Of a DNA stretch of 55,607 nucleotides, positions 1 through 55,607 are shown piece by piece (positions within the stretch are counted from its first letter, which is position 1; the number at the start of each line of letters is the position of its first letter). This DNA comes from Campylobacterales bacterium (GTDB lineage: Bacteria > Campylobacterota > Campylobacteria > Campylobacterales > Sulfurimonadaceae). A model generated the notes under the pieces. The model was not told where the DNA came from, made no database searches, and saw only the letters and a list, made by a program, of their open reading frames with translations. The stretch covers positions 1-55,607 of the forward strand of contig JAPLGO010000027.1 of assembly GCA_026390115.1 (NCBI GenBank). Direction: 5' to 3'. Both the position numbers and the translations under genes were made by a program.

Positions 1-1
1 C

Positions 2-169
2 TACACATTTTTTGATGTTGGAACACTTACATGCAGTTTTGGGGCAACGCTTCACAGAGTCGGCGAAGATATTGATGCCACGATACAAAGAGCAGATAAA
101 GCACTCTACAGAGCAAAAGAAAATGGAAGAAATCAGGTTCAAGTAGAACTTCCGCAACTATGCGTGTAA
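2..169 (+). CDS. GGDEF-domain protein (diguanylate cyclase), 3' end only
   Basis: Only the last 55 codons lie inside the window; the start is upstream. The reading frame ends in the block ADKALYRAKENGRNQV, the usual last helix and strand of a GGDEF domain, just before the stop codon. The GGDEF motif itself is outside the window, so I cannot tell whether the cyclase is catalytically intact or what sensor precedes it. GGDEF domains make the second messenger cyclic di-GMP from GTP. The frame opens without a start codon at the window edge, as expected for a truncated gene. Confidence 0.8.
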   Translation, partial: YTFFDVGTLTCSFGATLHRVGEDIDATIQRADKALYRAKENGRNQVQVELPQLCV

Positions 170-257
170 ACCTACAAAGGAATTTTCTTCCCTATTAAGA
201 CCGTTCAAGATAGATCAAAACTTCTTTCACCCATTTTATCAACTTCGCCAATTAATT

Positions 258-920
258 TTACTTTTCACATACCGTTGACAAATGTAAACAGTACCCCTCA
301 GCTCTACTGCTTGTAATCATGCTAGGGGGAATAAATTTGCGAATCTCCTTAACATGCGTAGCGATTGTGTTTACTTTTACAAACTCATTCTCCCAAACCT
401 CGTTTATGAGTATTTCATAAGTTACGATTGAATTCTTATGTTTTATTAATGATTTTAAAATCTTTCTCTGAATTTTCGAGAGATTTATGACATCTTTTTC
501 ATGATAGAGCTGTTCATGCCCCATGTCAAACATTATTTTGTTACTTAGTAGTACTTTTTTGTAATTATTGCCCTCTGTGAGGTGCTGTATTCTCAACCAA
601 AGTTCCAATAAATCAAATGGTTTTTTCAGATAATCTGCACAACCCAAACTATAGGCTTTTTCAACACTTTTTATATCTGTGTAGGCTGTCATAAAAAGGG
701 TAGGAATATCTTCATTCACACGATTAATCCACTCAATCACTTCATACCCGCCGGCACCCGATACTTCAATATCCAAGATAGCAATATCTGCCTTAATGGT
801 ACACTGGCTCAACAGCTCCGCACCATCGGTATAAGCCTCAACATCTGCCCCTTTTAGCTCAAGAAACTCTTTAATATTTCTATTAAGCAGATATTCATCT
901 TCAAGAAGAATCACTTTCAT
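258..920 (-). CDS. OmpR-type response regulator
   Basis: A 220-aa two-component response regulator. Residues 1-115 are a receiver domain with acidic residues E7/D8, phospho-acceptor D50 (in AILDIE), T78 and K100 (in KKPF). Residues about 125-215 match an OmpR/PhoB-type winged-helix DNA-binding domain, with the typical pattern NTIATHVKEIRKFI and a following RAEGYCL turn. It probably binds DNA as a phosphorylation-controlled transcription factor. The gene runs divergently from the receiver/kinase genes starting at 1034, which could supply its phosphate; that link is an inference from position only. The target genes cannot be read from the sequence. Confidence 0.88.
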   Translation of the reverse strand: MKVILLEDEYLLNRNIKEFLELKGADVEAYTDGAELLSQCTIKADIAILDIEVSGAGGYEVIEWINRVNEDIPTLFMTAYTDIKSVEKAYSLGCADYLKKPFDLLELWLRIQHLTEGNNYKKVLLSNKIMFDMGHEQLYHEKDVINLSKIQRKILKSLIKHKNSIVTYEILINEVWENEFVKVNTIATHVKEIRKFIPPSMITSSRAEGYCLHLSTVCEK

Positions 921-997
921 ACCAAGCCCCTGTTCATAGATTTCAATTCATCCCATTTTCACAATTATACCGTAATCATTATCGTTATTAATGATGT

Positions 998-1003
998 TAT
1001 AAT
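998..1003 (+). promoter_or_regulatory. Candidate -10 box (TATAAT) for the DHp-receiver gene
   Basis: A perfect TATAAT lies 31 bases upstream of the ATG at 1034, in the intergenic gap between two divergent genes. The open frame could also start at the ATG at 1004, but that codon touches the -10 box and would lie before the expected transcription start near 1010. This supports the downstream start. No good -35 box is visible. Confidence 0.45.
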
Positions 1004-1033
1004 ATGCGCATTACAAAGGGCCAAAGGGGTTTC

Positions 1034-1816
1034 ATGAATGAAGATATGATGCATGACATTTCTAACTATTTGCATCAGATTATTAGTAATGCTGAATTAA
1101 TTGAAAATGGGAGGGAGGTTTCTCATTATGCAAATAAAATTAAAAAAAGTGCCTATCGGATTGATGCCCTAATGGCAGATGGAGCAAAAAAAAAGACGAA
1201 ACTCTATATTTCAAAAGGTGAGCAGTACCCTTTTAATTTAAAAAAAATCAGTGCCCTGAATATTATGATTGTTGACGATTTAGATGACAATATTGAGATT
1301 ATGAAAAATATTTTTAATACTTTTTCTTGCAATATTTGCTCTGCAAACAGCGGTGAAGCGGCGTTAAAACTATTTCGTAATGGGTTTATCGCTGATATTG
1401 TCTGCATGGATATAATAATGCCGGGAATGGATGGATTTACGGCAACAAAAAAACTCAAATCAATTGGTAGCAGTGCCTACTTTATAGCAGTGAGTGCCCT
1501 TAAAAATCAGTCGCATGATGACATGTCTCTTTTTGATGCTTGGTTGCCAAAGCCCTTTATGTCAGAGCATATTATTGGTGCTTTGGTCGGATACGAAACT
1601 TCAAAAAATAAGATGCAGACAAAAGAAAATGACAAATTTAAGCTAGATATTTCTGATGAGATAAAAAAAGAGATTCTCTATTTGGCTAAAGGTGGTGCAT
1701 ACAGTGCATTAGAGAAATTAATTGGCGCGCTTGAAAATTCCAATTCAAAAGTTTTTTTATATTCTGCACTTAAAAGAGTGGATTTGAATCTAATAATTAC
1801 AACTATAGAGAGTTGA
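1034..1816 (+). CDS. DHp-like plus receiver-domain protein without an ATPase domain
   Basis: A 260-aa protein. The start at 1034 is preceded by AAAGGGG and lies downstream of a TATAAT at 998. The N-terminus (residues about 5-45) has an H-box-like stretch, HDISNYLHQ with H7, resembling the dimerisation/phosphotransfer helix of histidine kinases. Residues about 75-185 are a receiver domain with D81/D82, acceptor D126 (in MDIIMPGMDG), S154 and K173. The last 60 residues are a helical tail I cannot name. No kinase ATP-binding domain (N, G boxes) is present, so it may be phosphorylated by, or relay phosphate with, the adjacent receiver-kinase. The next gene begins two bases after its stop codon, indicating co-expression. 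Confidence 0.75.
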   Translation: MNEDMMHDISNYLHQIISNAELIENGREVSHYANKIKKSAYRIDALMADGAKKKTKLYISKGEQYPFNLKKISALNIMIVDDLDDNIEIMKNIFNTFSCNICSANSGEAALKLFRNGFIADIVCMDIIMPGMDGFTATKKLKSIGSSAYFIAVSALKNQSHDDMSLFDAWLPKPFMSEHIIGALVGYETSKNKMQTKENDKFKLDISDEIKKEILYLAKGGAYSALEKLIGALENSNSKVFLYSALKRVDLNLIITTIES

Positions 1817-1818
1817 TT

Positions 1819-2856
1819 ATGATTTTGAAAGAGAGCGGTATCTCAAAAGTGTTAATTGTCGATGATAATGCTGAAAATATAGTAATTCTTTTGCAGATGC
1901 TGGAGTCTCCAAATGTTGAATTTTTTGTGGCTTTGAATGGAAAAAATGCTCTAAAATACGCCATTTCACACGATTTTGACCTTATTTTACTTGATGTAAT
2001 TATGCCGGACATGGATGGCTATGATGTTTGTACAAAAATAAAAAATAATCCACAAACCAAAGATGTACCGCTCATTTTTGTATCTGCGCTTAGTGGGGTT
2101 GAAGATAAGATAAGGGGCTTTTCCTGCGGTGCAGATGATTACATTACCAAACCTTTTCTGCAAACAGAGTTAGTTGCAAGAGTAAAGTTGCACCTTCAAA
2201 AAAGCATGCTAATCAAATCACTGAAACAGCTTTTAAGAAGGTCATACCATGAACTGTATAATCCTCTTGCCATAATTAATACATCCATTGAACTCCAAAA
2301 TATAAAACATGGAAACAGCCGCTATGTAGATGCAATAACGGTTGCCTCAAAAACACTCCGGCTCGTCTATGATGATTTGCATTACTCACTCTCTTCAAGA
2401 GAACAGCATGAAAAAATATTGTCGATTGATCTTGTTAAGTTTTTGCAAGAGAGAATAAACTATTTTTATCATCTTACAAATAATAAAAATATTAGCATTG
2501 TTTTTGAGTATTTAACAAAAAGTAAAATACAAATGCGAGAAGCAGATTTACAACGCATGGTTGATAATACACTTTCCAATGCCATTAAACATGCCAAAGA
2601 GGACACAACTATTTTTATAGAAATAAAAAATAGTAAAGAGAGCGTACTTTTTGGGTGTCAAAATAGCGGCACAACCATAAGTAATCCTCACATGATTTTT
2701 GAAAAAGGGTACAGAGAAAATTTTGAGCAAATAGGCATGGGAATCGGGCTTGAAATTGTTGCATCTATATGCCACATATACGAAATAAAAGCGGAGGTAA
2801 CTTCTGAAGATGGTGTTACATCGTTTAAATATATAATACCCAAATCGCTCTCTTAA
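1819..2856 (+). CDS. Receiver-histidine kinase (hybrid sensor kinase)
   Basis: A 345-aa protein with an N-terminal receiver domain (acceptor D59 in LLDVIMPDMDGYD, K111 in TKPF) followed by a histidine kinase core. H144 in YHELYNPLAII is the likely phosphorylated histidine, DNTLSNAIKHA near residue 249 is the N box, and GMGIGLEIV near 307 is the G box. There is no membrane segment or PAS sensor, so it is probably cytoplasmic and takes input through its receiver. The start is ATG 1819, preceded by GAGAG; a TTG at 1813 is a less likely alternative. It follows the DHp-receiver gene by two bases, and the two probably form a phosphorelay. Confidence 0.85.
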   Translation: MILKESGISKVLIVDDNAENIVILLQMLESPNVEFFVALNGKNALKYAISHDFDLILLDVIMPDMDGYDVCTKIKNNPQTKDVPLIFVSALSGVEDKIRGFSCGADDYITKPFLQTELVARVKLHLQKSMLIKSLKQLLRRSYHELYNPLAIINTSIELQNIKHGNSRYVDAITVASKTLRLVYDDLHYSLSSREQHEKILSIDLVKFLQERINYFYHLTNNKNISIVFEYLTKSKIQMREADLQRMVDNTLSNAIKHAKEDTTIFIEIKNSKESVLFGCQNSGTTISNPHMIFEKGYRENFEQIGMGIGLEIVASICHIYEIKAEVTSEDGVTSFKYIIPKSLS

Positions 2857-2956
2857 TCAGACTTCTTTCACACCCATCTTTTAGTACATTTCACAAGCGA
2901 CGAAAGAATTCCGTTTATGAAAAAAGTCAATTCTAATAAAATGCTATTCATCTGCA

Positions 2957-3046
2957 CTAATACTCATCACTAAAAGTCACCCTATTTAAATACATCGCCA
3001 TACAAACTAAACTGCAAAATGTCGCTGCAAACAATACATCTAACAT
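2957..3046 (-). CDS. Possible 29-aa membrane miniprotein
   Basis: This short frame lies in the 303-base gap between the receiver-kinase and the FIST kinase. It starts with ATG seven bases after a clear AAGGA ribosome binding site and encodes 29 residues. Residues 2-20 (LDVLFAATFCSLVCMAMYL) would make one hydrophobic transmembrane helix, followed by a polar tail ending in DEY. It has no homologue I recognise. The good Shine-Dalgarno site and the hydrophobic composition are the only support. The rest of the 2857-3159 gap shows no other gene. Confidence 0.35.
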   Translation of the reverse strand: MLDVLFAATFCSLVCMAMYLNRVTFSDEY

Positions 3047-3159
3047 AATAAATTCCTTTTTGTTTTAAAAAATTATACAAAAGAAGTATGGAACTTTTAT
3101 GAATAAATAGTAGATTTAAAGAGATGGCTATTTATGAGCCTTACCTCTTTAATTTTCCA

Positions 3160-5139
3160 TTATTTTCCATCTCCTCCGGCACAAACAATTTCAAAAACAG
3201 TACCGCCGTTTGTTGCTTTATATACTAAATCACCGTTAAAACTTCTTTTCATAATATCCATGCTCATGTAAAGACCGATTCCGGTACCCTTTCCCTGCTC
3301 TTTTGTTGTAAAGTAGGGGTTAAATATTTTCTCTCTCACACTCTCATCTATTCCGCCTGCATTATCCTCTATGGATATTACGGGAATTTTATTTCTCATA
3401 AATATAGTTATGTTTATGAATTTATCAGCCTTTTCTAAACCGTCAAAAGCATCTCTCGCGTTTGAGAGTATATTTATAATAACCTGCTCCAGTAAATCTT
3501 CATACCCCACCAGAGAGATATTTTTATTTGTTATCTCTATGTTGAGCGCTATATTATGGTTACTAAGCTGAGTCCCCATAATCTGCACAATGGCATCGAC
3601 TGTGTGAGAGAGCCTGAATGGCTGAGACTCCTTTGCCGGTTTTACAAAATTCATGAAGGTATCAATAGTAGAAGACATCTTTTGGCACTGATTTTGAATA
3701 AATTCGCTACTCTCTTGCACCTTTTCAGGTTCTAATTTTCCAATGCTCGAGAGAATTGACAAGCTTATACCGGTGGCACTTATCGCACTTAAAGGCTGTC
3801 TCCATTGATGAGCTATCATCCCTATCATCTCTCCCATTTGAGCTAATTTATTTTTTTGAAAATTCTGCTGCGCCTGCTCTTTGTTTTTTTGTATCTCCGC
3901 GTCTATCCTCTCTTGCCACTCTCTTGCGATAACATTTGTCATGTGCGTCAATGCATGCATCATATTATTTTCTGAAGTCTCATCCTCTCTGCTTTTTTCT
4001 GCACTGTTTTCCTTCGAACTGTTTAAAGAATCCGATTCGCTGAGTGTTACAATTGTGATTGCCTCATTTAACAGATGATTCTCTTTGTTATTTGAATAAA
4101 ATTCGCCATAAGCGTAAAAACCGCTCACACTGCAATATTTAGTGAGTTTTCTTAACTCAAAAAAACTTTCATCACCCAATAGATGGCGCCTTGCCATACA
4201 TGAGTAAACAAAAATTGATTCAGGCGTAGATGAATTTCTGAATTCTTTGTCTATGGATATACTGTCTCTTAATATGAGTTCTATACTTCCTACTCCAAAG
4301 CGTACCAACTCACTCTCTTTTATATCTCCCGTAAAAAGGAGTGAGCCGTCCTCGTATTTATGAATACATGCGCGGGCTATGCTCATGCCGTCTTTCTCAA
4401 TTATAAGTGGAATTTCTATACCTATTTTTGGTAAAAGTTCTGATATGTCATCACCAAAATATTTTTTATAAACATCTATAATGGGTACACCATTTAACTC
4501 ATACACCCTGTTTTCATAACTTCTTGTTATTTTCATGGGTAAACCGACGGCAGTACAGCCAAGCTGATACTGATTTTGCACATGCAGCTCTTTGCCCTTT
4601 AACACAACTCCAACTGCACCTTTAGAGATAACCTTCGATTGATGACTAATATATGTTCGTTCAAAATTAGCATTATCGCCCGCCATGCCACCTGAAACAA
4701 TATACTTTCCTTTGACGATGCTTGTAACGCCATTAAGAAACTGTTCCCCATTTATATCTAGTCCTGAAGTAAAAAGAATCATTACTTTAACATCATCGCT
4801 ATCGAGTAAAAAGGCTATATCTCTGCCCATGTTAAACGAATCGCTTTCATATTCAACCTCAGCGGAGTGTATAGTAGTTTTTTCAAAGAGTGAAAAACTT
4901 ATGATTATCTCATTTGCAGTAACATTGTTATCACAAATTTCTCCATCTGTCGTTGTACCTATAATATGTGCTTTTGGAAGATTCTTACTCAAGAATGAAG
5001 CGATTTTTTGCATCACATCTTCTTGTGGAATTCCATTAAAAAACTGAACAAAACACTCACTCTTCGCAGTGATGGTGTGCTCTTTCAGCCACTTCTTCAG
5101 TAATTCTTTGTTCTCATATTTATAATTTAATGTGTACAT
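3160..5139 (-). CDS. FIST-domain sensor histidine kinase
   Basis: A 659-aa protein. Residues about 25-215 look like a FIST_N domain and 220-360 like FIST_C, a sensory module thought to bind small ligands such as amino acids. After a low-complexity Ser/Glu-rich linker and a coiled-coil (about 390-435) comes the kinase core: H-box AHQWRQPLSAI with H444, an N box NILSNARDA, DNAGGI, and G boxes GKGTGIGLYM. There is no transmembrane helix, so it is cytosolic. ATG 5139 follows AAAAGGGG at good spacing. The response-regulator gene lies 84 bases upstream on the same strand and is the obvious partner. Confidence 0.88.
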   Translation of the reverse strand: MYTLNYKYENKELLKKWLKEHTITAKSECFVQFFNGIPQEDVMQKIASFLSKNLPKAHIIGTTTDGEICDNNVTANEIIISFSLFEKTTIHSAEVEYESDSFNMGRDIAFLLDSDDVKVMILFTSGLDINGEQFLNGVTSIVKGKYIVSGGMAGDNANFERTYISHQSKVISKGAVGVVLKGKELHVQNQYQLGCTAVGLPMKITRSYENRVYELNGVPIIDVYKKYFGDDISELLPKIGIEIPLIIEKDGMSIARACIHKYEDGSLLFTGDIKESELVRFGVGSIELILRDSISIDKEFRNSSTPESIFVYSCMARRHLLGDESFFELRKLTKYCSVSGFYAYGEFYSNNKENHLLNEAITIVTLSESDSLNSSKENSAEKSREDETSENNMMHALTHMTNVIAREWQERIDAEIQKNKEQAQQNFQKNKLAQMGEMIGMIAHQWRQPLSAISATGISLSILSSIGKLEPEKVQESSEFIQNQCQKMSSTIDTFMNFVKPAKESQPFRLSHTVDAIVQIMGTQLSNHNIALNIEITNKNISLVGYEDLLEQVIINILSNARDAFDGLEKADKFINITIFMRNKIPVISIEDNAGGIDESVREKIFNPYFTTKEQGKGTGIGLYMSMDIMKRSFNGDLVYKATNGGTVFEIVCAGGDGK

Positions 5140-5223
5140 TCATAACCCCTTTTTGGATAAAAAAAGCCACTTATAATAAATTTCTCAAAGGCTTAAATAA
5201 ATAAAAACACGACAAATAAGATT

Positions 5224-5784
5224 TTATACCAATTTAGTTTTATTTGTTTTAAAATCTAAAATTAATTTACCTTTATTCGGTTGGTCTGTCAATAAATCTG
5301 ACTCAAACTGTTTAATGAGCTGTTTATCCTGATTATCAATTATAGACTCTAACTCCTCTTGATATGCAACAGCATCTCTTTCCATTTTTAAAGAAATGAC
5401 CGTTTTCTCTATCGTCTCAAACATTTGATTTGTATTCAAAGGCTTCAGTAAATAACCATCTATCCCGAACTGAATAGATTCAATAATTATATCAGTTTCG
5501 GTATGTGCAGACATTACAATGATTTTTTGTTTTTGGTTTATAGAACGAACTGCTTTAATAAATTCAAAACCATTCATTTTAGGCATGGTTAAGTCAGTAA
5601 TAATAATATCCGCTTTTCTTTGCTCATAGATTTTCAAAGCTTCTTTTCCATCTTTAGCACTGTATACGGCTGGGAAAAAAAGCAATAAAACATCGTAAAT
5701 TCTGGTTCTTACATCTTCATCATCATCTACAAGCAATACAGAGAACTCTGAGCACACCTGACAGATTTTATAAGTATCATTCAT
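5224..5784 (-). CDS. Response regulator, receiver domain with helical tail
   Basis: A 186-aa protein. Residues about 14-130 are a receiver domain with D20-D22, acceptor D64 (in ITDLTMPKMNG), S92 and K114 (in LLKPL). Residues 130-186 look helical and charged, with no recognised output domain, so it may act by protein contact or pass phosphate on. ATG 5784 is preceded by AGGAG with a seven-base spacer. It lies upstream of the FIST kinase on the same strand, suggesting a two-gene signalling unit. Confidence 0.85.
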   Translation of the reverse strand: MNDTYKICQVCSEFSVLLVDDDEDVRTRIYDVLLLFFPAVYSAKDGKEALKIYEQRKADIIITDLTMPKMNGFEFIKAVRSINQKQKIIVMSAHTETDIIIESIQFGIDGYLLKPLNTNQMFETIEKTVISLKMERDAVAYQEELESIIDNQDKQLIKQFESDLLTDQPNKGKLILDFKTNKTKLV

Positions 5785-5785
5785 T

Positions 5786-5860
5786 TTACTCTCCTATATA
5801 ATCATCTTTTATCTGTTCCTTACCGCTCAAGACTGTGATAGCAGCAATAAACATATTCAT
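5786..5860 (-). CDS. Possible 24-aa leader ORF before the response regulator
   Basis: A frame of 24 codons starting with ATG 5860 ends one base before the ATG of the response regulator, and its last codons contain that gene's AGGAG ribosome binding site. The product has a short hydrophobic start (MNMFIAAITVLSG) and a charged end. A GGGAAG stretch lies upstream of its start. It could be a leader peptide for translational coupling, or chance. I recognise no homologue. Confidence 0.25.
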   Translation of the reverse strand: MNMFIAAITVLSGKEQIKDDYIGE

Positions 5861-5979
5861 GACGCTTCCCACTCTTCAAAATTATTGCAATGTTATTATA
5901 AGACTATGGAGAAACTATGAAAAGAAAAATTTACCAAGTTGCTAAAGCACCATTAACTTACTATTATTTAAAGTATCGA

Positions 5980-5985
5980 TATAAT
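5980..5985 (+). promoter_or_regulatory. Likely -10 box of the ssrA promoter
   Basis: A perfect TATAAT ends nine bases before the first base of the mature tmRNA, the distance expected if transcription starts close to the mature 5' end. A weak -35 candidate (TTACTA, 5958-5963) lies 16 bases upstream. Confidence 0.5.
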
Positions 5986-5994
5986 TTCGCCTAT

Positions 5995-6370
5995 GGGGCT
6001 GACCTGGTTTCGACGGGATCAAGTAGCTTCTAATTGCATGTCGGACTGAGCATTCCGTTACGCGGCTCAACTTGCTTAAACGCAAACAATACAAATTACC
6101 GCCCAGCTTACGCAGTAGCATAAGTTTTATCCCCTTCTTAGAAGGCGGGCTGCTTCACCTGTTGACTCTAGATAGACAGGATTCGAAGTATAACCCTTAT
6201 GTAGATATATTTTGTGTTTGTCTCGCACACAAAATGAACCCCAGAGGCTCGTCTTGCGTAGCTTTGCAAGTTGTGTGAAGCAAGATTAAACTTTAACAAT
6301 TTTTCTAAACATGTAGACGTTAGGAGTAGCGTGGTTTCGGACTGGAGTTCGATCCTCCACAGCTCCACCA
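5995..6370 (+). ncRNA. ssrA: tmRNA (transfer-messenger RNA)
   Basis: A one-piece tmRNA of 376 bases. The 5' end GGGGCTGACCTGGTTTCGAC is the standard tmRNA start, and the 3' end has a T-arm with GGTTTCGGACTGGAGTTCGA, then CAGCTCC and ACCA. The 5' GGGGCTG pairs with CAGCTCC to form the acceptor stem. The tag frame begins with GCA at 6082 and reads A-N-N-T-N-Y-R-P-A-Y-A-V-A, then TAA at 6121-6123, followed by a stable hairpin. It rescues stalled ribosomes and marks the product for proteolysis. The last 14 bases are part of the 23-bp repeat that bounds the genomic island downstream, so the island supplies or restores the 3' end of this gene. Confidence 0.97.
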
Positions 6371-6379
6371 TCACTCAAT
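6357..6379 (+). repeat. Left attachment repeat (att core within ssrA 3' end)
   Basis: A 23-bp sequence beginning CCACAGCTCCACCATCACTC, identical to 17240-17262. It covers the last 14 bases of the tmRNA, including ACCA, plus nine downstream bases. The sequences on both sides of the two copies diverge at once, so this is the expected crossover region for the integrase. Confidence 0.93.
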
Positions 6380-6478
6380 CTAAATCAATCCAAAGAACTC
6401 CAATAAATCCCCATAAAATAGGCTTTTATATAAAAAGTTACTCTAATACAATCTAAGTTATGCTATAGTAATCTAATC

Positions 6479-6572
6479 TTTTTAGGGATAGATTTAGGGA
6501 TTAGTAAATATTTTCCCTATTAATTAATAAATAGTTATCCCTAAACATAAATAATTTTGGAGTTATCCCTAT
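6479..6572. promoter_or_regulatory. Cluster of AGGGATA repeats, candidate integrase arm sites (left)
   Basis: Five copies of a motif close to TAGGGATA lie between the left att core and the integrase start: two direct copies at 6483-6490 and 6495-6502, and three inverted copies at about 6512-6521, 6535-6544 and 6563-6572, the last touching the integrase ATG. The double direct copy (6479-6501) is repeated exactly at the other end of the island (17166-17188). Tyrosine integrases bind such arm-type sites on both sides of the core. The copy over the start codon could also let the integrase repress itself. This role is inferred. Confidence 0.55.
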
Positions 6573-7794
6573 GGCAAGAGCAACAACACCATTAACAGCC
6601 AAAGAAATACAATCAGCAAAACCAAGAGATAAGGAATACAAGCTTTTTGATGGCGGTGGTCTTTATTTAGCTATTACACCCAATGGTGGCAAATGGTGGA
6701 GACTAAAATATCGTTTAAACAACAAAGAGCATAGATTGTCTGTAGGTGTGTATCCTGCTACATCTCTTCAAGAAGCAAGAAAGAGTAGAGAATTACTTAA
6801 AGAGCAAATTGCCAAAGGCATAAATCCTAGCAATGAGAGAAAGGACAAAAAAGAGGCTGAGTCAATCCAAGAGATTAAAGACCTCAACACATTTGAAAAA
6901 GTTGCGAGAGAAAGACTTTCAAAAGTGCAAAATGAAATAAGTGTAGCTCATCACAATAGAACCTTGAATGCTTTTGTAAATGATTGTTTCCATATTATTG
7001 GGTTTATGCCTATCGATGAAATAGAGCCAAAACATATTTTAGTAATACTTCATACAATGGCAGATAGAGATGTGAAAGAAAGTGCTAGAAAACTTTTTTA
7101 TGCAATAAGTAAAACTTTTAAATGGGCTGTAGCCAATGGCAAAGCCAAAAGAAATCCTGCTAATGATATTTTACTAGAAGAGATTTTAGGAAAAAAATCA
7201 AAAAAACATTACCCTACTATAATTGATGACAAAGGAATAAAAAGTTTATTGCTCTCTATAGATAGCTACACAGGTGAGCATACTACAAAACAAGCTCTAA
7301 AAATGTTATCGCATGTATTTGTGAGACCGTATAATATTCGTCATGCTGAATGGGATGAAATAAACTTTAAAAATAAACAGTGGAGTATTCCATCCAACAA
7401 AATGAAAACCAAAGAAGAATTGATAGTTCCTCTTACGGATACAGTTATTGATATATTAAAAGATATGAGAGAATATACAGGAAATGGCAAATATATTTTT
7501 CATAGTCCAAGAGGGAAAACAAGTCCTATGAGTGAAAATACTTTGCTAGGTGCAATAAGAAGATTGGGATATACTAAAGATGAATTTGTTCCGCATGGTT
7601 TTAGAGCAATGCTGAGTACAGTTGCTCATGAAAAAAGTAATTTTAAACATGAGGTCATAGAAACACAATTGGCACATAGTGTAGGGAATTCAGTAAGTCA
7701 AGCATATAATAGAGCGCAATATCTTGATGAAAGAGTGGAGTTAATGCAATGGTGGAGTGATTATCTTGATAATCTATTGCTAGAAAATTATTAA
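6571..7794 (+). CDS. Tyrosine integrase, P4-type, of the ssrA island
   Basis: A 407-aa site-specific recombinase. Residues about 5-90 form the N-terminal arm-binding domain typical of P4/bacteriophage-type integrases (LFDGGGLYLAITPNGGKWW). Residues 105-200 are the core-binding helices and 215-395 the catalytic domain. The catalytic residues visible are R257 (in NIRHAEW), H342 and R345 (PHGFR), H369 (LAH) and nucleophile Y379 (QAYNRAQYL), so it looks active. GGAG lies eight bases before ATG 6571. It is next to the ssrA att site and in the same direction, so it presumably integrates and excises this island at ssrA. Confidence 0.95.
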   Translation: MARATTPLTAKEIQSAKPRDKEYKLFDGGGLYLAITPNGGKWWRLKYRLNNKEHRLSVGVYPATSLQEARKSRELLKEQIAKGINPSNERKDKKEAESIQEIKDLNTFEKVARERLSKVQNEISVAHHNRTLNAFVNDCFHIIGFMPIDEIEPKHILVILHTMADRDVKESARKLFYAISKTFKWAVANGKAKRNPANDILLEEILGKKSKKHYPTIIDDKGIKSLLLSIDSYTGEHTTKQALKMLSHVFVRPYNIRHAEWDEINFKNKQWSIPSNKMKTKEELIVPLTDTVIDILKDMREYTGNGKYIFHSPRGKTSPMSENTLLGAIRRLGYTKDEFVPHGFRAMLSTVAHEKSNFKHEVIETQLAHSVGNSVSQAYNRAQYLDERVELMQWWSDYLDNLLLENY

Positions 7795-8149
7795 CAGTCC
7801 AAGAAGCTCTAATCACTTTAGAGTACTATAGACAATAACTATTTCAACTAAGAAATTTCACTAAGTACTTTAGACTACTTTTACTAAAAATTTACCCAGT
7901 GTACCACAAAAGTTAAAAGCAGATAGTCTAAAACCAGTATAAGAGCATGAGAATGAATTATGTGAAAACAGTGCAAACAACTTCAACTTTCCTTTCCCTA
8001 TATAAGAATAAAAAAAGAAAATGAAAAAATTCTAGAATTATATATAGAATATAGTTGAATGATTATCTACTCTTAACCTGAAAATTAAATCAATATAATC
8101 TAAAAGTTCGTTGGTTATAATCAATATAAATATAATAGTGGGTCAGATT
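7795..8149. other. Gene-free AT-rich stretch after the integrase
   Basis: About 355 bases without a credible reading frame. It contains one copy (7912-7945) of a 34-bp near-repeat found again at 15789-15822, and an AT-rich zone before the first AlpA-like gene. No clear terminator or consensus promoter stands out. Confidence 0.5.
7912..7945 (+). repeat. 34-bp imperfect direct repeat, left copy
   Basis: This 34-base stretch contains ATAGTCTAAAA, a three-base variable part, and GTATAAGAG, preceded by GTTAAAA. The copy at 15789-15822 matches it at 29 of 34 positions in the same orientation. The pair brackets the regulator and helicase/nuclease cargo but not the integrase or the toxin-antitoxin genes. 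Its function is unknown. Confidence 0.55.
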
Positions 8150-8413
8150 ATGAAGAAGATAGAAGATTATATGCGAGCAAAAGATATTGTGAGAATATAT
8201 GGGATAAGCTTATCCACAGTTAAAAATTGGCAAAAAACAGGAAAACTTAAAGTGCTACATGTAAGTTCTAAAAAAATATTATTTTTAAAAAAAGAAGTGG
8301 AAGCTCTTTTTAATCCATCTTTAGGGAAAAAAATGAGATTTTTAAATAACAAAACAAAAATTAAGTACTTTACTAAAATATTTTTCAGACGCGAAATACA
8401 AAAAGACGAATAG
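8150..8413 (+). CDS. AlpA/excisionase-like helix-turn-helix protein, copy 1
   Basis: An 87-aa protein from ATG 8150; an upstream ATG at 8111 lacks a ribosome site. Residues about 5-60 form a MerR/AlpA-like winged helix: YMRAKDIVRIYGISLSTVKNW then GKLKVLHVSSKKILFLKKEVEALFNPS. The last 25 residues are very basic. Proteins of this type act as excision factors (Xis) or transcriptional activators in small integrative elements. It is one of three diverged relatives in this island (with 8758 and 9580), all sharing the pattern [YW]-[ML]-R-A/P-x-[DE]-hydrophobic. It is isolated by more than 300 bases on each side, so it is probably expressed from its own promoter. Confidence 0.65.
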   Translation: MKKIEDYMRAKDIVRIYGISLSTVKNWQKTGKLKVLHVSSKKILFLKKEVEALFNPSLGKKMRFLNNKTKIKYFTKIFFRREIQKDE

Positions 8414-8757
8414 TTTGTTAGATATTTACATAATTTCATAACTACAAATCTTATATATTTCTTGGTTTAGCCAAAGTAGTCTCATAGTTTTTTAATAAAT
8501 AGGCATTAAAATATAAAAAAATAATTCTTATATTTTTTTTATAAAACGCATATCATTCTGCATTATATACAACAACAAGCCTAAAATAGGCACTTAAAAG
8601 CAATAAAATACTTACATCATTTATAACACACTTCTTTTATTACACAAAATAAACAACTTTTATATCGCACCAGCTGAGTAAGGTTAAATCATATGAGTCA
8701 GTATCATAAGTAACATTAGCGATACAAAATGTATTGACTAAAACAAAAGGTGTAAAC
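8414..8757. other. AT-rich intergenic stretch with one short hairpin
   Basis: About 340 bases without a credible gene. The only structure I see is a perfect inverted repeat GCCTA-AAA-TAGGC at 8579-8591, not followed by a T run, so it is more likely a binding site than a terminator. The stretch just before 8758 presumably holds the promoter of the five-gene run that begins there. Confidence 0.4.
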
Positions 8758-9021
8758 ATGAACAATAGATTGCTATTGAAAAAAAAGAAAACTCAGATAC
8801 AAGAGAGTGATTATTTACGACCAAATGAAGCAATGGAGCTGTTTAATATAAAGCGGAGTACTTTTTGGTATTGGGTATCTATAGGAAAAATACATACCAT
8901 TAAAAGAAGTGAACGAGTCACTACGGTATCGAAGCGAGAGCTTGATGAATTGTTTAACCCATCTATTAAAGATGAAATTGTTTCAAAAAAAACAAGAATA
9001 GCTCGAAGAAGAAAAAAATGA
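8758..9021 (+). CDS. AlpA/excisionase-like helix-turn-helix protein, copy 2
   Basis: An 87-aa protein. ATG 8758 follows AAAAGGTG at good spacing and is preferred over a TTG at 8734. After a Lys-rich start, residues about 20-70 repeat the AlpA-like fold of the other two copies: YLRPNEAMELFNIKRSTFWYW, then IHTIKRSERVTTVSKRELDELFNPS. The C-terminus ends in a run of Arg and Lys. Its stop codon overlaps the ATG of the repeat protein (ATGA), so the two are translationally coupled. It is a probable DNA-binding regulator or directionality factor of the island. Confidence 0.65.
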   Translation: MNNRLLLKKKKTQIQESDYLRPNEAMELFNIKRSTFWYWVSIGKIHTIKRSERVTTVSKRELDELFNPSIKDEIVSKKTRIARRRKK

Positions 9022-9587
9022 GTATTTCAACTTCACCTATTAAAGTTAAAGGATTCAACTCTTTACTTGTAAAAAAACAAAAACTTTCGGATAGTGAAAT
9101 GATAAAAATATATCTTGATAATTTGGCTAATCCTAACTACACTTCTCCTGACACAAAAAAGCACATTTCAAATAAAGTGCAATGCAGAAGAACAAATGGT
9201 CTATCGATAAAAAAGACTTCTTCTGTCAGAGAAAGATTGATGCAAAAAGGTAGCCAATATTTAACCATTAAGTCAGTGCACAACAAAAATGGTCTCAGGA
9301 GAGAAAGGAGTGGTTCGCTGATAAAAAAGAATTCTTTTGTCAGAGGAGGATTGATGCATAAAGACAAGCTATCTCAACTAAGATTTGGAATTCTCAAGAA
9401 GGGATATAGCAAAAATGGTCTTATGAGAGAAAGGAGTGGTTCACTGATAAAAAAGACTTCTTCTATCAGAGAAAGAGAATTCAACTTTATAATGCCCTCT
9501 GTATATAAGCCTTTTAAGGAAGCTAAAGAGGGAATAATAGGTGGGAAAGAAAGACAAAAAATGATAAAAGGAAAACAATATGTTTAA
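9018..9587 (+). CDS. Repeat-rich basic protein of unknown function
   Basis: A 189-aa, strongly basic protein starting in an ATGA overlap with the AlpA-like gene. It contains three copies of a repeat at residues about 60-76, 91-113 and 133-153, built around SLIKKTSS-[VI]-RERLM and, in copies 2 and 3, preceded by NGL-x-RERSG. The matching DNA repeats each contain an inverted repeat (for example CTGATA...TATCAG at 9444-9469). There is no membrane segment, enzyme motif or family I recognise. It could be a nucleic-acid-binding protein, or the DNA repeats rather than the protein may be the functional part. The tight coupling to genes on both sides supports it being translated. Confidence 0.5.
   Translation: MSISTSPIKVKGFNSLLVKKQKLSDSEMIKIYLDNLANPNYTSPDTKKHISNKVQCRRTNGLSIKKTSSVRERLMQKGSQYLTIKSVHNKNGLRRERSGSLIKKNSFVRGGLMHKDKLSQLRFGILKKGYSKNGLMRERSGSLIKKTSSIREREFNFIMPSVYKPFKEAKEGIIGGKERQKMIKGKQYV
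9195..9476 (+). repeat. Three DNA repeats with internal inverted repeats
   Basis: Three related units start near 9195, 9285 and 9412. The most similar pair (units 2 and 3) share AGAGAAAGGAGTGGTTC, one variable base, then CTGATAAAAAAGA, and a TCAGAG after a short T/C-rich part. Within each unit, CTGATA and TATCAG/TGTCAG can pair to form a stem. The spacing is irregular (90 and 127 bases) and the copies lie in a reading frame, so this is not a CRISPR array. Confidence 0.6.
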
Positions 9588-9792
9588 CATAGACAAAGAA
9601 CAAGAGAGTTTACAGATAACACAAGAGTGGCTGAGAGCTAGAGATGTTATTGAACTTTACCCTATTTGTAAGGCAACGCTGTGGGGATGGGCTAAAATAG
9701 GGAGAGTTACTCCAATCAAAGTTAGTTCAAGAGTTACAGTTTTTTCAGCTGTAGAGATTAGGAACTTATTTAAGCATGGTATAAACTTATGA
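9580..9792 (+). CDS. AlpA/excisionase-like helix-turn-helix protein, copy 3
   Basis: A 70-aa protein. ATG 9580 follows AAAAGGAAAA and overlaps the end of the repeat protein by eight bases. Residues about 15-65 are the AlpA-like fold: WLRARDVIELYPICKATLWGW, then RVTPIKVSSRVTVFSAVEIRNLF. It is the most typical AlpA/Xis-sized member of the three relatives and lacks the basic C-terminal tail. Its stop overlaps the next start (ATGA). Likely role: excision factor or transcriptional regulator of the island. Confidence 0.68.
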   Translation: MFNIDKEQESLQITQEWLRARDVIELYPICKATLWGWAKIGRVTPIKVSSRVTVFSAVEIRNLFKHGINL

Positions 9793-10274
9793 GACGAACG
9801 ATTACTAAATATTTTAAAGCCAAAGGTTTAAAAATGTCCAAACAAAGTATTACTGATAACAGTTTTCCTGACTTTATACCTCCCACAATAAAAGAAATAA
9901 GGAGAAATGCTTGTAAATATGCAAAATTTTACACTGATGAGGAGATTGAAGAAATTATCTATTTATTTGAAGATAGACAGACTATTATGAATAATTTATG
10001 GAAGTTATTCACATCTACAAAAATAGAGGAAGAGACAAATAATATTTTGGGTAAAGTCACTTTCAGTAGCAGACAATTAAATAAGATATTTTTCAATATT
10101 TTAAAAGTTTTGCCAACAACAAAGTATATTTCTAATTATTTAAAATACCAAATTGTATATTCTAAATATGTAAGAGATGTATATGCAAATGGTTACTTAG
10201 AGCATGAAAATATAAAATATGGTTCCATAGAGCACTATGAAAGATATGGAAAAACTATTATAAAAGGTGAGTGA
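9789..10274 (+). CDS. Unknown 161-aa island protein
   Basis: The gene begins in an ATGA overlap with the AlpA-like gene before it and ends just before a gene on the opposite strand. The product is 161 aa, mostly helical by composition, rich in Lys, Glu, Ile and Tyr, without a signal peptide, membrane helix or catalytic motif I can see. A second ATG lies at codon 16, but the overlap makes the first the better choice. It is the last gene of the run that begins at 8758. Its function is unknown; by position it could be a replication or packaging-related accessory of the island. Confidence 0.6.
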   Translation: MRRTITKYFKAKGLKMSKQSITDNSFPDFIPPTIKEIRRNACKYAKFYTDEEIEEIIYLFEDRQTIMNNLWKLFTSTKIEEETNNILGKVTFSSRQLNKIFFNILKVLPTTKYISNYLKYQIVYSKYVRDVYANGYLEHENIKYGSIEHYERYGKTIIKGE

Positions 10275-10276
10275 GG

Positions 10277-10459
10277 TTAAGCTTTGAATTTATCCTGTAA
10301 TTCTTTAGCTTTTTCATAAGACACTCTACTCTGCTCGACTATCTCATCAAATGCAAAGCCTTTTATAACTATTTCATATAGTTTAGGCTTTTGCTTTCTC
10401 CAATTTCTTATAGTGACAGTTGTCACTCCTAACAAGCCTGCCATGTCTCTTTGCGTCAT
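10277..10459 (-). CDS. Small helix-turn-helix protein divergent from the helicase operon
   Basis: A 60-aa protein whose first 25 residues read as a helix-turn-helix (MTQRDMAGLLGVTTVTIRNW), followed by a conserved-looking KPKLYEIVIKG and a helical tail. Similar small HTH proteins are common in mobile elements of Campylobacterota, as far as I recall. It is transcribed away from the helicase gene, with a 155-base shared gap containing a 15-bp inverted repeat over the putative helicase promoter. It is thus a good candidate for a local repressor of that operon. This regulatory role is inferred from position. Confidence 0.65.
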   Translation of the reverse strand: MTQRDMAGLLGVTTVTIRNWRKQKPKLYEIVIKGFAFDEIVEQSRVSYEKAKELQDKFKA

Positions 10460-10544
10460 TTTTTTTAGCCTTTTTAAGCAAAAATATACGCATTAACAAC
10501 TAAGTACACAACAGAATAAATATTAATCTTTTTTTATAAAATAT

Positions 10545-10559
10545 AGTAAATATTTTACT
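10545..10559. promoter_or_regulatory. Inverted repeat, candidate operator for the helicase operon
   Basis: AGTAAA-TAT-TTTACT is a perfect 6+3+6 inverted repeat. It covers the expected -35 position of a promoter whose extended -10 (TG-A-TATAGT) is at 10566-10574, so a protein bound here would block transcription. The divergent small HTH protein is the obvious candidate ligand. Confidence 0.45.
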
Positions 10560-10565
10560 CTTATC

Positions 10566-10574
10566 TGATATAGT
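10566..10574 (+). promoter_or_regulatory. Candidate extended -10 promoter of the helicase operon
   Basis: TGATATAGT fits an extended -10 element (TG, one base, TATAGT). Transcription would start near 10581 and give a leader of about 35 bases before the TTG start codon at 10615. The AAAAAGGAAA ribosome site lies within that leader. Confidence 0.4.
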
Positions 10575-10614
10575 AGTTAATTATTATCTATTAATATCAT
10601 AAAAAGGAAAGTAG

Positions 10615-13600
10615 TTGAATTTAAAAATAGATACAAAAAAATCACACAGTAAAGAGATAGAAGAATTTTTAAGATTAAAGGATAAAAAATCAGGTCAGAG
10701 AAAATATCAGATTGAAGCTTATGATAGTTTAAATGATAAATTACTAAATGATGATTCAAGGATAGCGGGATTGTTAGTTTTACCTACAGGTGGAGGCAAA
10801 ACAAGAGTAGCAGTAAGCTGGGCTTTGGATAAAGCGGTAAATCAAGGATACAAAGTCTTATGGATAGCTCACAGACATATGTTACTAGAGCAAGCATATC
10901 ATGCATTTTATAAATTTTCTGGATTGGTTGACAAAGATAAGTTGCAAATCAAAATCGTATCAGGTAAAAATAATCATTCAAATCCAAAAGAGATAAATTA
11001 TAAAGAAGATGACATTGTTATAGCCATGATTGATTCTCTAAGAAACAAGAAATTGTTAAGAGAAAAATTCAAGAATATAGACAAATTACTGGTGATTGTT
11101 GATGAAGCGCATCATGCCCAAGCAGATACATATTATGATTGGCTAGGTATTTTAGATGAAAAATCAGATAAAAATTCTGGTTGGTTTAGAAAACAATACA
11201 GAGATAACAAGATAAAAAAGCTGAAAATATTAGGTCTTACAGCTACACCAATAAATTCAAATAGCAGAAAAGAAGAAAAGCTAAAAGCAATTTTCGATGG
11301 TAAACAAGCATTATTTAAAATAAATACATCTGAATTAATGAAATTAGGAATATTAAGTAGACCTATATTGAATCAAATATCAACAGAGTCTTTAGTGGAT
11401 ATGGATGCTAAAAATCTTGAGGGAACAAAGCAACAAGTAGAAGATAGTCTCAATAAGCAATTAGCAGAAAATGCAGATAGAAATCATTTTATTATTGAAA
11501 CATATAAAAAATCATATCAAGATGGGAAGAAAACATTAATATTCGCAGTTAATAGAAAGCATGCAGATATATTGCAGGGGTTTTTTAAGCAAGATGGATT
11601 TGAGTGTGAAACAGTTTACAGCGGTAAGGATTATTCTAAAGAAGAAGGTTATGATAAAAAAACCAACAATGATGAAATCATAGATAAATTCAGAAAAGAA
11701 GACAGTGGATTAAACATCTTAATAAATGTGGGTATCTTAACAGAGGGTAGCGATATCCCAAATATTCAAAATCTTTTCATTACAAGAATTGTCGGTAGTG
11801 AAACACTTTACACACAAATGATTGGTAGAGCGTTAAGGGGATTATCTTCTGGGGGTACGAAATATGCAAACATCGTAACATTTGAGGATAACATAAAAAA
11901 TTATTCTAATATTTTATCTTTAAAAGATATATTAGCTGATGGAGGCTGGGAGCCTGATGATATTTCAGAAAAATCATTAAAAGATATAGATGTTTGGAAT
12001 GATAAAAAATATTCAATTATCCAAATTCAAGATATTTTGATGAAAGCTCACGAAAAGCTTGATGAAGATGGCTTTGTCAAAAGAAAATATCGATACAAAA
12101 TGTTAAGTTTAGAAAAATTAAAAAATTTTAATTTAAATGAAGATACAGAAGAGAATAAAAAATGTTGCTATATTCTTGCACAAAGAGATATGAGAAAAAA
12201 AACAAATGATTGGAATTTTGAGAGAAAAGAGCAGTTTAGCTTTGTTACTAATGAGAAAAGTGATTTCATAGAATATGATGAAACAAAGGAAGATTTTTAC
12301 TTTATTACTCAAAAAGAAGATATACGGCTTCCTAGGTTAGAGACAAGATATTTTCAAAAATATTATAATGAAATAAGAACAAATTCTAATTTTGGAGATG
12401 CTGAAATATTGCCAAGCTATGGTATTCCAGTTGGAGAGTATGAGCTAAGGGATTTTGAAGATAATATTATTGATAGAATTCCTGTATTTAAGTATCAGCA
12501 AAATAGTTATAAAAGATTTTTAGATGCATATTCTAACAACAACGACATCATCTATTCGAATAATATTAAGTCCGTTAAGGATAGCTATTTTTCAGAAGCA
12601 AATAATTTCATAGCTGTGAGTGAAAGAGCTTTATCTAATTTAATCAATCGTTTAAAAGAGCATTCCGTATATGAGTTTATAGAATATGAGTTTGATAGAA
12701 TGGATGAGGTAGAAGATTTTATTGAAAATTTAGCAAGAAGATGGGCTAACAAAGAAGAATTTAATTTAGACACTCAATATGATAATAATGAATCTACACA
12801 GAGTATATATTCTAGAAAAGCATTTAGAGATGAGGTGCAGTCTAGAGCGGATATAATCAATGGCTATGAAGAGGAAGCAGGCAAGATTGTTACAATAGAA
12901 AGAGAATGGCTAAAATTAGAGCGTTTCACATATAGAAAGGATGATGAATTCAACAAAATTCATGACATTAGTAAAATTTACAATTCAGCATCTAAATTAG
13001 TTTGTAAAAATTTAAATTATGAAACAGAAATATTGAAATTCTCTCCAAAAGAAGCTCAATGGTCAAAGAAAGCATATAAAAGCTATATGGGCACTGCTAA
13101 TGGAATTAATATTTATACAAAACATATCGAAGATAAATCACAAATTATTGTCAATAGTATCTTATGTTCTAAATCTATTCCAAGCTTTGTTGTTGAATAT
13201 ATTATGTATCACGAAATGTTGCATTTTGAATTAAGAGCTGGACATACTCCTGAATTTAGAAAATTTGAAGCAATGCATCCTCATCATGCAGAAGCACAAC
13301 AAATTTTAGCTGAAGTGAGTGATTGGATTGATAATTTTTATGATGACAATTATAGATTATATAGTCTTGAACAATATACAATCGTAGAGGCGAAGAAGCT
13401 AATAGAGGAAAAAAAGTTAATATTGCCATCAATAAAAGAGTTAAGCATATTGTGTAGCACAGATGCTAAATTTCATTATAAAAATATTAAAGAAAATGAT
13501 GTCAGATGGTTTTTATCAAATGATTTGATATATGGATATTCATCATATACAATTCCAAGTGATTGTACGGAAAAACAAGTTATGCTAATGTCAAAAAATT

Positions 13601-13620
13601 TAGTACAGGACAATATTTAA
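10615..13620 (+). CDS. DEAH-box SF2 helicase with C-terminal SprT-like metallopeptidase domain
   Basis: A 1001-aa protein starting at TTG 10615 behind AAAAAGGAAA. The N-terminal half is a superfamily 2 helicase/translocase: QRKYQIEA (Q-like), Walker A LPTGGGKTR (56-64), DEAH (163-166), TATP (209-212), and motif VI QMIGRALRG (401-409). A middle region (about 440-700) is acidic and unassigned. Residues about 790-920 contain HEMLH (866-870), then GHTPEF with H877. This matches the HExxH...GHxPEF zinc-binding pattern of SprT/SPRTN proteases, which cut DNA-bound proteins. All core motifs are intact. It heads a four-gene run with a one-base gap to the EVE-HNH nuclease gene. Inferred role: the motor and protease of a DNA-targeting defence system. 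A general repair function is the alternative. Confidence 0.9.
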   Translation: MNLKIDTKKSHSKEIEEFLRLKDKKSGQRKYQIEAYDSLNDKLLNDDSRIAGLLVLPTGGGKTRVAVSWALDKAVNQGYKVLWIAHRHMLLEQAYHAFYKFSGLVDKDKLQIKIVSGKNNHSNPKEINYKEDDIVIAMIDSLRNKKLLREKFKNIDKLLVIVDEAHHAQADTYYDWLGILDEKSDKNSGWFRKQYRDNKIKKLKILGLTATPINSNSRKEEKLKAIFDGKQALFKINTSELMKLGILSRPILNQISTESLVDMDAKNLEGTKQQVEDSLNKQLAENADRNHFIIETYKKSYQDGKKTLIFAVNRKHADILQGFFKQDGFECETVYSGKDYSKEEGYDKKTNNDEIIDKFRKEDSGLNILINVGILTEGSDIPNIQNLFITRIVGSETLYTQMIGRALRGLSSGGTKYANIVTFEDNIKNYSNILSLKDILADGGWEPDDISEKSLKDIDVWNDKKYSIIQIQDILMKAHEKLDEDGFVKRKYRYKMLSLEKLKNFNLNEDTEENKKCCYILAQRDMRKKTNDWNFERKEQFSFVTNEKSDFIEYDETKEDFYFITQKEDIRLPRLETRYFQKYYNEIRTNSNFGDAEILPSYGIPVGEYELRDFEDNIIDRIPVFKYQQNSYKRFLDAYSNNNDIIYSNNIKSVKDSYFSEANNFIAVSERALSNLINRLKEHSVYEFIEYEFDRMDEVEDFIENLARRWANKEEFNLDTQYDNNESTQSIYSRKAFRDEVQSRADIINGYEEEAGKIVTIEREWLKLERFTYRKDDEFNKIHDISKIYNSASKLVCKNLNYETEILKFSPKEAQWSKKAYKSYMGTANGINIYTKHIEDKSQIIVNSILCSKSIPSFVVEYIMYHEMLHFELRAGHTPEFRKFEAMHPHHAEAQQILAEVSDWIDNFYDDNYRLYSLEQYTIVEAKKLIEEKKLILPSIKELSILCSTDAKFHYKNIKENDVRWFLSNDLIYGYSSYTIPSDCTEKQVMLMSKNLVQDNI

Positions 13621-13621
13621 A

Positions 13622-14488
13622 ATGGAAAAAGAAAATTATTTATATCTAATGTGTAATCCTGATAAGTGGTTTGGAGAAAAACATTTAGACAATTATAAAA
13701 CAAATGATATTTTGTACAATCTTTCATCTCATGCGTGGAGTGTTAGCCATTTAAAAAACATCCATATAGGTATGCTAGGCATATTAAAGGTCAGCAGGGA
13801 TGATAGAGCTATCGATTTACTAAAGAAGCATAATGTGGCTAAGCTAGAGAGTGGTATATATGCTACCTTTGAAGTAATTGATTTCATTCCTGATAGAATA
13901 GATGGAAAAGTGACAATAAAGATAGTTGATAATTTTTTTCATCAAAATAGAATACTCAATAAAGAAAAGACAAAAGAAATTCTAGGCGATAAATATAATG
14001 CTCAGAGCCAAGGGTATATTCATAAGAGTATATATGATTTAGTATATGAAAATGTGCAAGCAATCACATATATTGATTTGCCAAAGCTAAGAAAAAATCT
14101 CATAGTCCAAGAAGCTGTAGAAGTATATCCGAGAGATGAGGAAGAGAAAAGGGAAGCTTTAATTTTGGCAAAGTACAAATGTGAGCTAGAAGAAAATCAT
14201 ATGACATTTACATCTAACGCAACAAGTGAAAATTATGTAGAGGGTCATCATCTTATACCTATTAGCCAATATGTCCACTTTGATAATGATGTGGATGTAA
14301 GAGCCAATATTGTTTCTCTTTGCCCAACTTGTCATAGAATGTTGCATTATGGTGAAAAAGAAGAAGTGCACAATGCTTTATCAGCTCTATATTCAAAACG
14401 GATAAATCGTTTAAAGAAAGTTAATTTAGATATTTCACTAGAAAAATTACATACATATTACAAAAGCAATGAAGTATGCAAAAATTAA
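13622..14488 (+). CDS. EVE-like domain plus HNH endonuclease
   Basis: A 288-aa protein. The C-terminal third is an HNH nuclease: C187, YVEGHHLIP with H209/H210, N229 (in ANIVSLCPTCHRMLHYG), C234, C237, H238 and H242. The N-terminal part (about 1-95) has the pattern of an EVE/PUA-fold domain: YLYLMCNPDKW, AWSVSHLKNIHIGMLGILKV and SGIYATFEVIDF. EVE domains read modified bases, and EVE-HNH proteins are known modification-dependent restriction enzymes. The EVE call was made by eye and is less certain than the HNH call. The gene starts one base after the helicase stop and overlaps the next gene by 13 bases. It probably cuts DNA recognised or processed by the helicase. Confidence 0.85.
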   Translation: MEKENYLYLMCNPDKWFGEKHLDNYKTNDILYNLSSHAWSVSHLKNIHIGMLGILKVSRDDRAIDLLKKHNVAKLESGIYATFEVIDFIPDRIDGKVTIKIVDNFFHQNRILNKEKTKEILGDKYNAQSQGYIHKSIYDLVYENVQAITYIDLPKLRKNLIVQEAVEVYPRDEEEKREALILAKYKCELEENHMTFTSNATSENYVEGHHLIPISQYVHFDNDVDVRANIVSLCPTCHRMLHYGEKEEVHNALSALYSKRINRLKKVNLDISLEKLHTYYKSNEVCKN

Positions 14489-14901
14489 AACAATTCATGA
14501 ACTCTAGCGGCGTGCACAGCCACAATCAAAATGAAATATTAAGGATGATAGAAGGTCATAATTTAAATGTACTATCGGAAGAAGATTTTATTAACGCACT
14601 AAGCTATGGAGAGGAAATAATAACTGTAAATATTTCAAGAGAATATGCAAAAGAAAAAAATGAAAACTTTCAGCATGTAACAGATTATATAAAAAACTCT
14701 AAAGCAATAATTTCAATACTTGAAATAAATAACGCTGATGAGCTTGAAGAAGATGATAAGTTAATGATGAAATATATTTGTGACAATTCTAATATTGATG
14801 CTTTGTGCTTTCTCGATTATAGGCTTGTAGCAGATATCTCTGAGGCTAGAATCATGTTCCTCTTTGCTGGATATAAAAAAGGAGTAGCATGCAAAAATTA
14901 A
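14476..14901 (+). CDS. Protein resembling an isolated FtsZ C-terminal domain, copy A
   Basis: A 141-aa protein that starts inside the nuclease gene (13-base overlap, shared ATGCAAAAATTAA). It is a diverged duplicate of the next gene: both begin MQKL-x-x-[FL]-M-N, continue with EILR and LSEEDFI-x-AL, and end with an F-x-x-GYK segment. The layout (MQKLKQFMNSSGV; AIISILEINNADELEEDDKLM; DALCFLDYRLVADISEARIMFLFAGY as separate blocks) resembles the two-layer C-terminal domain of FtsZ (ADVKTVMSEMG; GVLVNITGG; IFGxxxDPxLxDxVxVTxIATG). No GTPase domain is present. The function is unknown; it might contact FtsZ or form filaments, but that is speculation. Confidence 0.7.
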   Translation: MQKLKQFMNSSGVHSHNQNEILRMIEGHNLNVLSEEDFINALSYGEEIITVNISREYAKEKNENFQHVTDYIKNSKAIISILEINNADELEEDDKLMMKYICDNSNIDALCFLDYRLVADISEARIMFLFAGYKKGVACKN

Positions 14902-15605
14902 GTCATTTAATGAATCCCCTCAACATACCATATGCAGCTCAACTAGAAATATTAAGAGTTACAGGGGATACACTTTTTATGCTTTCAGAAGAAGATTTTA
15001 TTGAAGCATTAGAGGTTGAAGGTGAAATAATGACACTGAGACTTTCGGAATATGATTTGCAACAAGAAAATGAAAATAATCAGAGCATTAAAGGTTATGT
15101 GATAAATTCACAATCTATCCTTATTGTTTTTGAATCGCTTGATGAAGTAGTGTCAAAAGAAAATGAATTATTTATGGATTATATTTACGAAAATACTAAA
15201 GATGATACTACTGTAAAATTCGGTCTTTTAATAGTTCCTAGACTTTCTGAAGTACCTATATCGTTGCTTCTTACCGGCTACAAAGAGAATGAAGACATTA
15301 AATTATCATGTGGCAATAATTATATATTTTTTTGGACAGAACAGCAAACTTATTGCATGCAACAGTTTAAAGAGATGAGAGAGCGAATTTCTAAAAAAGT
15401 TGATGTAGATGTAAAAAGTATCAGACTGTTAAGCGACTCATATAATTCAAAAAATATGGTACAAGCATTTGATGTTAAAAATGACATGGCGCTTAAAGCT
15501 TTTGAGTTTAATCACAGTACAAAAGAAGAATTTAATATTTTTATAGAGAAATTAGAAAATTTGTTGATAGATTTTTATTCCTCAAGTGTTGATTTAAGAG
15601 ATTAA
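14889..15605 (+). CDS. Protein resembling an FtsZ C-terminal domain with extra C-terminal domain, copy B
   Basis: A 238-aa protein and the last gene of the operon. It overlaps copy A by 13 bases with the same ATGCAAAAATTAA junction. Residues 1-130 are related to copy A and fit the FtsZ C-terminal pattern better: MQKLSHLMNPLNIPYAAQ, SQSILIVFESLDEV, then VKFGLLIVPRLSEVPISLLL ending in TGYKE. Residues 135-238 are an extra domain of unknown fold, starting CGNNYIFFWTEQQ and ending with a helical segment. There are no catalytic motifs. Coupled translation with the nuclease and copy A implies a fixed ratio, as for subunits of one complex. Confidence 0.72.
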   Translation: MQKLSHLMNPLNIPYAAQLEILRVTGDTLFMLSEEDFIEALEVEGEIMTLRLSEYDLQQENENNQSIKGYVINSQSILIVFESLDEVVSKENELFMDYIYENTKDDTTVKFGLLIVPRLSEVPISLLLTGYKENEDIKLSCGNNYIFFWTEQQTYCMQQFKEMRERISKKVDVDVKSIRLLSDSYNSKNMVQAFDVKNDMALKAFEFNHSTKEEFNIFIEKLENLLIDFYSSSVDLRD

Positions 15606-15848
15606 ATTAAAATATTATATTAGTGCTGAGAGTAACAAAAACATATCTAATAAAGCGAATTAAGATAAATTCATATCAGAAGGTTAGATAGGCTTCTTTT
15701 GGAGCTTGCAGAGTAAGCAATCTAAAGAAATCATTTCTTCTTCTCTGTTAGATGAAAAAGTATAAAAAACTATAGGGAATTAGTAGAGGTTAAAACCATA
15801 TAGTCTAAAATAGGTATAAGAGATAGGGACTTATGATTAGATGTAGCT
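15606..15848. other. Intergenic stretch after the helicase operon
   Basis: No credible gene. It holds the right copy of the 34-bp near-repeat. There is an imperfect inverted pattern around AGAAATCATTTCTTCTTCTCT near 15727, but no stem followed by a T run that would make a convincing terminator. Confidence 0.4.
15789..15822 (+). repeat. 34-bp imperfect direct repeat, right copy
   Basis: This copy matches 7912-7945 at 29 of 34 positions, in the same orientation, and lies just after the helicase/nuclease operon. See the left copy for the pattern. Confidence 0.55.
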
Positions 15849-16010
15849 ATGACTCCAACTGAACTGTTCTTGGGTTTGGTTAAAAAGTTTAACTATGAAA
15901 ACTTTAAAAAAAATACACGAGACCCTTCTCCTGAAATTCTATCATATCTTAAAACTATACAAGACGAATTATATAATGAACTTAAGATAGAAACAGCCAA
16001 ATACTATTAA
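15849..16010 (+). CDS. Possible 53-aa ORF
   Basis: A frame of 53 codons from ATG 15849 with a plausible soluble, helical product (MTPTELFLGLVKKFNYENF at the start; ILSYLKTIQDELYNELK near the end). There is no strong ribosome binding site upstream, so it may be a remnant of a longer gene or unexpressed. I recognise no family. It lies between the helicase operon and the toxin-antitoxin genes. Confidence 0.35.
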   Translation: MTPTELFLGLVKKFNYENFKKNTRDPSPEILSYLKTIQDELYNELKIETAKYY

Positions 16011-16109
16011 AATACAAAATCATTGTTTAGTTATGTTATGTCAAATATATATTTGCGAAAAAAGCATATTTTGATGATGTTCTGCACCAAATATTTCTAT
16101 AGAGTAAAA

Positions 16110-16118
16110 TGTTATAAT
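16110..16118 (+). promoter_or_regulatory. Extended -10 promoter of the MNT/HEPN genes
   Basis: TGTTATAAT is a perfect extended -10 element (TG, one base, TATAAT) located 25 bases before the ATG at 16144, with AAGGAG between them. It gives the toxin-antitoxin set its own promoter inside the island. Confidence 0.5.
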
Positions 16119-16143
16119 GCCATAGAAGATAAGGAGATTTATA

Positions 16144-16431
16144 ATGACAAAATCAGATATATTAAACTATTTAAAAGAGCATTATGAAGAATTTAAGGGT
16201 CGGTACGATGTTGAGAAAATTGGTCTTTTTGGGAGCTATGCAAGAGATGAAGCAACTCAAGATAGTGATGTGGATATTTTTGTAACAATGAAACCTAATA
16301 TGTTTGATATGATAGCTATCAAAGAACAGATAGAAGAAGACCTACATACAAAGGTTGACATTATAAGAGAACATAAAAATATTAAGCCTTTCTTTTTAGA
16401 GATAATAAATAAAGATTTGGTTTATGCTTAG
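16144..16431 (+). CDS. Minimal nucleotidyltransferase (MNT/MntA-like antitoxin), copy 1
   Basis: A 95-aa minimal nucleotidyltransferase. G30-S31 in GLFGSYARDEATQDSD, D42 and D44 in SDVDIF, and D72 in KVDII are the nucleotide/metal-binding residues, all present. Family members (MntA) transfer AMP to a HEPN toxin and so neutralise it. ATG 16144 follows AAGGAG. It is followed by a second MNT gene and then a HEPN gene, forming a three-gene MNT-MNT-HEPN set. The two MNT proteins are clearly related (MTK-x-[DE]-IL at the start, VEKIGLFGSYA). Confidence 0.9.
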   Translation: MTKSDILNYLKEHYEEFKGRYDVEKIGLFGSYARDEATQDSDVDIFVTMKPNMFDMIAIKEQIEEDLHTKVDIIREHKNIKPFFLEIINKDLVYA

Positions 16432-16453
16432 TGACAAAGACATGGAGCTTGTA

Positions 16454-16744
16454 ATGACAAAAGATGAAATATTAAATGAACTATCTAAAAACAAAAACTA
16501 CATCAAAGAGCATTTTGAAGTAGAGAAAATAGGCTTATTTGGTAGCTATGCAAAAGATAAGCAAACTCAAGATAGTGACATAGATATTTATGTAGAGTTT
16601 AAACATAAAACATTTGATAATCTAGCAGGGCTTTGGAACTACTTAGAAGAGCTCTATCATAAGAAGATAGACTTATTTCATAAACATAAAAATAACAACC
16701 AAGTCATTATCTCAAATATTCAAAAAGATGTGATTTATGGATAA
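16454..16744 (+). CDS. Minimal nucleotidyltransferase (MNT/MntA-like antitoxin), copy 2
   Basis: A 96-aa protein from ATG 16454 (GGAG upstream); an in-frame ATG at 16424 inside the previous gene is less likely because alignment with copy 1 begins at MTKDEIL. It keeps G30-S31, D42/D44 (SDIDIY) and D73 (KIDLF). The Arg that follows SYA in copy 1 is Lys here (SYAKDK). It overlaps the HEPN gene by eight bases, so it is the direct partner by position. Whether both copies modify the toxin is unknown. Confidence 0.88.
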   Translation: MTKDEILNELSKNKNYIKEHFEVEKIGLFGSYAKDKQTQDSDIDIYVEFKHKTFDNLAGLWNYLEELYHKKIDLFHKHKNNNQVIISNIQKDVIYG

Positions 16745-17105
16745 AGCAAACAACAAAGAGTTACTACAATTCATCTTAGATAGTATTGTGATGATTAAAA
16801 AAAGATTTGATGGAATTATGAGTAGTGATGATTTTATGTATAGTGAAGAAGGCATGACTAGATTGGATGCTATATCTATGAGATTGCAATCTATTGGTGA
16901 GGCATTAAAAAATATTGATAAAAGAGACAGAGACTTTTTGTTGGAAGTTGCCGATAAAACATATTGGAGCAACATAATAAAAACAAGAGAGATAATAACT
17001 CATCATTATATTGATATAGACTCTGAAACGATTTTTATGATTTGTGATGAAAAACTAAATGAGCTTGAAAAAAAGATATCAAGCTTAATGAATAAGTTAA
17101 ATTAG
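16737..17105 (+). CDS. HEPN-domain toxin (HepT/DUF86-like)
   Basis: A 122-aa helical protein with the HEPN catalytic motif R-x4-H-x-Y: R84-E-I-I-T-H89-H-Y91. Upstream it has the usual DUF86/HepT helix with RLDAISMRLQSIGEALKNI. HEPN proteins of this family are RNases or tRNA-targeting toxins, inactivated when the partner MNT attaches AMP to the Tyr of this motif, which is present here. It is the last gene of the MNT-MNT-HEPN set and the last gene of the island. Likely role: island maintenance or phage-induced growth arrest. Confidence 0.9.
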   Translation: MDKANNKELLQFILDSIVMIKKRFDGIMSSDDFMYSEEGMTRLDAISMRLQSIGEALKNIDKRDRDFLLEVADKTYWSNIIKTREIITHHYIDIDSETIFMICDEKLNELEKKISSLMNKLN

Positions 17106-17165
17106 GTCGTTTGTAAAAAGAATTTATCTTAAACGGAAAACAAAGAAAATATTAGGTCACATTTG

Positions 17166-17188
17166 TTTTTAGGGATAGATTTAGGGAT
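17166..17188 (+). repeat. Double AGGGATA repeat, candidate integrase arm site (right)
   Basis: A 23-bp exact copy of 6479-6501 in the same orientation, containing two AGGGAT units 12 bases apart. It lies 52 bases inside the right att core. Having the same element near both ends, outside any gene, fits arm-type sites used by the integrase. Confidence 0.65.
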
Positions 17189-17239
17189 AACAATTTTTAT
17201 AATTGTTATAAATCCCAATACTAAGGATATGATGGTTCC

Positions 17240-17262
17240 CCACAGCTCCACCATCACTCAAT
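17240..17262 (+). repeat. Right attachment repeat (att core)
   Basis: An exact 23-bp copy of 6357-6379 (tmRNA 3' end plus nine bases). Upstream bases do not restore the tmRNA T-arm, so this is the leftover ancestral end of ssrA after integration. It marks the right boundary of the island. Confidence 0.93.
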
Positions 17263-17478
17263 TTAAAAATATAAGAATCTCTTTTTAGCCTACAAAACGC
17301 AAACTTTTTCAGCCTATTCACAATCTGAGTAGTCCAAGGCTTTTTACAGTAATTTAACCCTTATTTACATCTAATGCATTCTATTGACCTTATTTAAGCT
17401 CTATTAATTCTAATTGTAATAATCGATTAACAAAACATAAACTATAATGTCTTTTTTAAAAATTAACACGGATTTATT

Positions 17479-18792
17479 ATGAAACACAAAAAATATATTA
17501 CGCTTGGTTTCGCTTCTGTCAGCCTTGCTGTTACCTTACTTTTATCTACAAATATTTTTGCTTCATCCATTGAAGAGCAAAAAAAAGATGAACTTTCCCG
17601 ACTTCAAGCTTTGGCAAAATTTACAAAAGTCATAAGCATTGTTGAGCAGTATAATGTAGATAATGTAAGTATAGAGGCACTTATAGACAAAGCTCTCGAG
17701 GGTATGCTTGTCAACCTTGATGCACATTCCAGCTATTTGTCAAAAGATGATTACAAAAAACTAAAAGTTCAGACCAACGGTGAGTTCGGCGGGCTTGGTA
17801 TTACTGTCGGAATTAAAGAGGGAGCGTTGACGGTGATATCCCCTATTGAGGGAACTCCTGCGGATAAAGCAGGACTTAAATCCGGTGACATAATATTAAA
17901 AATAAATGATGCTTCAACTATTAGCATGACGATTGATGATGCAGTGGGAATTATGAGAGGTGAAGTCGGAACTCCAATAGATTTAACAATAGTTCGTAAA
18001 GATGAGATTAAACCGATTAACCTTCACATCATCAGAGCAAATATTACAATAGAATCTGTTTATACAAGATCTATCGGCGATGATATTCTCTATATTCGTG
18101 TTACGAGTTTTGATAAAAAAGTTGCTGATGATGTTGAAAAAGCAATCAAACTGAAAAAAGCTACAACAAAAGGAATAATTCTTGATTTAAGAAATAACCC
18201 AGGCGGGCTTCTTGACCAAGCCGTTGATTTGGTAGATTTATTCGTAGATGAAGGTGAGATAGTTTCCCAAAAAGGTCGAAATGACATTGACAATAAAATT
18301 TATAAGGCTACATCAAGCACAACGACAGTAAAGGTGCCAATGGTTGTTCTTATTAATGCGGGAAGTGCCAGTGCTTCTGAAATTGTTAGCGGCTCGCTGC
18401 AAGACCACAAACGAGCAATTTTAGTAGGTGAGAATACATTCGGTAAAGGAAGTGTTCAAGTTGTACTTCCTATTACGGAGGAAGAGGCTATAAAACTCAC
18501 AATTGCAAGATACTACCTTCCTAGTGGACGAACTATTCAGGCGGTAGGAGTTAAACCAGACATTGAAGTTCTTCCAGGTGAGGTGAATGCTACTAAAAAT
18601 GAATTTTCCATCAAAGAGGCTGATTTGAAAAAGCACCTAGAAGAGGAGCTGAAAAAAGTTGATGGCAATAAAAAAGATGAAAAGAGTGAGAAAGATAAAA
18701 AAGATATAATTTCGCCAGAAATGATCAATAAAGATCTACAGTTAAAAGCAGGCGCAGATATACTAAAAGCTTTAATTATTACAAAAGGATAG
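17479..18792 (+). CDS. ctpA: C-terminal processing peptidase (S41 family)
   Basis: A 437-aa periplasmic serine protease. Residues 1-28 form a signal peptide (hydrophobic LGFASVSLAVTLLLSTNIFA). A PDZ domain spans about 95-185 (GGLGITVG...GDIILKIND), and the S41 domain 200-375 carries the Ser-Lys dyad S298 (in GSASASE) and K323 (in GKGSVQ), 25 residues apart as in tail-specific proteases. The C-terminus is Lys/Glu-rich. It degrades or matures periplasmic proteins from their C-termini. It is followed six bases later by purC, an order I recall from other Campylobacterota, although the functions are unrelated. Confidence 0.93.
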   Translation: MKHKKYITLGFASVSLAVTLLLSTNIFASSIEEQKKDELSRLQALAKFTKVISIVEQYNVDNVSIEALIDKALEGMLVNLDAHSSYLSKDDYKKLKVQTNGEFGGLGITVGIKEGALTVISPIEGTPADKAGLKSGDIILKINDASTISMTIDDAVGIMRGEVGTPIDLTIVRKDEIKPINLHIIRANITIESVYTRSIGDDILYIRVTSFDKKVADDVEKAIKLKKATTKGIILDLRNNPGGLLDQAVDLVDLFVDEGEIVSQKGRNDIDNKIYKATSSTTTVKVPMVVLINAGSASASEIVSGSLQDHKRAILVGENTFGKGSVQVVLPITEEEAIKLTIARYYLPSGRTIQAVGVKPDIEVLPGEVNATKNEFSIKEADLKKHLEEELKKVDGNKKDEKSEKDKKDIISPEMINKDLQLKAGADILKALIITKG

Positions 18793-18798
18793 AAAATA

Positions 18799-19512
18799 AT
18801 GCAAAAGAAAGAGTTACTTTATGAGGGGAAAGCCAAAAAGCTTTTTTTAACAGATGATGAAAACTTGGTTATTTCAGAGTTTAAAGATGATTTGACGGCA
18901 TTTAATGGAGAAAAAAAGTCTAGCGAAGCCGGAAAAGGCGCGCTAAACAATAAAATTTCTACAGAGCTTTTTAAGCTTTTAGAAGAAAATGGCATTCCTA
19001 CTCATTTTGTAAAGATGTTGGATGATAACCATATGCTTCATACAAAAGTGGATGTAATCTTAATTGAGGTTATAGTTCGCAATATTGCAACAGGGAGCTT
19101 AAGCCGTAATTTAGGGATAAAAGATGGTACAGTTCTTCCTTTTACACTGGTTGAGTTTGATTATAAAAATGATGCCCTAGGCGACCCAAAATTGAATGAT
19201 CAACATGCCCTTCTCCTTGGATTAGTCGATTATCAAGATGAGCTTGACAAACTTCGTCGCATGGCAAGACAGATAAATGATATTTTAAAGCCCTATTTTG
19301 CAGAAAAAGGACTTAATTTAGTTGATTTTAAATTGGAGTTTGGAAAAGATAGAAGCGGAAATATTATTTTGATTGATGAAATCAGCCCTGATAATTGCCG
19401 TTTTTGGGATATGGAGAGTGGCGAAAAGATGGATAAAGATAGATTCCGTCAAGGTCTTGGCGGCTTAACTGTAGCGTATGAACAAGTATTAAATAGAATT
19501 TTAGGAAAATAG
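18799..19512 (+). CDS. purC: Phosphoribosylaminoimidazole-succinocarboxamide synthase (SAICAR synthetase)
   Basis: A 237-aa enzyme of purine synthesis that joins aspartate to CAIR using ATP. The sequence is typical throughout: YEGKAKKLF at the start, [13 protein letters not shown], the [13 protein letters not shown] block, and [14 protein letters not shown] near the end. The length matches the short bacterial family. It lies between ctpA and purS with one base before purS, forming a purC-purS-purQ run for purine synthesis. Confidence 0.97.
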
Positions 19513-19513
19513 T

Positions 19514-19759
19514 ATGATGAAAGCAATAGTAAACGTATCTTTAAAAGCAGGTGTTTTAGACTCTCAAGGCAAAGCAGTACAACATGCTTTGAGTTCTCTG
19601 CACTTTCATGATGTGACTGATGTGCGTGTTGGCAAACAGATAATTTTAAAGCTAAACACAACTGACAAAGAAAAAGCAAAAGCGGATGTAACTAAAATGT
19701 GTGAAGAATTACTTGCAAATACGGTGATTGAAGATTATGAGATTGAGCTGATTTCATGA
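19514..19759 (+). CDS. purS: Phosphoribosylformylglycinamidine synthase subunit PurS
   Basis: An 81-aa protein, the usual size of PurS, the small bridging subunit of the FGAM synthase complex with PurQ and PurL. Typical features are the start MKAIVNVSLKAGVLDSQGKA and the central HDVTDVRVGKQI. ATG 19514 is followed directly by a second ATG; either may be used. It overlaps purQ by four bases (ATGA), so the two subunits are probably made together. PurL is not in this window. Confidence 0.95.
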   Translation: MMKAIVNVSLKAGVLDSQGKAVQHALSSLHFHDVTDVRVGKQIILKLNTTDKEKAKADVTKMCEELLANTVIEDYEIELIS

Positions 19760-20430
19760 AGGTAACGATTCTCCAATTTCCTGGTACAAACTGCGAGTAT
19801 GATACGCAACATGCATTTGAATCTCTTGGTGCAAAAACTGAGATTTTATGGCACAAAGCCGAATCTGTACCTAGCGACACAGACCTTTTAGTAGTCGCTG
19901 GCGGTTTTAGCTATGGAGATTATCTGAGAAGCGGTGCTATAGCAAAATTTAGCCCTGTTATGAACGCGGTAAAGGTTTATGCAAAAAATGGCGGTAAAGT
20001 TCTGGGTATTTGCAACGGTTTTCAAGTTTTAACAGAAGCCGGCTTACTTCCTGGAGCATTAAAAAGAAATGAGCATTTGCACTTTTTGTCTAAACATCAC
20101 AACCTCAAAGTTGTAAATAACGATAATATATTTTTAGAAAAATTAGCTTCCGGAGATGTTGTGAATGTCCCAATAGCACACCATGATGGCAACTACTACA
20201 TAGATGAGACAGGGCTAAAAGAGCTTTATAAAAACAATCAGGTTCTTTTGCAATACTGTGATAAAGATGGAAATATTTCTAATCCAAATGGAAGCGTTGA
20301 TTCTATCGCGGGTGTTTGCAACAAAGAAAAAACAGTATTTGGACTTATGCCTCACCCTGAGAGAGCCATGGAAAAACTTTTGGGCTCAGACGATGGTGTA
20401 AAATTGCTTCAAGGGTTTTTATCAGCGTGA
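19756..20430 (+). CDS. purQ: Phosphoribosylformylglycinamidine synthase subunit PurQ (glutaminase)
   Basis: A 224-aa class I glutamine amidotransferase that supplies ammonia to PurL. The catalytic triad is visible: C86 in GICNGFQVL, H200 and E202 in MPHPERAME. The start FPGTNCEYDT and GGFSYGDYLRSGAIA are hallmarks of PurQ. It overlaps purS by four bases and the following membrane-protein gene by four bases (GTGA). Confidence 0.97.
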   Translation: MKVTILQFPGTNCEYDTQHAFESLGAKTEILWHKAESVPSDTDLLVVAGGFSYGDYLRSGAIAKFSPVMNAVKVYAKNGGKVLGICNGFQVLTEAGLLPGALKRNEHLHFLSKHHNLKVVNNDNIFLEKLASGDVVNVPIAHHDGNYYIDETGLKELYKNNQVLLQYCDKDGNISNPNGSVDSIAGVCNKEKTVFGLMPHPERAMEKLLGSDDGVKLLQGFLSA

Positions 20431-21527
20431 AAATCTTACTGCTTCTTATTTTTCTTTTTTTTACACCTATCTTCGCCCAAGGTGCAGATGAAGCAATGCA
20501 AGAAAATAACCTCGAAGCAGCAATTTCAAAACAAAAAGTTCTCTACCTCAGCTATGAATCTGTCCCGGAGAGAGCTTTAAAAGGCGAAATTTTTTCTATA
20601 ACACTCAAACTGTTATCAACCCTCGATAATGCAAATGATGTAGTTTATAAGCTTACAAATTATCAAGGCTTAGAAGTTTTAACACAAACTCCTTTGAGAG
20701 AGCAAAAGTCAAGATATTTTTTTGATACCTTCTATTTTTTAGCCAAATCAAATCAGGTTAAACTGCCGGACATTGAGGCTTTTATTGCAGACTCAAATAG
20801 ATATGCAAGTGTATCACTCGCCGGTTCCTCCCTCAATGTAATATCTTTAAATCCAAAAAATGACTTTTCAAATATAATAGCAAATTCTTTTGATTTGATT
20901 GATTATAGAACCACAAATTATGACAGCAAACACAATATAATCGTTTTTGTAGCAACAGCTAAAAATTGTGACATTGGCTCTATGAACTTTAAAAATGTTT
21001 TCAAGCAGGGTATCGAATCTATACAGAAATCACATCTTGATTCTAGAATCACATATTATGTCATAATCAATAAAGAGGTGAAAAACTTTTCCTTTTCATA
21101 CTTTAATCTTCAAAAAAACAACTTCTTAAATGTAAATATCCCAATAATAGTCGATGATGACAGTGTTACTACACAGAGTGATTTGAAACCTACCGACCAA
21201 TCAAGAGAGATGCTGAAAATGCAAATTGCTGGAGCGGTTGCATTTTGTGCTCTTTTGCTTGTATTATGGATAAGAAAATATATATACCTGCTTTTTGTTT
21301 TAATTCCTTTAATCTATATTGCCATTTTGGCTATTCCATCTAAGGAAATTTGTATCAAAAAGGGAGCAAATATATATCTATTGCCCGTAAGCAATGGCAC
21401 TATATTTGAAACTGCAAAAAGTGAATATCACCTAAAGAAAGAGGGAAGTGTAAACAATTTCATCAAAGTAGAACTACAAAACAAACAAATTGGATGGGTG
21501 AAAAATGAAGATATTTGCTCGAATTAG
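20427..21527 (+). CDS. Membrane-anchored periplasmic protein with SH3-like C-terminus
   Basis: A 366-aa protein starting at GTG 20427 in a GTGA overlap with purQ. Residues 1-17 are a signal peptide (ILLLLIFLFFTPIFAQ). Residues about 35-265 look like a beta-rich periplasmic part reminiscent of BatD-type immunoglobulin-like domains (VPERALKGEIFSITLKLLS). Two transmembrane helices follow (about 266-305), and the last 60 residues (KKGANIYLLPVSNGTIF...NKQIGWVKNEDIC) resemble a bacterial SH3 domain. The role is unknown; similar proteins sit next to purQ and plsC in related genomes, as I recall. It overlaps plsC by 23 bases. Confidence 0.7.
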   Translation: MKILLLLIFLFFTPIFAQGADEAMQENNLEAAISKQKVLYLSYESVPERALKGEIFSITLKLLSTLDNANDVVYKLTNYQGLEVLTQTPLREQKSRYFFDTFYFLAKSNQVKLPDIEAFIADSNRYASVSLAGSSLNVISLNPKNDFSNIIANSFDLIDYRTTNYDSKHNIIVFVATAKNCDIGSMNFKNVFKQGIESIQKSHLDSRITYYVIINKEVKNFSFSYFNLQKNNFLNVNIPIIVDDDSVTTQSDLKPTDQSREMLKMQIAGAVAFCALLLVLWIRKYIYLLFVLIPLIYIAILAIPSKEICIKKGANIYLLPVSNGTIFETAKSEYHLKKEGSVNNFIKVELQNKQIGWVKNEDICSN

Positions 21528-22203
21528 TTGGCTCTATGCAACAATAATCATTTTTTTTGGGCTGACCATGATGATTGCAACCTACTATTTACTGCCACGA
21601 CCTTATTCTCGCAAATTTGTCTCTTGGTTTATAAGATTCACTATATTTTATACTGTTGAGATTGATGGAAAAGAAGACCCTGAGGCTCAAATGTTTTTGA
21701 TTAATCACCAAAGCGATTTGGATATAGGAATTATGGAGACTATCACCAGTAAAGACTTGGCTTGGGTTGCGAAAAAAACTCTCTTTGATATCCCTTTTTT
21801 TGGGCTTGCCCTTAAACTTCCCGAGGATATTTCAGTAGAAAGAGAAAGTAAAACTTCACTTATAAAACTGTTAAGAGCCGCCAAAGATAGACTTGACAAG
21901 AATAGAGTTATTACCATGTTTCCTGAGGGAACACGCTCAATGACTGGTAAAATCCTCCCTTTTAAAAATGGTGCAAAAGTTATAGCAGATAAATATAAAC
22001 TTCGTGTTCAGCCTATAATTTTGATGCAAACTTCAAAATATTACAATATAAAAAACTTTTACTACAAACCGGGTCGCATAAAAGTGATATTTATGGATTC
22101 ATTCACAGCAGATAAAAGTGATGATAATTGGCTGCAAGATTTACGAGAAAAGATGCAAAAGGTGTACAATGATGAGTTGGCAAACAATTCTAGCCGTAGG
22201 TAG
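21505..22203 (+). CDS. plsC: 1-acyl-sn-glycerol-3-phosphate acyltransferase
   Basis: A 232-aa inner-membrane acyltransferase that makes phosphatidic acid. One N-terminal membrane helix (about 10-30) is followed by the catalytic motif NHQSDLD (H68-x4-D73) and the glycerol-phosphate binding motif FPEGTRS (139-145), with a VERES block at 111-115. The start ATG 21505 lies inside the previous gene, and the end overlaps crcB by about 30 bases, so the three genes are tightly packed. Confidence 0.92.
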   Translation: MKIFARISWLYATIIIFFGLTMMIATYYLLPRPYSRKFVSWFIRFTIFYTVEIDGKEDPEAQMFLINHQSDLDIGIMETITSKDLAWVAKKTLFDIPFFGLALKLPEDISVERESKTSLIKLLRAAKDRLDKNRVITMFPEGTRSMTGKILPFKNGAKVIADKYKLRVQPIILMQTSKYYNIKNFYYKPGRIKVIFMDSFTADKSDDNWLQDLREKMQKVYNDELANNSSRR

Positions 22204-22558
22204 TGGAGGCTTTATCGGGGCAGTACTCCGAATATATATGAATGGTTTTATATCTCATAGAGTTCCTCACATTTTACCTTTTGGAACGCTTGGAATAAAT
22301 CTAATCGGCAGCTTCATGATGGGAATTTTGATTGCTTTATTTATGCAAACGAGTTTCTTCTCTCTTCACACAAAATCATTTCTAACATCTGGAATTTTAG
22401 GCGGGTTCACAACCTACTCAGCTTTTGCAATTGAGAGTTTTTTACTTTTAGAGGGTGGGCATATTTTGCTTGCCCTTGCAAATATATCGCTCAATGCTTT
22501 TGGAACTATTTTTATGGCAGGCGGCGGTTTTTATCTTGTGAAATTTTTCTTGAAATAG
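22172..22558 (+). CDS. crcB: Fluoride exporter CrcB/Fluc
   Basis: A 128-aa protein with four hydrophobic helices. Key Fluc motifs are present: GGFIGAVLRIY, GTLGINLIGSFMMG (the conserved Asn) and GGFTTYSAF (the Thr/Phe pore segment). It forms a dimeric fluoride channel. I chose ATG 22172 because AAAAGG lies eight bases upstream; ATG 22169 is adjacent and possible. It overlaps the end of plsC. No fluoride riboswitch is visible, in line with expression from the upstream genes. Confidence 0.93.
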   Translation: MSWQTILAVGSGGFIGAVLRIYMNGFISHRVPHILPFGTLGINLIGSFMMGILIALFMQTSFFSLHTKSFLTSGILGGFTTYSAFAIESFLLLEGGHILLALANISLNAFGTIFMAGGGFYLVKFFLK

Positions 22559-22559
22559 G

Positions 22560-23129
22560 CTAAATCAATATAATCTCATCCGCACACCACTTCGCAAGTT
22601 CCATGTCATGTGTGATTAGAAGCATTCCCATCTTGTCAAGATTTTTCATAAGCATATTCATAACCTCTAGCTGAATCAGATTATCCAGAGCGGAGGTAGG
22701 CTCATCCAAAAGGAGAAGTTCCGGTTTCATGAGCATGGCACGAAGAATAGAAGCTCTCTGAAGCTGCCCTCCAGAGAGTTCATGTGGAAGTTTTAAAAGC
22801 AACGCATATTCAAGATTGATAGACTCTAAATAACTGTCTAACTCGTCTATATTTGCCACATCTTTTATCTGGCTTAGAAGGGTGTAGCTTGGGTGAAAGG
22901 AGCTGTACGGGTCTTGAAAAACTTGTGAAATCTTTGAAGATTTTATCTCTGCATTTGGTGCCTTTAAATTTTTTAAAATAAGCTCAAAAAGAGTGCTTTT
23001 TCCAGCTCCACTTGCTCCAACAATAGCTTTAATTTCACCTTTTTTTAATGAAATAGAAAAATTGTTAAAAAGTAAAAAATCTTTTTTATATCCAAATGAT
23101 AAATTTTTTACCTCTAAAACACTCTCCAT
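22560..23129 (-). CDS. ABC transporter ATP-binding protein
   Basis: A 189-aa ABC ATPase with all core motifs: Walker A GASGAGKS (38-45), Q-loop Q72 (VFQDPYSSFHP), signature LSGGQ (118-122), Walker B LLLLDEP (138-144), and H-loop LLITHD near the end. The Q-loop region (DPYSSFHP) resembles the oligopeptide/nickel (DppF/NikE) subfamily, but the protein is short and lacks their C-terminal region. No permease or binding-protein gene is in the window; the next gene upstream is dUTPase. The transported substrate cannot be told. It is convergent with crcB, one base apart. Confidence 0.88.
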   Translation of the reverse strand: MESVLEVKNLSFGYKKDFLLFNNFSISLKKGEIKAIVGASGAGKSTLFELILKNLKAPNAEIKSSKISQVFQDPYSSFHPSYTLLSQIKDVANIDELDSYLESINLEYALLLKLPHELSGGQLQRASILRAMLMKPELLLLDEPTSALDNLIQLEVMNMLMKNLDKMGMLLITHDMELAKWCADEIILI

Positions 23130-23132
23130 GAA

Positions 23133-23825
23133 TTAGCTCTTATTAAGTGCCAAATAAAGCTTTGCAAGCTCTCTGTAGAGAGCTTGCGGTTTAATGTCGC
23201 CATTCTCTTCCCAAACTCTTTTCATAATGATATTATCTTCCGTGCCGTCCCAAACTTTTATATAAGTTCCCTCTTTGTAACCGTTATCTTGACGAAATTG
23301 ATTTAAAATATTTTTGCCTACATAGAGTCTGTAAAGTGTTTCTAAATCCAACCCACTCATGGTGACCAAATCAAAAAACTCTTTTATCAATTGGTCTATA
23401 TTTACCCCATCTTTTGCCAGTGATAAAAACATAATATTTTCAACTTTTACCATTATCTCATCTTGTGGAGCAAACAAACTGTTTTTATGATTTAATGAAT
23501 CAAAAGTTTCTGATTCTGAGATGTCGATAGCCAAATTTTCTATCTGTCCTCGCATGTTTTGAGCATAGTTTTCAATCGCCAAACTCATAATAAAATGCCA
23601 AACATCCACCACTTCAATTTGCAAATTATCCCAATCCGGTTCTTGATCTATATTTTTCCAGTGTTTCCATGAAAAACTGTCTATCATCTCGGCTGCTTCC
23701 ATGTAAATACATCTTTTCCAGTTTATTTTTTTACCGTTTTTTGTAGTTCCGTTTACCCACTTCTCTCCATTTGTAGCGTCATTCAGTTGGACTTGAAGCT
23801 GTAGCATTAGTAATATTTTATCCAT
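23133..23825 (-). CDS. dut: Dimeric dUTP diphosphatase
   Basis: A 230-aa all-helical dUTPase of the MazG-like dimeric type found in Campylobacter and kinetoplastids. It hydrolyses dUTP (and dUDP) to dUMP, keeping uracil out of DNA. Metal-binding acidic motifs are EAAEMIDSFSWKHWK and EVVDVWHFI. LQVQLNDATNGEKW at the start is typical of the family. I chose ATG 23825 with GAGTG upstream; a GTG at 23834 is an alternative start. It lies three bases upstream of the ABC ATPase gene on the same strand. Confidence 0.92.
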   Translation of the reverse strand: MDKILLMLQLQVQLNDATNGEKWVNGTTKNGKKINWKRCIYMEAAEMIDSFSWKHWKNIDQEPDWDNLQIEVVDVWHFIMSLAIENYAQNMRGQIENLAIDISESETFDSLNHKNSLFAPQDEIMVKVENIMFLSLAKDGVNIDQLIKEFFDLVTMSGLDLETLYRLYVGKNILNQFRQDNGYKEGTYIKVWDGTEDNIIMKRVWEENGDIKPQALYRELAKLYLALNKS

Positions 23826-23906
23826 TGTGTTCACTCTTTATAAAAATAATTTTGCCCATTTTATCTAATATGCTAAAATACCCTACTTAAACTTTAGAGA
23901 ATAACT

Positions 23907-24077
23907 ATGAAAAGAATCAATTGCAGGGTATGCGAACACTATTTTGTCACATGGGAGCCTCAGAGACCGCACGGATGCAAGGCTTATGCTTTTAAATCAC
24001 CTCAGATTCCGTCACTTTTGGTTTTTCAGAGCAGTGGGACTGACTGCTCTCTATTTAAACAAAAGCATCCCAAATAA
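23907..24077 (+). CDS. Small Cys-rich conserved protein (56 aa)
   Basis: A 56-aa frame from ATG 23907, divergent from dut. It has C6-x2-C9-x-H, then H22-x-C24 and C48, an arrangement suggesting a small metal-binding or zinc-ribbon protein: MKRINCRVCEHYFVTWEP, then PHGCKAYAFKSPQIPS. I recall near-identical small proteins in Campylobacterota, sometimes labelled uracil-DNA glycosylase-related, but cannot confirm this. It has none of the usual glycosylase catalytic motifs. Its 3' end overlaps the end of the convergent FMN-binding gene by 23 bases. Confidence 0.7.
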   Translation: MKRINCRVCEHYFVTWEPQRPHGCKAYAFKSPQIPSLLVFQSSGTDCSLFKQKHPK

Positions 24078-24477
24078 TTTTCTCGCCAAAACCAAGTCTA
24101 TTGTCTGTCATTTTAAAATAATTTACTTTTATCTGCCACAGTTTTGGATTAAGAGCGAGGGCATAAGGAAAGGCTTTAAAGTACTCTATTTTAAGCTCTT
24201 TATCCTCAAGTGGTACAAAATTTCCTCTAAACTGCACACCCTGAATTTTACCTATAATTTTTGTCTCTAAGAGTATATTTCCTGCGATATTTGAATTTTC
24301 AACAATATGTTTTATATGCTTTGCATCTTCACTGCTGGCAACCACAAAAGATAGTTTTTGCTCATCAAAAGCATAAAAAAGAGAGCAGACACTAATCTCT
24401 TCCGCAGTTGCGGTTGCCAAACTCATGACATGATGTTCATTTAAAAATGAGCTTATTTTTTTTAGTTTCTCGCTCAT
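24055..24477 (-). CDS. Pyridoxamine 5'-phosphate oxidase-like FMN-binding protein
   Basis: A 140-aa split-barrel protein of the PNPOx-like/YhbP family. Typical features are FLNEHHVMSLATATAEEISVCSLFYAFDE at the start (given in parts: HHVMSLATA, then SLFYAFDE), a SSEDAKHIKHI helix, and IQGVQFRGNF in the middle. Such proteins bind FMN or similar cofactors; the substrate is unknown. The gene follows the 24482 gene by four bases and may belong to the ovothiol/PLP-lyase gene run upstream. It overlaps the convergent small Cys-rich gene at its 3' end. Confidence 0.78.
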   Translation of the reverse strand: MSEKLKKISSFLNEHHVMSLATATAEEISVCSLFYAFDEQKLSFVVASSEDAKHIKHIVENSNIAGNILLETKIIGKIQGVQFRGNFVPLEDKELKIEYFKAFPYALALNPKLWQIKVNYFKMTDNRLGFGEKIIWDAFV

Positions 24478-24481
24478 AAAC

Positions 24482-24706
24482 TTAGTTATTTAGCAAAAAT
24501 GTTTCAAGTTCTTCAACACTGTATATTGACCTTTTTTCTAGCATCAATATAGCCAGCTCATCGCTCGATAAAAAGTCAAACATATCCTTCGGCTTGCTCA
24601 AGTTGTAGTAACTTTTCATAAAATTTATAAGTGTTGTAAAATTATCATCCTTACTATTTGAATGTGCTTTAAAATCTTTATATCCATCCCAATGAATTTT
24701 AACCAT
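24482..24706 (-). CDS. Unknown 74-aa protein
   Basis: A short soluble protein. I chose ATG 24706, preceded by GGGAGA; it overlaps the end of the PLP-lyase gene by eight bases. The frame extends ten codons further upstream, but without a ribosome site. The product (MVKIHWDGYKDFKAH at the start) is mixed alpha/beta with no motif I recognise. Its position between the PLP lyase and the FMN-binding protein suggests co-transcription. Confidence 0.6.
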   Translation of the reverse strand: MVKIHWDGYKDFKAHSNSKDDNFTTLINFMKSYYNLSKPKDMFDFLSSDELAILMLEKRSIYSVEELETFLLNN

Positions 24707-25892
24707 TTTGTCTCCCAAATTTATTTTGTAAAGCATGTTCTAGCTGCTCAACTATCTGCAACATCTTAGCATGTGAGACTGCAAAATTCAAGCGCATAAA
24801 GCCGCTCCCTTCCCTTCCGAAGCGAATTCCGTCATTCAAGCCAAGATTTGCCTTATCTATAAAAAATATTCTCAACTCTTTATTAGAAAATTGCATGCAC
24901 CTGCAATCAAGCCAAGCCAAATAGGTTGCTTCAACAGGAGTTACCTTTATTCTATTTGGAAATTTTTCACAGAGATTTTCCAGCATGTGAAAGTTTTGGA
25001 TGAGATGAACTTTTAACTCCTCCAGCCACTCTTTGCCATGGAGATAAGCCGCTTCAAATCCCACATGCCCAAATACAGTGCCGTTTGCAAAATGTATTTT
25101 TTTATACACTTCCAGAAATTTTGCTCTTAACTCTTTGTTAGAAATGGCAACGGTGCTGATGGCAAAACCTGCCATGTTGAATGTTTTTCCTACTCCCATA
25201 GCAGTAATCGTTATATCTCTAGCCTTTTGACTCAAAGAAGCGAACGGCATGTGAACATTGGGTGCATAAACTAAATCAGAGTGAATCTCATCTGAAAAGA
25301 CAAGAATATTATGCTCCAAACAAAGCTTTAAAATCTTTTCCAATTCCTCTCTACTCCAAGCTCGCCCCACAGGATTATGCGGAGAGCAGAGCAGCAGAAG
25401 CTTTGTTTTTTCATCTATTTTTGCTCTCAAATCTTCTATATCAAAAACATATTTTCCGTCAACTTGTTGTTTGAGCGAATTTTTTATAAGTTTTCTTTTC
25501 TGTTCTTTCACGCTATGAAAAAATGGAGGGTAGACGGGAGTTTGAACAATCACACCCTCTCCCTCTTTAGTAAATGCCTCAATAACCGCATTCATGGAAG
25601 CCACAACGGAGTGAGAGTAAAACATATCTTCCAACTCGTAAACTATTCCGTGCTCTTTCTTCATCCATGCAATCTGAGCCAAAAAAGCACTCTCCGGAAC
25701 TTCCTCATACCCAAAAATAGGATGTTCAAGCCGTCTTCTCACAGCTTCAAGAACAAAATCAGGCGTATCAATATCCATATCCGCCACCCAAACAGGAAGC
25801 ACATCCTCGGTGCCAAAAAGCTGTTTTCTCAGGGTATATTTTTCTGCATTTGTATTTTCTCGGCATGTGGAAGTAAAAAAATTATAACTCAT
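24699..25892 (-). CDS. PLP-dependent C-S lyase (MalY/PatB type), probable ovothiol sulfoxide lyase OvoB
   Basis: A 397-aa fold-type I PLP enzyme. Features are LPVWVADMDIDTP near the start (the MalY/PatB hallmark), CSPHNPVGRAW, SDEIHSDLVY, and the PLP lysine in GVGKTFNMAGFA (about residue 236). MalY/PatB proteins cleave cystathionine or S-alkyl-cysteines. ATG 25892 overlaps the stop of the OvoA-like gene (ATGA) behind GAGGA. In ovothiol synthesis the OvoA sulfoxide product is cleaved by a PLP lyase (OvoB), so this gene most likely does that; the family also includes plain beta-cystathionases. Confidence 0.85.
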   Translation of the reverse strand: MSYNFFTSTCRENTNAEKYTLRKQLFGTEDVLPVWVADMDIDTPDFVLEAVRRRLEHPIFGYEEVPESAFLAQIAWMKKEHGIVYELEDMFYSHSVVASMNAVIEAFTKEGEGVIVQTPVYPPFFHSVKEQKRKLIKNSLKQQVDGKYVFDIEDLRAKIDEKTKLLLLCSPHNPVGRAWSREELEKILKLCLEHNILVFSDEIHSDLVYAPNVHMPFASLSQKARDITITAMGVGKTFNMAGFAISTVAISNKELRAKFLEVYKKIHFANGTVFGHVGFEAAYLHGKEWLEELKVHLIQNFHMLENLCEKFPNRIKVTPVEATYLAWLDCRCMQFSNKELRIFFIDKANLGLNDGIRFGREGSGFMRLNFAVSHAKMLQIVEQLEHALQNKFGRQNG

Positions 25893-27988
25893 TTTTTCCT
25901 CCACACACTCACCTCAGCAACTGAATATTGGTACTTTCTTGCACTCTCTTTTATGACAAACTTCAAATCCTGCAGATGCATAAACTCAAACTTTTTGCCT
26001 AAAATTGTTTTTAAACTCTCAATTGTTTTTACTTCATTGCCATGCTCATCTTTATATCCGCCAAGCCAGAACTCTTTTTTTGTTGAGCTCTCTTGCCACG
26101 TGTAGGGAGAGGTTATAACTAAAATGCCGCCCTTGTTCAATCTCTCATCAATCGTCTCTAAAAACAGTCTTGGCTGATAGAGTCTGTCTATGAGATTTGT
26201 TGCCATAATTGCATCGTAACCGGTAAAATTAGGTTTCAGATTACATGCGTCACCCTGCCAAAAAGAGACTCTCTCTTTTAACTTTTCATACCCGAGTTCT
26301 TCTATTGTAACTCTTTTATCTAAAACTAAATCGCCCTCTTCTTTTGAATGAAACGCAATATAACCCTCACCCTTGAGTTTTACACCGACACCGATAAATC
26401 TGGCAGAGAAATCAATACCTTCAACCTCATCAAAACTCTTTGCCAACTCAAAAGTTCCCCTTCCTGTTGCACAGCCCAAATCAAGTGCTTTTGTTTTTTT
26501 TTGCACAAATTCTGAAACTATTTTTGCACTTTCAACTGCAAAGTTTTTCACACCAAAATGCTCATCCCCATACTGAAACTCACAATATTGAGAGACAAGC
26601 GCATCGCTCTCATAAATATCACTCACGTTTGTAACCTTAGTATTTGAAATCACATATCTGAAACCTGCGTTTTGGTAGAAATGTTTACGAAATGCGTATC
26701 TTGCGTGTTTCATAATTGGATTACCGCTGCTCGCCCATGATGAACCTTTTATAATGGCATGTTTATTGTCAAAAGTTGGGAGTGAGAAGTCGTCATACGC
26801 CTCGTGGATTTCAAAGCCGTCAAATCCAAAAATTGGAGTTCTACTCCACTGCCAAACATTCCCGACCACATCACAAATGCCGTTGAAACAGAACTTATCA
26901 ACGGGACATGCGCTGAAATAGCGGGCAAAGTTCAGGTTCGCCGTTTTATCATCAAAATTCGGCAAATCAAGCAACTCTGCAAACTCATAAATGGCTCTAA
27001 ACTCCGCTTCACTCGGTAAGCTGTAAGTCACTCCTTCTTTTTTACTCTTAAATCTGCAAAATGCCTCGGCTTCGAGCGCATTTACATCAACGGGCCAGTT
27101 TTGCGGCATGTCGATTAAAGAATGAAGTGTTCTATATTTAAACCTATCCTCTTCTAAAATCCAGAATGGCGGATGTTTCGCTTTGCGGATATCTAAAAAT
27201 TTTCTACCCTCATCATCCCAAAATTCTTGATTTTCATAACCGCCACTCTCCACGAACTCCATAAATTCACCGTTGCTGACCAGATATTTTGAAGCCTTAA
27301 ACTCTTGAACTGCTTCTTCATAATTTCCATACTCATTATCCCAGCCGTAAAGATTATGGTTTTTTTCTTTGCCTAATCGCACTTGGCTCAGAGGGATTGT
27401 AAGCATCTCATTCTGCGGTGCTTCGCCCGCTTCATCGCAAATAATAAACTCTTTAACCTTTTTTACAAATTCGATGGGCATCTGCCGATGCAGAACCAAA
27501 GAAGTCTCTATATGGATGCGTTCATGTTCAATTCCCATCAAAACTATCCACATGTCAGACTCCCAAGTGATTGGCAGGGTAAGGGGCATGTTGCTTATGA
27601 GTGCATCCACTAGAGCTCTCACTCTATCGCGATACTCTCTGACTTCGCTCACTTTTGGCCATTTATTGTTCCTCAGAGAAAGGTCGTCCCATGCCATTTC
27701 ATCCACGCCGACGGCAAAAATGGATTCAAAATTTGGATTGATTCTCTCTTTTATTATTTTCATGAGGATGAGTTTGTTGATAAAAAAGGTTGCGGTATGT
27801 CCAAAATAGAATATCATAGGATGGCGCGTCGGCTCCGATTTTTTGTAAAAAACCTCATCCTCTTTTAAGAGCTCAAAAATCTTTTCAAACAAATCAAAAG
27901 TTTTGTGAAAATAGTCTCGTATCTCTTGGCGTTTTAATTCAGGATTGTTCCCATCAAGTGTTGGCGGATATGTGCTAAACTCTCTCAA
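25889..27988 (-). CDS. ovoA: 5-histidylcysteine sulfoxide synthase with methyltransferase domain
   Basis: A 699-aa three-domain protein matching OvoA. Residues about 20-170 are a DinB-like domain with iron ligands H64 and H155-x3-H159 (IEHERIHIE). Residues 190-455 are a formylglycine-generating-type sulfoxide synthase domain (VVGNVWQWSRTPIFGFDGF; KGSSWASSGNP). Residues about 470-695 are a SAM methyltransferase (ALDLGCATGRGTFELA). OvoA joins cysteine to the histidine ring with oxygen and then N-methylates the product to give ovothiol. The length and domain order fit full-length OvoA. It overlaps the PLP-lyase gene by four bases. Confidence 0.92.
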   Translation of the reverse strand: MREFSTYPPTLDGNNPELKRQEIRDYFHKTFDLFEKIFELLKEDEVFYKKSEPTRHPMIFYFGHTATFFINKLILMKIIKERINPNFESIFAVGVDEMAWDDLSLRNNKWPKVSEVREYRDRVRALVDALISNMPLTLPITWESDMWIVLMGIEHERIHIETSLVLHRQMPIEFVKKVKEFIICDEAGEAPQNEMLTIPLSQVRLGKEKNHNLYGWDNEYGNYEEAVQEFKASKYLVSNGEFMEFVESGGYENQEFWDDEGRKFLDIRKAKHPPFWILEEDRFKYRTLHSLIDMPQNWPVDVNALEAEAFCRFKSKKEGVTYSLPSEAEFRAIYEFAELLDLPNFDDKTANLNFARYFSACPVDKFCFNGICDVVGNVWQWSRTPIFGFDGFEIHEAYDDFSLPTFDNKHAIIKGSSWASSGNPIMKHARYAFRKHFYQNAGFRYVISNTKVTNVSDIYESDALVSQYCEFQYGDEHFGVKNFAVESAKIVSEFVQKKTKALDLGCATGRGTFELAKSFDEVEGIDFSARFIGVGVKLKGEGYIAFHSKEEGDLVLDKRVTIEELGYEKLKERVSFWQGDACNLKPNFTGYDAIMATNLIDRLYQPRLFLETIDERLNKGGILVITSPYTWQESSTKKEFWLGGYKDEHGNEVKTIESLKTILGKKFEFMHLQDLKFVIKESARKYQYSVAEVSVWRKK

Positions 27989-28041
27989 AAATAAGCCTTT
28001 TTTTTAATTTCTCTATTGTAGCAAATTAGCTATAATTTTTT

Positions 28042-28794
28042 ATGCAATTAATCAAAAGTAACCTATTCAATAATTTTTCAAATCTCACACACGCTTTAAC
28101 TACAAGACATGGAGGAGTAAGCCAAAAGCCTTATGACTCTTTGAATCTCGCTTGGCATGTAGGCGATGACGCGCAGCTTGTGGAGATAAACCATAAACTC
28201 TTGAGCGAAGAGCTTGGGTATGACAAAAACTCGCTTATTCACATGAAACAGATTCACTCCAATTTGGTTCATGTGGTAATTGAGGAGGATGATTTTTTTA
28301 CACCAAGAAGCTGTGATGCTCTTATTACAAACAAAAAAAACACTCCTCTAATGGTGATGGTGGCGGATTGTTCACCTCTGCTTTTTTATGATGATGTGCA
28401 AAAAGTAATAGCAGTCGCACATGCCGGCAGAGCTGGTGCATTTAAAAATATTGTCAAAAATGTTGTTGATTGTTTTGTAAATGAGTTTGCATGTGAGCCA
28501 CAAAATCTTTATGTAACTGTAGGTGCAAGTATCGGTGTATGTTGCTATGAAGTTGGACAAGAGGTTTACGATGAGGCATGTGCAATCGGTTTGGAGTATA
28601 CAGTGAGGAAAAAAGAAAATCGTTACTATTTGGATGTAACAAAGATTTTACAATCGCAACTTTTGGAATGTGGAGTTAAAAAAGAGAATCTTGAAATTTC
28701 AGATGAATGCACAAGCTGTAAAAACGAGAGCTACTTCTCCTATAGAAAAAGCGGAGTGACGGGGAGATTTGCAGGGCTTTTGATGATAAAATAA
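28042..28794 (+). CDS. Multicopper polyphenol oxidase/purine nucleoside phosphorylase family protein (YfiH/PgeF)
   Basis: A 250-aa protein of the laccase-domain (DUF152/YfiH) family. Family motifs are visible: TTRHGGVSQKPYDSLNLAWHVGDD, split as TRHGGVS and LNLAWHVGDD; KQIHSN; VADCSPLLFYD; VAHAGRAGAFKNI; and GASIGVCCYEVG. The conserved His and Cys of the zinc site (HAGR, ADC, H in QIHS) are present. Family members act on purine nucleosides or peptidoglycan precursors (PgeF); which activity applies here cannot be read from sequence. It is transcribed divergently from ovoA. Confidence 0.88.
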   Translation: MQLIKSNLFNNFSNLTHALTTRHGGVSQKPYDSLNLAWHVGDDAQLVEINHKLLSEELGYDKNSLIHMKQIHSNLVHVVIEEDDFFTPRSCDALITNKKNTPLMVMVADCSPLLFYDDVQKVIAVAHAGRAGAFKNIVKNVVDCFVNEFACEPQNLYVTVGASIGVCCYEVGQEVYDEACAIGLEYTVRKKENRYYLDVTKILQSQLLECGVKKENLEISDECTSCKNESYFSYRKSGVTGRFAGLLMIK

Positions 28795-28807
28795 AGCCTC
28801 CAAAACT

Positions 28808-30148
28808 TTAAAATTCCGTATGTATTCTAAAGGCATACACATTCATAGGACCACGATTTGAATTGTATGCTGGATTTAGAATAGATTGATAATCAAGTGT
28901 TAACCATATTTTTTTCATCAAATTAATACTGTAGAATATTTCACTACTCTCTTCCGGTTTATATTTAAAATTGGGTCCATCCCCGATAAAATAAGAAATT
29001 CCACCCGCTTCTAAATATTCTCGACGTTCATTCGAAAGTCTATTTTCTGATAATGCAATTCCAACAGTGTCATTTGGTCGATTCCAACTAATACCTTTGG
29101 TTAATAAACCCATTGATACTGATGAATCTACTTCTGTAAACGCATATGTTTCGGTTTTTCCATCTGCTTTCATCGCACGTAAAAAGAATCCTGTATTGTC
29201 AGTTAATTCTTGCTCAACATTTACACCTATACCAAATTTAGTTTTAACACCATTTCGAACATTAAATATAGTCTGTGGGTTTGTTCCAGGATTGGCTAAC
29301 AGATAAGCTGTAGCATCTGAAAAACTCGCTAATACAGCACGATTTATCCAATATAAGAGACGAATTTTTCCTTCAAGATCGTTGATTGTATGTTTATGTT
29401 CTATTTCAAACTGATCACCATAATGTTTTAAGATTTGCCAGTCTACTTCTAAAAGATTTGGTTCTATTGGGCCGGTCATGCGGCCTGCACGAAAAACCCA
29501 ATCGTCGTAGTAAAGTTCTGCTGTCGCACCCCAGCCATATCCTCTCGCATCAGCTGCATAATCATATGCTGCATATGTCCAATTTCCCCAATTCATAAAT
29601 TGTGTTCTGGGATCATTGGCATATTTATTATGATCAAATACATCAAGAGTGGAAAAATTTCCTGCTGTAACAACAAGACGATTCTTATCTACTGTGCTAG
29701 CTATTTGATTAAACCCAGATGGAATATAATCAGTTTCACCGCCTAAATTAAATGTTTGACGTAAAAATAAACGTTGACGATATAATTGTAAATTAGTACC
29801 TGCAGCTCTTGTAATTTCGCCATTTGTATAGGAACCCATACCAATCAAAGCATTGGAAAAAGGAACACCTGAAACTACTTCTGGATTGAAATAAATTTCT
29901 CCATTATCCCATAGGCGTAATCCCCAATGAGCAGTAGCAGAAAAAGTATACATATGATCACTACTTGGATTAAGGCTATTGTTGAGTGGAGCCAATGCTG
30001 GTGAAGCGAATGAAGGATGTTCTTGCCAATTATATGTGATCTGATATTTTGCAGAAGTATTTTCTTGCGCAAATGGTTCATCTTCGGCAAATAAAAAAGG
30101 TGAAATGCTTATGCATGAAATGAGAAATGAAGTTAGTATTTTTTTCAT
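28808..30148 (-). CDS. Outer-membrane carbohydrate-selective porin (OprB family)
   Basis: A 446-aa outer-membrane beta-barrel. From ATG 30148 the protein starts with a signal peptide (MKKILTSFLISCISISPFLFAED). The mature part has repeated aromatic amphipathic strands and OprB-like blocks such as TAHWGLRLWDNGEIYFNPE (in part), LYRQRLFLRQTFNLGG, GNFSTLDVFD, and a final strand ending in F (FRIHTEF). A GTG at 30196 has a better ribosome site (AAGGA) and would add 16 residues before the signal peptide, so the start is uncertain. OprB-type porins let sugars or other small solutes across the outer membrane. No transporter partner is adjacent. Confidence 0.82.
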   Translation of the reverse strand: MKKILTSFLISCISISPFLFAEDEPFAQENTSAKYQITYNWQEHPSFASPALAPLNNSLNPSSDHMYTFSATAHWGLRLWDNGEIYFNPEVVSGVPFSNALIGMGSYTNGEITRAAGTNLQLYRQRLFLRQTFNLGGETDYIPSGFNQIASTVDKNRLVVTAGNFSTLDVFDHNKYANDPRTQFMNWGNWTYAAYDYAADARGYGWGATAELYYDDWVFRAGRMTGPIEPNLLEVDWQILKHYGDQFEIEHKHTINDLEGKIRLLYWINRAVLASFSDATAYLLANPGTNPQTIFNVRNGVKTKFGIGVNVEQELTDNTGFFLRAMKADGKTETYAFTEVDSSVSMGLLTKGISWNRPNDTVGIALSENRLSNERREYLEAGGISYFIGDGPNFKYKPEESSEIFYSINLMKKIWLTLDYQSILNPAYNSNRGPMNVYAFRIHTEF

Positions 30149-30393
30149 TTTAAAACTATCTGATATTTTAATTATGGGATGCTTGGTAAATTTCACATTT
30201 TTCCTTGTTGAGTTGATTAAATTTATAAATGGTGGATATATATTTGTCAGGAAGCAGAAATTTTTTATAAAGAAACTTCACCACCACGAAGAACTTGGGT
30301 TTAAAATATTTGCGGGATAATATCACATCTTGTATCACAATTTAGTTACGGTTAACTTTGTTTCTCATTTGATGAAAGAGATAAAAAACTATC

Positions 30394-33300
30394 CTAGTCT
30401 AGAAGTAGTTTTTCAAACTCCGCCGCAGGGACAGGTTTACTTTTGAGATATCCCTGATACATTGTGCACCCTTTCTCTTTTAAAAATTTTAGCTGGTCTT
30501 CCCTCTCTACTCCCTCGGCAAGGAGCTGAAATCCGAGTGCCTCTCCCATGGCAATAATTGCGCTTACTATTGCCATATCATCCATATCATAAGGAATATC
30601 ATCTACAAAACTTTTGTCTATTTTGAGTACATCGATAGGAAATCGTTTGAGATAACTCAAAGATGAGTAGCCTGTGCCAAAATCATCAATCGCCAAGCGA
30701 ATTCCCTTTGCCCGAAGAAGATGGAGCATCTCGACCGTCTCTTCCTCCCTCTGCATCAAGGCACTCTCCGTGAGTTCCAGTTCCAGATGATTTGCTTTAT
30801 ATCCGCTCATTTTGAGAGCCTGCTCTACCATTAACGGGATATTCTGAAAGCGAACTTGGTGCGCTGAGATATTCACGGCTAATGTTAAACGGTACCCTTT
30901 ATCCATCCAAAGCTTGCCCTGTCTGCATGTTTCATTTAAAACCCATTCTCCAATATTGCCTATTAGTCCAAGCTCCTCTGCGATAGAAATAAATTCAAAT
31001 GGCGGAATAAGTCCTTTTTGCGGATGGTTCCATCGCACCAGCGCTTCAGCCCCTAGGATACGCCCTGAAGCGATATGAACTTGAGGCTGATAATAGACTT
31101 CAAACTCATTCTTCTCAATAGCACGACGTAAATCATTTTCGCATTCTATTCGTTTACGAGCCAAATCTGTAAGCTCATCCGTGTAGTAGCTATACGTTCC
31201 GCGTCCATCCGCTTTGGACTTGTAAAGCGCCGCATCAGCGTGTTGTAAAAGGTCTGAAGCATTTGTTCCATCCTCAGGGTAAAGCGCTATTCCCGCACTT
31301 ACCCCGACATGGATTACAGCTCTGGCAGACAACTTATAATCTAATGAGAGAGTATGAATCATCTCGGAGGCAAGTCGTCCCGCATCCTCAGGATGTGCCA
31401 AATTTTCCAACACCACGGCAAATTCATCTCCTCCGATACGACCAACCATATCTCCTTCTCTCAAACGCGAAGAAAAACTATTTGCGATATGCTGAAGCAG
31501 CTCATCACCAGAACTATGTCCGTAACTATCATTTATGTCTTTAAAGCGATCCAAATCAAACACTAAAAATGCCATCCGTGTTTTATTGCGCTTTGCCTGT
31601 TCTATGGAATTTTGCAGATGTGACATCAAAAGGGTACGATTTGCCAATCCCGTCAAAGAGTCATAGTTTGCAAGTGTTTCAAGTTTTGCTTGATAAAGTT
31701 TTTGCTCCGTAATATCTTGCACCATTCCGATTCCTGCAAAAAATTCTCCCGAATCATCTGTTCCGACTTTTGCATACTCTTTTACCCATTTTATTTCATT
31801 TTTTACAATAATGCGATGTTCAACTTCATACTTTACTCCTTTTAACGCTTCTTTCCAAGCGTTATTAACAGTTTCTAAATCATCTGGATGGACAAGTTCT
31901 AAAAATGAACCGTAGGTAAGAGGAGTATCCTTTGAGACTCCAAAAATTCTATATGTTTCATCGGACCATTCCAAAACATCACTCTTTGCATTGAGACTCC
32001 AGCTTCCTATTTTCGCCAGTTTTTGTATATTTACTATATCATCATCTTTGCGTAATATTTCATTCTCATGTTCTATCTGCTCAGTAAAATCCTGAAAAAT
32101 GCCCAAGGCTTTTATCGGGTTGTTCTCTTTATCATATTGAAATTCCGTGTGTGTTTTAATCCACTTAAAGCCGCCGTTTATATCATGCACTTTATATATG
32201 GATGCATGTATCTTATTTTTTTTAGAAGCATCAAAAAGCTGATATTGGACTCTCTCTTTATCCTCCGGTGCAAAATGTTTTATGACTTCACTAAATGGTA
32301 TCTTCTTTTTATTTTCTATTCCAAAAATTTTGTAAGCTTCCGAGCTGCCAGAGAATTCGTCTCGCACAATATCCCACTCCCATGTTCCAATGTGTGCCAG
32401 TGCTTGAATATTATCTATCTCATCATTTTTATGTATTAAAGTTCTTTGAATATTTTCTTCTTCCGTAATATTTCTATAAACTGCAAGCAAAAATGAAGCT
32501 CCATTCAAATCAATAAAGGAGACAGTTATCCAAACATCAATAAGCGTTCCATCTTTTGCCCTATGAATAGTCTTAAAACTGTCATATCCTTTCTCAATTA
32601 TTGAGTTTAGTCGGAGAGCTGTCTCTTCAGGCGTCTCAATTACTTCGTAGTCGGAGAGAGTAAGTTCTGCAAATTCTGATGCACTATATCCAAGGCAACT
32701 ATGTGCAACACTGTTAAATTCTACCGCCTTCATCGTATTTATATCAACAAGGACTACTCCATCAGGAAGTGCTTCAAAGAGTTTTATATATTTTCGGCTG
32801 TTTTGCTCAATTGTATTTTTTTCTTCATTAAGCTCTATTTTTCGCTTATCAAGATTGGATATTGTCTCATTTTTTTGCTCGATTGACTTGATTAAATGTT
32901 CAAAATAACTGCCATGTATAGCATGAAGCAGATCATGGCGGCTTATCATTCCTACCAGATTTTGTAACTCATCCACTACTATAAGTTGATGAACCCCATG
33001 TTTTTTCATCTGCGTTACAGCTTCATGTATAAAAATATCATCTTTTATTACTTTAAAATCTGTTCGCAACAATGATTCAACACTCTTTTCTGCTGTATAT
33101 TTATATTTTGTACCCCATTGTACTACATCTCTTTCAGTAATCAATCCTATCGGATGTGTATGATTATCAAGTGCGATAGCATAATCACATTTGTGGCTTT
33201 TCATAAGGGCTGCTGCTTCTACAATAGATGTATTTTCTTTGATTACAAGAGGTGAACTACTTATGATATCGGAGATTCTACTAAATTTATTCAACTCTCT

Positions 33301-33678
33301 AAAGCTGATATGACGAATAAAATCTCCCTCACTTACAATTCCGACAAACTTCTTATTTGCATCCACTACCACAAGGTGACGATACCCTTTGTTTTCCATT
33401 ATTGTGTAAGCATCATGAATATTAAGGGTTTCTGCTACGCACAAAGGATCAGGCGTCATAACTTCAAATAATGTTTTATGCGTGTCAACTGCTTCGGCCA
33501 CAATGCGAAGGGCATCATGCTCAGTAAATATTCCGACAGGATTGTTTTCATCATCAACTATCACTACAGAACTTATTAAGTTTGAAGACATTAACTCAAG
33601 AGCCTCAGCCACCGTTTGAACTGAATTCATGCAGATGCTGGCATGGGATAGAATTGATTTTAAAGAAATAGACTCCAT
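30394..33678 (-). CDS. CBS-PAS-GGDEF-EAL protein, cyclic di-GMP turnover
   Basis: A 1094-aa cytoplasmic signalling protein. Residues about 1-265 hold four CBS motifs in two tandem pairs (VGIFTEHDALR, VGIVSEGDFIR, IGLITERDVV, VGMISRHDLL). A coiled-coil (about 265-290) follows, then three PAS domains (about 295-660), a GGDEF domain with intact GRIGGDEFAV (near 748) and an EAL domain with GAEALVRWNHP (near 876) and DDFGTGYSSLSYL. Both catalytic motifs look intact, so it may make and break cyclic di-GMP under control of nucleotides (CBS) and redox or ligands (PAS). There is no membrane segment. It stands alone, 31 bases upstream of no other minus-strand gene. Confidence 0.93.
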   Translation of the reverse strand: MESISLKSILSHASICMNSVQTVAEALELMSSNLISSVVIVDDENNPVGIFTEHDALRIVAEAVDTHKTLFEVMTPDPLCVAETLNIHDAYTIMENKGYRHLVVVDANKKFVGIVSEGDFIRHISFRELNKFSRISDIISSSPLVIKENTSIVEAAALMKSHKCDYAIALDNHTHPIGLITERDVVQWGTKYKYTAEKSVESLLRTDFKVIKDDIFIHEAVTQMKKHGVHQLIVVDELQNLVGMISRHDLLHAIHGSYFEHLIKSIEQKNETISNLDKRKIELNEEKNTIEQNSRKYIKLFEALPDGVVLVDINTMKAVEFNSVAHSCLGYSASEFAELTLSDYEVIETPEETALRLNSIIEKGYDSFKTIHRAKDGTLIDVWITVSFIDLNGASFLLAVYRNITEEENIQRTLIHKNDEIDNIQALAHIGTWEWDIVRDEFSGSSEAYKIFGIENKKKIPFSEVIKHFAPEDKERVQYQLFDASKKNKIHASIYKVHDINGGFKWIKTHTEFQYDKENNPIKALGIFQDFTEQIEHENEILRKDDDIVNIQKLAKIGSWSLNAKSDVLEWSDETYRIFGVSKDTPLTYGSFLELVHPDDLETVNNAWKEALKGVKYEVEHRIIVKNEIKWVKEYAKVGTDDSGEFFAGIGMVQDITEQKLYQAKLETLANYDSLTGLANRTLLMSHLQNSIEQAKRNKTRMAFLVFDLDRFKDINDSYGHSSGDELLQHIANSFSSRLREGDMVGRIGGDEFAVVLENLAHPEDAGRLASEMIHTLSLDYKLSARAVIHVGVSAGIALYPEDGTNASDLLQHADAALYKSKADGRGTYSYYTDELTDLARKRIECENDLRRAIEKNEFEVYYQPQVHIASGRILGAEALVRWNHPQKGLIPPFEFISIAEELGLIGNIGEWVLNETCRQGKLWMDKGYRLTLAVNISAHQVRFQNIPLMVEQALKMSGYKANHLELELTESALMQREEETVEMLHLLRAKGIRLAIDDFGTGYSSLSYLKRFPIDVLKIDKSFVDDIPYDMDDMAIVSAIIAMGEALGFQLLAEGVEREDQLKFLKEKGCTMYQGYLKSKPVPAAEFEKLLLD

Positions 33679-33709
33679 TTTAACCCTTCATTTTATGGTA
33701 TTTGTTAGT

Positions 33710-35530
33710 TTATATCAGTTCTAAAACTTTTTTTGCTAATTGTTGCGGCAGAAGTCCTAATGACTCCTCTACCTTTTTTGTGTTGCCATGCGTAATAAAG
33801 GAATCGCCGTACTCAAAACTCATTAATGCTACATCTTGAATTTTTTCATGCGATAAAAATTCCAATAAGGCACTTCCGACTCCGCCTATTTTAGAGCTGT
33901 CTGAAAAAATAAACCACTTCTTATGTTTGGATGCTAAAGTTTTTAACATCGCTTCATCAAGCGGTTTTACAAAGCGTAAATCTAAAATACTCACCTCTTG
34001 TTCCATCAGCTTTGCAGTCTCATACGCACGCCCGACGCCGTTGCCGTAACCTATAAAAAGTATGTCACTGTCGTTTGAGCGTAAAAGCTGTGATATGGCA
34101 AGCTTAAACGGCTGAGACTCCGGCAGATCCATTGGCATAAAGGAACCTCTTGGGTAACGAAGTGAGCATGGATGCATAAACTCTGCAGCAAATGCCATCG
34201 CCTGATGAAAACTCTTTTCATCGCGTGGAGCAAAAAGTGTCATGTTTGGAATAACTCGCAAAAAGGAGATGTCAAAAGCACCTTGATGCGTCTCTCCATC
34301 CTCTCCGACAATTCCGGCTCTGTCAAGTGCGAAAACAACTGGCAAATCCATTATACATGTATCGTGGATTATCTGATCGTATCCTCTTTGCAAAAAAGTT
34401 GAATAGATTGTACAGAATGGTTTAAACCCCTCTTTTGCCAAAGCCGACATGGAAGTAACCGCATGCTGCTCAGCAATTGCCACATCCCAGAATCTGTTTG
34501 GATACGCCTCTATAAGTTCACTTAAGCCCGTTCCGCTTGGCATAGCAGCCGTCGCTCCGACTATTTTATCATTATGTTTTGCAAGGTGAAGCAGTGCTTC
34601 AGAGTAGATTTGCGTTGCACTTTTTGTAGAGCTTTTTTTAGAGGCATCTCCGCTGTCTAAATCAAAAGGTCCCACACCATGCCACTTTTCCTCTTTGCCC
34701 TCAGCTATCTGATACCCTTTGCCCTTAAGAGTTTGTGCATGGACAATAACCGGTTTGCCAAGATTTTTTGCTATTTGTAAAATTTCAATGAGTGATTTTA
34801 GATTATGCCCATCCACGGGTCCGATATAGTCTATTCCCATCTCTTCAAACATAATTCCCGGAGTAATGAGTTTGAGACTCTCCTCCATTTTTTTTGCCAT
34901 ATAGTGCGCACCCTCACCAAAATTATCGACAAAATTTTCAATATTTTTTTTAAATCTCTGATAGAAAGGTCCCGCCATTGCAGAACTCAACATGCGGCTA
35001 ATCGCACCTATCGGTTTTGAAATGCTCATCTCATTATCGTTGAGTATAATCACCATCGGGTATTTTCTATCACCCAGCTCATTGAGTGCTTCATAAACCA
35101 TGCCGGCAGTCATTGAGCCGTCGCCAATTACCACCACGGGAATTCTCTCTTTTTGCTCCCCTTTGAGGGCGATTGCTTTTGCAGCGCCGACACCCAGAGA
35201 GATAGAGGTAGAACTATGCCCTGCTACAAAATAGTCATCTTCTGATTCGTTTGGTTTTGTATATCCGCTTAGTCCGTTAAATTGACGCAAAGTATCAAAT
35301 GCTTTCCATCTCTGGGTTAGAAGTTTATGGGCATAAGATTGGTGGGAAACATCAAATATAAAAGGGTCTTTTTTTGAATCAAAAACTTTGTGCATGGCAA
35401 CGATAAGCTCTGTGGCACCCAAAGTTGAGCTCAGATGTCCGCCATTTTTGCTCACAACTCTTAAAATTTCGTGGCGAATCTCTTGGCAAAGTTCACCCAA
35501 TTCTTGTATTGTTTTTGATTTAATATTCAT
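33710..35530 (-). CDS. dxs: 1-deoxy-D-xylulose-5-phosphate synthase
   Basis: A 606-aa thiamine diphosphate enzyme that starts the MEP isoprenoid pathway by joining pyruvate and glyceraldehyde 3-phosphate. The TPP-binding motif GDGSMTAGMVYEALN, HLSSTLGATEL near the start, AEQHAVTSMSALA, and ALDRAGIVGEDGETHQG are typical. ATG 35530 is preferred over an in-frame GTG at 35539 that overlaps fliH. It follows fliH by one base after its stop, as in other Campylobacterota where fliF-fliG-fliH-dxs is a conserved order. Confidence 0.97.
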   Translation of the reverse strand: MNIKSKTIQELGELCQEIRHEILRVVSKNGGHLSSTLGATELIVAMHKVFDSKKDPFIFDVSHQSYAHKLLTQRWKAFDTLRQFNGLSGYTKPNESEDDYFVAGHSSTSISLGVGAAKAIALKGEQKERIPVVVIGDGSMTAGMVYEALNELGDRKYPMVIILNDNEMSISKPIGAISRMLSSAMAGPFYQRFKKNIENFVDNFGEGAHYMAKKMEESLKLITPGIMFEEMGIDYIGPVDGHNLKSLIEILQIAKNLGKPVIVHAQTLKGKGYQIAEGKEEKWHGVGPFDLDSGDASKKSSTKSATQIYSEALLHLAKHNDKIVGATAAMPSGTGLSELIEAYPNRFWDVAIAEQHAVTSMSALAKEGFKPFCTIYSTFLQRGYDQIIHDTCIMDLPVVFALDRAGIVGEDGETHQGAFDISFLRVIPNMTLFAPRDEKSFHQAMAFAAEFMHPCSLRYPRGSFMPMDLPESQPFKLAISQLLRSNDSDILFIGYGNGVGRAYETAKLMEQEVSILDLRFVKPLDEAMLKTLASKHKKWFIFSDSSKIGGVGSALLEFLSHEKIQDVALMSFEYGDSFITHGNTKKVEESLGLLPQQLAKKVLELI

Positions 35531-35531
35531 G

Positions 35532-36335
35532 CTATTCACTTAAGGCTGCCCTTTTTACTCTCTCAAATCTTTTTGAAATCTGTGCGTCTATATTTCCTGC
35601 ATCGCTCGTTGCCACAACTCCGCCCTGACTCACGGCACTGTCGGAGAGAATTTGAACATGTGACAACTTTCCGACACTCTCCGAGAGAGCCCCATGGTCT
35701 TTTGGATTTACTCTGAGTGTTATTTTGGAGGCACTTTGCAGTTCACCTATAAGCTCATCTGATAGTTTCTTTGCTATTTCAGAAGAGTTTGCACTAAGCT
35801 CAACACCGACAACCTCTTTTGCTATATCTAATGCAGCATTCATCAAATCTTTTTTAATTTTCTCTAAAGCCTTTTCAAACTCTTTTGCACTGTTTTCAAG
35901 TGTCACAACAGAAGATGAAAACTGAGCTAATCCATTTGCTACATTTACATTTGCATCTTGTGAAGCCTGCTGTTTCCCCGCATTTAAACCCTCAAGAAAT
36001 GCCTCTTCCTTAGCTTTTTGAATCTCTATTTTATGCTCTTCCTCTTTATCTTCAAGCTTCATCTGCATCTTTATAAAATTTGACGACATATCGTCTGTTT
36101 TTTTCATCAAAGACTCTATCAGCGAATCTTTTGAATTTTGGCTCAAAGCACTCGCATTGATATCACTGCTTTCTCTTGCGTTAGAACTACTCTCTTTTGT
36201 AAACTTCTCTTCTATGGAAGATGGGGTTGAAGTAGCTGATGGCTCATCTGTGCCTGTACCCACCGGCAGAACTTTAAAATTGTATTTGACTACATTATGT
36301 CCGCTTATAGCTTTGTTTGAAATAATTGTTGCCAA
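35532..36335 (-). CDS. fliH: Flagellar assembly protein FliH
   Basis: A 267-aa protein. A low-complexity Ser/Thr-rich N-terminal part is followed by a helical stretch with Glu/Lys and small-residue repeats (about 90-150, KAKEEAFLEGLNAGK), then a C-terminal globular domain (LMNAALDIAKEVVGVELS; KITLRVNPKDHGAL; GGVVATSDAGNIDAQI) typical of FliH. FliH regulates the export ATPase FliI at the flagellar base. It lies two bases downstream of fliG and immediately upstream of dxs. Confidence 0.92.
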   Translation of the reverse strand: MATIISNKAISGHNVVKYNFKVLPVGTGTDEPSATSTPSSIEEKFTKESSSNARESSDINASALSQNSKDSLIESLMKKTDDMSSNFIKMQMKLEDKEEEHKIEIQKAKEEAFLEGLNAGKQQASQDANVNVANGLAQFSSSVVTLENSAKEFEKALEKIKKDLMNAALDIAKEVVGVELSANSSEIAKKLSDELIGELQSASKITLRVNPKDHGALSESVGKLSHVQILSDSAVSQGGVVATSDAGNIDAQISKRFERVKRAALSE

Positions 36336-36337
36336 GG

Positions 36338-37363
36338 TTAAACAACCATCTCTTCACTTGAGCCCATTTGTATCACTCCGCTCTCTGCAAGTCCATTCAC
36401 TGCTTCAACAATTCTTCTTTGTGCCCCTTCAACATCTTTCATTTTAACAGCACCTAAAAACTGCATCTCCTCTTCAAAGGAATCTCTTGCGCGCTCACTC
36501 ATGGAAGAGAAGAATTTCTGCTTCAACTCATCAGGAGCACTTTTGAGCGCAAGCATCAAGTCGTTTTTATCAACAGTTTTTAAAATCTCCATAATAGCTG
36601 CTTTATCTAGCGTTACTATATCTTCAAAAGTGAACATCATCTCTTTAATAAGAGTTGCAAGTTCTTCATCGACCTGCTCAATTGTAGCAAGGGTAGATTT
36701 AGAAGATTTTGCGCCAAGACGGTTGAAGACATCTGCAACAGCTCTCGGCCCTCCGACTTCAACTTTATAGGAAGCAAGAGACTCAAGTTTAGACTCTAAA
36801 ACCGCAGAGACTCTTTTAATGACCGAAGGAGAGATATCTCCAAGTCTTGCCATTCTCATGGCAACTTCACTTCTTAAATCATCAGAAAAGAACTTCAAAG
36901 TATCCGCAGCTTCAGATGCATCCATATGCGCCAAAATAAGAGCAATAGTTTGCGGATGCTCATGCAAAATAAAATCTGAAAGTTGTTGAGGCTTAATTTT
37001 GGAGAGGTAAGAGAAATTTTGAGTATTTTGCATACTCTTAGTCAATTTGTCCATAACTCTTTTTGCTTCTTCCGGTCCCAGTGTTCTATAGAGTAGCTCT
37101 CTGGCATACTCCATACCGCCCGATGTCATATATGCACCCGATTGAAAAATAGCATAAAACTCTTCCAAAACAGCCGTTGCAACTGCTTTTTCTATGGTTT
37201 TGTTACCTGCAATATACTTTGAAACTTCCGTAATAGTATCAACGCTCATGGATGCAAATAATTCTGCAGTTGCATCTTCACCAATCTGCAGCAGTAATAT
37301 AGAAACTTTTTCCGCCATATCCATTTCATCAAAAGCAGCTTGCTGTGCCGGAGATAAATTCAT
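36338..37363 (-). CDS. fliG: Flagellar motor switch protein FliG
   Basis: A 341-aa rotor protein. The N-terminal domain (about 10-105) binds FliF, the middle domain has the EHPQTIALILAHM motif, and the C-terminal domain (about 205-330) has the charged helix that touches the stator (SMSERARDSFEEEMQFLG; VEGAQRRIVEAV). It sets torque and rotation direction. The first base of the coding strand coincides with the last base of the fliF stop codon, so the genes are coupled. Confidence 0.97.
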   Translation of the reverse strand: MNLSPAQQAAFDEMDMAEKVSILLLQIGEDATAELFASMSVDTITEVSKYIAGNKTIEKAVATAVLEEFYAIFQSGAYMTSGGMEYARELLYRTLGPEEAKRVMDKLTKSMQNTQNFSYLSKIKPQQLSDFILHEHPQTIALILAHMDASEAADTLKFFSDDLRSEVAMRMARLGDISPSVIKRVSAVLESKLESLASYKVEVGGPRAVADVFNRLGAKSSKSTLATIEQVDEELATLIKEMMFTFEDIVTLDKAAIMEILKTVDKNDLMLALKSAPDELKQKFFSSMSERARDSFEEEMQFLGAVKMKDVEGAQRRIVEAVNGLAESGVIQMGSSEEMVV

Positions 37364-39066
37364 TACTTATGTTCCTTTGTTATTTCTTCAGATAAAAGCG
37401 CTTGAAGAAGAGATCCAATAGCTTCCGGTTGATCCTGTACCATCGTTTTCACCTTCTCAAGAAGAACATCGTACTTAAGCTCATCCTCATTAAATGCACC
37501 GCCTGCTCCAAGTTGATCCTCTACTTTTTTGCGCATTGCCTGAACTTTTTCAACCAAATCTTCATTTTCATCATCGGCAATAGAGAGTATCGGTCTATCT
37601 AATTCATCTTCCTCTCTTGAAACTTCAAGCATTCTCTGTGCAAAGGGAGATATAACTTTTTTATAAACAATAAGCAGAAGAATAAGAACAAACAGATATT
37701 TAAATGCTCCCGAGAACGGTGCCAAATATGTCTGACTGAAGGCAAATGCAGCTGAAATATTATCATTTGCTGCAGATGCTTTATCAACCTTAAACTGTAA
37801 GTTTTTAACAGATATTTGGTCGCCTCTAGTCTCATCAATCCCAATAGAACGGCTCACCAAAGAAGTAAGAGCCTGTAAGTCACTCTCACCGAGAGCTTCA
37901 TACTCCAACTCGCCCGAAGCACTTCCGTCCTCTTTTAATTTATATTTATATTTCCCATCTACTAAGACCGCTGCCGTTACTCTTTTAATTCTGGCAAATT
38001 GTGATTTTGTAGTTGAGACAGTTTTTCCAATTTCGTAATTTGTTGTTCCGTTGTTTTTTTCATATTTTTCACTTGTCTGATTACTTTTTAGTCCCTCGAC
38101 CGGACCTATATTACTGACTGTTCCCGGAACTCCGCCAACTTCAGGAGGCGCACCGCCCTCGCGTTTTTCTTCGCTCACTTGTTCGCTTCTTACAATACTC
38201 TCAGGGTCAAACTTTTCCGAAGTTGAATTTTGAATAGAAAAATCATACTCTATTGTAACCTGAGCAATAACACTTTTGTCTCCACCGACAAAAGGGGAGA
38301 TAATCTGAATAATTTTCTCTTGCTGTTTTTTCTCTTCTTTGACTTTAAATTTTTGCTGACTGGCTGAGAGTTCGCTCATTTGTGCCATTTCATCTTCATC
38401 GCCCATTGTTTCGCCATCGCTGTTTACAAGCATTACGCTTGAGGGAGTCAGCTTTGGAACCGCAGCAGAGACAAGATTTTTGATGCCTCTTATCTGTTTT
38501 GGAGTAAGAGAACTTCCATCGCGCAACTTAACCATGACGGAGGCACTCGGTTCAATCTGTTTAGCTACAAAAAGGGTCTCTTTTGGCAGAGCTAAACTCA
38601 CGGTAGCTGTTTCAATCGGAGCAAGAGAGTTGATTGTACGGGCTAATTCACCCTCTATGGCACGGAGATACTTCACATTTTGGTCAAAACTTGTAGCTCC
38701 AAACTCTTGCTTATCAAAAAGTTCAAAACCAACTCCGCCATTTTTAGGAATTCCCATAGAGGCTATTGCCATTCTCTCTTTGTAAACAAAGCTTTTTGGA
38801 ACTTTAATAATATTGTTTGCCGCGAGCTCATAGGGAACATTCTCTTTTTCTAGATGCTCAACAACTTTGGCGGCATCCGATGCGCTTAGAGAATCAAAAA
38901 GTACTTCATATTTATTAGCATCTGCATTTTTTTTAGCTGTAAAAATAACCATAAAAATCAGGAAAGAAACTATCCCGATTATAGCAGCAGCAATAATTAT
39001 TTTCTGCTGCTTCGTTAATTTTGTGTATAAAACAACTAATTGTGAAAAAAGTACTTTAAAATCCAT
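37363..39066 (-). CDS. fliF: Flagellar MS-ring protein FliF
   Basis: A 567-aa inner-membrane ring protein. An N-terminal transmembrane helix (about 24-45, IIIAAAIIGIVSFLIFMVIF) is followed by periplasmic ring-building motifs (FDSLSASDAAKVVEHLEKEN, YLRAIEGELARTI, VASVSLALPK-like TATVSLALPKETLF), a low-complexity loop (EGGAPPEVGGVPGTVSN), a second transmembrane helix (about 455-475), and a cytoplasmic tail that binds FliG. It is the first flagellar gene of the fliF-fliG-fliH run and lies 18 bases downstream of hisC. Confidence 0.97.
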   Translation of the reverse strand: MDFKVLFSQLVVLYTKLTKQQKIIIAAAIIGIVSFLIFMVIFTAKKNADANKYEVLFDSLSASDAAKVVEHLEKENVPYELAANNIIKVPKSFVYKERMAIASMGIPKNGGVGFELFDKQEFGATSFDQNVKYLRAIEGELARTINSLAPIETATVSLALPKETLFVAKQIEPSASVMVKLRDGSSLTPKQIRGIKNLVSAAVPKLTPSSVMLVNSDGETMGDEDEMAQMSELSASQQKFKVKEEKKQQEKIIQIISPFVGGDKSVIAQVTIEYDFSIQNSTSEKFDPESIVRSEQVSEEKREGGAPPEVGGVPGTVSNIGPVEGLKSNQTSEKYEKNNGTTNYEIGKTVSTTKSQFARIKRVTAAVLVDGKYKYKLKEDGSASGELEYEALGESDLQALTSLVSRSIGIDETRGDQISVKNLQFKVDKASAANDNISAAFAFSQTYLAPFSGAFKYLFVLILLLIVYKKVISPFAQRMLEVSREEDELDRPILSIADDENEDLVEKVQAMRKKVEDQLGAGGAFNEDELKYDVLLEKVKTMVQDQPEAIGSLLQALLSEEITKEHK

Positions 39067-39084
39067 TAAATTCCCATTTTGCGG

Positions 39085-40179
39085 TTATATTATTTGTTCT
39101 AAAAGCTCAAAGAAACGACTGTTCTGCTCCGTTGTGCCTATGGTTACTCTTATTGCATTCATATTATAACTACTCAAATTTCTGACAATCATACCCTTTT
39201 GTAAAAGTGCATTCGATATTTCTGTTGAATTTTGATTATTATTTAGACGTAATGTTACAAAATTTGTATAACTCTCAATTATATCTATTTTTTTTATCTT
39301 TGCAAACTCTTCGTATCGTTTCATCTCTTTAATATTGTCTGCAATACACATCTGCACAAACTTCTCATCGCTCAGAGCAACGGTTGCAGCTTCAAGAGAG
39401 AGAGTAGTTATATTAAACGGCGGTCTCAGTTTATAAAGCTCTTTTATTATTTTAGTATTAGCAATTCCGTACCCCACTCGCATTCCTCCAAGCCCATATG
39501 CCTTGGAGAATGTTCCAAGATAAAGCACATTATCAAATTCAGCGATTAAATCTTTGGGTTGCACTTTTTTGCTCTCATCTTTACCGATTGCATACTCCAT
39601 GTAGGCGCAATCCACTACAACTAAAGTATTGCTATCTATTTTTCTTAAAAACTGATACAACTCTTTTGCATCTATTGCATCACCTGTAGGATTATTCGGT
39701 GTGCATAAAAATATCATGGATGGCTTCTGCTCTAAATAGAGCTTGTAAAACTGCTCTAAATCGTGATGCACAGATGCCGTTCTTATAACCTCTGCACCGA
39801 TATGTTTCGCATAAATCTCGTACATAGCAAAAGTAACACTGTTGATTAAAATCTTAGAGCCAGAAGAGGCTTTTGCATGGATAGCAAACTCTATAACCTG
39901 ATCGCTTCCGGAACCTATTACTAAATTATCACTTGTTACTTCATATTTATGACTCAAAGCATCTTTTAATTTTATCATTGAGTCATCTGGATAGAGTGAC
40001 ATTTTGGAAAGTATATTGCCGACAGCCTCTGTAACCTTTGGTGAACAGCCATGCGGATTCTCATTGCTTGCAAGCTTTACTATGTCTTTTGGATCTATCC
40101 CGAACTCTCGCACAACCAACTCAATCGGTTTACCTGCTTCATACGTTGTAATCTCTTCTAAATGTTTATTAAATTTCAT
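39085..40179 (-). CDS. hisC: Histidinol-phosphate aminotransferase
   Basis: A 364-aa PLP aminotransferase of histidine synthesis, which may also transaminate aromatic precursors. Motifs are KLASNENPHGCSP, CTPNNPTGD, and the PLP-lysine segment GTFSKAYGLGGMRVGY. ATG 40179 is preceded by GGGGAG and overlaps the pheA stop (ATGA); the open frame extends ten codons further upstream into pheA but without merit. Its coupling to pheA suggests a role in phenylalanine/tyrosine synthesis as well as histidine. Confidence 0.95.
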   Translation of the reverse strand: MKFNKHLEEITTYEAGKPIELVVREFGIDPKDIVKLASNENPHGCSPKVTEAVGNILSKMSLYPDDSMIKLKDALSHKYEVTSDNLVIGSGSDQVIEFAIHAKASSGSKILINSVTFAMYEIYAKHIGAEVIRTASVHHDLEQFYKLYLEQKPSMIFLCTPNNPTGDAIDAKELYQFLRKIDSNTLVVVDCAYMEYAIGKDESKKVQPKDLIAEFDNVLYLGTFSKAYGLGGMRVGYGIANTKIIKELYKLRPPFNITTLSLEAATVALSDEKFVQMCIADNIKEMKRYEEFAKIKKIDIIESYTNFVTLRLNNNQNSTEISNALLQKGMIVRNLSSYNMNAIRVTIGTTEQNSRFFELLEQII

Positions 40180-41258
40180 AACTCCCCTTTTGTATAGCTT
40201 CCCAGCCATGTTACTTCACCCTCATGTTTTGAGAGCACTTTTTGCACCTTCTCATCGTCGATATGTCCATAAAAATCTATATAAAACCAATATCCGAATC
40301 CGGATTCATCTTTTGAAGGGCGAGACTCAATTTTTGAGAGATTTATCTCTTCATCATAAAAGTCCTGCAAAAAATGAACCAAAGAACCGGCTTTCGCTGC
40401 ATCATTTAATCGTACCAAAATCGAAGTTTTGTCATCGCCGCTTATCTCATTCTTAAAATCACTCAGTATTACAAATCGGGTGGCACTGTCATGCTCATCC
40501 TCGATGTTGTCAAACATAGTAGGAATAGAGTAAAGTTTTGCCGCTATGTGAGAGCAGATTGCGGCAGAAGTTGGATCTGCTGCCGCTAAAATAGCTGCTT
40601 TTGCAGTAGATTCTACAGGAATCTGTTCAATATTTAAAAATCCATGTTCTGAGAGGAACTCTCTGCACTGCCCGAGACCTTTGTCTTTTGAATATATTTT
40701 TTTAATATCCTCTATTCTTTTCGCCTTTGTTGCAAAAGACATGTGGATAGGCATGTAGAGCTCTGCTACAATTTTTACACTGCTTTTTGAGAGCAAATCC
40801 AGTGTTTCACCGACTATTCCGTCTCTAGAATTTTCAATCGGTACAACACCAAATTTTGCTCTTTTTGCTTCAAGCGTTTTAAATACAGATTGAATAGAAC
40901 CAAGAGAGAGATAGTCACTCATCCCGCCAAAACGGCTCTCCGCCGCTTGATGCGTAAAACTTCCCTCTGGCCCTAAAAAGGCAATTCTTTCAGGGAGTTC
41001 CAAGTTTCTGGCAACAGCAAAAATTTCTAGGTAAATTGCCTCGATTGCGCCCTTATTTAAAATAAAATCGTTCTTTTTGCTGATTTGTGTCAGCCTGTCA
41101 ATAATAGCTTTTTCTCTCTCCGGTCTGTAAACAGCGGTTTTTGTATCGTACTTAATCTCCCCAACTCTTTGAACTACCTTCATTCTGCTGTTTAACAGAT
41201 TCAGTATCTCATTATCAATACTGTCAATTTTAGTTCTGCACTCTTCTAATGTATTCAT
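40176..41258 (-). CDS. pheA: Chorismate mutase/prephenate dehydratase
   Basis: A 360-aa bifunctional P-protein. Residues about 1-90 are an AroQ-type chorismate mutase (CRTKIDSIDNEILNLLNSRM, YRPEREKAII). Residues 95-270 are the prephenate dehydratase (AFLGPEGSFTHQAAESRF, VPIENSRDGIVGETLDLL, ESTAKAA, DSATRFVIL). The last 80 residues form an ACT domain with ESRPSKD for feedback by phenylalanine. It makes phenylpyruvate from chorismate. It overlaps both its neighbours (HAD gene and hisC) by four bases. Confidence 0.96.
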   Translation of the reverse strand: MNTLEECRTKIDSIDNEILNLLNSRMKVVQRVGEIKYDTKTAVYRPEREKAIIDRLTQISKKNDFILNKGAIEAIYLEIFAVARNLELPERIAFLGPEGSFTHQAAESRFGGMSDYLSLGSIQSVFKTLEAKRAKFGVVPIENSRDGIVGETLDLLSKSSVKIVAELYMPIHMSFATKAKRIEDIKKIYSKDKGLGQCREFLSEHGFLNIEQIPVESTAKAAILAAADPTSAAICSHIAAKLYSIPTMFDNIEDEHDSATRFVILSDFKNEISGDDKTSILVRLNDAAKAGSLVHFLQDFYDEEINLSKIESRPSKDESGFGYWFYIDFYGHIDDEKVQKVLSKHEGEVTWLGSYTKGEL

Positions 41259-42031
41259 AAAGCCTCCAAAATATCTTGCATATCGCCAAAAATATGGTCT
41301 GGTCGAAGAGACGGTTTTAAAAAAGGAACTATCTCCTCTTTGCTTTTATATTTGCCGCTTAAAACAAAAACCGTCTTCATTCCAAGCTCTTTTGCTCCGC
41401 CCAAATCACCCTTTACATCATCGCTGATTATAGTTACATCACCAAACTCGGCATGTGGAGCTTGCTTACGAAGGAGTTCCAAACTCTCATTATAAAATGC
41501 AACACTAGGTTTTCCTACAACTTCATAAGGAGTGGATGTTGCGAACTCCAAAAGTTTCAAAATTGCTCCAACCCCCGGGTATCTTTTAGAGTTTTTTGCG
41601 TAAATAGAGGTCTCATGCATGCCAACCAAAGATGCACCGGAGAGTAAAAACTCTATCATTTGGGCATACTCTTCCGAAGTAAAATCCGCTTTTACAGAAA
41701 CCAAAACTGTTTTAGGATTTTTGTAATCAAGTTTATACCCCATATCGACTAAAACACTCAAAAATTCTTTGGTTCCGTACGCTGCAACTGCCTCTTTAGA
41801 AACTTTATATTCGAGCATCATGAGCGGATCCAAATAGGAGGAAGCCAATAAATTAAAGCCGATAGAGTTAAGATAGGCTAAAAAATCTTTTGAACTGTAT
41901 TTAGTGTTATTGGTGATAACCATGTAGGGAGTTTTATTATAATTGAGCATGTCGATAAACTCTATTGCACCGCGAATCGGAGACTTATCTATGTCACTAA
42001 TAAGAGTACCTTGAACATCTATGAAATACAT
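41255..42031 (-). CDS. HAD-IIA family protein with altered DxDGT motif
   Basis: A 258-aa protein of the NagD-like HAD subfamily: TNNTKYSSKDFLAYL (motif II region), VVGKPSVAFYN (motif III, Lys), and ISDDVKGDLGGAKELGMKTV (motif IV), with a C2-type cap between. Motif I reads MYFIDVQGTL, where the second Asp of DxDGT, normally the general acid/base, is Gln. The nucleophile Asp is kept. It may therefore be a slow or atypical phosphatase or have another role. It overlaps pheA by four bases and touches lysA, an order I recall in Campylobacter too. Confidence 0.82.
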   Translation of the reverse strand: MYFIDVQGTLISDIDKSPIRGAIEFIDMLNYNKTPYMVITNNTKYSSKDFLAYLNSIGFNLLASSYLDPLMMLEYKVSKEAVAAYGTKEFLSVLVDMGYKLDYKNPKTVLVSVKADFTSEEYAQMIEFLLSGASLVGMHETSIYAKNSKRYPGVGAILKLLEFATSTPYEVVGKPSVAFYNESLELLRKQAPHAEFGDVTIISDDVKGDLGGAKELGMKTVFVLSGKYKSKEEIVPFLKPSLRPDHIFGDMQDILEAL

Positions 42032-43239
42032 TAGTTTAAAAACTCTCTCTCTAATGCAATTAAATCCTCAAAACTTTCTCGTTTGCGAATCATTTTTACA
42101 ATACCGCCTTTAATAGCTATCTCGGCACTTCTTCCTCTTGTGTTGTAGTTGCTTCCCATGCCAAAACCATAGGCACCGGCACTGTGGATAACAAGCAAAT
42201 CATTATGCTCCAGTTTAGGCAGAGAGTAGTTTTTTGCTAAAAAATCTCCGCTCTCACAAACGGGACCTACCACATCTGCCAGAGTTTCCGCTTCTTTTGA
42301 ATCTGTTATAGCCTCAATTTTGTGGTACGCGTTATATAAACTTGGACGAATTAAATCATTCATCGCACCATCTACAACCACAAATCTTTTTTGACCGTTA
42401 TGTTTTTCATATAAAACTTTAGTCAAAAAATAACCGGCATTTGCAGTTAAAAATCTCCCCGGCTCACAAACAATAGTCATGTCAAGTGCGTTCAGAGTGC
42501 CTAAAATCGCCTGTGCATACTCATAAGGCTTAATTGTAACTTCATTTTTATACTGCACGCCAAGCCCGCCGCCAATGTCAAAAAATTTCAAATCTATTTT
42601 GATGGTGGAGAGTGAGCGAACCAAATCAGCCACAATCTCAGCAGATTCTCTTATTGGACCAAGTTCCGTGAGTTGAGAGCCGATGTGAAAATGAATTCCT
42701 ACAGGGTCTAAATGCGCCGAATTATTTGCAAAAATATACATTCTTTTTGCACTGTTTATATCCACTCCAAACTTATTGTCATGCAACCCAGTTGAGATGT
42801 ATGGATGAGTTTTTGGATCAATATTAGGGTTAACTCTTATGCTTATTCTGCAAACTCTGTTTAGCTCTTTTGCTATCAGTTCTACGCGTCCAAGCTCTGC
42901 TTCGCTCTCAACATTTATATACAAAATATCGCTCTCAATCGCTTCACGAATCTCATCGTCGCTCTTGCCGACACCGCTAAAGATAATCTTATAGTGCGGA
43001 ACTCCCGCCAAAAAAGCACGGCGAACCTCACCGATAGAGACACAATCCGCTCCGCTTCCCAAATCTGCAAAATGTTTCACAATACTTATGTTTGAGTTTG
43101 CTTTTACAGCATACGCCAAGAGAGATTTTCTCCCTTTAAATGCCTCTTTGAGTTCACTGTACTGAGAGCTCATGTAGTCCAAATCATAGACATAAAGCGG
43201 AGTCTTATACTCTTTTGCTAAATCTTTAAAATTAATCAT
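42031..43239 (-). CDS. lysA: Diaminopimelate decarboxylase
   Basis: A 402-aa PLP enzyme that makes lysine from meso-diaminopimelate, the last step of the pathway. The PLP lysine is K46 in AYAVKANSN. Other motifs are HFHIGSQLTELGP, DIGGGLGVQY, EPGRFLTANAG, GPVCESGDFL, and GAYGFGMGSNYN near the end. Its stop shares a base with the HAD gene start, so they are coupled. The region upstream (43240-43345) separates it from the LptG-type gene. Confidence 0.97.
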   Translation of the reverse strand: MINFKDLAKEYKTPLYVYDLDYMSSQYSELKEAFKGRKSLLAYAVKANSNISIVKHFADLGSGADCVSIGEVRRAFLAGVPHYKIIFSGVGKSDDEIREAIESDILYINVESEAELGRVELIAKELNRVCRISIRVNPNIDPKTHPYISTGLHDNKFGVDINSAKRMYIFANNSAHLDPVGIHFHIGSQLTELGPIRESAEIVADLVRSLSTIKIDLKFFDIGGGLGVQYKNEVTIKPYEYAQAILGTLNALDMTIVCEPGRFLTANAGYFLTKVLYEKHNGQKRFVVVDGAMNDLIRPSLYNAYHKIEAITDSKEAETLADVVGPVCESGDFLAKNYSLPKLEHNDLLVIHSAGAYGFGMGSNYNTRGRSAEIAIKGGIVKMIRKRESFEDLIALEREFLN

Positions 43240-43345
43240 AAATTGTCCAAATATTTTTGGCTTATTTTACCCAACATGTGCTTATATTTTTGTTAGAAGG
43301 GTATCTCTCCGGTATTTATGTCGGTAGCTTTAGGTAAAAAGCAAA

Positions 43346-44410
43346 TCAATTATGGGACTTTTTCCATTGATAGATGGCTATAAAAAAGAGAATAAATACG
43401 GGAGAAACAATGCCGATTTCGCTGGGGAGAGTTTTGTTGTTTGAGAGTTCTATGAGCATAAAAAGGATACCCCAAATAAGAAGAGTTGCAAGAATTGCCA
43501 TAAAACTAAAGAGTGAGACATTTAAAAATCTTGAACTTACGGGTACAAAGAAGAAGATAATCACAACCAAACATGGCACAAAGAGAGGATAGACAAATAT
43601 TTTATAAAGAGCACTTTTAATGCTACTTATATTTATATTTTGCTCTTTTAAAAGAGCTATAGCGTCCAAAGCATCTTTAATTGTGAAGTTAACTTTTCCT
43701 TCATAAACTTGGTCAAGCATGTCAGGGCGAAACCCCTCAAGAATATATAAATCTTTTTGATTTGTAACTTTCATGCCGAGCGATTCAAAACTCAAATCAT
43801 TAGGCTTTGTAATGACATCTGCCTCTTTGATATGCCAAAATCCATCTCTGTATTTTGCCTCTTTTGCTACTATAACCTCACTGAGAGAGTTCTCTTTTAC
43901 ACTAAAAACTCTTATTCCCTCAGCTTTTTCTTGAAGTGGCAGAAGTTTTGAGAAATAAATATACTTGTCCTTGTATATAAAAAAAAGATCCTGTGTAGGG
44001 TTTAAATATTGAGCATGTTTGCGAATATTATTAGAAAATTCATCCGCTCTTGAAAAACTAGGGAGTGCATGCAAAAATATAAATATAAATATAATTGAAG
44101 TTGAAACAACAACAAAGGGGCGAAGAACATCTGTTCTTGAATAGCCTAAAGAGTAAAATGAAACCAAAGAATTTGAGCGAATTAAAAAAATCTTTGTCGT
44201 AATCATGGCAAAAACTAAAGCCAGAGGAAGAAGCATATCTATTGCAAAGAAGGATTTATATGTGAGATAGATAAGCGTTAAGTTGGCGGAGTTTGCGAGC
44301 TCTTCTGCATTTTCCATGTAATCAAGCCCGACTAAAAACATACTCAAAGCTACTAAAATGACAAAGAAATATTTGAGATAGTGAAGGGAGATATATTTGA
44401 AGGCGAGCAT
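43346..44410 (-). CDS. LptF/LptG-family permease (lipopolysaccharide export)
   Basis: A 354-aa protein of the YjgP/YjgQ family: six transmembrane helices, three at each end (for example LKYFFVILVALSMFLVGLDYM and IFVYPLFVPCLVVIIFFF, given in part), around a periplasmic beta domain at about 130-265. With LptB and partners it extracts lipopolysaccharide from the inner membrane. The start MLAFKYISLHYLKYF is typical of LptF/LptG. Which of the two it is cannot be decided; by synteny with Campylobacter it is the lptG-like gene next to pth. Confidence 0.88.
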   Translation of the reverse strand: MLAFKYISLHYLKYFFVILVALSMFLVGLDYMENAEELANSANLTLIYLTYKSFFAIDMLLPLALVFAMITTKIFLIRSNSLVSFYSLGYSRTDVLRPFVVVSTSIIFIFIFLHALPSFSRADEFSNNIRKHAQYLNPTQDLFFIYKDKYIYFSKLLPLQEKAEGIRVFSVKENSLSEVIVAKEAKYRDGFWHIKEADVITKPNDLSFESLGMKVTNQKDLYILEGFRPDMLDQVYEGKVNFTIKDALDAIALLKEQNINISSIKSALYKIFVYPLFVPCLVVIIFFFVPVSSRFLNVSLFSFMAILATLLIWGILFMLIELSNNKTLPSEIGIVSPVFILFFIAIYQWKKSHN

Positions 44411-44414
44411 AGAG

Positions 44415-44969
44415 TTATTTTAGCTCAAATTGTTTGATTGTAAATTGAGAGCTTGTATCTTCGAGTGAATTATGAAGCAAAAATTCTACCGCTTCACATG
44501 CTTTTGAAATCCACGCTTCAAGATGATTTTTTTCATCAGCTCTAAAATCACCCAAAACAAAAGAGGCGACTTCACCCTTATGCTCAGGCTTTCCTATTCC
44601 CATTCTTACTCGCATGTACTCTTTTGAGATTTTTTCATCTGCAGATTTTAAGCCGTTATGTCCGCCATGTCCGCCGCCAAACTTAAAACGAATGGCTCCA
44701 AAGGGAAGGTCTAAATCGTCATGGATAACCACAACTTTATCAATTTTATAAAAATTTTTCACCTGCGCTATTGCTATGCCTGAGAGGTTCATAAAGGTAA
44801 GCGGCTTGAGCAAAAAATGTTCAGAAAATTTATAGAGTTCAGATTGAGGGGTAGAGGAGAGTTTATTTGCGTTATTACGAGAAACAAGCGCGTCAATAAC
44901 CATAAAACCTATGTTATGGCGCGTTTTTTCATAGGTCGGGCCAGGATTACCCAGTCCGACTATAAGCAT
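44415..44969 (-). CDS. pth: Peptidyl-tRNA hydrolase
   Basis: A 184-aa enzyme that releases tRNA from dropped-off peptidyl-tRNA. Family motifs are GLGNPGPTYEKTRHNIGFMV with catalytic H18 (split here as GLGNPGPTYEKTRHNIGF), PLTFMNLSG, HDDLDLPFGAIR, and GGHGGHNGLKS. The length is normal. It lies two bases downstream of rplY, as in other Campylobacterota. Confidence 0.97.
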   Translation of the reverse strand: MLIVGLGNPGPTYEKTRHNIGFMVIDALVSRNNANKLSSTPQSELYKFSEHFLLKPLTFMNLSGIAIAQVKNFYKIDKVVVIHDDLDLPFGAIRFKFGGGHGGHNGLKSADEKISKEYMRVRMGIGKPEHKGEVASFVLGDFRADEKNHLEAWISKACEAVEFLLHNSLEDTSSQFTIKQFELK

Positions 44970-44971
44970 GA

Positions 44972-45508
44972 TTATTTAGCTTTAATGATACTTACTACAG
45001 CTACGCGATCAGAATCTGTAAATGTAACATTATCAATTTTAGCTACATCGCGAACGAGTTTAGCATCACCAACATCCATTTTTGTTACATCAATTTCGAT
45101 TGTATTTGGAGTGTTTTCAATTGTAGCTTTTACTCTTAAACGAGGTTTTGAAACAAAAACAAGACCTTTATTTTTAAGACCGATAGCATCACCAACTGGG
45201 ACAACAGGCACGAGATAGTGTGTTAAAACACCTTTTTGTGCTACCATCAAATCAACATGTAAAAGGTTACCTGTTACTGCATGTGACTCATATGATTGAA
45301 CTACAACATCCGTCACCTTACCGTTAACTGAAACTGGGAACGCTAAAGTCTCTTTGTTGCGAACTGTACGGATATATTCATTTGACTTAAATGCTGCATG
45401 AACATTTTCAAGACCTTTTCCGTAAATGTTTGCAATCAGATAACCATCACGGCGAAGCGCTTTTGTACCCTTCTTACCAATACTCTCTCTAATTATGCCT
45501 TCTAACAT
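44972..45508 (-). CDS. rplY: 50S ribosomal protein L25 (CTC/TL5 form)
   Basis: A 178-aa protein with the 5S-rRNA-binding L25 domain (about 1-90; [20 protein letters not shown]) and the additional C-terminal TL5/CTC domain (about 90-178; [19 protein letters not shown]). It binds 5S rRNA in the large subunit; the long form is linked to general stress in some bacteria. It is the first gene of the rplY-pth-lptG run, 65 bases after pilT. Confidence 0.95.
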
Positions 45509-45573
45509 ATGTAATCCTTAAATAAAAATAGGCGCAATTATACTTAGTTAAGCTTTAAAAGCAGTTAAAATCG

Positions 45574-46761
45574 CTACTTCAAATCAAAAATATCATCATC
45601 ATTTACAGCAGCCCTTACGGAACCGCTTTGGCTAGAAACATCACCCGAAGTTAAACCGCTCATCTTAAGCTCTAAATCGGCAGGACTTGTTGCATTCTCT
45701 TTCGCCTGTTCTCTTGAGATAATCCCCTCGTTATACAAATCTAAAAGGGATTGGTCAAAACTTTGAGATTTATAGTGACTTTTTCCCTGTTCTATTGCAT
45801 CACGAATCTCATGGTCACGATTCTCCATAATCAGCTTCTCAATGGTTGCATTTCTGATTAAAATTTCCATCGCGGCACGGCGACCTCCATTAATCGTCTT
45901 TACCAATCTTTGTGAAACTATCCCCTGAAGTACTCCTGCGAGTGAGAGTCTCACACGGTTTTGCTCATCTGTCGGAAACTGAGAGATAATACGGTTGATT
46001 GTCTCTTTCGCATCTATTGTATGCAGAGTTGAAAAAACCAAGTGCCCCGTATCGGCCGCATGAAGGGCGAGATTAATTGTCTCTTTATCTCGCATTTCCC
46101 CCACCAAAATAATATCTGGATCTTCACGAAGAGCCGATTTTAACGCTGCTCCAAAAGAAAGAGTATCCTGCCCGACCGAGCGCTGATTTATAATGCACCC
46201 CTTATCCTTATGAACAAACTCTATCGGGTCTTCTATTGTTATAATGTGCTTTCTCTGTGTTTTGTTCACCTCATCGATAATCGAAGCCAAAGTGGTAGAT
46301 TTACCGCTCCCCGTCGCACCTGTAACCAAAACGATTCCGCTCTTTTTTGTAGTAAAACTTCTTAAAATTTCGGGTAAATGATACTCTTCAAAGGTTGGAA
46401 TAGTTATAGGGATAACACGAAATACGGCGGAGATTCCCTCCATCTGAAAAAACATGTTGACACGGAAACGATTTTCTTCATCAAAAGGATAAACAAAGTC
46501 CATCTCCTTGTTCTTTACAAACTCCGGAAATCTACTTTTTAAAAGCTCTTTTGCAAACATAAGAACATCATTTTTTTCAAATATTCCGCCCGAAAAAGCA
46601 ACAATATCGCCGTCTTTATTTCTCATTCTGATTGCAGAATTTGCTTTGATGTGCAAATCGCTTCCCTTATTGTCTATCATAGTTTTAAGGTACGCTCGAA
46701 TCTTTTTTGTCTGCTCGTAGGTTAATTTTTCTACATCTATGCTGTAATCATCTTCGCTCAT
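45574..46761 (-). CDS. Type IV pilus retraction ATPase (PilT/PilU family)
   Basis: A 395-aa hexameric ATPase. Walker A is GATGSGKS (148-155), the Asp-box region is ITIEDPIEFVHKDK, Walker B is IILVGEMRDKETI (217-229), and the His box is STLHT (244-248). PilT/PilU powers pilus retraction for twitching. It differs from classical PilT in a longer C-terminal tail, so it may be PilU-like. The start overlaps the tal stop (ATGA). No other pilus gene is in the window. Confidence 0.9.
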   Translation of the reverse strand: MSEDDYSIDVEKLTYEQTKKIRAYLKTMIDNKGSDLHIKANSAIRMRNKDGDIVAFSGGIFEKNDVLMFAKELLKSRFPEFVKNKEMDFVYPFDEENRFRVNMFFQMEGISAVFRVIPITIPTFEEYHLPEILRSFTTKKSGIVLVTGATGSGKSTTLASIIDEVNKTQRKHIITIEDPIEFVHKDKGCIINQRSVGQDTLSFGAALKSALREDPDIILVGEMRDKETINLALHAADTGHLVFSTLHTIDAKETINRIISQFPTDEQNRVRLSLAGVLQGIVSQRLVKTINGGRRAAMEILIRNATIEKLIMENRDHEIRDAIEQGKSHYKSQSFDQSLLDLYNEGIISREQAKENATSPADLELKMSGLTSGDVSSQSGSVRAAVNDDDIFDLK

Positions 46762-47738
46762 AATGCCTCCAAAATATCTCTAAAAGCATCTTTAAATGCA
46801 CTCAATCCATCCGCAATCTGCGTCTCTATTACTTTATCAAAATCAATTCCGCATGCGGACACTTTTGCAAAATGCTCTCTTATGATTTCATCTGAAATTG
46901 GCAACGCTCTCTCTTTTTCTCCATTGGCATGAAAAGCTTTTATGGTCTCGATCGGAGCGGTATTTACGCTGTTATATGCCAGCAGTCCACTCACATAATA
47001 GTGCGCCGGAAGTGAGTCATCCTTCACTCCCGTACTGGCAAAGAGAGTACGGCAGCCTAAAACGTCCATCCCCTCAATTTTGTTGTAAATATCGGCACTG
47101 TTGTAAATCCCAGAGAGTGCTGTAGCAACACCATTTTTAGCAAGTTCTGCATCAAGTGCACGGTCAACTCTGCTCACAAAAATACTTATTACCGTATCTA
47201 CCTTCTTGCCATGTTTTGCTACACCCTCTTCAAATGCTTTTGCACAGGAGATGGCTTGAGCCTTAGAGAAGACAAGCGTTGCGTTAACCGGAATTCCAGA
47301 TGTTGTAAGCTCTTTCATGGCTTCATATCCTGCATTTGTAGCCGGAACTTTTATCATTACATTCTTTTTACCGATTGTCTCAAAGAGTCTCTTTCCCTCA
47401 GCAATTGTAGCCTCTGCATCGTCGCAAAAAAATGGATCAACTTCGATGCTCACATATCCGTCATCGCATCTGTCATAAAGTGATTTTAAAATATCTGCAG
47501 CTTTAGAAATATCATAAATTGCCAAAGCTTCATACTTCTCTTTTGGCGACAATGAGCCTAGGGTTGAGAGTTGCTCTTTATATGCCGGCGAGTTTAAAAT
47601 GGCATTTTTAAATATAGCAGGATTGGAGGTTGCACCGTTGATTATTCCACTATTTATCAACTCTTTAAACTCATTATCAAGATATTCTCTCTCAATGAAG
47701 TCTGCCCATAATGAGAACTTTAAATCTTCTACATACAT
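46758..47738 (-). CDS. tal: Transaldolase
   Basis: A 326-aa enzyme of the pentose phosphate pathway that moves a three-carbon dihydroxyacetone unit between sugars. The Schiff-base lysine is K130 in VMIKVPATNAGYEAM; GATSNPAIFKNAI near the start and CRTLFASTGVKDDSLPAHYY near the end are typical of the long bacterial class. Its stop overlaps the pilT-like gene start by four bases. Confidence 0.95.
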   Translation of the reverse strand: MYVEDLKFSLWADFIEREYLDNEFKELINSGIINGATSNPAIFKNAILNSPAYKEQLSTLGSLSPKEKYEALAIYDISKAADILKSLYDRCDDGYVSIEVDPFFCDDAEATIAEGKRLFETIGKKNVMIKVPATNAGYEAMKELTTSGIPVNATLVFSKAQAISCAKAFEEGVAKHGKKVDTVISIFVSRVDRALDAELAKNGVATALSGIYNSADIYNKIEGMDVLGCRTLFASTGVKDDSLPAHYYVSGLLAYNSVNTAPIETIKAFHANGEKERALPISDEIIREHFAKVSACGIDFDKVIETQIADGLSAFKDAFRDILEAL

Positions 47739-47765
47739 CTTTAATTCCTAAATGATTTTTTTAAA

Positions 47766-48269
47766 TTATATCTCTAATTTACCTCTTTTTTTAAATAAAA
47801 CAAAAAATAAAATTAAAGTATGAAGGAGTGTTAGGACAAAAAGAATTTCGCTGTTTACAAAATTTTGTCCATCAGAAAAATCAACATAAAGATAAATTCC
47901 ATAAGCAACTCCATTCAAATATCTAAATAAGATGGTAGTAGAGAGAGCGAGTACACTCCCGACTAGAAATGCTTTTTTTGTAAAATATATATCTTGATAA
48001 TAGATAAAATAGACAATTCCAAAAAGAGTTAAAAAGTAGAAGATATAAGCACCAAATGAAAAAATAAGGATTAATGAGTAGTTTAAACATGCCAGATAAA
48101 GAAATACAAAAATGTTCTTTAAAAAACTATTTTTGTGGCTAAATAAGGCAAAGCAATAGATGACTTGCAAAAAGAGTAAAAAAAAGTATTGAGAGAAATA
48201 TAAAAGAGAGGCAGAAACTAAAATGTGAATTATAGTTAGCTCTATAGAAAATTTTTTATCTATTCTCAT
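47766..48269 (-). CDS. Unknown multi-pass membrane protein
   Basis: A 167-aa, very hydrophobic protein with about five transmembrane helices (for example YFFLLFLQVIYCFALF, LILIFSFGAYIFYFLTLF, ILFVLTLLHTLILFFVLF). It starts inside the end of the histidine kinase gene (14-base overlap), so the two are co-translated and probably work together. I recognise no family; there are no charged or catalytic residues inside the helices that stand out. It ends 27 bases before the transaldolase start. Confidence 0.6.
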   Translation of the reverse strand: MRIDKKFSIELTIIHILVSASLLYFSQYFFLLFLQVIYCFALFSHKNSFLKNIFVFLYLACLNYSLILIFSFGAYIFYFLTLFGIVYFIYYQDIYFTKKAFLVGSVLALSTTILFRYLNGVAYGIYLYVDFSDGQNFVNSEILFVLTLLHTLILFFVLFKKRGKLEI

Positions 48270-49665
48270 ATAATTTTTTTAATATCTCCACTCTAAATAT
48301 AGACCCCTCCGGAGACGTCACAACACTTATATCACCATAAAACTGTTTTTGAATAATCATCTGGCTCATATAGAGACCAAGTCCTGTACCGTTTTTTCCC
48401 TTAGTGCTGAAGTAGGGTTCAAAAATTTTGGCTACATTTTCATCACTTATTCCATTCGCATTATCTTCGACAAAAATAAGAAGCTTATCCTCTAACTCTT
48501 CTGTACGAATCGTAATTTTTGGTTCATTTTGAGTAGAATTTTTAAGAGCATCCACCGCATTATTTAGCAAATTGAGCAAAACTTGAACTATCTCATTTAT
48601 ATAGGTATGGATTATGAAACCCTCATTCTCTTCAATAATGATTTTTACAGCTTCGTCACTCACTCTTGGGAGTATAAAATTGACTGCCTTTTTCAGTAAT
48701 GTATCTACCTCTATTGCATTCAACTCTTTATTTGGATGAAAATAAGTTTGAAAGTCATTTATTGTATCTGCGAGGTAAATTATTGTGTCGCTTATTTCGG
48801 CAAGCGTTTTATCTATTCCTCTAGGTTTATGTCCCTTGTTTAACAGCTGTTCAAACTGGTAATTTGCTATTTTCAGGGTAATCATAGAAAGAGGCTGTCT
48901 CCATTGATGCGCTATCATATTTATCATTTCGCCCATAACCGCCTGTTTAGACTGCACAGTTATAAGCTTGTCTTTTTGAAAAAGCTCTACTGCTTTTTCT
49001 TCTACTTTTGCTTCAAGAGATTCATTAAGCTCTAGTAGCGCTGCTGTTTTCTCTTTTACCTGTCTCTCCAGTTGGGCATTAAAATCAAGAAGTTCATTTT
49101 GCTGTTTTAAAATCAACTCTTTAGCTTCAACCATTTTTATCTGGTAAAAACGAACAATTGCACTTACGACCAGCAATACAACAGATATATAAGTTACTTG
49201 AAACAGAGAATATTTCACTTCTACAAAATCCTGCACCGGAGCAATCATTATCATGAAAAGAAGAAAGACAAACCAATAGCTGCCATAATGTTTTTTTTGA
49301 AAATACAGAAGCACTATCGGATAAGTATATATCCAAGTATGCTTCATCTGTTCAGGAGCGCTTGTATATATGATTGCTAATAATAAAAAGGTACACTGAA
49401 CAGTAATAATCATAGCTACCTTGTCAAATGCACTCCTATATTTTCTGAGTACAAAAAACATACCCACATTCATGAAAAGTAAAAAAATTTCCAGCGGTAC
49501 AAAAATGGGAATCTCTTTGATTATGTTTACTACTATTCCATAAATAAATGCTGCCCCTGAAAGAAAAAGTGCAATATTTATCATCTGATAACCACTTTTT
49601 AAATCTCTCTGAGAATCGTCAAATTCAAATCCGCTCGTCAAAAAATTATCTATCTTTAATTTCAT
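48256..49665 (-). CDS. Membrane sensor histidine kinase
   Basis: A 469-aa protein. About six transmembrane helices span residues 25-175, followed by a coiled-coil (about 180-240), then the kinase core with H-box MIAHQWRQPLSMI (H253), N box LLNLLNNAVDAL, DNANGI, and G boxes YFSTKGKNGTGLGLYMS. The sensor is a membrane domain with no recognisable ligand fold. No response regulator is adjacent; the overlapping gene after it encodes a membrane protein, a possible accessory sensor subunit. Confidence 0.85.
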   Translation of the reverse strand: MKLKIDNFLTSGFEFDDSQRDLKSGYQMINIALFLSGAAFIYGIVVNIIKEIPIFVPLEIFLLFMNVGMFFVLRKYRSAFDKVAMIITVQCTFLLLAIIYTSAPEQMKHTWIYTYPIVLLYFQKKHYGSYWFVFLLFMIMIAPVQDFVEVKYSLFQVTYISVVLLVVSAIVRFYQIKMVEAKELILKQQNELLDFNAQLERQVKEKTAALLELNESLEAKVEEKAVELFQKDKLITVQSKQAVMGEMINMIAHQWRQPLSMITLKIANYQFEQLLNKGHKPRGIDKTLAEISDTIIYLADTINDFQTYFHPNKELNAIEVDTLLKKAVNFILPRVSDEAVKIIIEENEGFIIHTYINEIVQVLLNLLNNAVDALKNSTQNEPKITIRTEELEDKLLIFVEDNANGISDENVAKIFEPYFSTKGKNGTGLGLYMSQMIIQKQFYGDISVVTSPEGSIFRVEILKKLYENR

Positions 49666-49677
49666 ATCAACCTCAAA

Positions 49678-50616
49678 TTATGGCAAATAAATCTTATCCA
49701 AAAGTTCTTTATACTCTTGCATGGCATCACTCTCAACCGTTATCCCGCCACCGCTTTTATAGATAAATCCATCTTCTGTTTTTTCAATAAAGCGAATCAT
49801 CACTCCGCTGTCAAATTTTTCTCCGTCATACACACCAAAAATACCGCTGAAAAAGCCTCTCTCATACGCTTCGGTCTCATCTATTATTTTTAGTGTGCTT
49901 TTTTTTGGTGCTCCGCTTATACTTCCTGCGGGAAGAAGTGATTTTAAAATATCACCGATTCTCCCATGCCAATCCTCTCCGACAAGCCCGCTGATATGCG
50001 AGCTAACCTGCAAAAGTTTCTTCTCTCCAGCTTCTATTGTCTTAACATATCTAAATTTTTCTACCTTTACCTGTGTTGCCACAATCGACAAATCATTCCG
50101 TAGCAAATCCACCACCATCACATGTTCCGCCATCTCTTTTTGATTGTTCAGGATTATTTGCTCAGCATTTAAAATGGAAGCGTCGATTGTCCCTTTCATC
50201 GGGAAAGTGTTGATTTTACAACCCTCTATCTGTATAAATTTTTCAGGAGAGAAGCAGACAAATTTATCTTTAAATCTCATCTTGTAGTGCGCGGAAGCAT
50301 GTGCAAATATCTCTTTTAAAGTAAGAGTAGTTTTGATTTTTGTTGGCTGCGTGAGATTGAGCAGATAGGTCTCGCCCGCTTCAATTTTTTTTATAACTCT
50401 ATCAAATTTTTTTTTATATGTATCGAAGGAGAGAGGCACTTTTTGCAAAGTTTCTCCATGTGGTGTGAAAATATAATTTTCATTGATAGTAAATTCAATA
50501 TCCTCTTTTTGCAAATCTTCTAAAGGTATAATTTCCAAATTCTCAGCTTTAAAATCAGAGATAAAAAGAAAAGGTTTTCTTTGCCTCCCGAAAGAATTTA
50601 AAAGCTTAAACTGCAT
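49678..50616 (-). CDS. pabB: Aminodeoxychorismate synthase component I
   Basis: A 312-aa chorismate-utilising enzyme for folate synthesis. Motifs are GETYLLNLTQPTKI, FPMKGTID, DLLRNDLS, and LLPAGSISGAPKKSTLKI, with the final block GGGITVESDAMQEYKE. It is shorter than the E. coli enzyme, lacking much of the N-terminal region, which is usual in the short PabB group. ATG 50616 is chosen; a TTG at 50622 that overlaps pyrB is an alternative. No PabC or PabA gene is adjacent. Confidence 0.92.
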   Translation of the reverse strand: MQFKLLNSFGRQRKPFLFISDFKAENLEIIPLEDLQKEDIEFTINENYIFTPHGETLQKVPLSFDTYKKKFDRVIKKIEAGETYLLNLTQPTKIKTTLTLKEIFAHASAHYKMRFKDKFVCFSPEKFIQIEGCKINTFPMKGTIDASILNAEQIILNNQKEMAEHVMVVDLLRNDLSIVATQVKVEKFRYVKTIEAGEKKLLQVSSHISGLVGEDWHGRIGDILKSLLPAGSISGAPKKSTLKIIDETEAYERGFFSGIFGVYDGEKFDSGVMIRFIEKTEDGFIYKSGGGITVESDAMQEYKELLDKIYLP

Positions 50617-50618
50617 TC

Positions 50619-51488
50619 TCAAGAGATTAATTTTTTGAGTATCGCCATTCTGATAGAGACGCCGTTGGTTACCTGTTCAAGAACTTTACATCTCTTATCG
50701 GCTAAAAGTGCATCGCAAATATCCACATTTCTATGTACGGGACCGGGATGAAGTAAAATGATATCACGATTTCCGACAAGCTCCGAGGTAATACAAAAGT
50801 CACTTGCATAATCTTTGAGAGAAGCGTAATTTTGTGAAGAGTGTCTCTCTGTTTGCGTTCTCAGACTCATAATTGCATCCACCTCATCGATAATCTCTTT
50901 AATGTAGTGGGTAGTTTTGAGCGTAGTTTTTGGTAAAAACTGGGGAGGTGCTACTAAAATCACCTCCATTCCGAATCTCTTTAAAAGTTCTATGTTCGAA
51001 TTGGCAACTCGCGAATTTTTTATATCTCCGACAATTGCGATTTTTTTGCCTTTCACATCGCCGAAGTGCTCTTTAAGAGTATAAAGATCTAAAAGTGCCT
51101 GAGTCGGGTGTGCATGTGCACCATCTCCTGCATTTATGATAGAGGCGTTTGTGTGGTCGGAAAGAATCTTAGGAACACCTGCATTTTGATGACGAACAAT
51201 TATTGCATGCGGACCCATTGCATCCAAATTCATTGCCGTATCAACCAATGTTTCGCCTTTTGCAGTTGAACTTTTTGCCACATCTAAATGTATCATCTCT
51301 GCACCAAGTCTTTTTGCAGCTATCTCAAAGGAGCTTCTTGTTCTGGTTGAGTTTTCAAAAAAGAGAGTAATGATGATTTTATCTTGGAGAATTCGCTCAA
51401 ATCTGCCGTCACTGAACCTTTTGGCATCCGCTAAAATTTCTTCAATCTCTTGTGTTGTAAAATCATCCGTACGAATTAAATGCTTCAT
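50619..51488 (-). CDS. pyrB: Aspartate carbamoyltransferase, catalytic subunit
   Basis: A 289-aa enzyme that makes carbamoyl-aspartate for pyrimidines. The carbamoyl-phosphate site [16 protein letters not shown], the STAKGET loop, [12 protein letters not shown], and [11 protein letters not shown] are all present. The length fits the class C catalytic chain without a PyrI partner. It precedes pabB by two bases on the same strand. Confidence 0.96.
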
Positions 51489-51509
51489 GTTTGGGCTTCT
51501 TATTATTTT

Positions 51510-52157
51510 TTATAGATTATACAAAACATCACATATTTTTACAATATCATCATCCACTTTGAGAACTATTTGATTCATTTTTAAAAAGTAGGGTTCGGAA
51601 AGAACTTTGAAATTTTCGTAATTATCTCTACAGTTAAAAGCGATAGCATGCGGAATATTTTTATCACTCAGAGCTTTTTTACTCAACAAAGTATCATTGA
51701 TACAGCCAAGCGAGCAGTGTGTAACCAAAAGTGCAACTGCGTTTAGGTGCGTGATTAAATCTATCATCATAGTGTTCTCATCAATCGGCACATAAAGCCC
51801 ACCAGCACCTTCAATAATTACAAGGTCACAAGAGGCTTCCATCTCTTCAATCTTCGTCTGAATTTTTTTTAAATCAAGAGGAGTGTTATTTGAAGCCACA
51901 AACGGAGCCGCCGCCAATTCATAAATAATTGGAACAATATCATCCACTTCCAAAGACCACAACTTATGGTTTAATCCCTTCACACACTCTAATAGCTCCT
52001 CTGCATCTGCTGCAAAATCATCAACTACTCCAGTTTCAATAGGCTTAATTACCCCTACCAAAAGTCCCCGTGAAGCAAACTCTTTTAAAAGCATTTTAGT
52101 TGTATATGTTTTACCGATATTTGTATTTGTAGCGGTTACAAAAATTCTTTTTTTCAT
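51510..52157 (-). CDS. bioD: Dethiobiotin synthetase
   Basis: A 215-aa ATP-dependent enzyme of biotin synthesis. The P-loop is TATNTNIGKTYTT near the start; the K in VIKPIETGV and EGAGGLYVP in the middle are family hallmarks. The protein is of normal length. It starts divergently from clpS, with a shared promoter region, and ends 21 bases before pyrB. Confidence 0.95.
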   Translation of the reverse strand: MKKRIFVTATNTNIGKTYTTKMLLKEFASRGLLVGVIKPIETGVVDDFAADAEELLECVKGLNHKLWSLEVDDIVPIIYELAAAPFVASNNTPLDLKKIQTKIEEMEASCDLVIIEGAGGLYVPIDENTMMIDLITHLNAVALLVTHCSLGCINDTLLSKKALSDKNIPHAIAFNCRDNYENFKVLSEPYFLKMNQIVLKVDDDIVKICDVLYNL

Positions 52158-52262
52158 ATTTATCTCTACTTTGGTATAATCTAAAAGCTATTATAGGGCT
52201 TATCCACTTGAAAACCCGCAAAATATTATAATTTTTTTTAGAATCAGCTAAACAGGAGCACC
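52158..52262. promoter_or_regulatory. Divergent promoter region of bioD and clpS
   Basis: A 105-base gap. Two perfect TATAAT hexamers in the clpS direction lie at 52175-52180 and 52227-52232; the second is closer to clpS and would give a leader of about 25 bases. Good -35 boxes are not evident for either. AGGAG (52254-52258) is the clpS ribosome site. Confidence 0.4.
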
Positions 52263-52562
52263 ATGGCAACCAATATAGAACTTGAGCTTTTACAAGAGAC
52301 ATCCTTCAAATATCCAAAAAAATATAAAGTTTATCTCCTAAATGATGATTACACATCCATGGAGTTTGTAATAGATATTTTGATGACTCTCTTTCATAAA
52401 ACTTATCAAGAGGCTGAAAATATAATGTTAGAAGTGCATAAAAGAGAGAGAGGTTTATGTGGTGTTTACACATATGAAATTGCCGAAACCAAGGTGATGC
52501 AAGTGAGCAAGAGGGCCAGAGACCATGGTTTTCCGCTTAAAGCTATAATGGAAGAAGAGTAA
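52263..52562 (+). CDS. clpS: ATP-dependent Clp protease adaptor ClpS
   Basis: A 99-aa N-recognin adaptor that delivers proteins with N-terminal Leu, Phe, Tyr or Trp to ClpAP. The core has YKVYLLNDDYTSMEFVIDIL (in part) and VHKRERGLCGVYTYEIAETK. The N-terminal 20 residues are the flexible extension. It overlaps clpA by one base; together with aat this makes an N-degron operon. Confidence 0.96.
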   Translation: MATNIELELLQETSFKYPKKYKVYLLNDDYTSMEFVIDILMTLFHKTYQEAENIMLEVHKRERGLCGVYTYEIAETKVMQVSKRARDHGFPLKAIMEEE

Positions 52563-54739
52563 TGATTAGTCCAAGTTTAAATGATATATTTCAAAAATCA
52601 ATCCTATTTGCAAAATCACTCAGACATGAATATCTCACAATTGAGCATATTTTTTATCTTCTTCTTAGCTCACAGGAGGGCGCACACATCATAACTCTCT
52701 CAGGAGGAGATGTAGTGAGAATGAAAGAGCTGCTCAAAAACTATATAACTACAAATATACAAGCCCTTCCTGAGGGGATAAACCTAGACCCCTATGAGAG
52801 CATCGCTCTTTCAAGGCTCATTGACAATATGATAAAACATGTGCAAAGTGCCGGACAGACAAGTGCAGATGTGGGCGATTTGATAGCTGCCATGTATGAC
52901 GAAGAGAACACATTCAGCACTATGCTTCTGCATGAGTATCAAATATCAAGAGTAGATATTTTGGAAATTATTTCTCACTCTGAGATAGAAGCAGAAAGTA
53001 ATGAGAGAGAATCCTATCTGGATAAATATTCAATAAACCTTCTAGATAAAGCCAGAGAGGGTAAAATAGACCCAGTCATTGGAAGAGATAGCGAAATAAA
53101 AAGAGTTACGCAGATTCTATGTAGAAGAAAAAAGAACAACCCTCTATTGGTGGGTGAAGCGGGTGTGGGTAAAACTGCAATTGCCGAAGGACTGGCACTC
53201 AATATCGTAGCCGGAGAAGTACCGGAGATTATAAAAGAGTCTCAACTCTATGCGCTTGATCTTGGTGCCATGTTAGCCGGAACAAAGTACAGAGGCGATT
53301 TTGAGAAAAGACTCAAAGGCGTTATGGACGAGTTAAAAAGAATTCCGGATGCCATACTTTTTATAGATGAGATTCACACGCTCATAGGTGCAGGTTCTAC
53401 AAGCGGAACAATGGACGCAGCTAACCAACTCAAACCTGCCCTTGCCTCTGGTGAACTCAAATGCATGGGTGCGACAACATTCGCTGAATACAGAAACGGT
53501 TTTGAAAAAGACAAGGCACTCAGCAGAAGATTTTCAAAAATAGATATTAATGAACCATCCTCAAAAACAACTTTTCTTATTCTAAAAGGTCTTCAAGAGA
53601 AATATGAAAAACATCATGGTGTAAGCTATGCAGACAAAGCTCTAAAACGAGCAGTAGAGCTATCAAAACGATACATCACAGATAGATTTTTACCAGACAA
53701 AGCGATAGATTTAATAGATGAAACGGCTGCCTCTTTTCACTTAAAAAAGAGTAAAAAAAGTAAGATTACAGCCACCGATATTGAAAAAACAATCTCAAAT
53801 ATAGTAGGAATATCTGGAGCAAAAGTAAACAAAAATGAAACTTCTTCCTTGATGAATTTGGAAGATGCACTAAGAAAAAGAGTTATAGGTCAAGATAGTG
53901 CTGTTTTAACTGTAACAAATGCGATTAAAATATCAAAAGCGGGTCTCACTCCGGCAAACAAGCCAATAGCCTCATTTCTGTTTTCGGGGCCTACGGGTGT
54001 CGGAAAAACAGAACTTGCCATTGCCCTAAGCCAAACGCTCGGCATAAACTTTGAGCGCTTTGACATGAGCGAATATATGGAAAAACATACTCTTAGTCGG
54101 CTGGTAGGTGCACCTCCAGGATATGTCGGGTTTGAGCAGGGTGGATTATTAACCGAAGCAATAAAAAAACATCCCTACTCAGTTTTGCTATTAGATGAGA
54201 TAGAAAAGGCGCATCCGGATTTGGTAAATATCTTACTCCAAATTATGGACAGTGCAACGCTCACCGACAATAACGGATACAAAGCGAACTTTCAAAATGT
54301 CATCTTAATTATGACTTCTAATATCGGTGCAACAGCCAGAAGCGTTATGGGTTTTAACAAAGACAGCTCAATTTCCAAAAACGAAGAACTGAAATCTTTT
54401 TTTACTCCGGAATTTAGGAATAGATTGGATGCGATAGTTGAGTTTAAACAACTAGGAGAAGAGACGGTTGAGGGTATTGTAAATAAATTTATCAATGAAT
54501 TGAATAAAGAGTTGAAAAAGAAAAAAATTACGGTTTCCCTGAGCCAAGAGGCTGTAGAACATATTGCTAAATCATCATACAGTATTGAGATGGGTGCAAG
54601 ACCTATAAAACGCTTTATTCAAAACAATATCACTAACAAATTAAGCGATGAGATACTTTTTGGCAATCTTAAACATGGCGGGCATGTAGATGTTGATTAC
54701 AAAGAAGAGTTAACGCTTGAATATTCCGAAGCTAAATAA
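52562..54739 (+). CDS. clpA: ATP-dependent Clp protease ATP-binding subunit ClpA
   Basis: A 725-aa AAA+ unfoldase. Residues about 1-145 form the Clp-N domain, followed by AAA domain 1 with Walker A GEAGVGKT (198-205) and AAA domain 2 with GPTGVGKT (about 476-483) and the ClpA-type sensor GARPIKRFI near the end. It lacks the long middle coiled-coil of ClpB, which marks it as ClpA. It feeds ClpP, which is not in the window. Starting one base before the clpS stop ends, it is coupled to clpS. Confidence 0.96.
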   Translation: MISPSLNDIFQKSILFAKSLRHEYLTIEHIFYLLLSSQEGAHIITLSGGDVVRMKELLKNYITTNIQALPEGINLDPYESIALSRLIDNMIKHVQSAGQTSADVGDLIAAMYDEENTFSTMLLHEYQISRVDILEIISHSEIEAESNERESYLDKYSINLLDKAREGKIDPVIGRDSEIKRVTQILCRRKKNNPLLVGEAGVGKTAIAEGLALNIVAGEVPEIIKESQLYALDLGAMLAGTKYRGDFEKRLKGVMDELKRIPDAILFIDEIHTLIGAGSTSGTMDAANQLKPALASGELKCMGATTFAEYRNGFEKDKALSRRFSKIDINEPSSKTTFLILKGLQEKYEKHHGVSYADKALKRAVELSKRYITDRFLPDKAIDLIDETAASFHLKKSKKSKITATDIEKTISNIVGISGAKVNKNETSSLMNLEDALRKRVIGQDSAVLTVTNAIKISKAGLTPANKPIASFLFSGPTGVGKTELAIALSQTLGINFERFDMSEYMEKHTLSRLVGAPPGYVGFEQGGLLTEAIKKHPYSVLLLDEIEKAHPDLVNILLQIMDSATLTDNNGYKANFQNVILIMTSNIGATARSVMGFNKDSSISKNEELKSFFTPEFRNRLDAIVEFKQLGEETVEGIVNKFINELNKELKKKKITVSLSQEAVEHIAKSSYSIEMGARPIKRFIQNNITNKLSDEILFGNLKHGGHVDVDYKEELTLEYSEAK

Positions 54740-55412
54740 GCATAGCTTGGCATTTCCACATCCAAACGATGCAAGTGAAGATGGAATTGTAGCTTGGGGA
54801 GGTGATTTAAGCCCCTCTAGACTTATTCGAGCATATCAAAATGGAATCTTTCCATGGTATGCAAAAGATGACCCAATCATTTGGTGGTCGCCTAATCCAA
54901 GACTAATCATGGAGATAGATGATTTTAAACTGAGCAAATCTCTTAAAAAAAGTATGAAAAAATTTGAATACAAGTTTGACGCAAACTTTAAAGAGGTTGT
55001 GCAAAAATGCGCCACAACATATAGAGGAAAACAAAACGGAACATGGATACAAAAGGAGATTATTGAAGCGTATGAAGTGCTACATAATCTTGGAATTGTA
55101 CACTCTATCGAAAGTTATTTAAACAATAAGTTAGTCGGCGGCTTATATGGTGTTGTAGTTGGAGGAGTATTTTGCGGAGAATCAATGTTTGCAGATGTAA
55201 ATGATGCCTCAAAATCAGCCTATGCAGTTTTAGTAAAACATCTAAAAATATGGGGTTATGATTTTATAGATTGTCAAGTCCCAACAAATCATCTTAAGAG
55301 CTTAGGTGCAAAAGAGGTAGACAGAGAGTATTTTTTAAACAGATTAAATAGCGTCAATATGCTAACAATTGAGAATGAATGGGCTATTGACAAATCATTG
55401 CTGGCACATTAA
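54717..55412 (+). CDS. aat: Leucyl/phenylalanyl-tRNA-protein transferase
   Basis: A 231-aa enzyme that adds Leu or Phe to proteins with N-terminal Lys or Arg, creating ClpS substrates. Hallmarks are FPHPNDASEDGIVAWGGDLSP (in part), YQNGIFPWYAKDDPIIWWSPNPR (in part), GGLYGVVVGGVFCGESMF, and DCQVPTNHLKSLGA. The TTG at 54717, inside the clpA 3' end, is chosen because the family's N-terminus (LNKHSLAFP) follows directly and no ATG exists nearby. It closes the clpS-clpA-aat unit. Confidence 0.94.
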   Translation: MNIPKLNKHSLAFPHPNDASEDGIVAWGGDLSPSRLIRAYQNGIFPWYAKDDPIIWWSPNPRLIMEIDDFKLSKSLKKSMKKFEYKFDANFKEVVQKCATTYRGKQNGTWIQKEIIEAYEVLHNLGIVHSIESYLNNKLVGGLYGVVVGGVFCGESMFADVNDASKSAYAVLVKHLKIWGYDFIDCQVPTNHLKSLGAKEVDREYFLNRLNSVNMLTIENEWAIDKSLLAH

Positions 55413-55520
55413 TTGCAGATAAGAGAGTAAGAAAGAAGATAAAAATAAATTAATAAAGACAACTAAAAAGTATAATAAAAGAGTTGATAGATAAAAGAAG
55501 GAGAAGGGATTAAATTTGAG

Positions 55521-55607
55521 AACTAGGCAGCGACCTACATTTCCACACCTGAAAGATGCAGTATTATCAGCGATGAGAGGCTTAGCTTCTGGGTTCGGAA
55601 TGGAGCC
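55521..55607 (-). rRNA. 5S ribosomal RNA, 3' part (cut by window end)
   Basis: The reverse strand reads CATTCCGAACCCAGAAGCTA, then CTCTCATCGCTGATAATACT, GCATCTTTCAGGTGTGGAAA and TGTAGGTCGCTGCCTAG, the conserved middle and 3' half of bacterial 5S rRNA. The exact 3' end near 55521 is approximate. The 5' part lies beyond the window, as should the rest of an rRNA operon in the order 16S-23S-5S on the minus strand. It is convergent with aat. The 108 bases between them hold no gene and no obvious terminator. Confidence 0.88.

Follow-up and report, generated by a model that had tools for sequence, protein, structure and literature searches.

A putative restriction-type gene module with remotely FtsZ-like partners on a tmRNA-associated island of a Campylobacterales bacterium

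Gene content of the locus

The window, meaning here the whole 55,607-nucleotide stretch of DNA that was analysed (contig JAPLGO010000027.1 of a Campylobacterales bacterium), holds a low-GC island of ~10.9 kb inserted at the tmRNA gene and bounded at both ends by a 14-base repeat (Table 1). Two matches of such a repeat arose in none of 100 shuffled controls. The island carries its own tyrosine integrase, which shares 78% identity with the one found near a related operon in another genome (G128). The initial annotation had placed the genes of interest in an integrase-bearing island, and the integrase, the tmRNA site and the repeats all agree with this. Four linked plus-strand genes lie inside it, separated by a 1-base gap and then by two 13-base overlaps, an arrangement that had been described exactly; they encode HEL (1001 aa), HNH (288 aa), FZ1 (141 aa) and FZ2 (238 aa), with the overlaps tying HNH, FZ1 and FZ2 together. 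The TTG start of HEL is preceded by AAGGAAAG; a promoter and terminator scan performed no better than chance.

Table 1. Features of the island and of its insertion site
Feature	Position	Strand	Evidence or remark
tmRNA gene	5995..6370	+	ARAGORN; Rfam RF00023, E 2.8e-59; its 3' end is the island's left attachment site
Left copy of the direct repeat CCACAGCTCCACCA, putative att core	6357..6370	+	
Tyrosine integrase	6571..7794	+	Pfam Phage_integrase, 1.1e-17
HEL, SF2 helicase with SprT/YgjP-like HExxH..H motif	10615..13620	+	Pfam, alignment
HNH, reader-like N-terminal domain (~1-150) and McrA-like HNH nuclease	13622..14488	+	Pfam, PADLOC, PDB
FZ1, paralogue of the first half of FZ2, remote FtsZ C-domain resemblance	14476..14901	+	Profile comparison
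FZ2, remote FtsZ C-domain-like region (~1-137) and X domain (~138-238)	14889..15605	+	Profile comparison
Adjacent cassette encoding two MntA-like nucleotidyltransferases plus one HepT-like protein	16144..17105	+	All below NCBIfam cut-offs
Right direct repeat CCACAGCTCCACCA, island end	17240..17253	+	

The helicase and the nuclease

HEL is made of an SF2 helicase core at about residues 29-410 (Pfam ResIII, E 1.6e-25; Helicase_C, 3.2e-12), a long middle region and a C-terminal HExxH..H motif of the SprT/YgjP-like zinc-protease type near residues 866-877; HEMLHFELRAGHTPEF can be read directly in the translation. The HExxH and its downstream histidine are kept in all five aligned copies of the helicase. 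A helicase with a HExxH domain is what had been proposed, and the helicase and the motif stand. Of four copies compared with the Pfam YgjP-like family, G128's alone exceeds the cut-off, and the match of the window copy is weak (E 0.003). SprT-family proteases take part in the repair of DNA-protein crosslinks in animals. Twelve genome-contig loci with SprT-type proteins of 151-442 aa were free of HNH, FZ and full HEL relatives, and the helicase-tail fragments in two further genomes (G136 and G092) were weak and were dropped before the operon count.

HNH contains the nuclease domain of a restriction family (Pfam HNH, 1.8e-6; PADLOC mREase_IV, 8e-11), and its residues 156-265 match EcoKMcrA (PDB 6ghc) with an E-value of 2.4e-7, in line with the nuclease assignment made earlier. 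But what does the N-terminal domain resemble? It had been called EVE-like, and sequence comparison gives this no support for the window protein: the N-terminus has no Pfam match, none of six members of its family matches EVE (PF01878) at E 1, no significant EVE or PUA match was found for the window reader, and the A10 reader gave no PDB match. A different reader, in a locus of genome G478, has a weak EVE match (E 0.014, below the cut-off). The window's reader family also occurs fused to GmrSD_N in genome G032, where a DNA methylase and a helicase lie nearby. The HNH model from an AlphaFold run without relatives was unusable (pLDDT 29).

The FtsZ-related proteins

FZ1 and FZ2 are paralogues (38% identical), and their annotation as a pair resembling the FtsZ C-terminal domain survives in a qualified form: a bridging protein favours it, the resemblance is remote and the direct profile results are mixed. 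The top NCBIfam match of FZ2 is ftsZ, with an E-value of 0.014 that is far below the cut-off, and its PADLOC match to BrxB is weak (0.009); FZ1 has no match in either collection. The bridge is L044, an intermediate protein which scores above the Pfam FtsZ_C cut-off and matches the FZ2 family with P 4e-7, and the chain from the FZ2 family through L044 to FtsZ_C is significant. In a profile ranking (A3) all seven FtsZ proteins came first, the lowest at 21.8 against 21.2 for the best decoy, a result that depends on L044, itself an FtsZ_C protein; a five-row profile without L044 put the best FtsZ at rank 17 of 202. A 13-row profile of the FZ2 half, also built without L044, gave a moderate outcome, with FtsZ at ranks 1, 2, 5, 7, 10, 13 and 59 of 202 and all seven aligned at FtsZ residues ~271-339, and adding FZ1 weakened these ranks to 3, 5, 6, 12, 14, 17 and 177. 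These comparisons point to a resemblance to the FtsZ C-terminal domain that is real but remote, the direct link between FZ1/FZ2 and FtsZ being weak. Neither protein matches the GTPase domain in Pfam, and they lack the combination of both domains and T7-loop motif that marks members of the FtsZ family. For FZ2, AlphaFold without relatives gave a model (pLDDT 43) whose beta-alpha-beta-alpha-beta-beta order is of low confidence, and Foldseek with this model returned 0 of 661 matches at E 0.001, a list that is meaningless.

The corresponding gene in G128 encodes a protein resembling the other half of FtsZ. Its product matches the Pfam Tubulin/FtsZ GTPase family with an E-value of 5.4e-7 (30.5 bits, slightly below the cut-off of 33); a profile of the G128 and G478 proteins ranks seven of seven FtsZ proteins above 180 decoys, and the GTPase half matches FtsZ in the PDB at 1e-5. 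Judged by sequence, both proteins match the FtsZ GTPase-domain family, and the GTPase half of G128 is a firmer FtsZ match than the C-half type. The NxDxxD motif is missing from both. In G478 (contig C10, a sixth locus) a reader-PD-(D/E)XK nuclease stands beside an FtsZ-GTPase-half protein, an X domain and a 116-aa protein that is common to the G128 and G478 loci; this contig stops before the place where a helicase could appear.

The X domain was first likened to FlhA by eye, from FlhA motifs. The sole Pfam match of the G478 X protein is FHIPEP (0.018, sub-threshold), and an X-only profile built without that protein placed FlhA at ranks 1-7 among 202 proteins, with the remaining 8 of the 15 FlhA proteins at 14-179. 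A resemblance of the X domain to part of FlhA may be taken as a lead.

Distribution and conservation

The helicase is common to five loci in four genomes (G000, two in G105, G077 and G128), and an HNH gene adjoins it in every one. The next gene after HNH is FtsZ-related in each of the four loci in which it is readable, the G077 contig ending first. The slot holds C-half proteins in three loci (two such proteins in the window, one in G105:C74) and, in G128, a GTPase half together with the 116-aa protein. The question of whether the four genes co-occur, raised with the initial annotation, has a qualified answer: the helicase, HNH and FtsZ-related genes are neighbours, but the FtsZ slot varies and the set is rare.

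In the second locus of G105 (C81), the proteins are 92% (HNH), 87% (FZ1) and 96% (FZ2) identical to those of the window, with dN/dS values of 0.20, 0.44 and 0.21, respectively; the three genes are under purifying selection, and identity and dN/dS together argue that the operon is not a chance assembly. Between the two strains the DNA is ~95% identical over a stretch that begins with HNH and includes HepT, the MntA/HepT-type cassette being retained along with HNH-FZ1-FZ2, while the helicases are just 35% identical at the protein level.

Relatives of FZ2 also occur in nine genomes outside such operons (L033-L042), usually with a partner of ~150 aa, and the 4-18 kb fetched around them contain no HEL or HNH relatives. 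Searches of plasmids, viral contigs and phages yielded no FZ2, and those of plasmids and viral contigs yielded no GTPase half; no viral-contig relative was confirmed for any of six queries. Matches to BURRH look like repeat artefacts, and two weak rows were dropped before the operon count (L045, and L043, by eye an oxidoreductase).

Comparison with known systems

No name for the whole set exists in PADLOC 2.0, NCBIfam, Pfam or PHROGs. The initial annotation knew of no named system with this composition, and the PADLOC check matched no system model; the PADLOC and NCBIfam matches of HEL and HNH are generic (restriction, helicase, Cas3). Among the closest known systems, HNH is like VcaM4I in layout, an EVE-HNH modification-dependent endonuclease which likewise has a reader-sized N-terminal domain and a C-terminal HNH (PMC7897488). 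However, the window reader has no significant EVE match, the name VcaM4I is absent among the six PDB matches of the window HNH, and the word 'helicase' does not occur in the text of that paper. EcoKMcrA, the 5-methylcytosine-specific restriction enzyme A, is alike in its HNH domain, but the N-terminal part of the window protein does not match it. Bell et al. 2020 (PMC7641849), who surveyed the genomic context of EVE, report EVE-HNH architectures as well as a standalone EVE in a defence operon associated with a helicase; the passages compared here describe neither a SprT helicase nor an FtsZ-fold partner in a restriction operon.

Among the best 20 of 324 plasmid records, the best E-values for the helicase belong to two Deinococcus plasmid helicases (CP029776 and NZ_OV024759; ~30% identity), in which a C-terminal HNH fusion, seen by Pfam in the former and by eye in the latter, occupies the position of the window's SprT part. 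None of their neighbours is annotated as FtsZ-like, many being labelled 'hypothetical'. HsdR and ResIII, the helicase subunits of type I and III systems, share the ResIII/Helicase_C core, but HEL falls far below their NCBIfam cut-offs and the four genes include no methyltransferase or specificity gene. FtsZ and FtsZ-like families resemble the GTPase-like half (G128, G478) and, remotely, the C-domain-like half (window); the relatives described here are nevertheless split into halves.

A possible mechanism and its alternatives

What might these four genes do? The reading that we prefer, at a probability of about 0.46, is a mobile, rare and unnamed restriction-type defence module, nearest to the type IV (modification-dependent) kind, in which the nuclease would work with FtsZ-fold partners. 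In its favour are the island with its integrase and repeats, the EcoKMcrA-like HNH domain, the fusion of the reader family to GmrSD_N elsewhere, the linkage of helicase, HNH and FtsZ-related genes, the GTPase-half proteins of G128 and G478, the bridge through L044, the retention of HNH-FZ1-FZ2 in G105:C81 beside a differing helicase, and the HNH fusion of a Deinococcus plasmid helicase. Against it stand the FZ2 relatives outside such operons, the weak direct link to FtsZ, the weak BrxB match of FZ2, the reader's want of a significant EVE/PUA match, the small number of loci, the absence of FZ2 from the plasmids, viral contigs and phages searched, and the end of the G478 contig ahead of any helicase. 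An anti-phage system had been proposed at the outset: restriction-type parts on a tmRNA island and their linkage in relatives speak for it, and its EVE reader is not supported. The reader of HNH would recognise a feature of incoming DNA, probably a modified base, after which the McrA-like domain would cut that DNA. The helicase could translocate on it, the SprT-like protease domain stripping bound or crosslinked proteins, and FZ1 and FZ2 may bind HNH as a dedicated partner that gates or clusters it by FtsZ-type head-to-tail contacts. A broader proposal, which we regard as speculative and somewhat unlikely, is that of an immune nuclease family with FtsZ/tubulin-fold proteins as obligate partners, in GTPase-half and C-half variants that would assemble head-to-tail either on the nuclease or on the host's FtsZ. 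Were this so, bacterial immune systems would count an FtsZ-type fold among their components, a cytoskeletal fold put to immune use with its two halves in alternative versions of one operon, and helicase-protease modules would be added to modification-dependent restriction. The question would then be whether the nuclease depends on an FtsZ-like partner, and whether that partner polymerises, gates the nuclease or halts division.

FZ1 and FZ2 could instead be passengers of an ordinary type IV-like nuclease-helicase pair, co-transcribed with it and having an unrelated cellular role, as their stand-alone relatives would. The absence of HEL and HNH relatives near those proteins, the varying number and type of FZ genes and the remoteness of the FtsZ link all favour this, but an FtsZ-related gene follows HNH in every readable locus, the 13-base overlaps join the three genes, and the G478 operon connects a different reader-nuclease with the X domain and a GTPase half; we consider it unlikely. 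More improbable, in our judgement, is an abortive arm in which FtsZ-fold pieces cap host FtsZ filaments in a dominant-negative manner, being released to block division, and so to stop the infected cell, once the reader-nuclease senses phage DNA. It would account for opposite halves in one slot (three loci have the C-half type, the fourth the GTPase half), because either half might cap a filament, and the loss of NxDxxD from the GTPase halves suits binding rather than hydrolysis. There is a precedent in E. coli CbtA, a small protein which is reported to block division by binding FtsZ (PMC5624674). Yet FZ1 and FZ2 are so remote from FtsZ that a surviving filament interface is doubtful, the nearest FZ2 relatives include stand-alone proteins, and FZ2 also bears the X domain.

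The set might, lastly, be the island's own unit for DNA maintenance or DNA repair, a helicase with a DNA-protein-crosslink protease that is not antiviral. The crosslink repair attributed to the SprT family in animals (see also PMC13092972) and an integrative island with its own integrase would fit, but we hold this to be very improbable: the reader-HNH has McrA similarity, its reader family is reused in a GmrSD/methylase locus, and an MntA/HepT-type cassette adjoins the operon.

Island and operon layout

The initial annotation is exact on the four ORFs of the operon (helicase HEL, nuclease HNH, FZ1 and FZ2), their coordinates, 1-base gap and two 13-base overlaps, and these genes do lie in an integrase-bearing island, with the integrase at its left end. 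A 14-base stretch from the 3' end of the tmRNA recurs exactly and marks both island borders; this pattern, allowing up to two mismatches, occurs just twice in the window, and two matches appeared in 0 of 100 shuffles. GC content is ~0.28–0.30 within the island versus 0.33–0.42 in the rest of the window. The first two genes of the MntA/HepT-like cassette match PADLOC PDC-S09 (1e-25 and 3e-30), and the cassette is retained beside the operon on contig C81 of genome G105 (G105:C81).

Coordinates of features in the window and in fetched loci
Sequence	Coordinates	Feature
Window	6357 and 17240	Repeats bounding the island
Window	9018–9587	Very basic 189-aa ORF (net +31), repeated peptide RERSGSLIKK
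Window	13635–17267	HNH start to past HepT
Window	16144–17105	Two MntA-like nucleotidyltransferases, then HepT-like protein (all below NCBIfam cut-offs)
L044	7608–7976	Lone 122-aa FtsZ_C-domain protein, adjoining PcfJ-like protein
L075 (G128)	7333–8836	G128 operon, adjoining integrase
L117 (G478)	168–4562	Reader–PD-(D/E)XK nuclease, 116-aa protein, X domain, FtsZ-GTPase-half protein
L117 (same operon, within 168–4562)		RNase_T-family exonuclease, 194-aa protein without assignment
L118	215–1764	Tubulin/FtsZ GTPase-half protein, adjoining WYL regulator
L119	3852–6996	701-aa AAA ATPase, adjoining FtsZ/tubulin-like protein
L120	3336–6214	701-aa AAA ATPase, adjoining FtsZ/tubulin-like protein

Helicase and nuclease

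HEL has ResIII/Helicase_C domains and a C-terminal HEMLH...H motif kept in five aligned copies; the window copy gives a weak SprT/YgjP assignment, but the G128 copy exceeds the YgjP cut-off. Helicase-tail matches were found in 5/199 relatives, 3/397 of the phylum draw and 4/135 of the genus; leaving out fragments in G092 and G136, the loci are those of the window genome, G105 (two), G077 and G128. Deinococcus plasmid helicases (L083, L084) carry a C-terminal HNH domain.

The nuclease domain of HNH is McrA-like. Its N-terminal reader domain, initially described as EVE-like, has no EVE match by sequence. This domain also precedes an AAA_21 ATPase in G130 and GmrSD_N in G032, the latter in a locus that also encodes a DNA methylase and a helicase. 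Other N-termini are found on relatives of the nuclease: the G105:C74 and G077 proteins align only to window residues 142–287 and 158–269, not to the reader. The G077 N-terminus has a homologue (pairwise E 4e-10) in the N-terminus of the nuclease from G478, and that N-terminus matches EVE weakly. These differing N-termini would fit an exchangeable specificity domain.

Which genes stay together?

Do FZ1 and FZ2 serve the nuclease, block division through host FtsZ, or merely ride along as passengers? From the HNH start to past HepT the window and G105:C81 are 95.4% identical in DNA, with dN/dS of 0.20 for HNH, 0.44 for FZ1 and 0.21 for FZ2, but the G105:C81 helicase (461 residues seen) is only 35% identical to HEL, its closest relative being that of G128 (52%). 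In this single comparison FZ1 and FZ2 thus travel with the nuclease and not with the helicase, and for this reason we prefer a partnership with the nuclease over both a division block and passenger genes. The G478 operon fits this pattern; its contig stops upstream of the nuclease, where a helicase is possible.

Composition, homology, linkage, selection and mobility marks of the operon are direct observations. As to mechanism, the reader would sense modified DNA, the HNH domain would cut it, the helicase-protease may remove proteins, and contacts through the FtsZ fold could gate or cluster. Among the open-access matches listed, no title or abstract was recognised as the SprT-helicase/HNH/FtsZ combination.

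FZ2-family matches occur in 13/199 relatives (9/298 as a profile). Ten fetched loci from nine genomes (L033–L042) encode stand-alone FZ2-family proteins, nine of them together with a ~150-aa partner; HEL or HNH relatives were not found within the fetched stretches.

The FtsZ connection

Judged by profiles, the strong part of the connection is the GTPase half in G128 and G478. In G128 the gene following HNH encodes a protein resembling the GTPase-domain half of FtsZ, with a Pfam Tubulin match of 5.4e-7 (30.5 bits against a cut-off of 33). The G128–G478 profile matched 25 PDB FtsZ sequences at E ≤0.01 (best 1e-5) and placed 7/7 FtsZ over 180 decoys; both proteins are without the T7-loop motif NxDxxD. 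Among 398 genomes 49 have matches, mostly FtsZ-sized frames of 370–420 aa, and close ones occur only in G128 and G478. The 116-aa protein, 61% identical between these two, was found in 1/104 and 1/9 genomes, the two already known. The G128 operon adjoins an integrase 78% identical to that of the window, beside tRNA-Ser; no exact repeat (at least 10 bases) of the tRNA-Ser end turned up elsewhere on that strand of the contig.

FZ1 and FZ2, paralogues 38% identical, are the weak part. The top NCBIfam match of FZ2 is ftsZ (0.014), and its family profile matches L044, itself above the Pfam FtsZ_C cut-off, at P 4e-7. Ranking against 202 sequences (180 decoys, 7 FtsZ, 15 FlhA) gave a mixed picture. 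An FZ2-half profile of 13 rows without L044 put FtsZ at ranks 1, 2, 5, 7, 10, 13 and 59, matching 7/7 in one common FtsZ region (271–339); adding FZ1 dropped them to 3, 5, 6, 12, 14, 17 and 177, and a five-row FZ1/FZ2 profile alone failed (best FtsZ rank 17 of 202). The FtsZ-first ranking (7/7) by a profile that included L044 is not countable as independent for that reason. The X domain, the last ~100 residues of FZ2, placed FlhA at ranks 1–7 of 202, each match individually weak.

The AAA ATPases of L119 and L120 (49% identical), with their FtsZ/tubulin-like neighbours, are possibly another FtsZ-containing system. The L119 FtsZ-like protein exceeds both Tubulin and FtsZ_C cut-offs, has NLDIND and lies upstream of a WYL regulator homologous to that of L118, whose GTPase-half protein is above the Pfam cut-off (4e-9).
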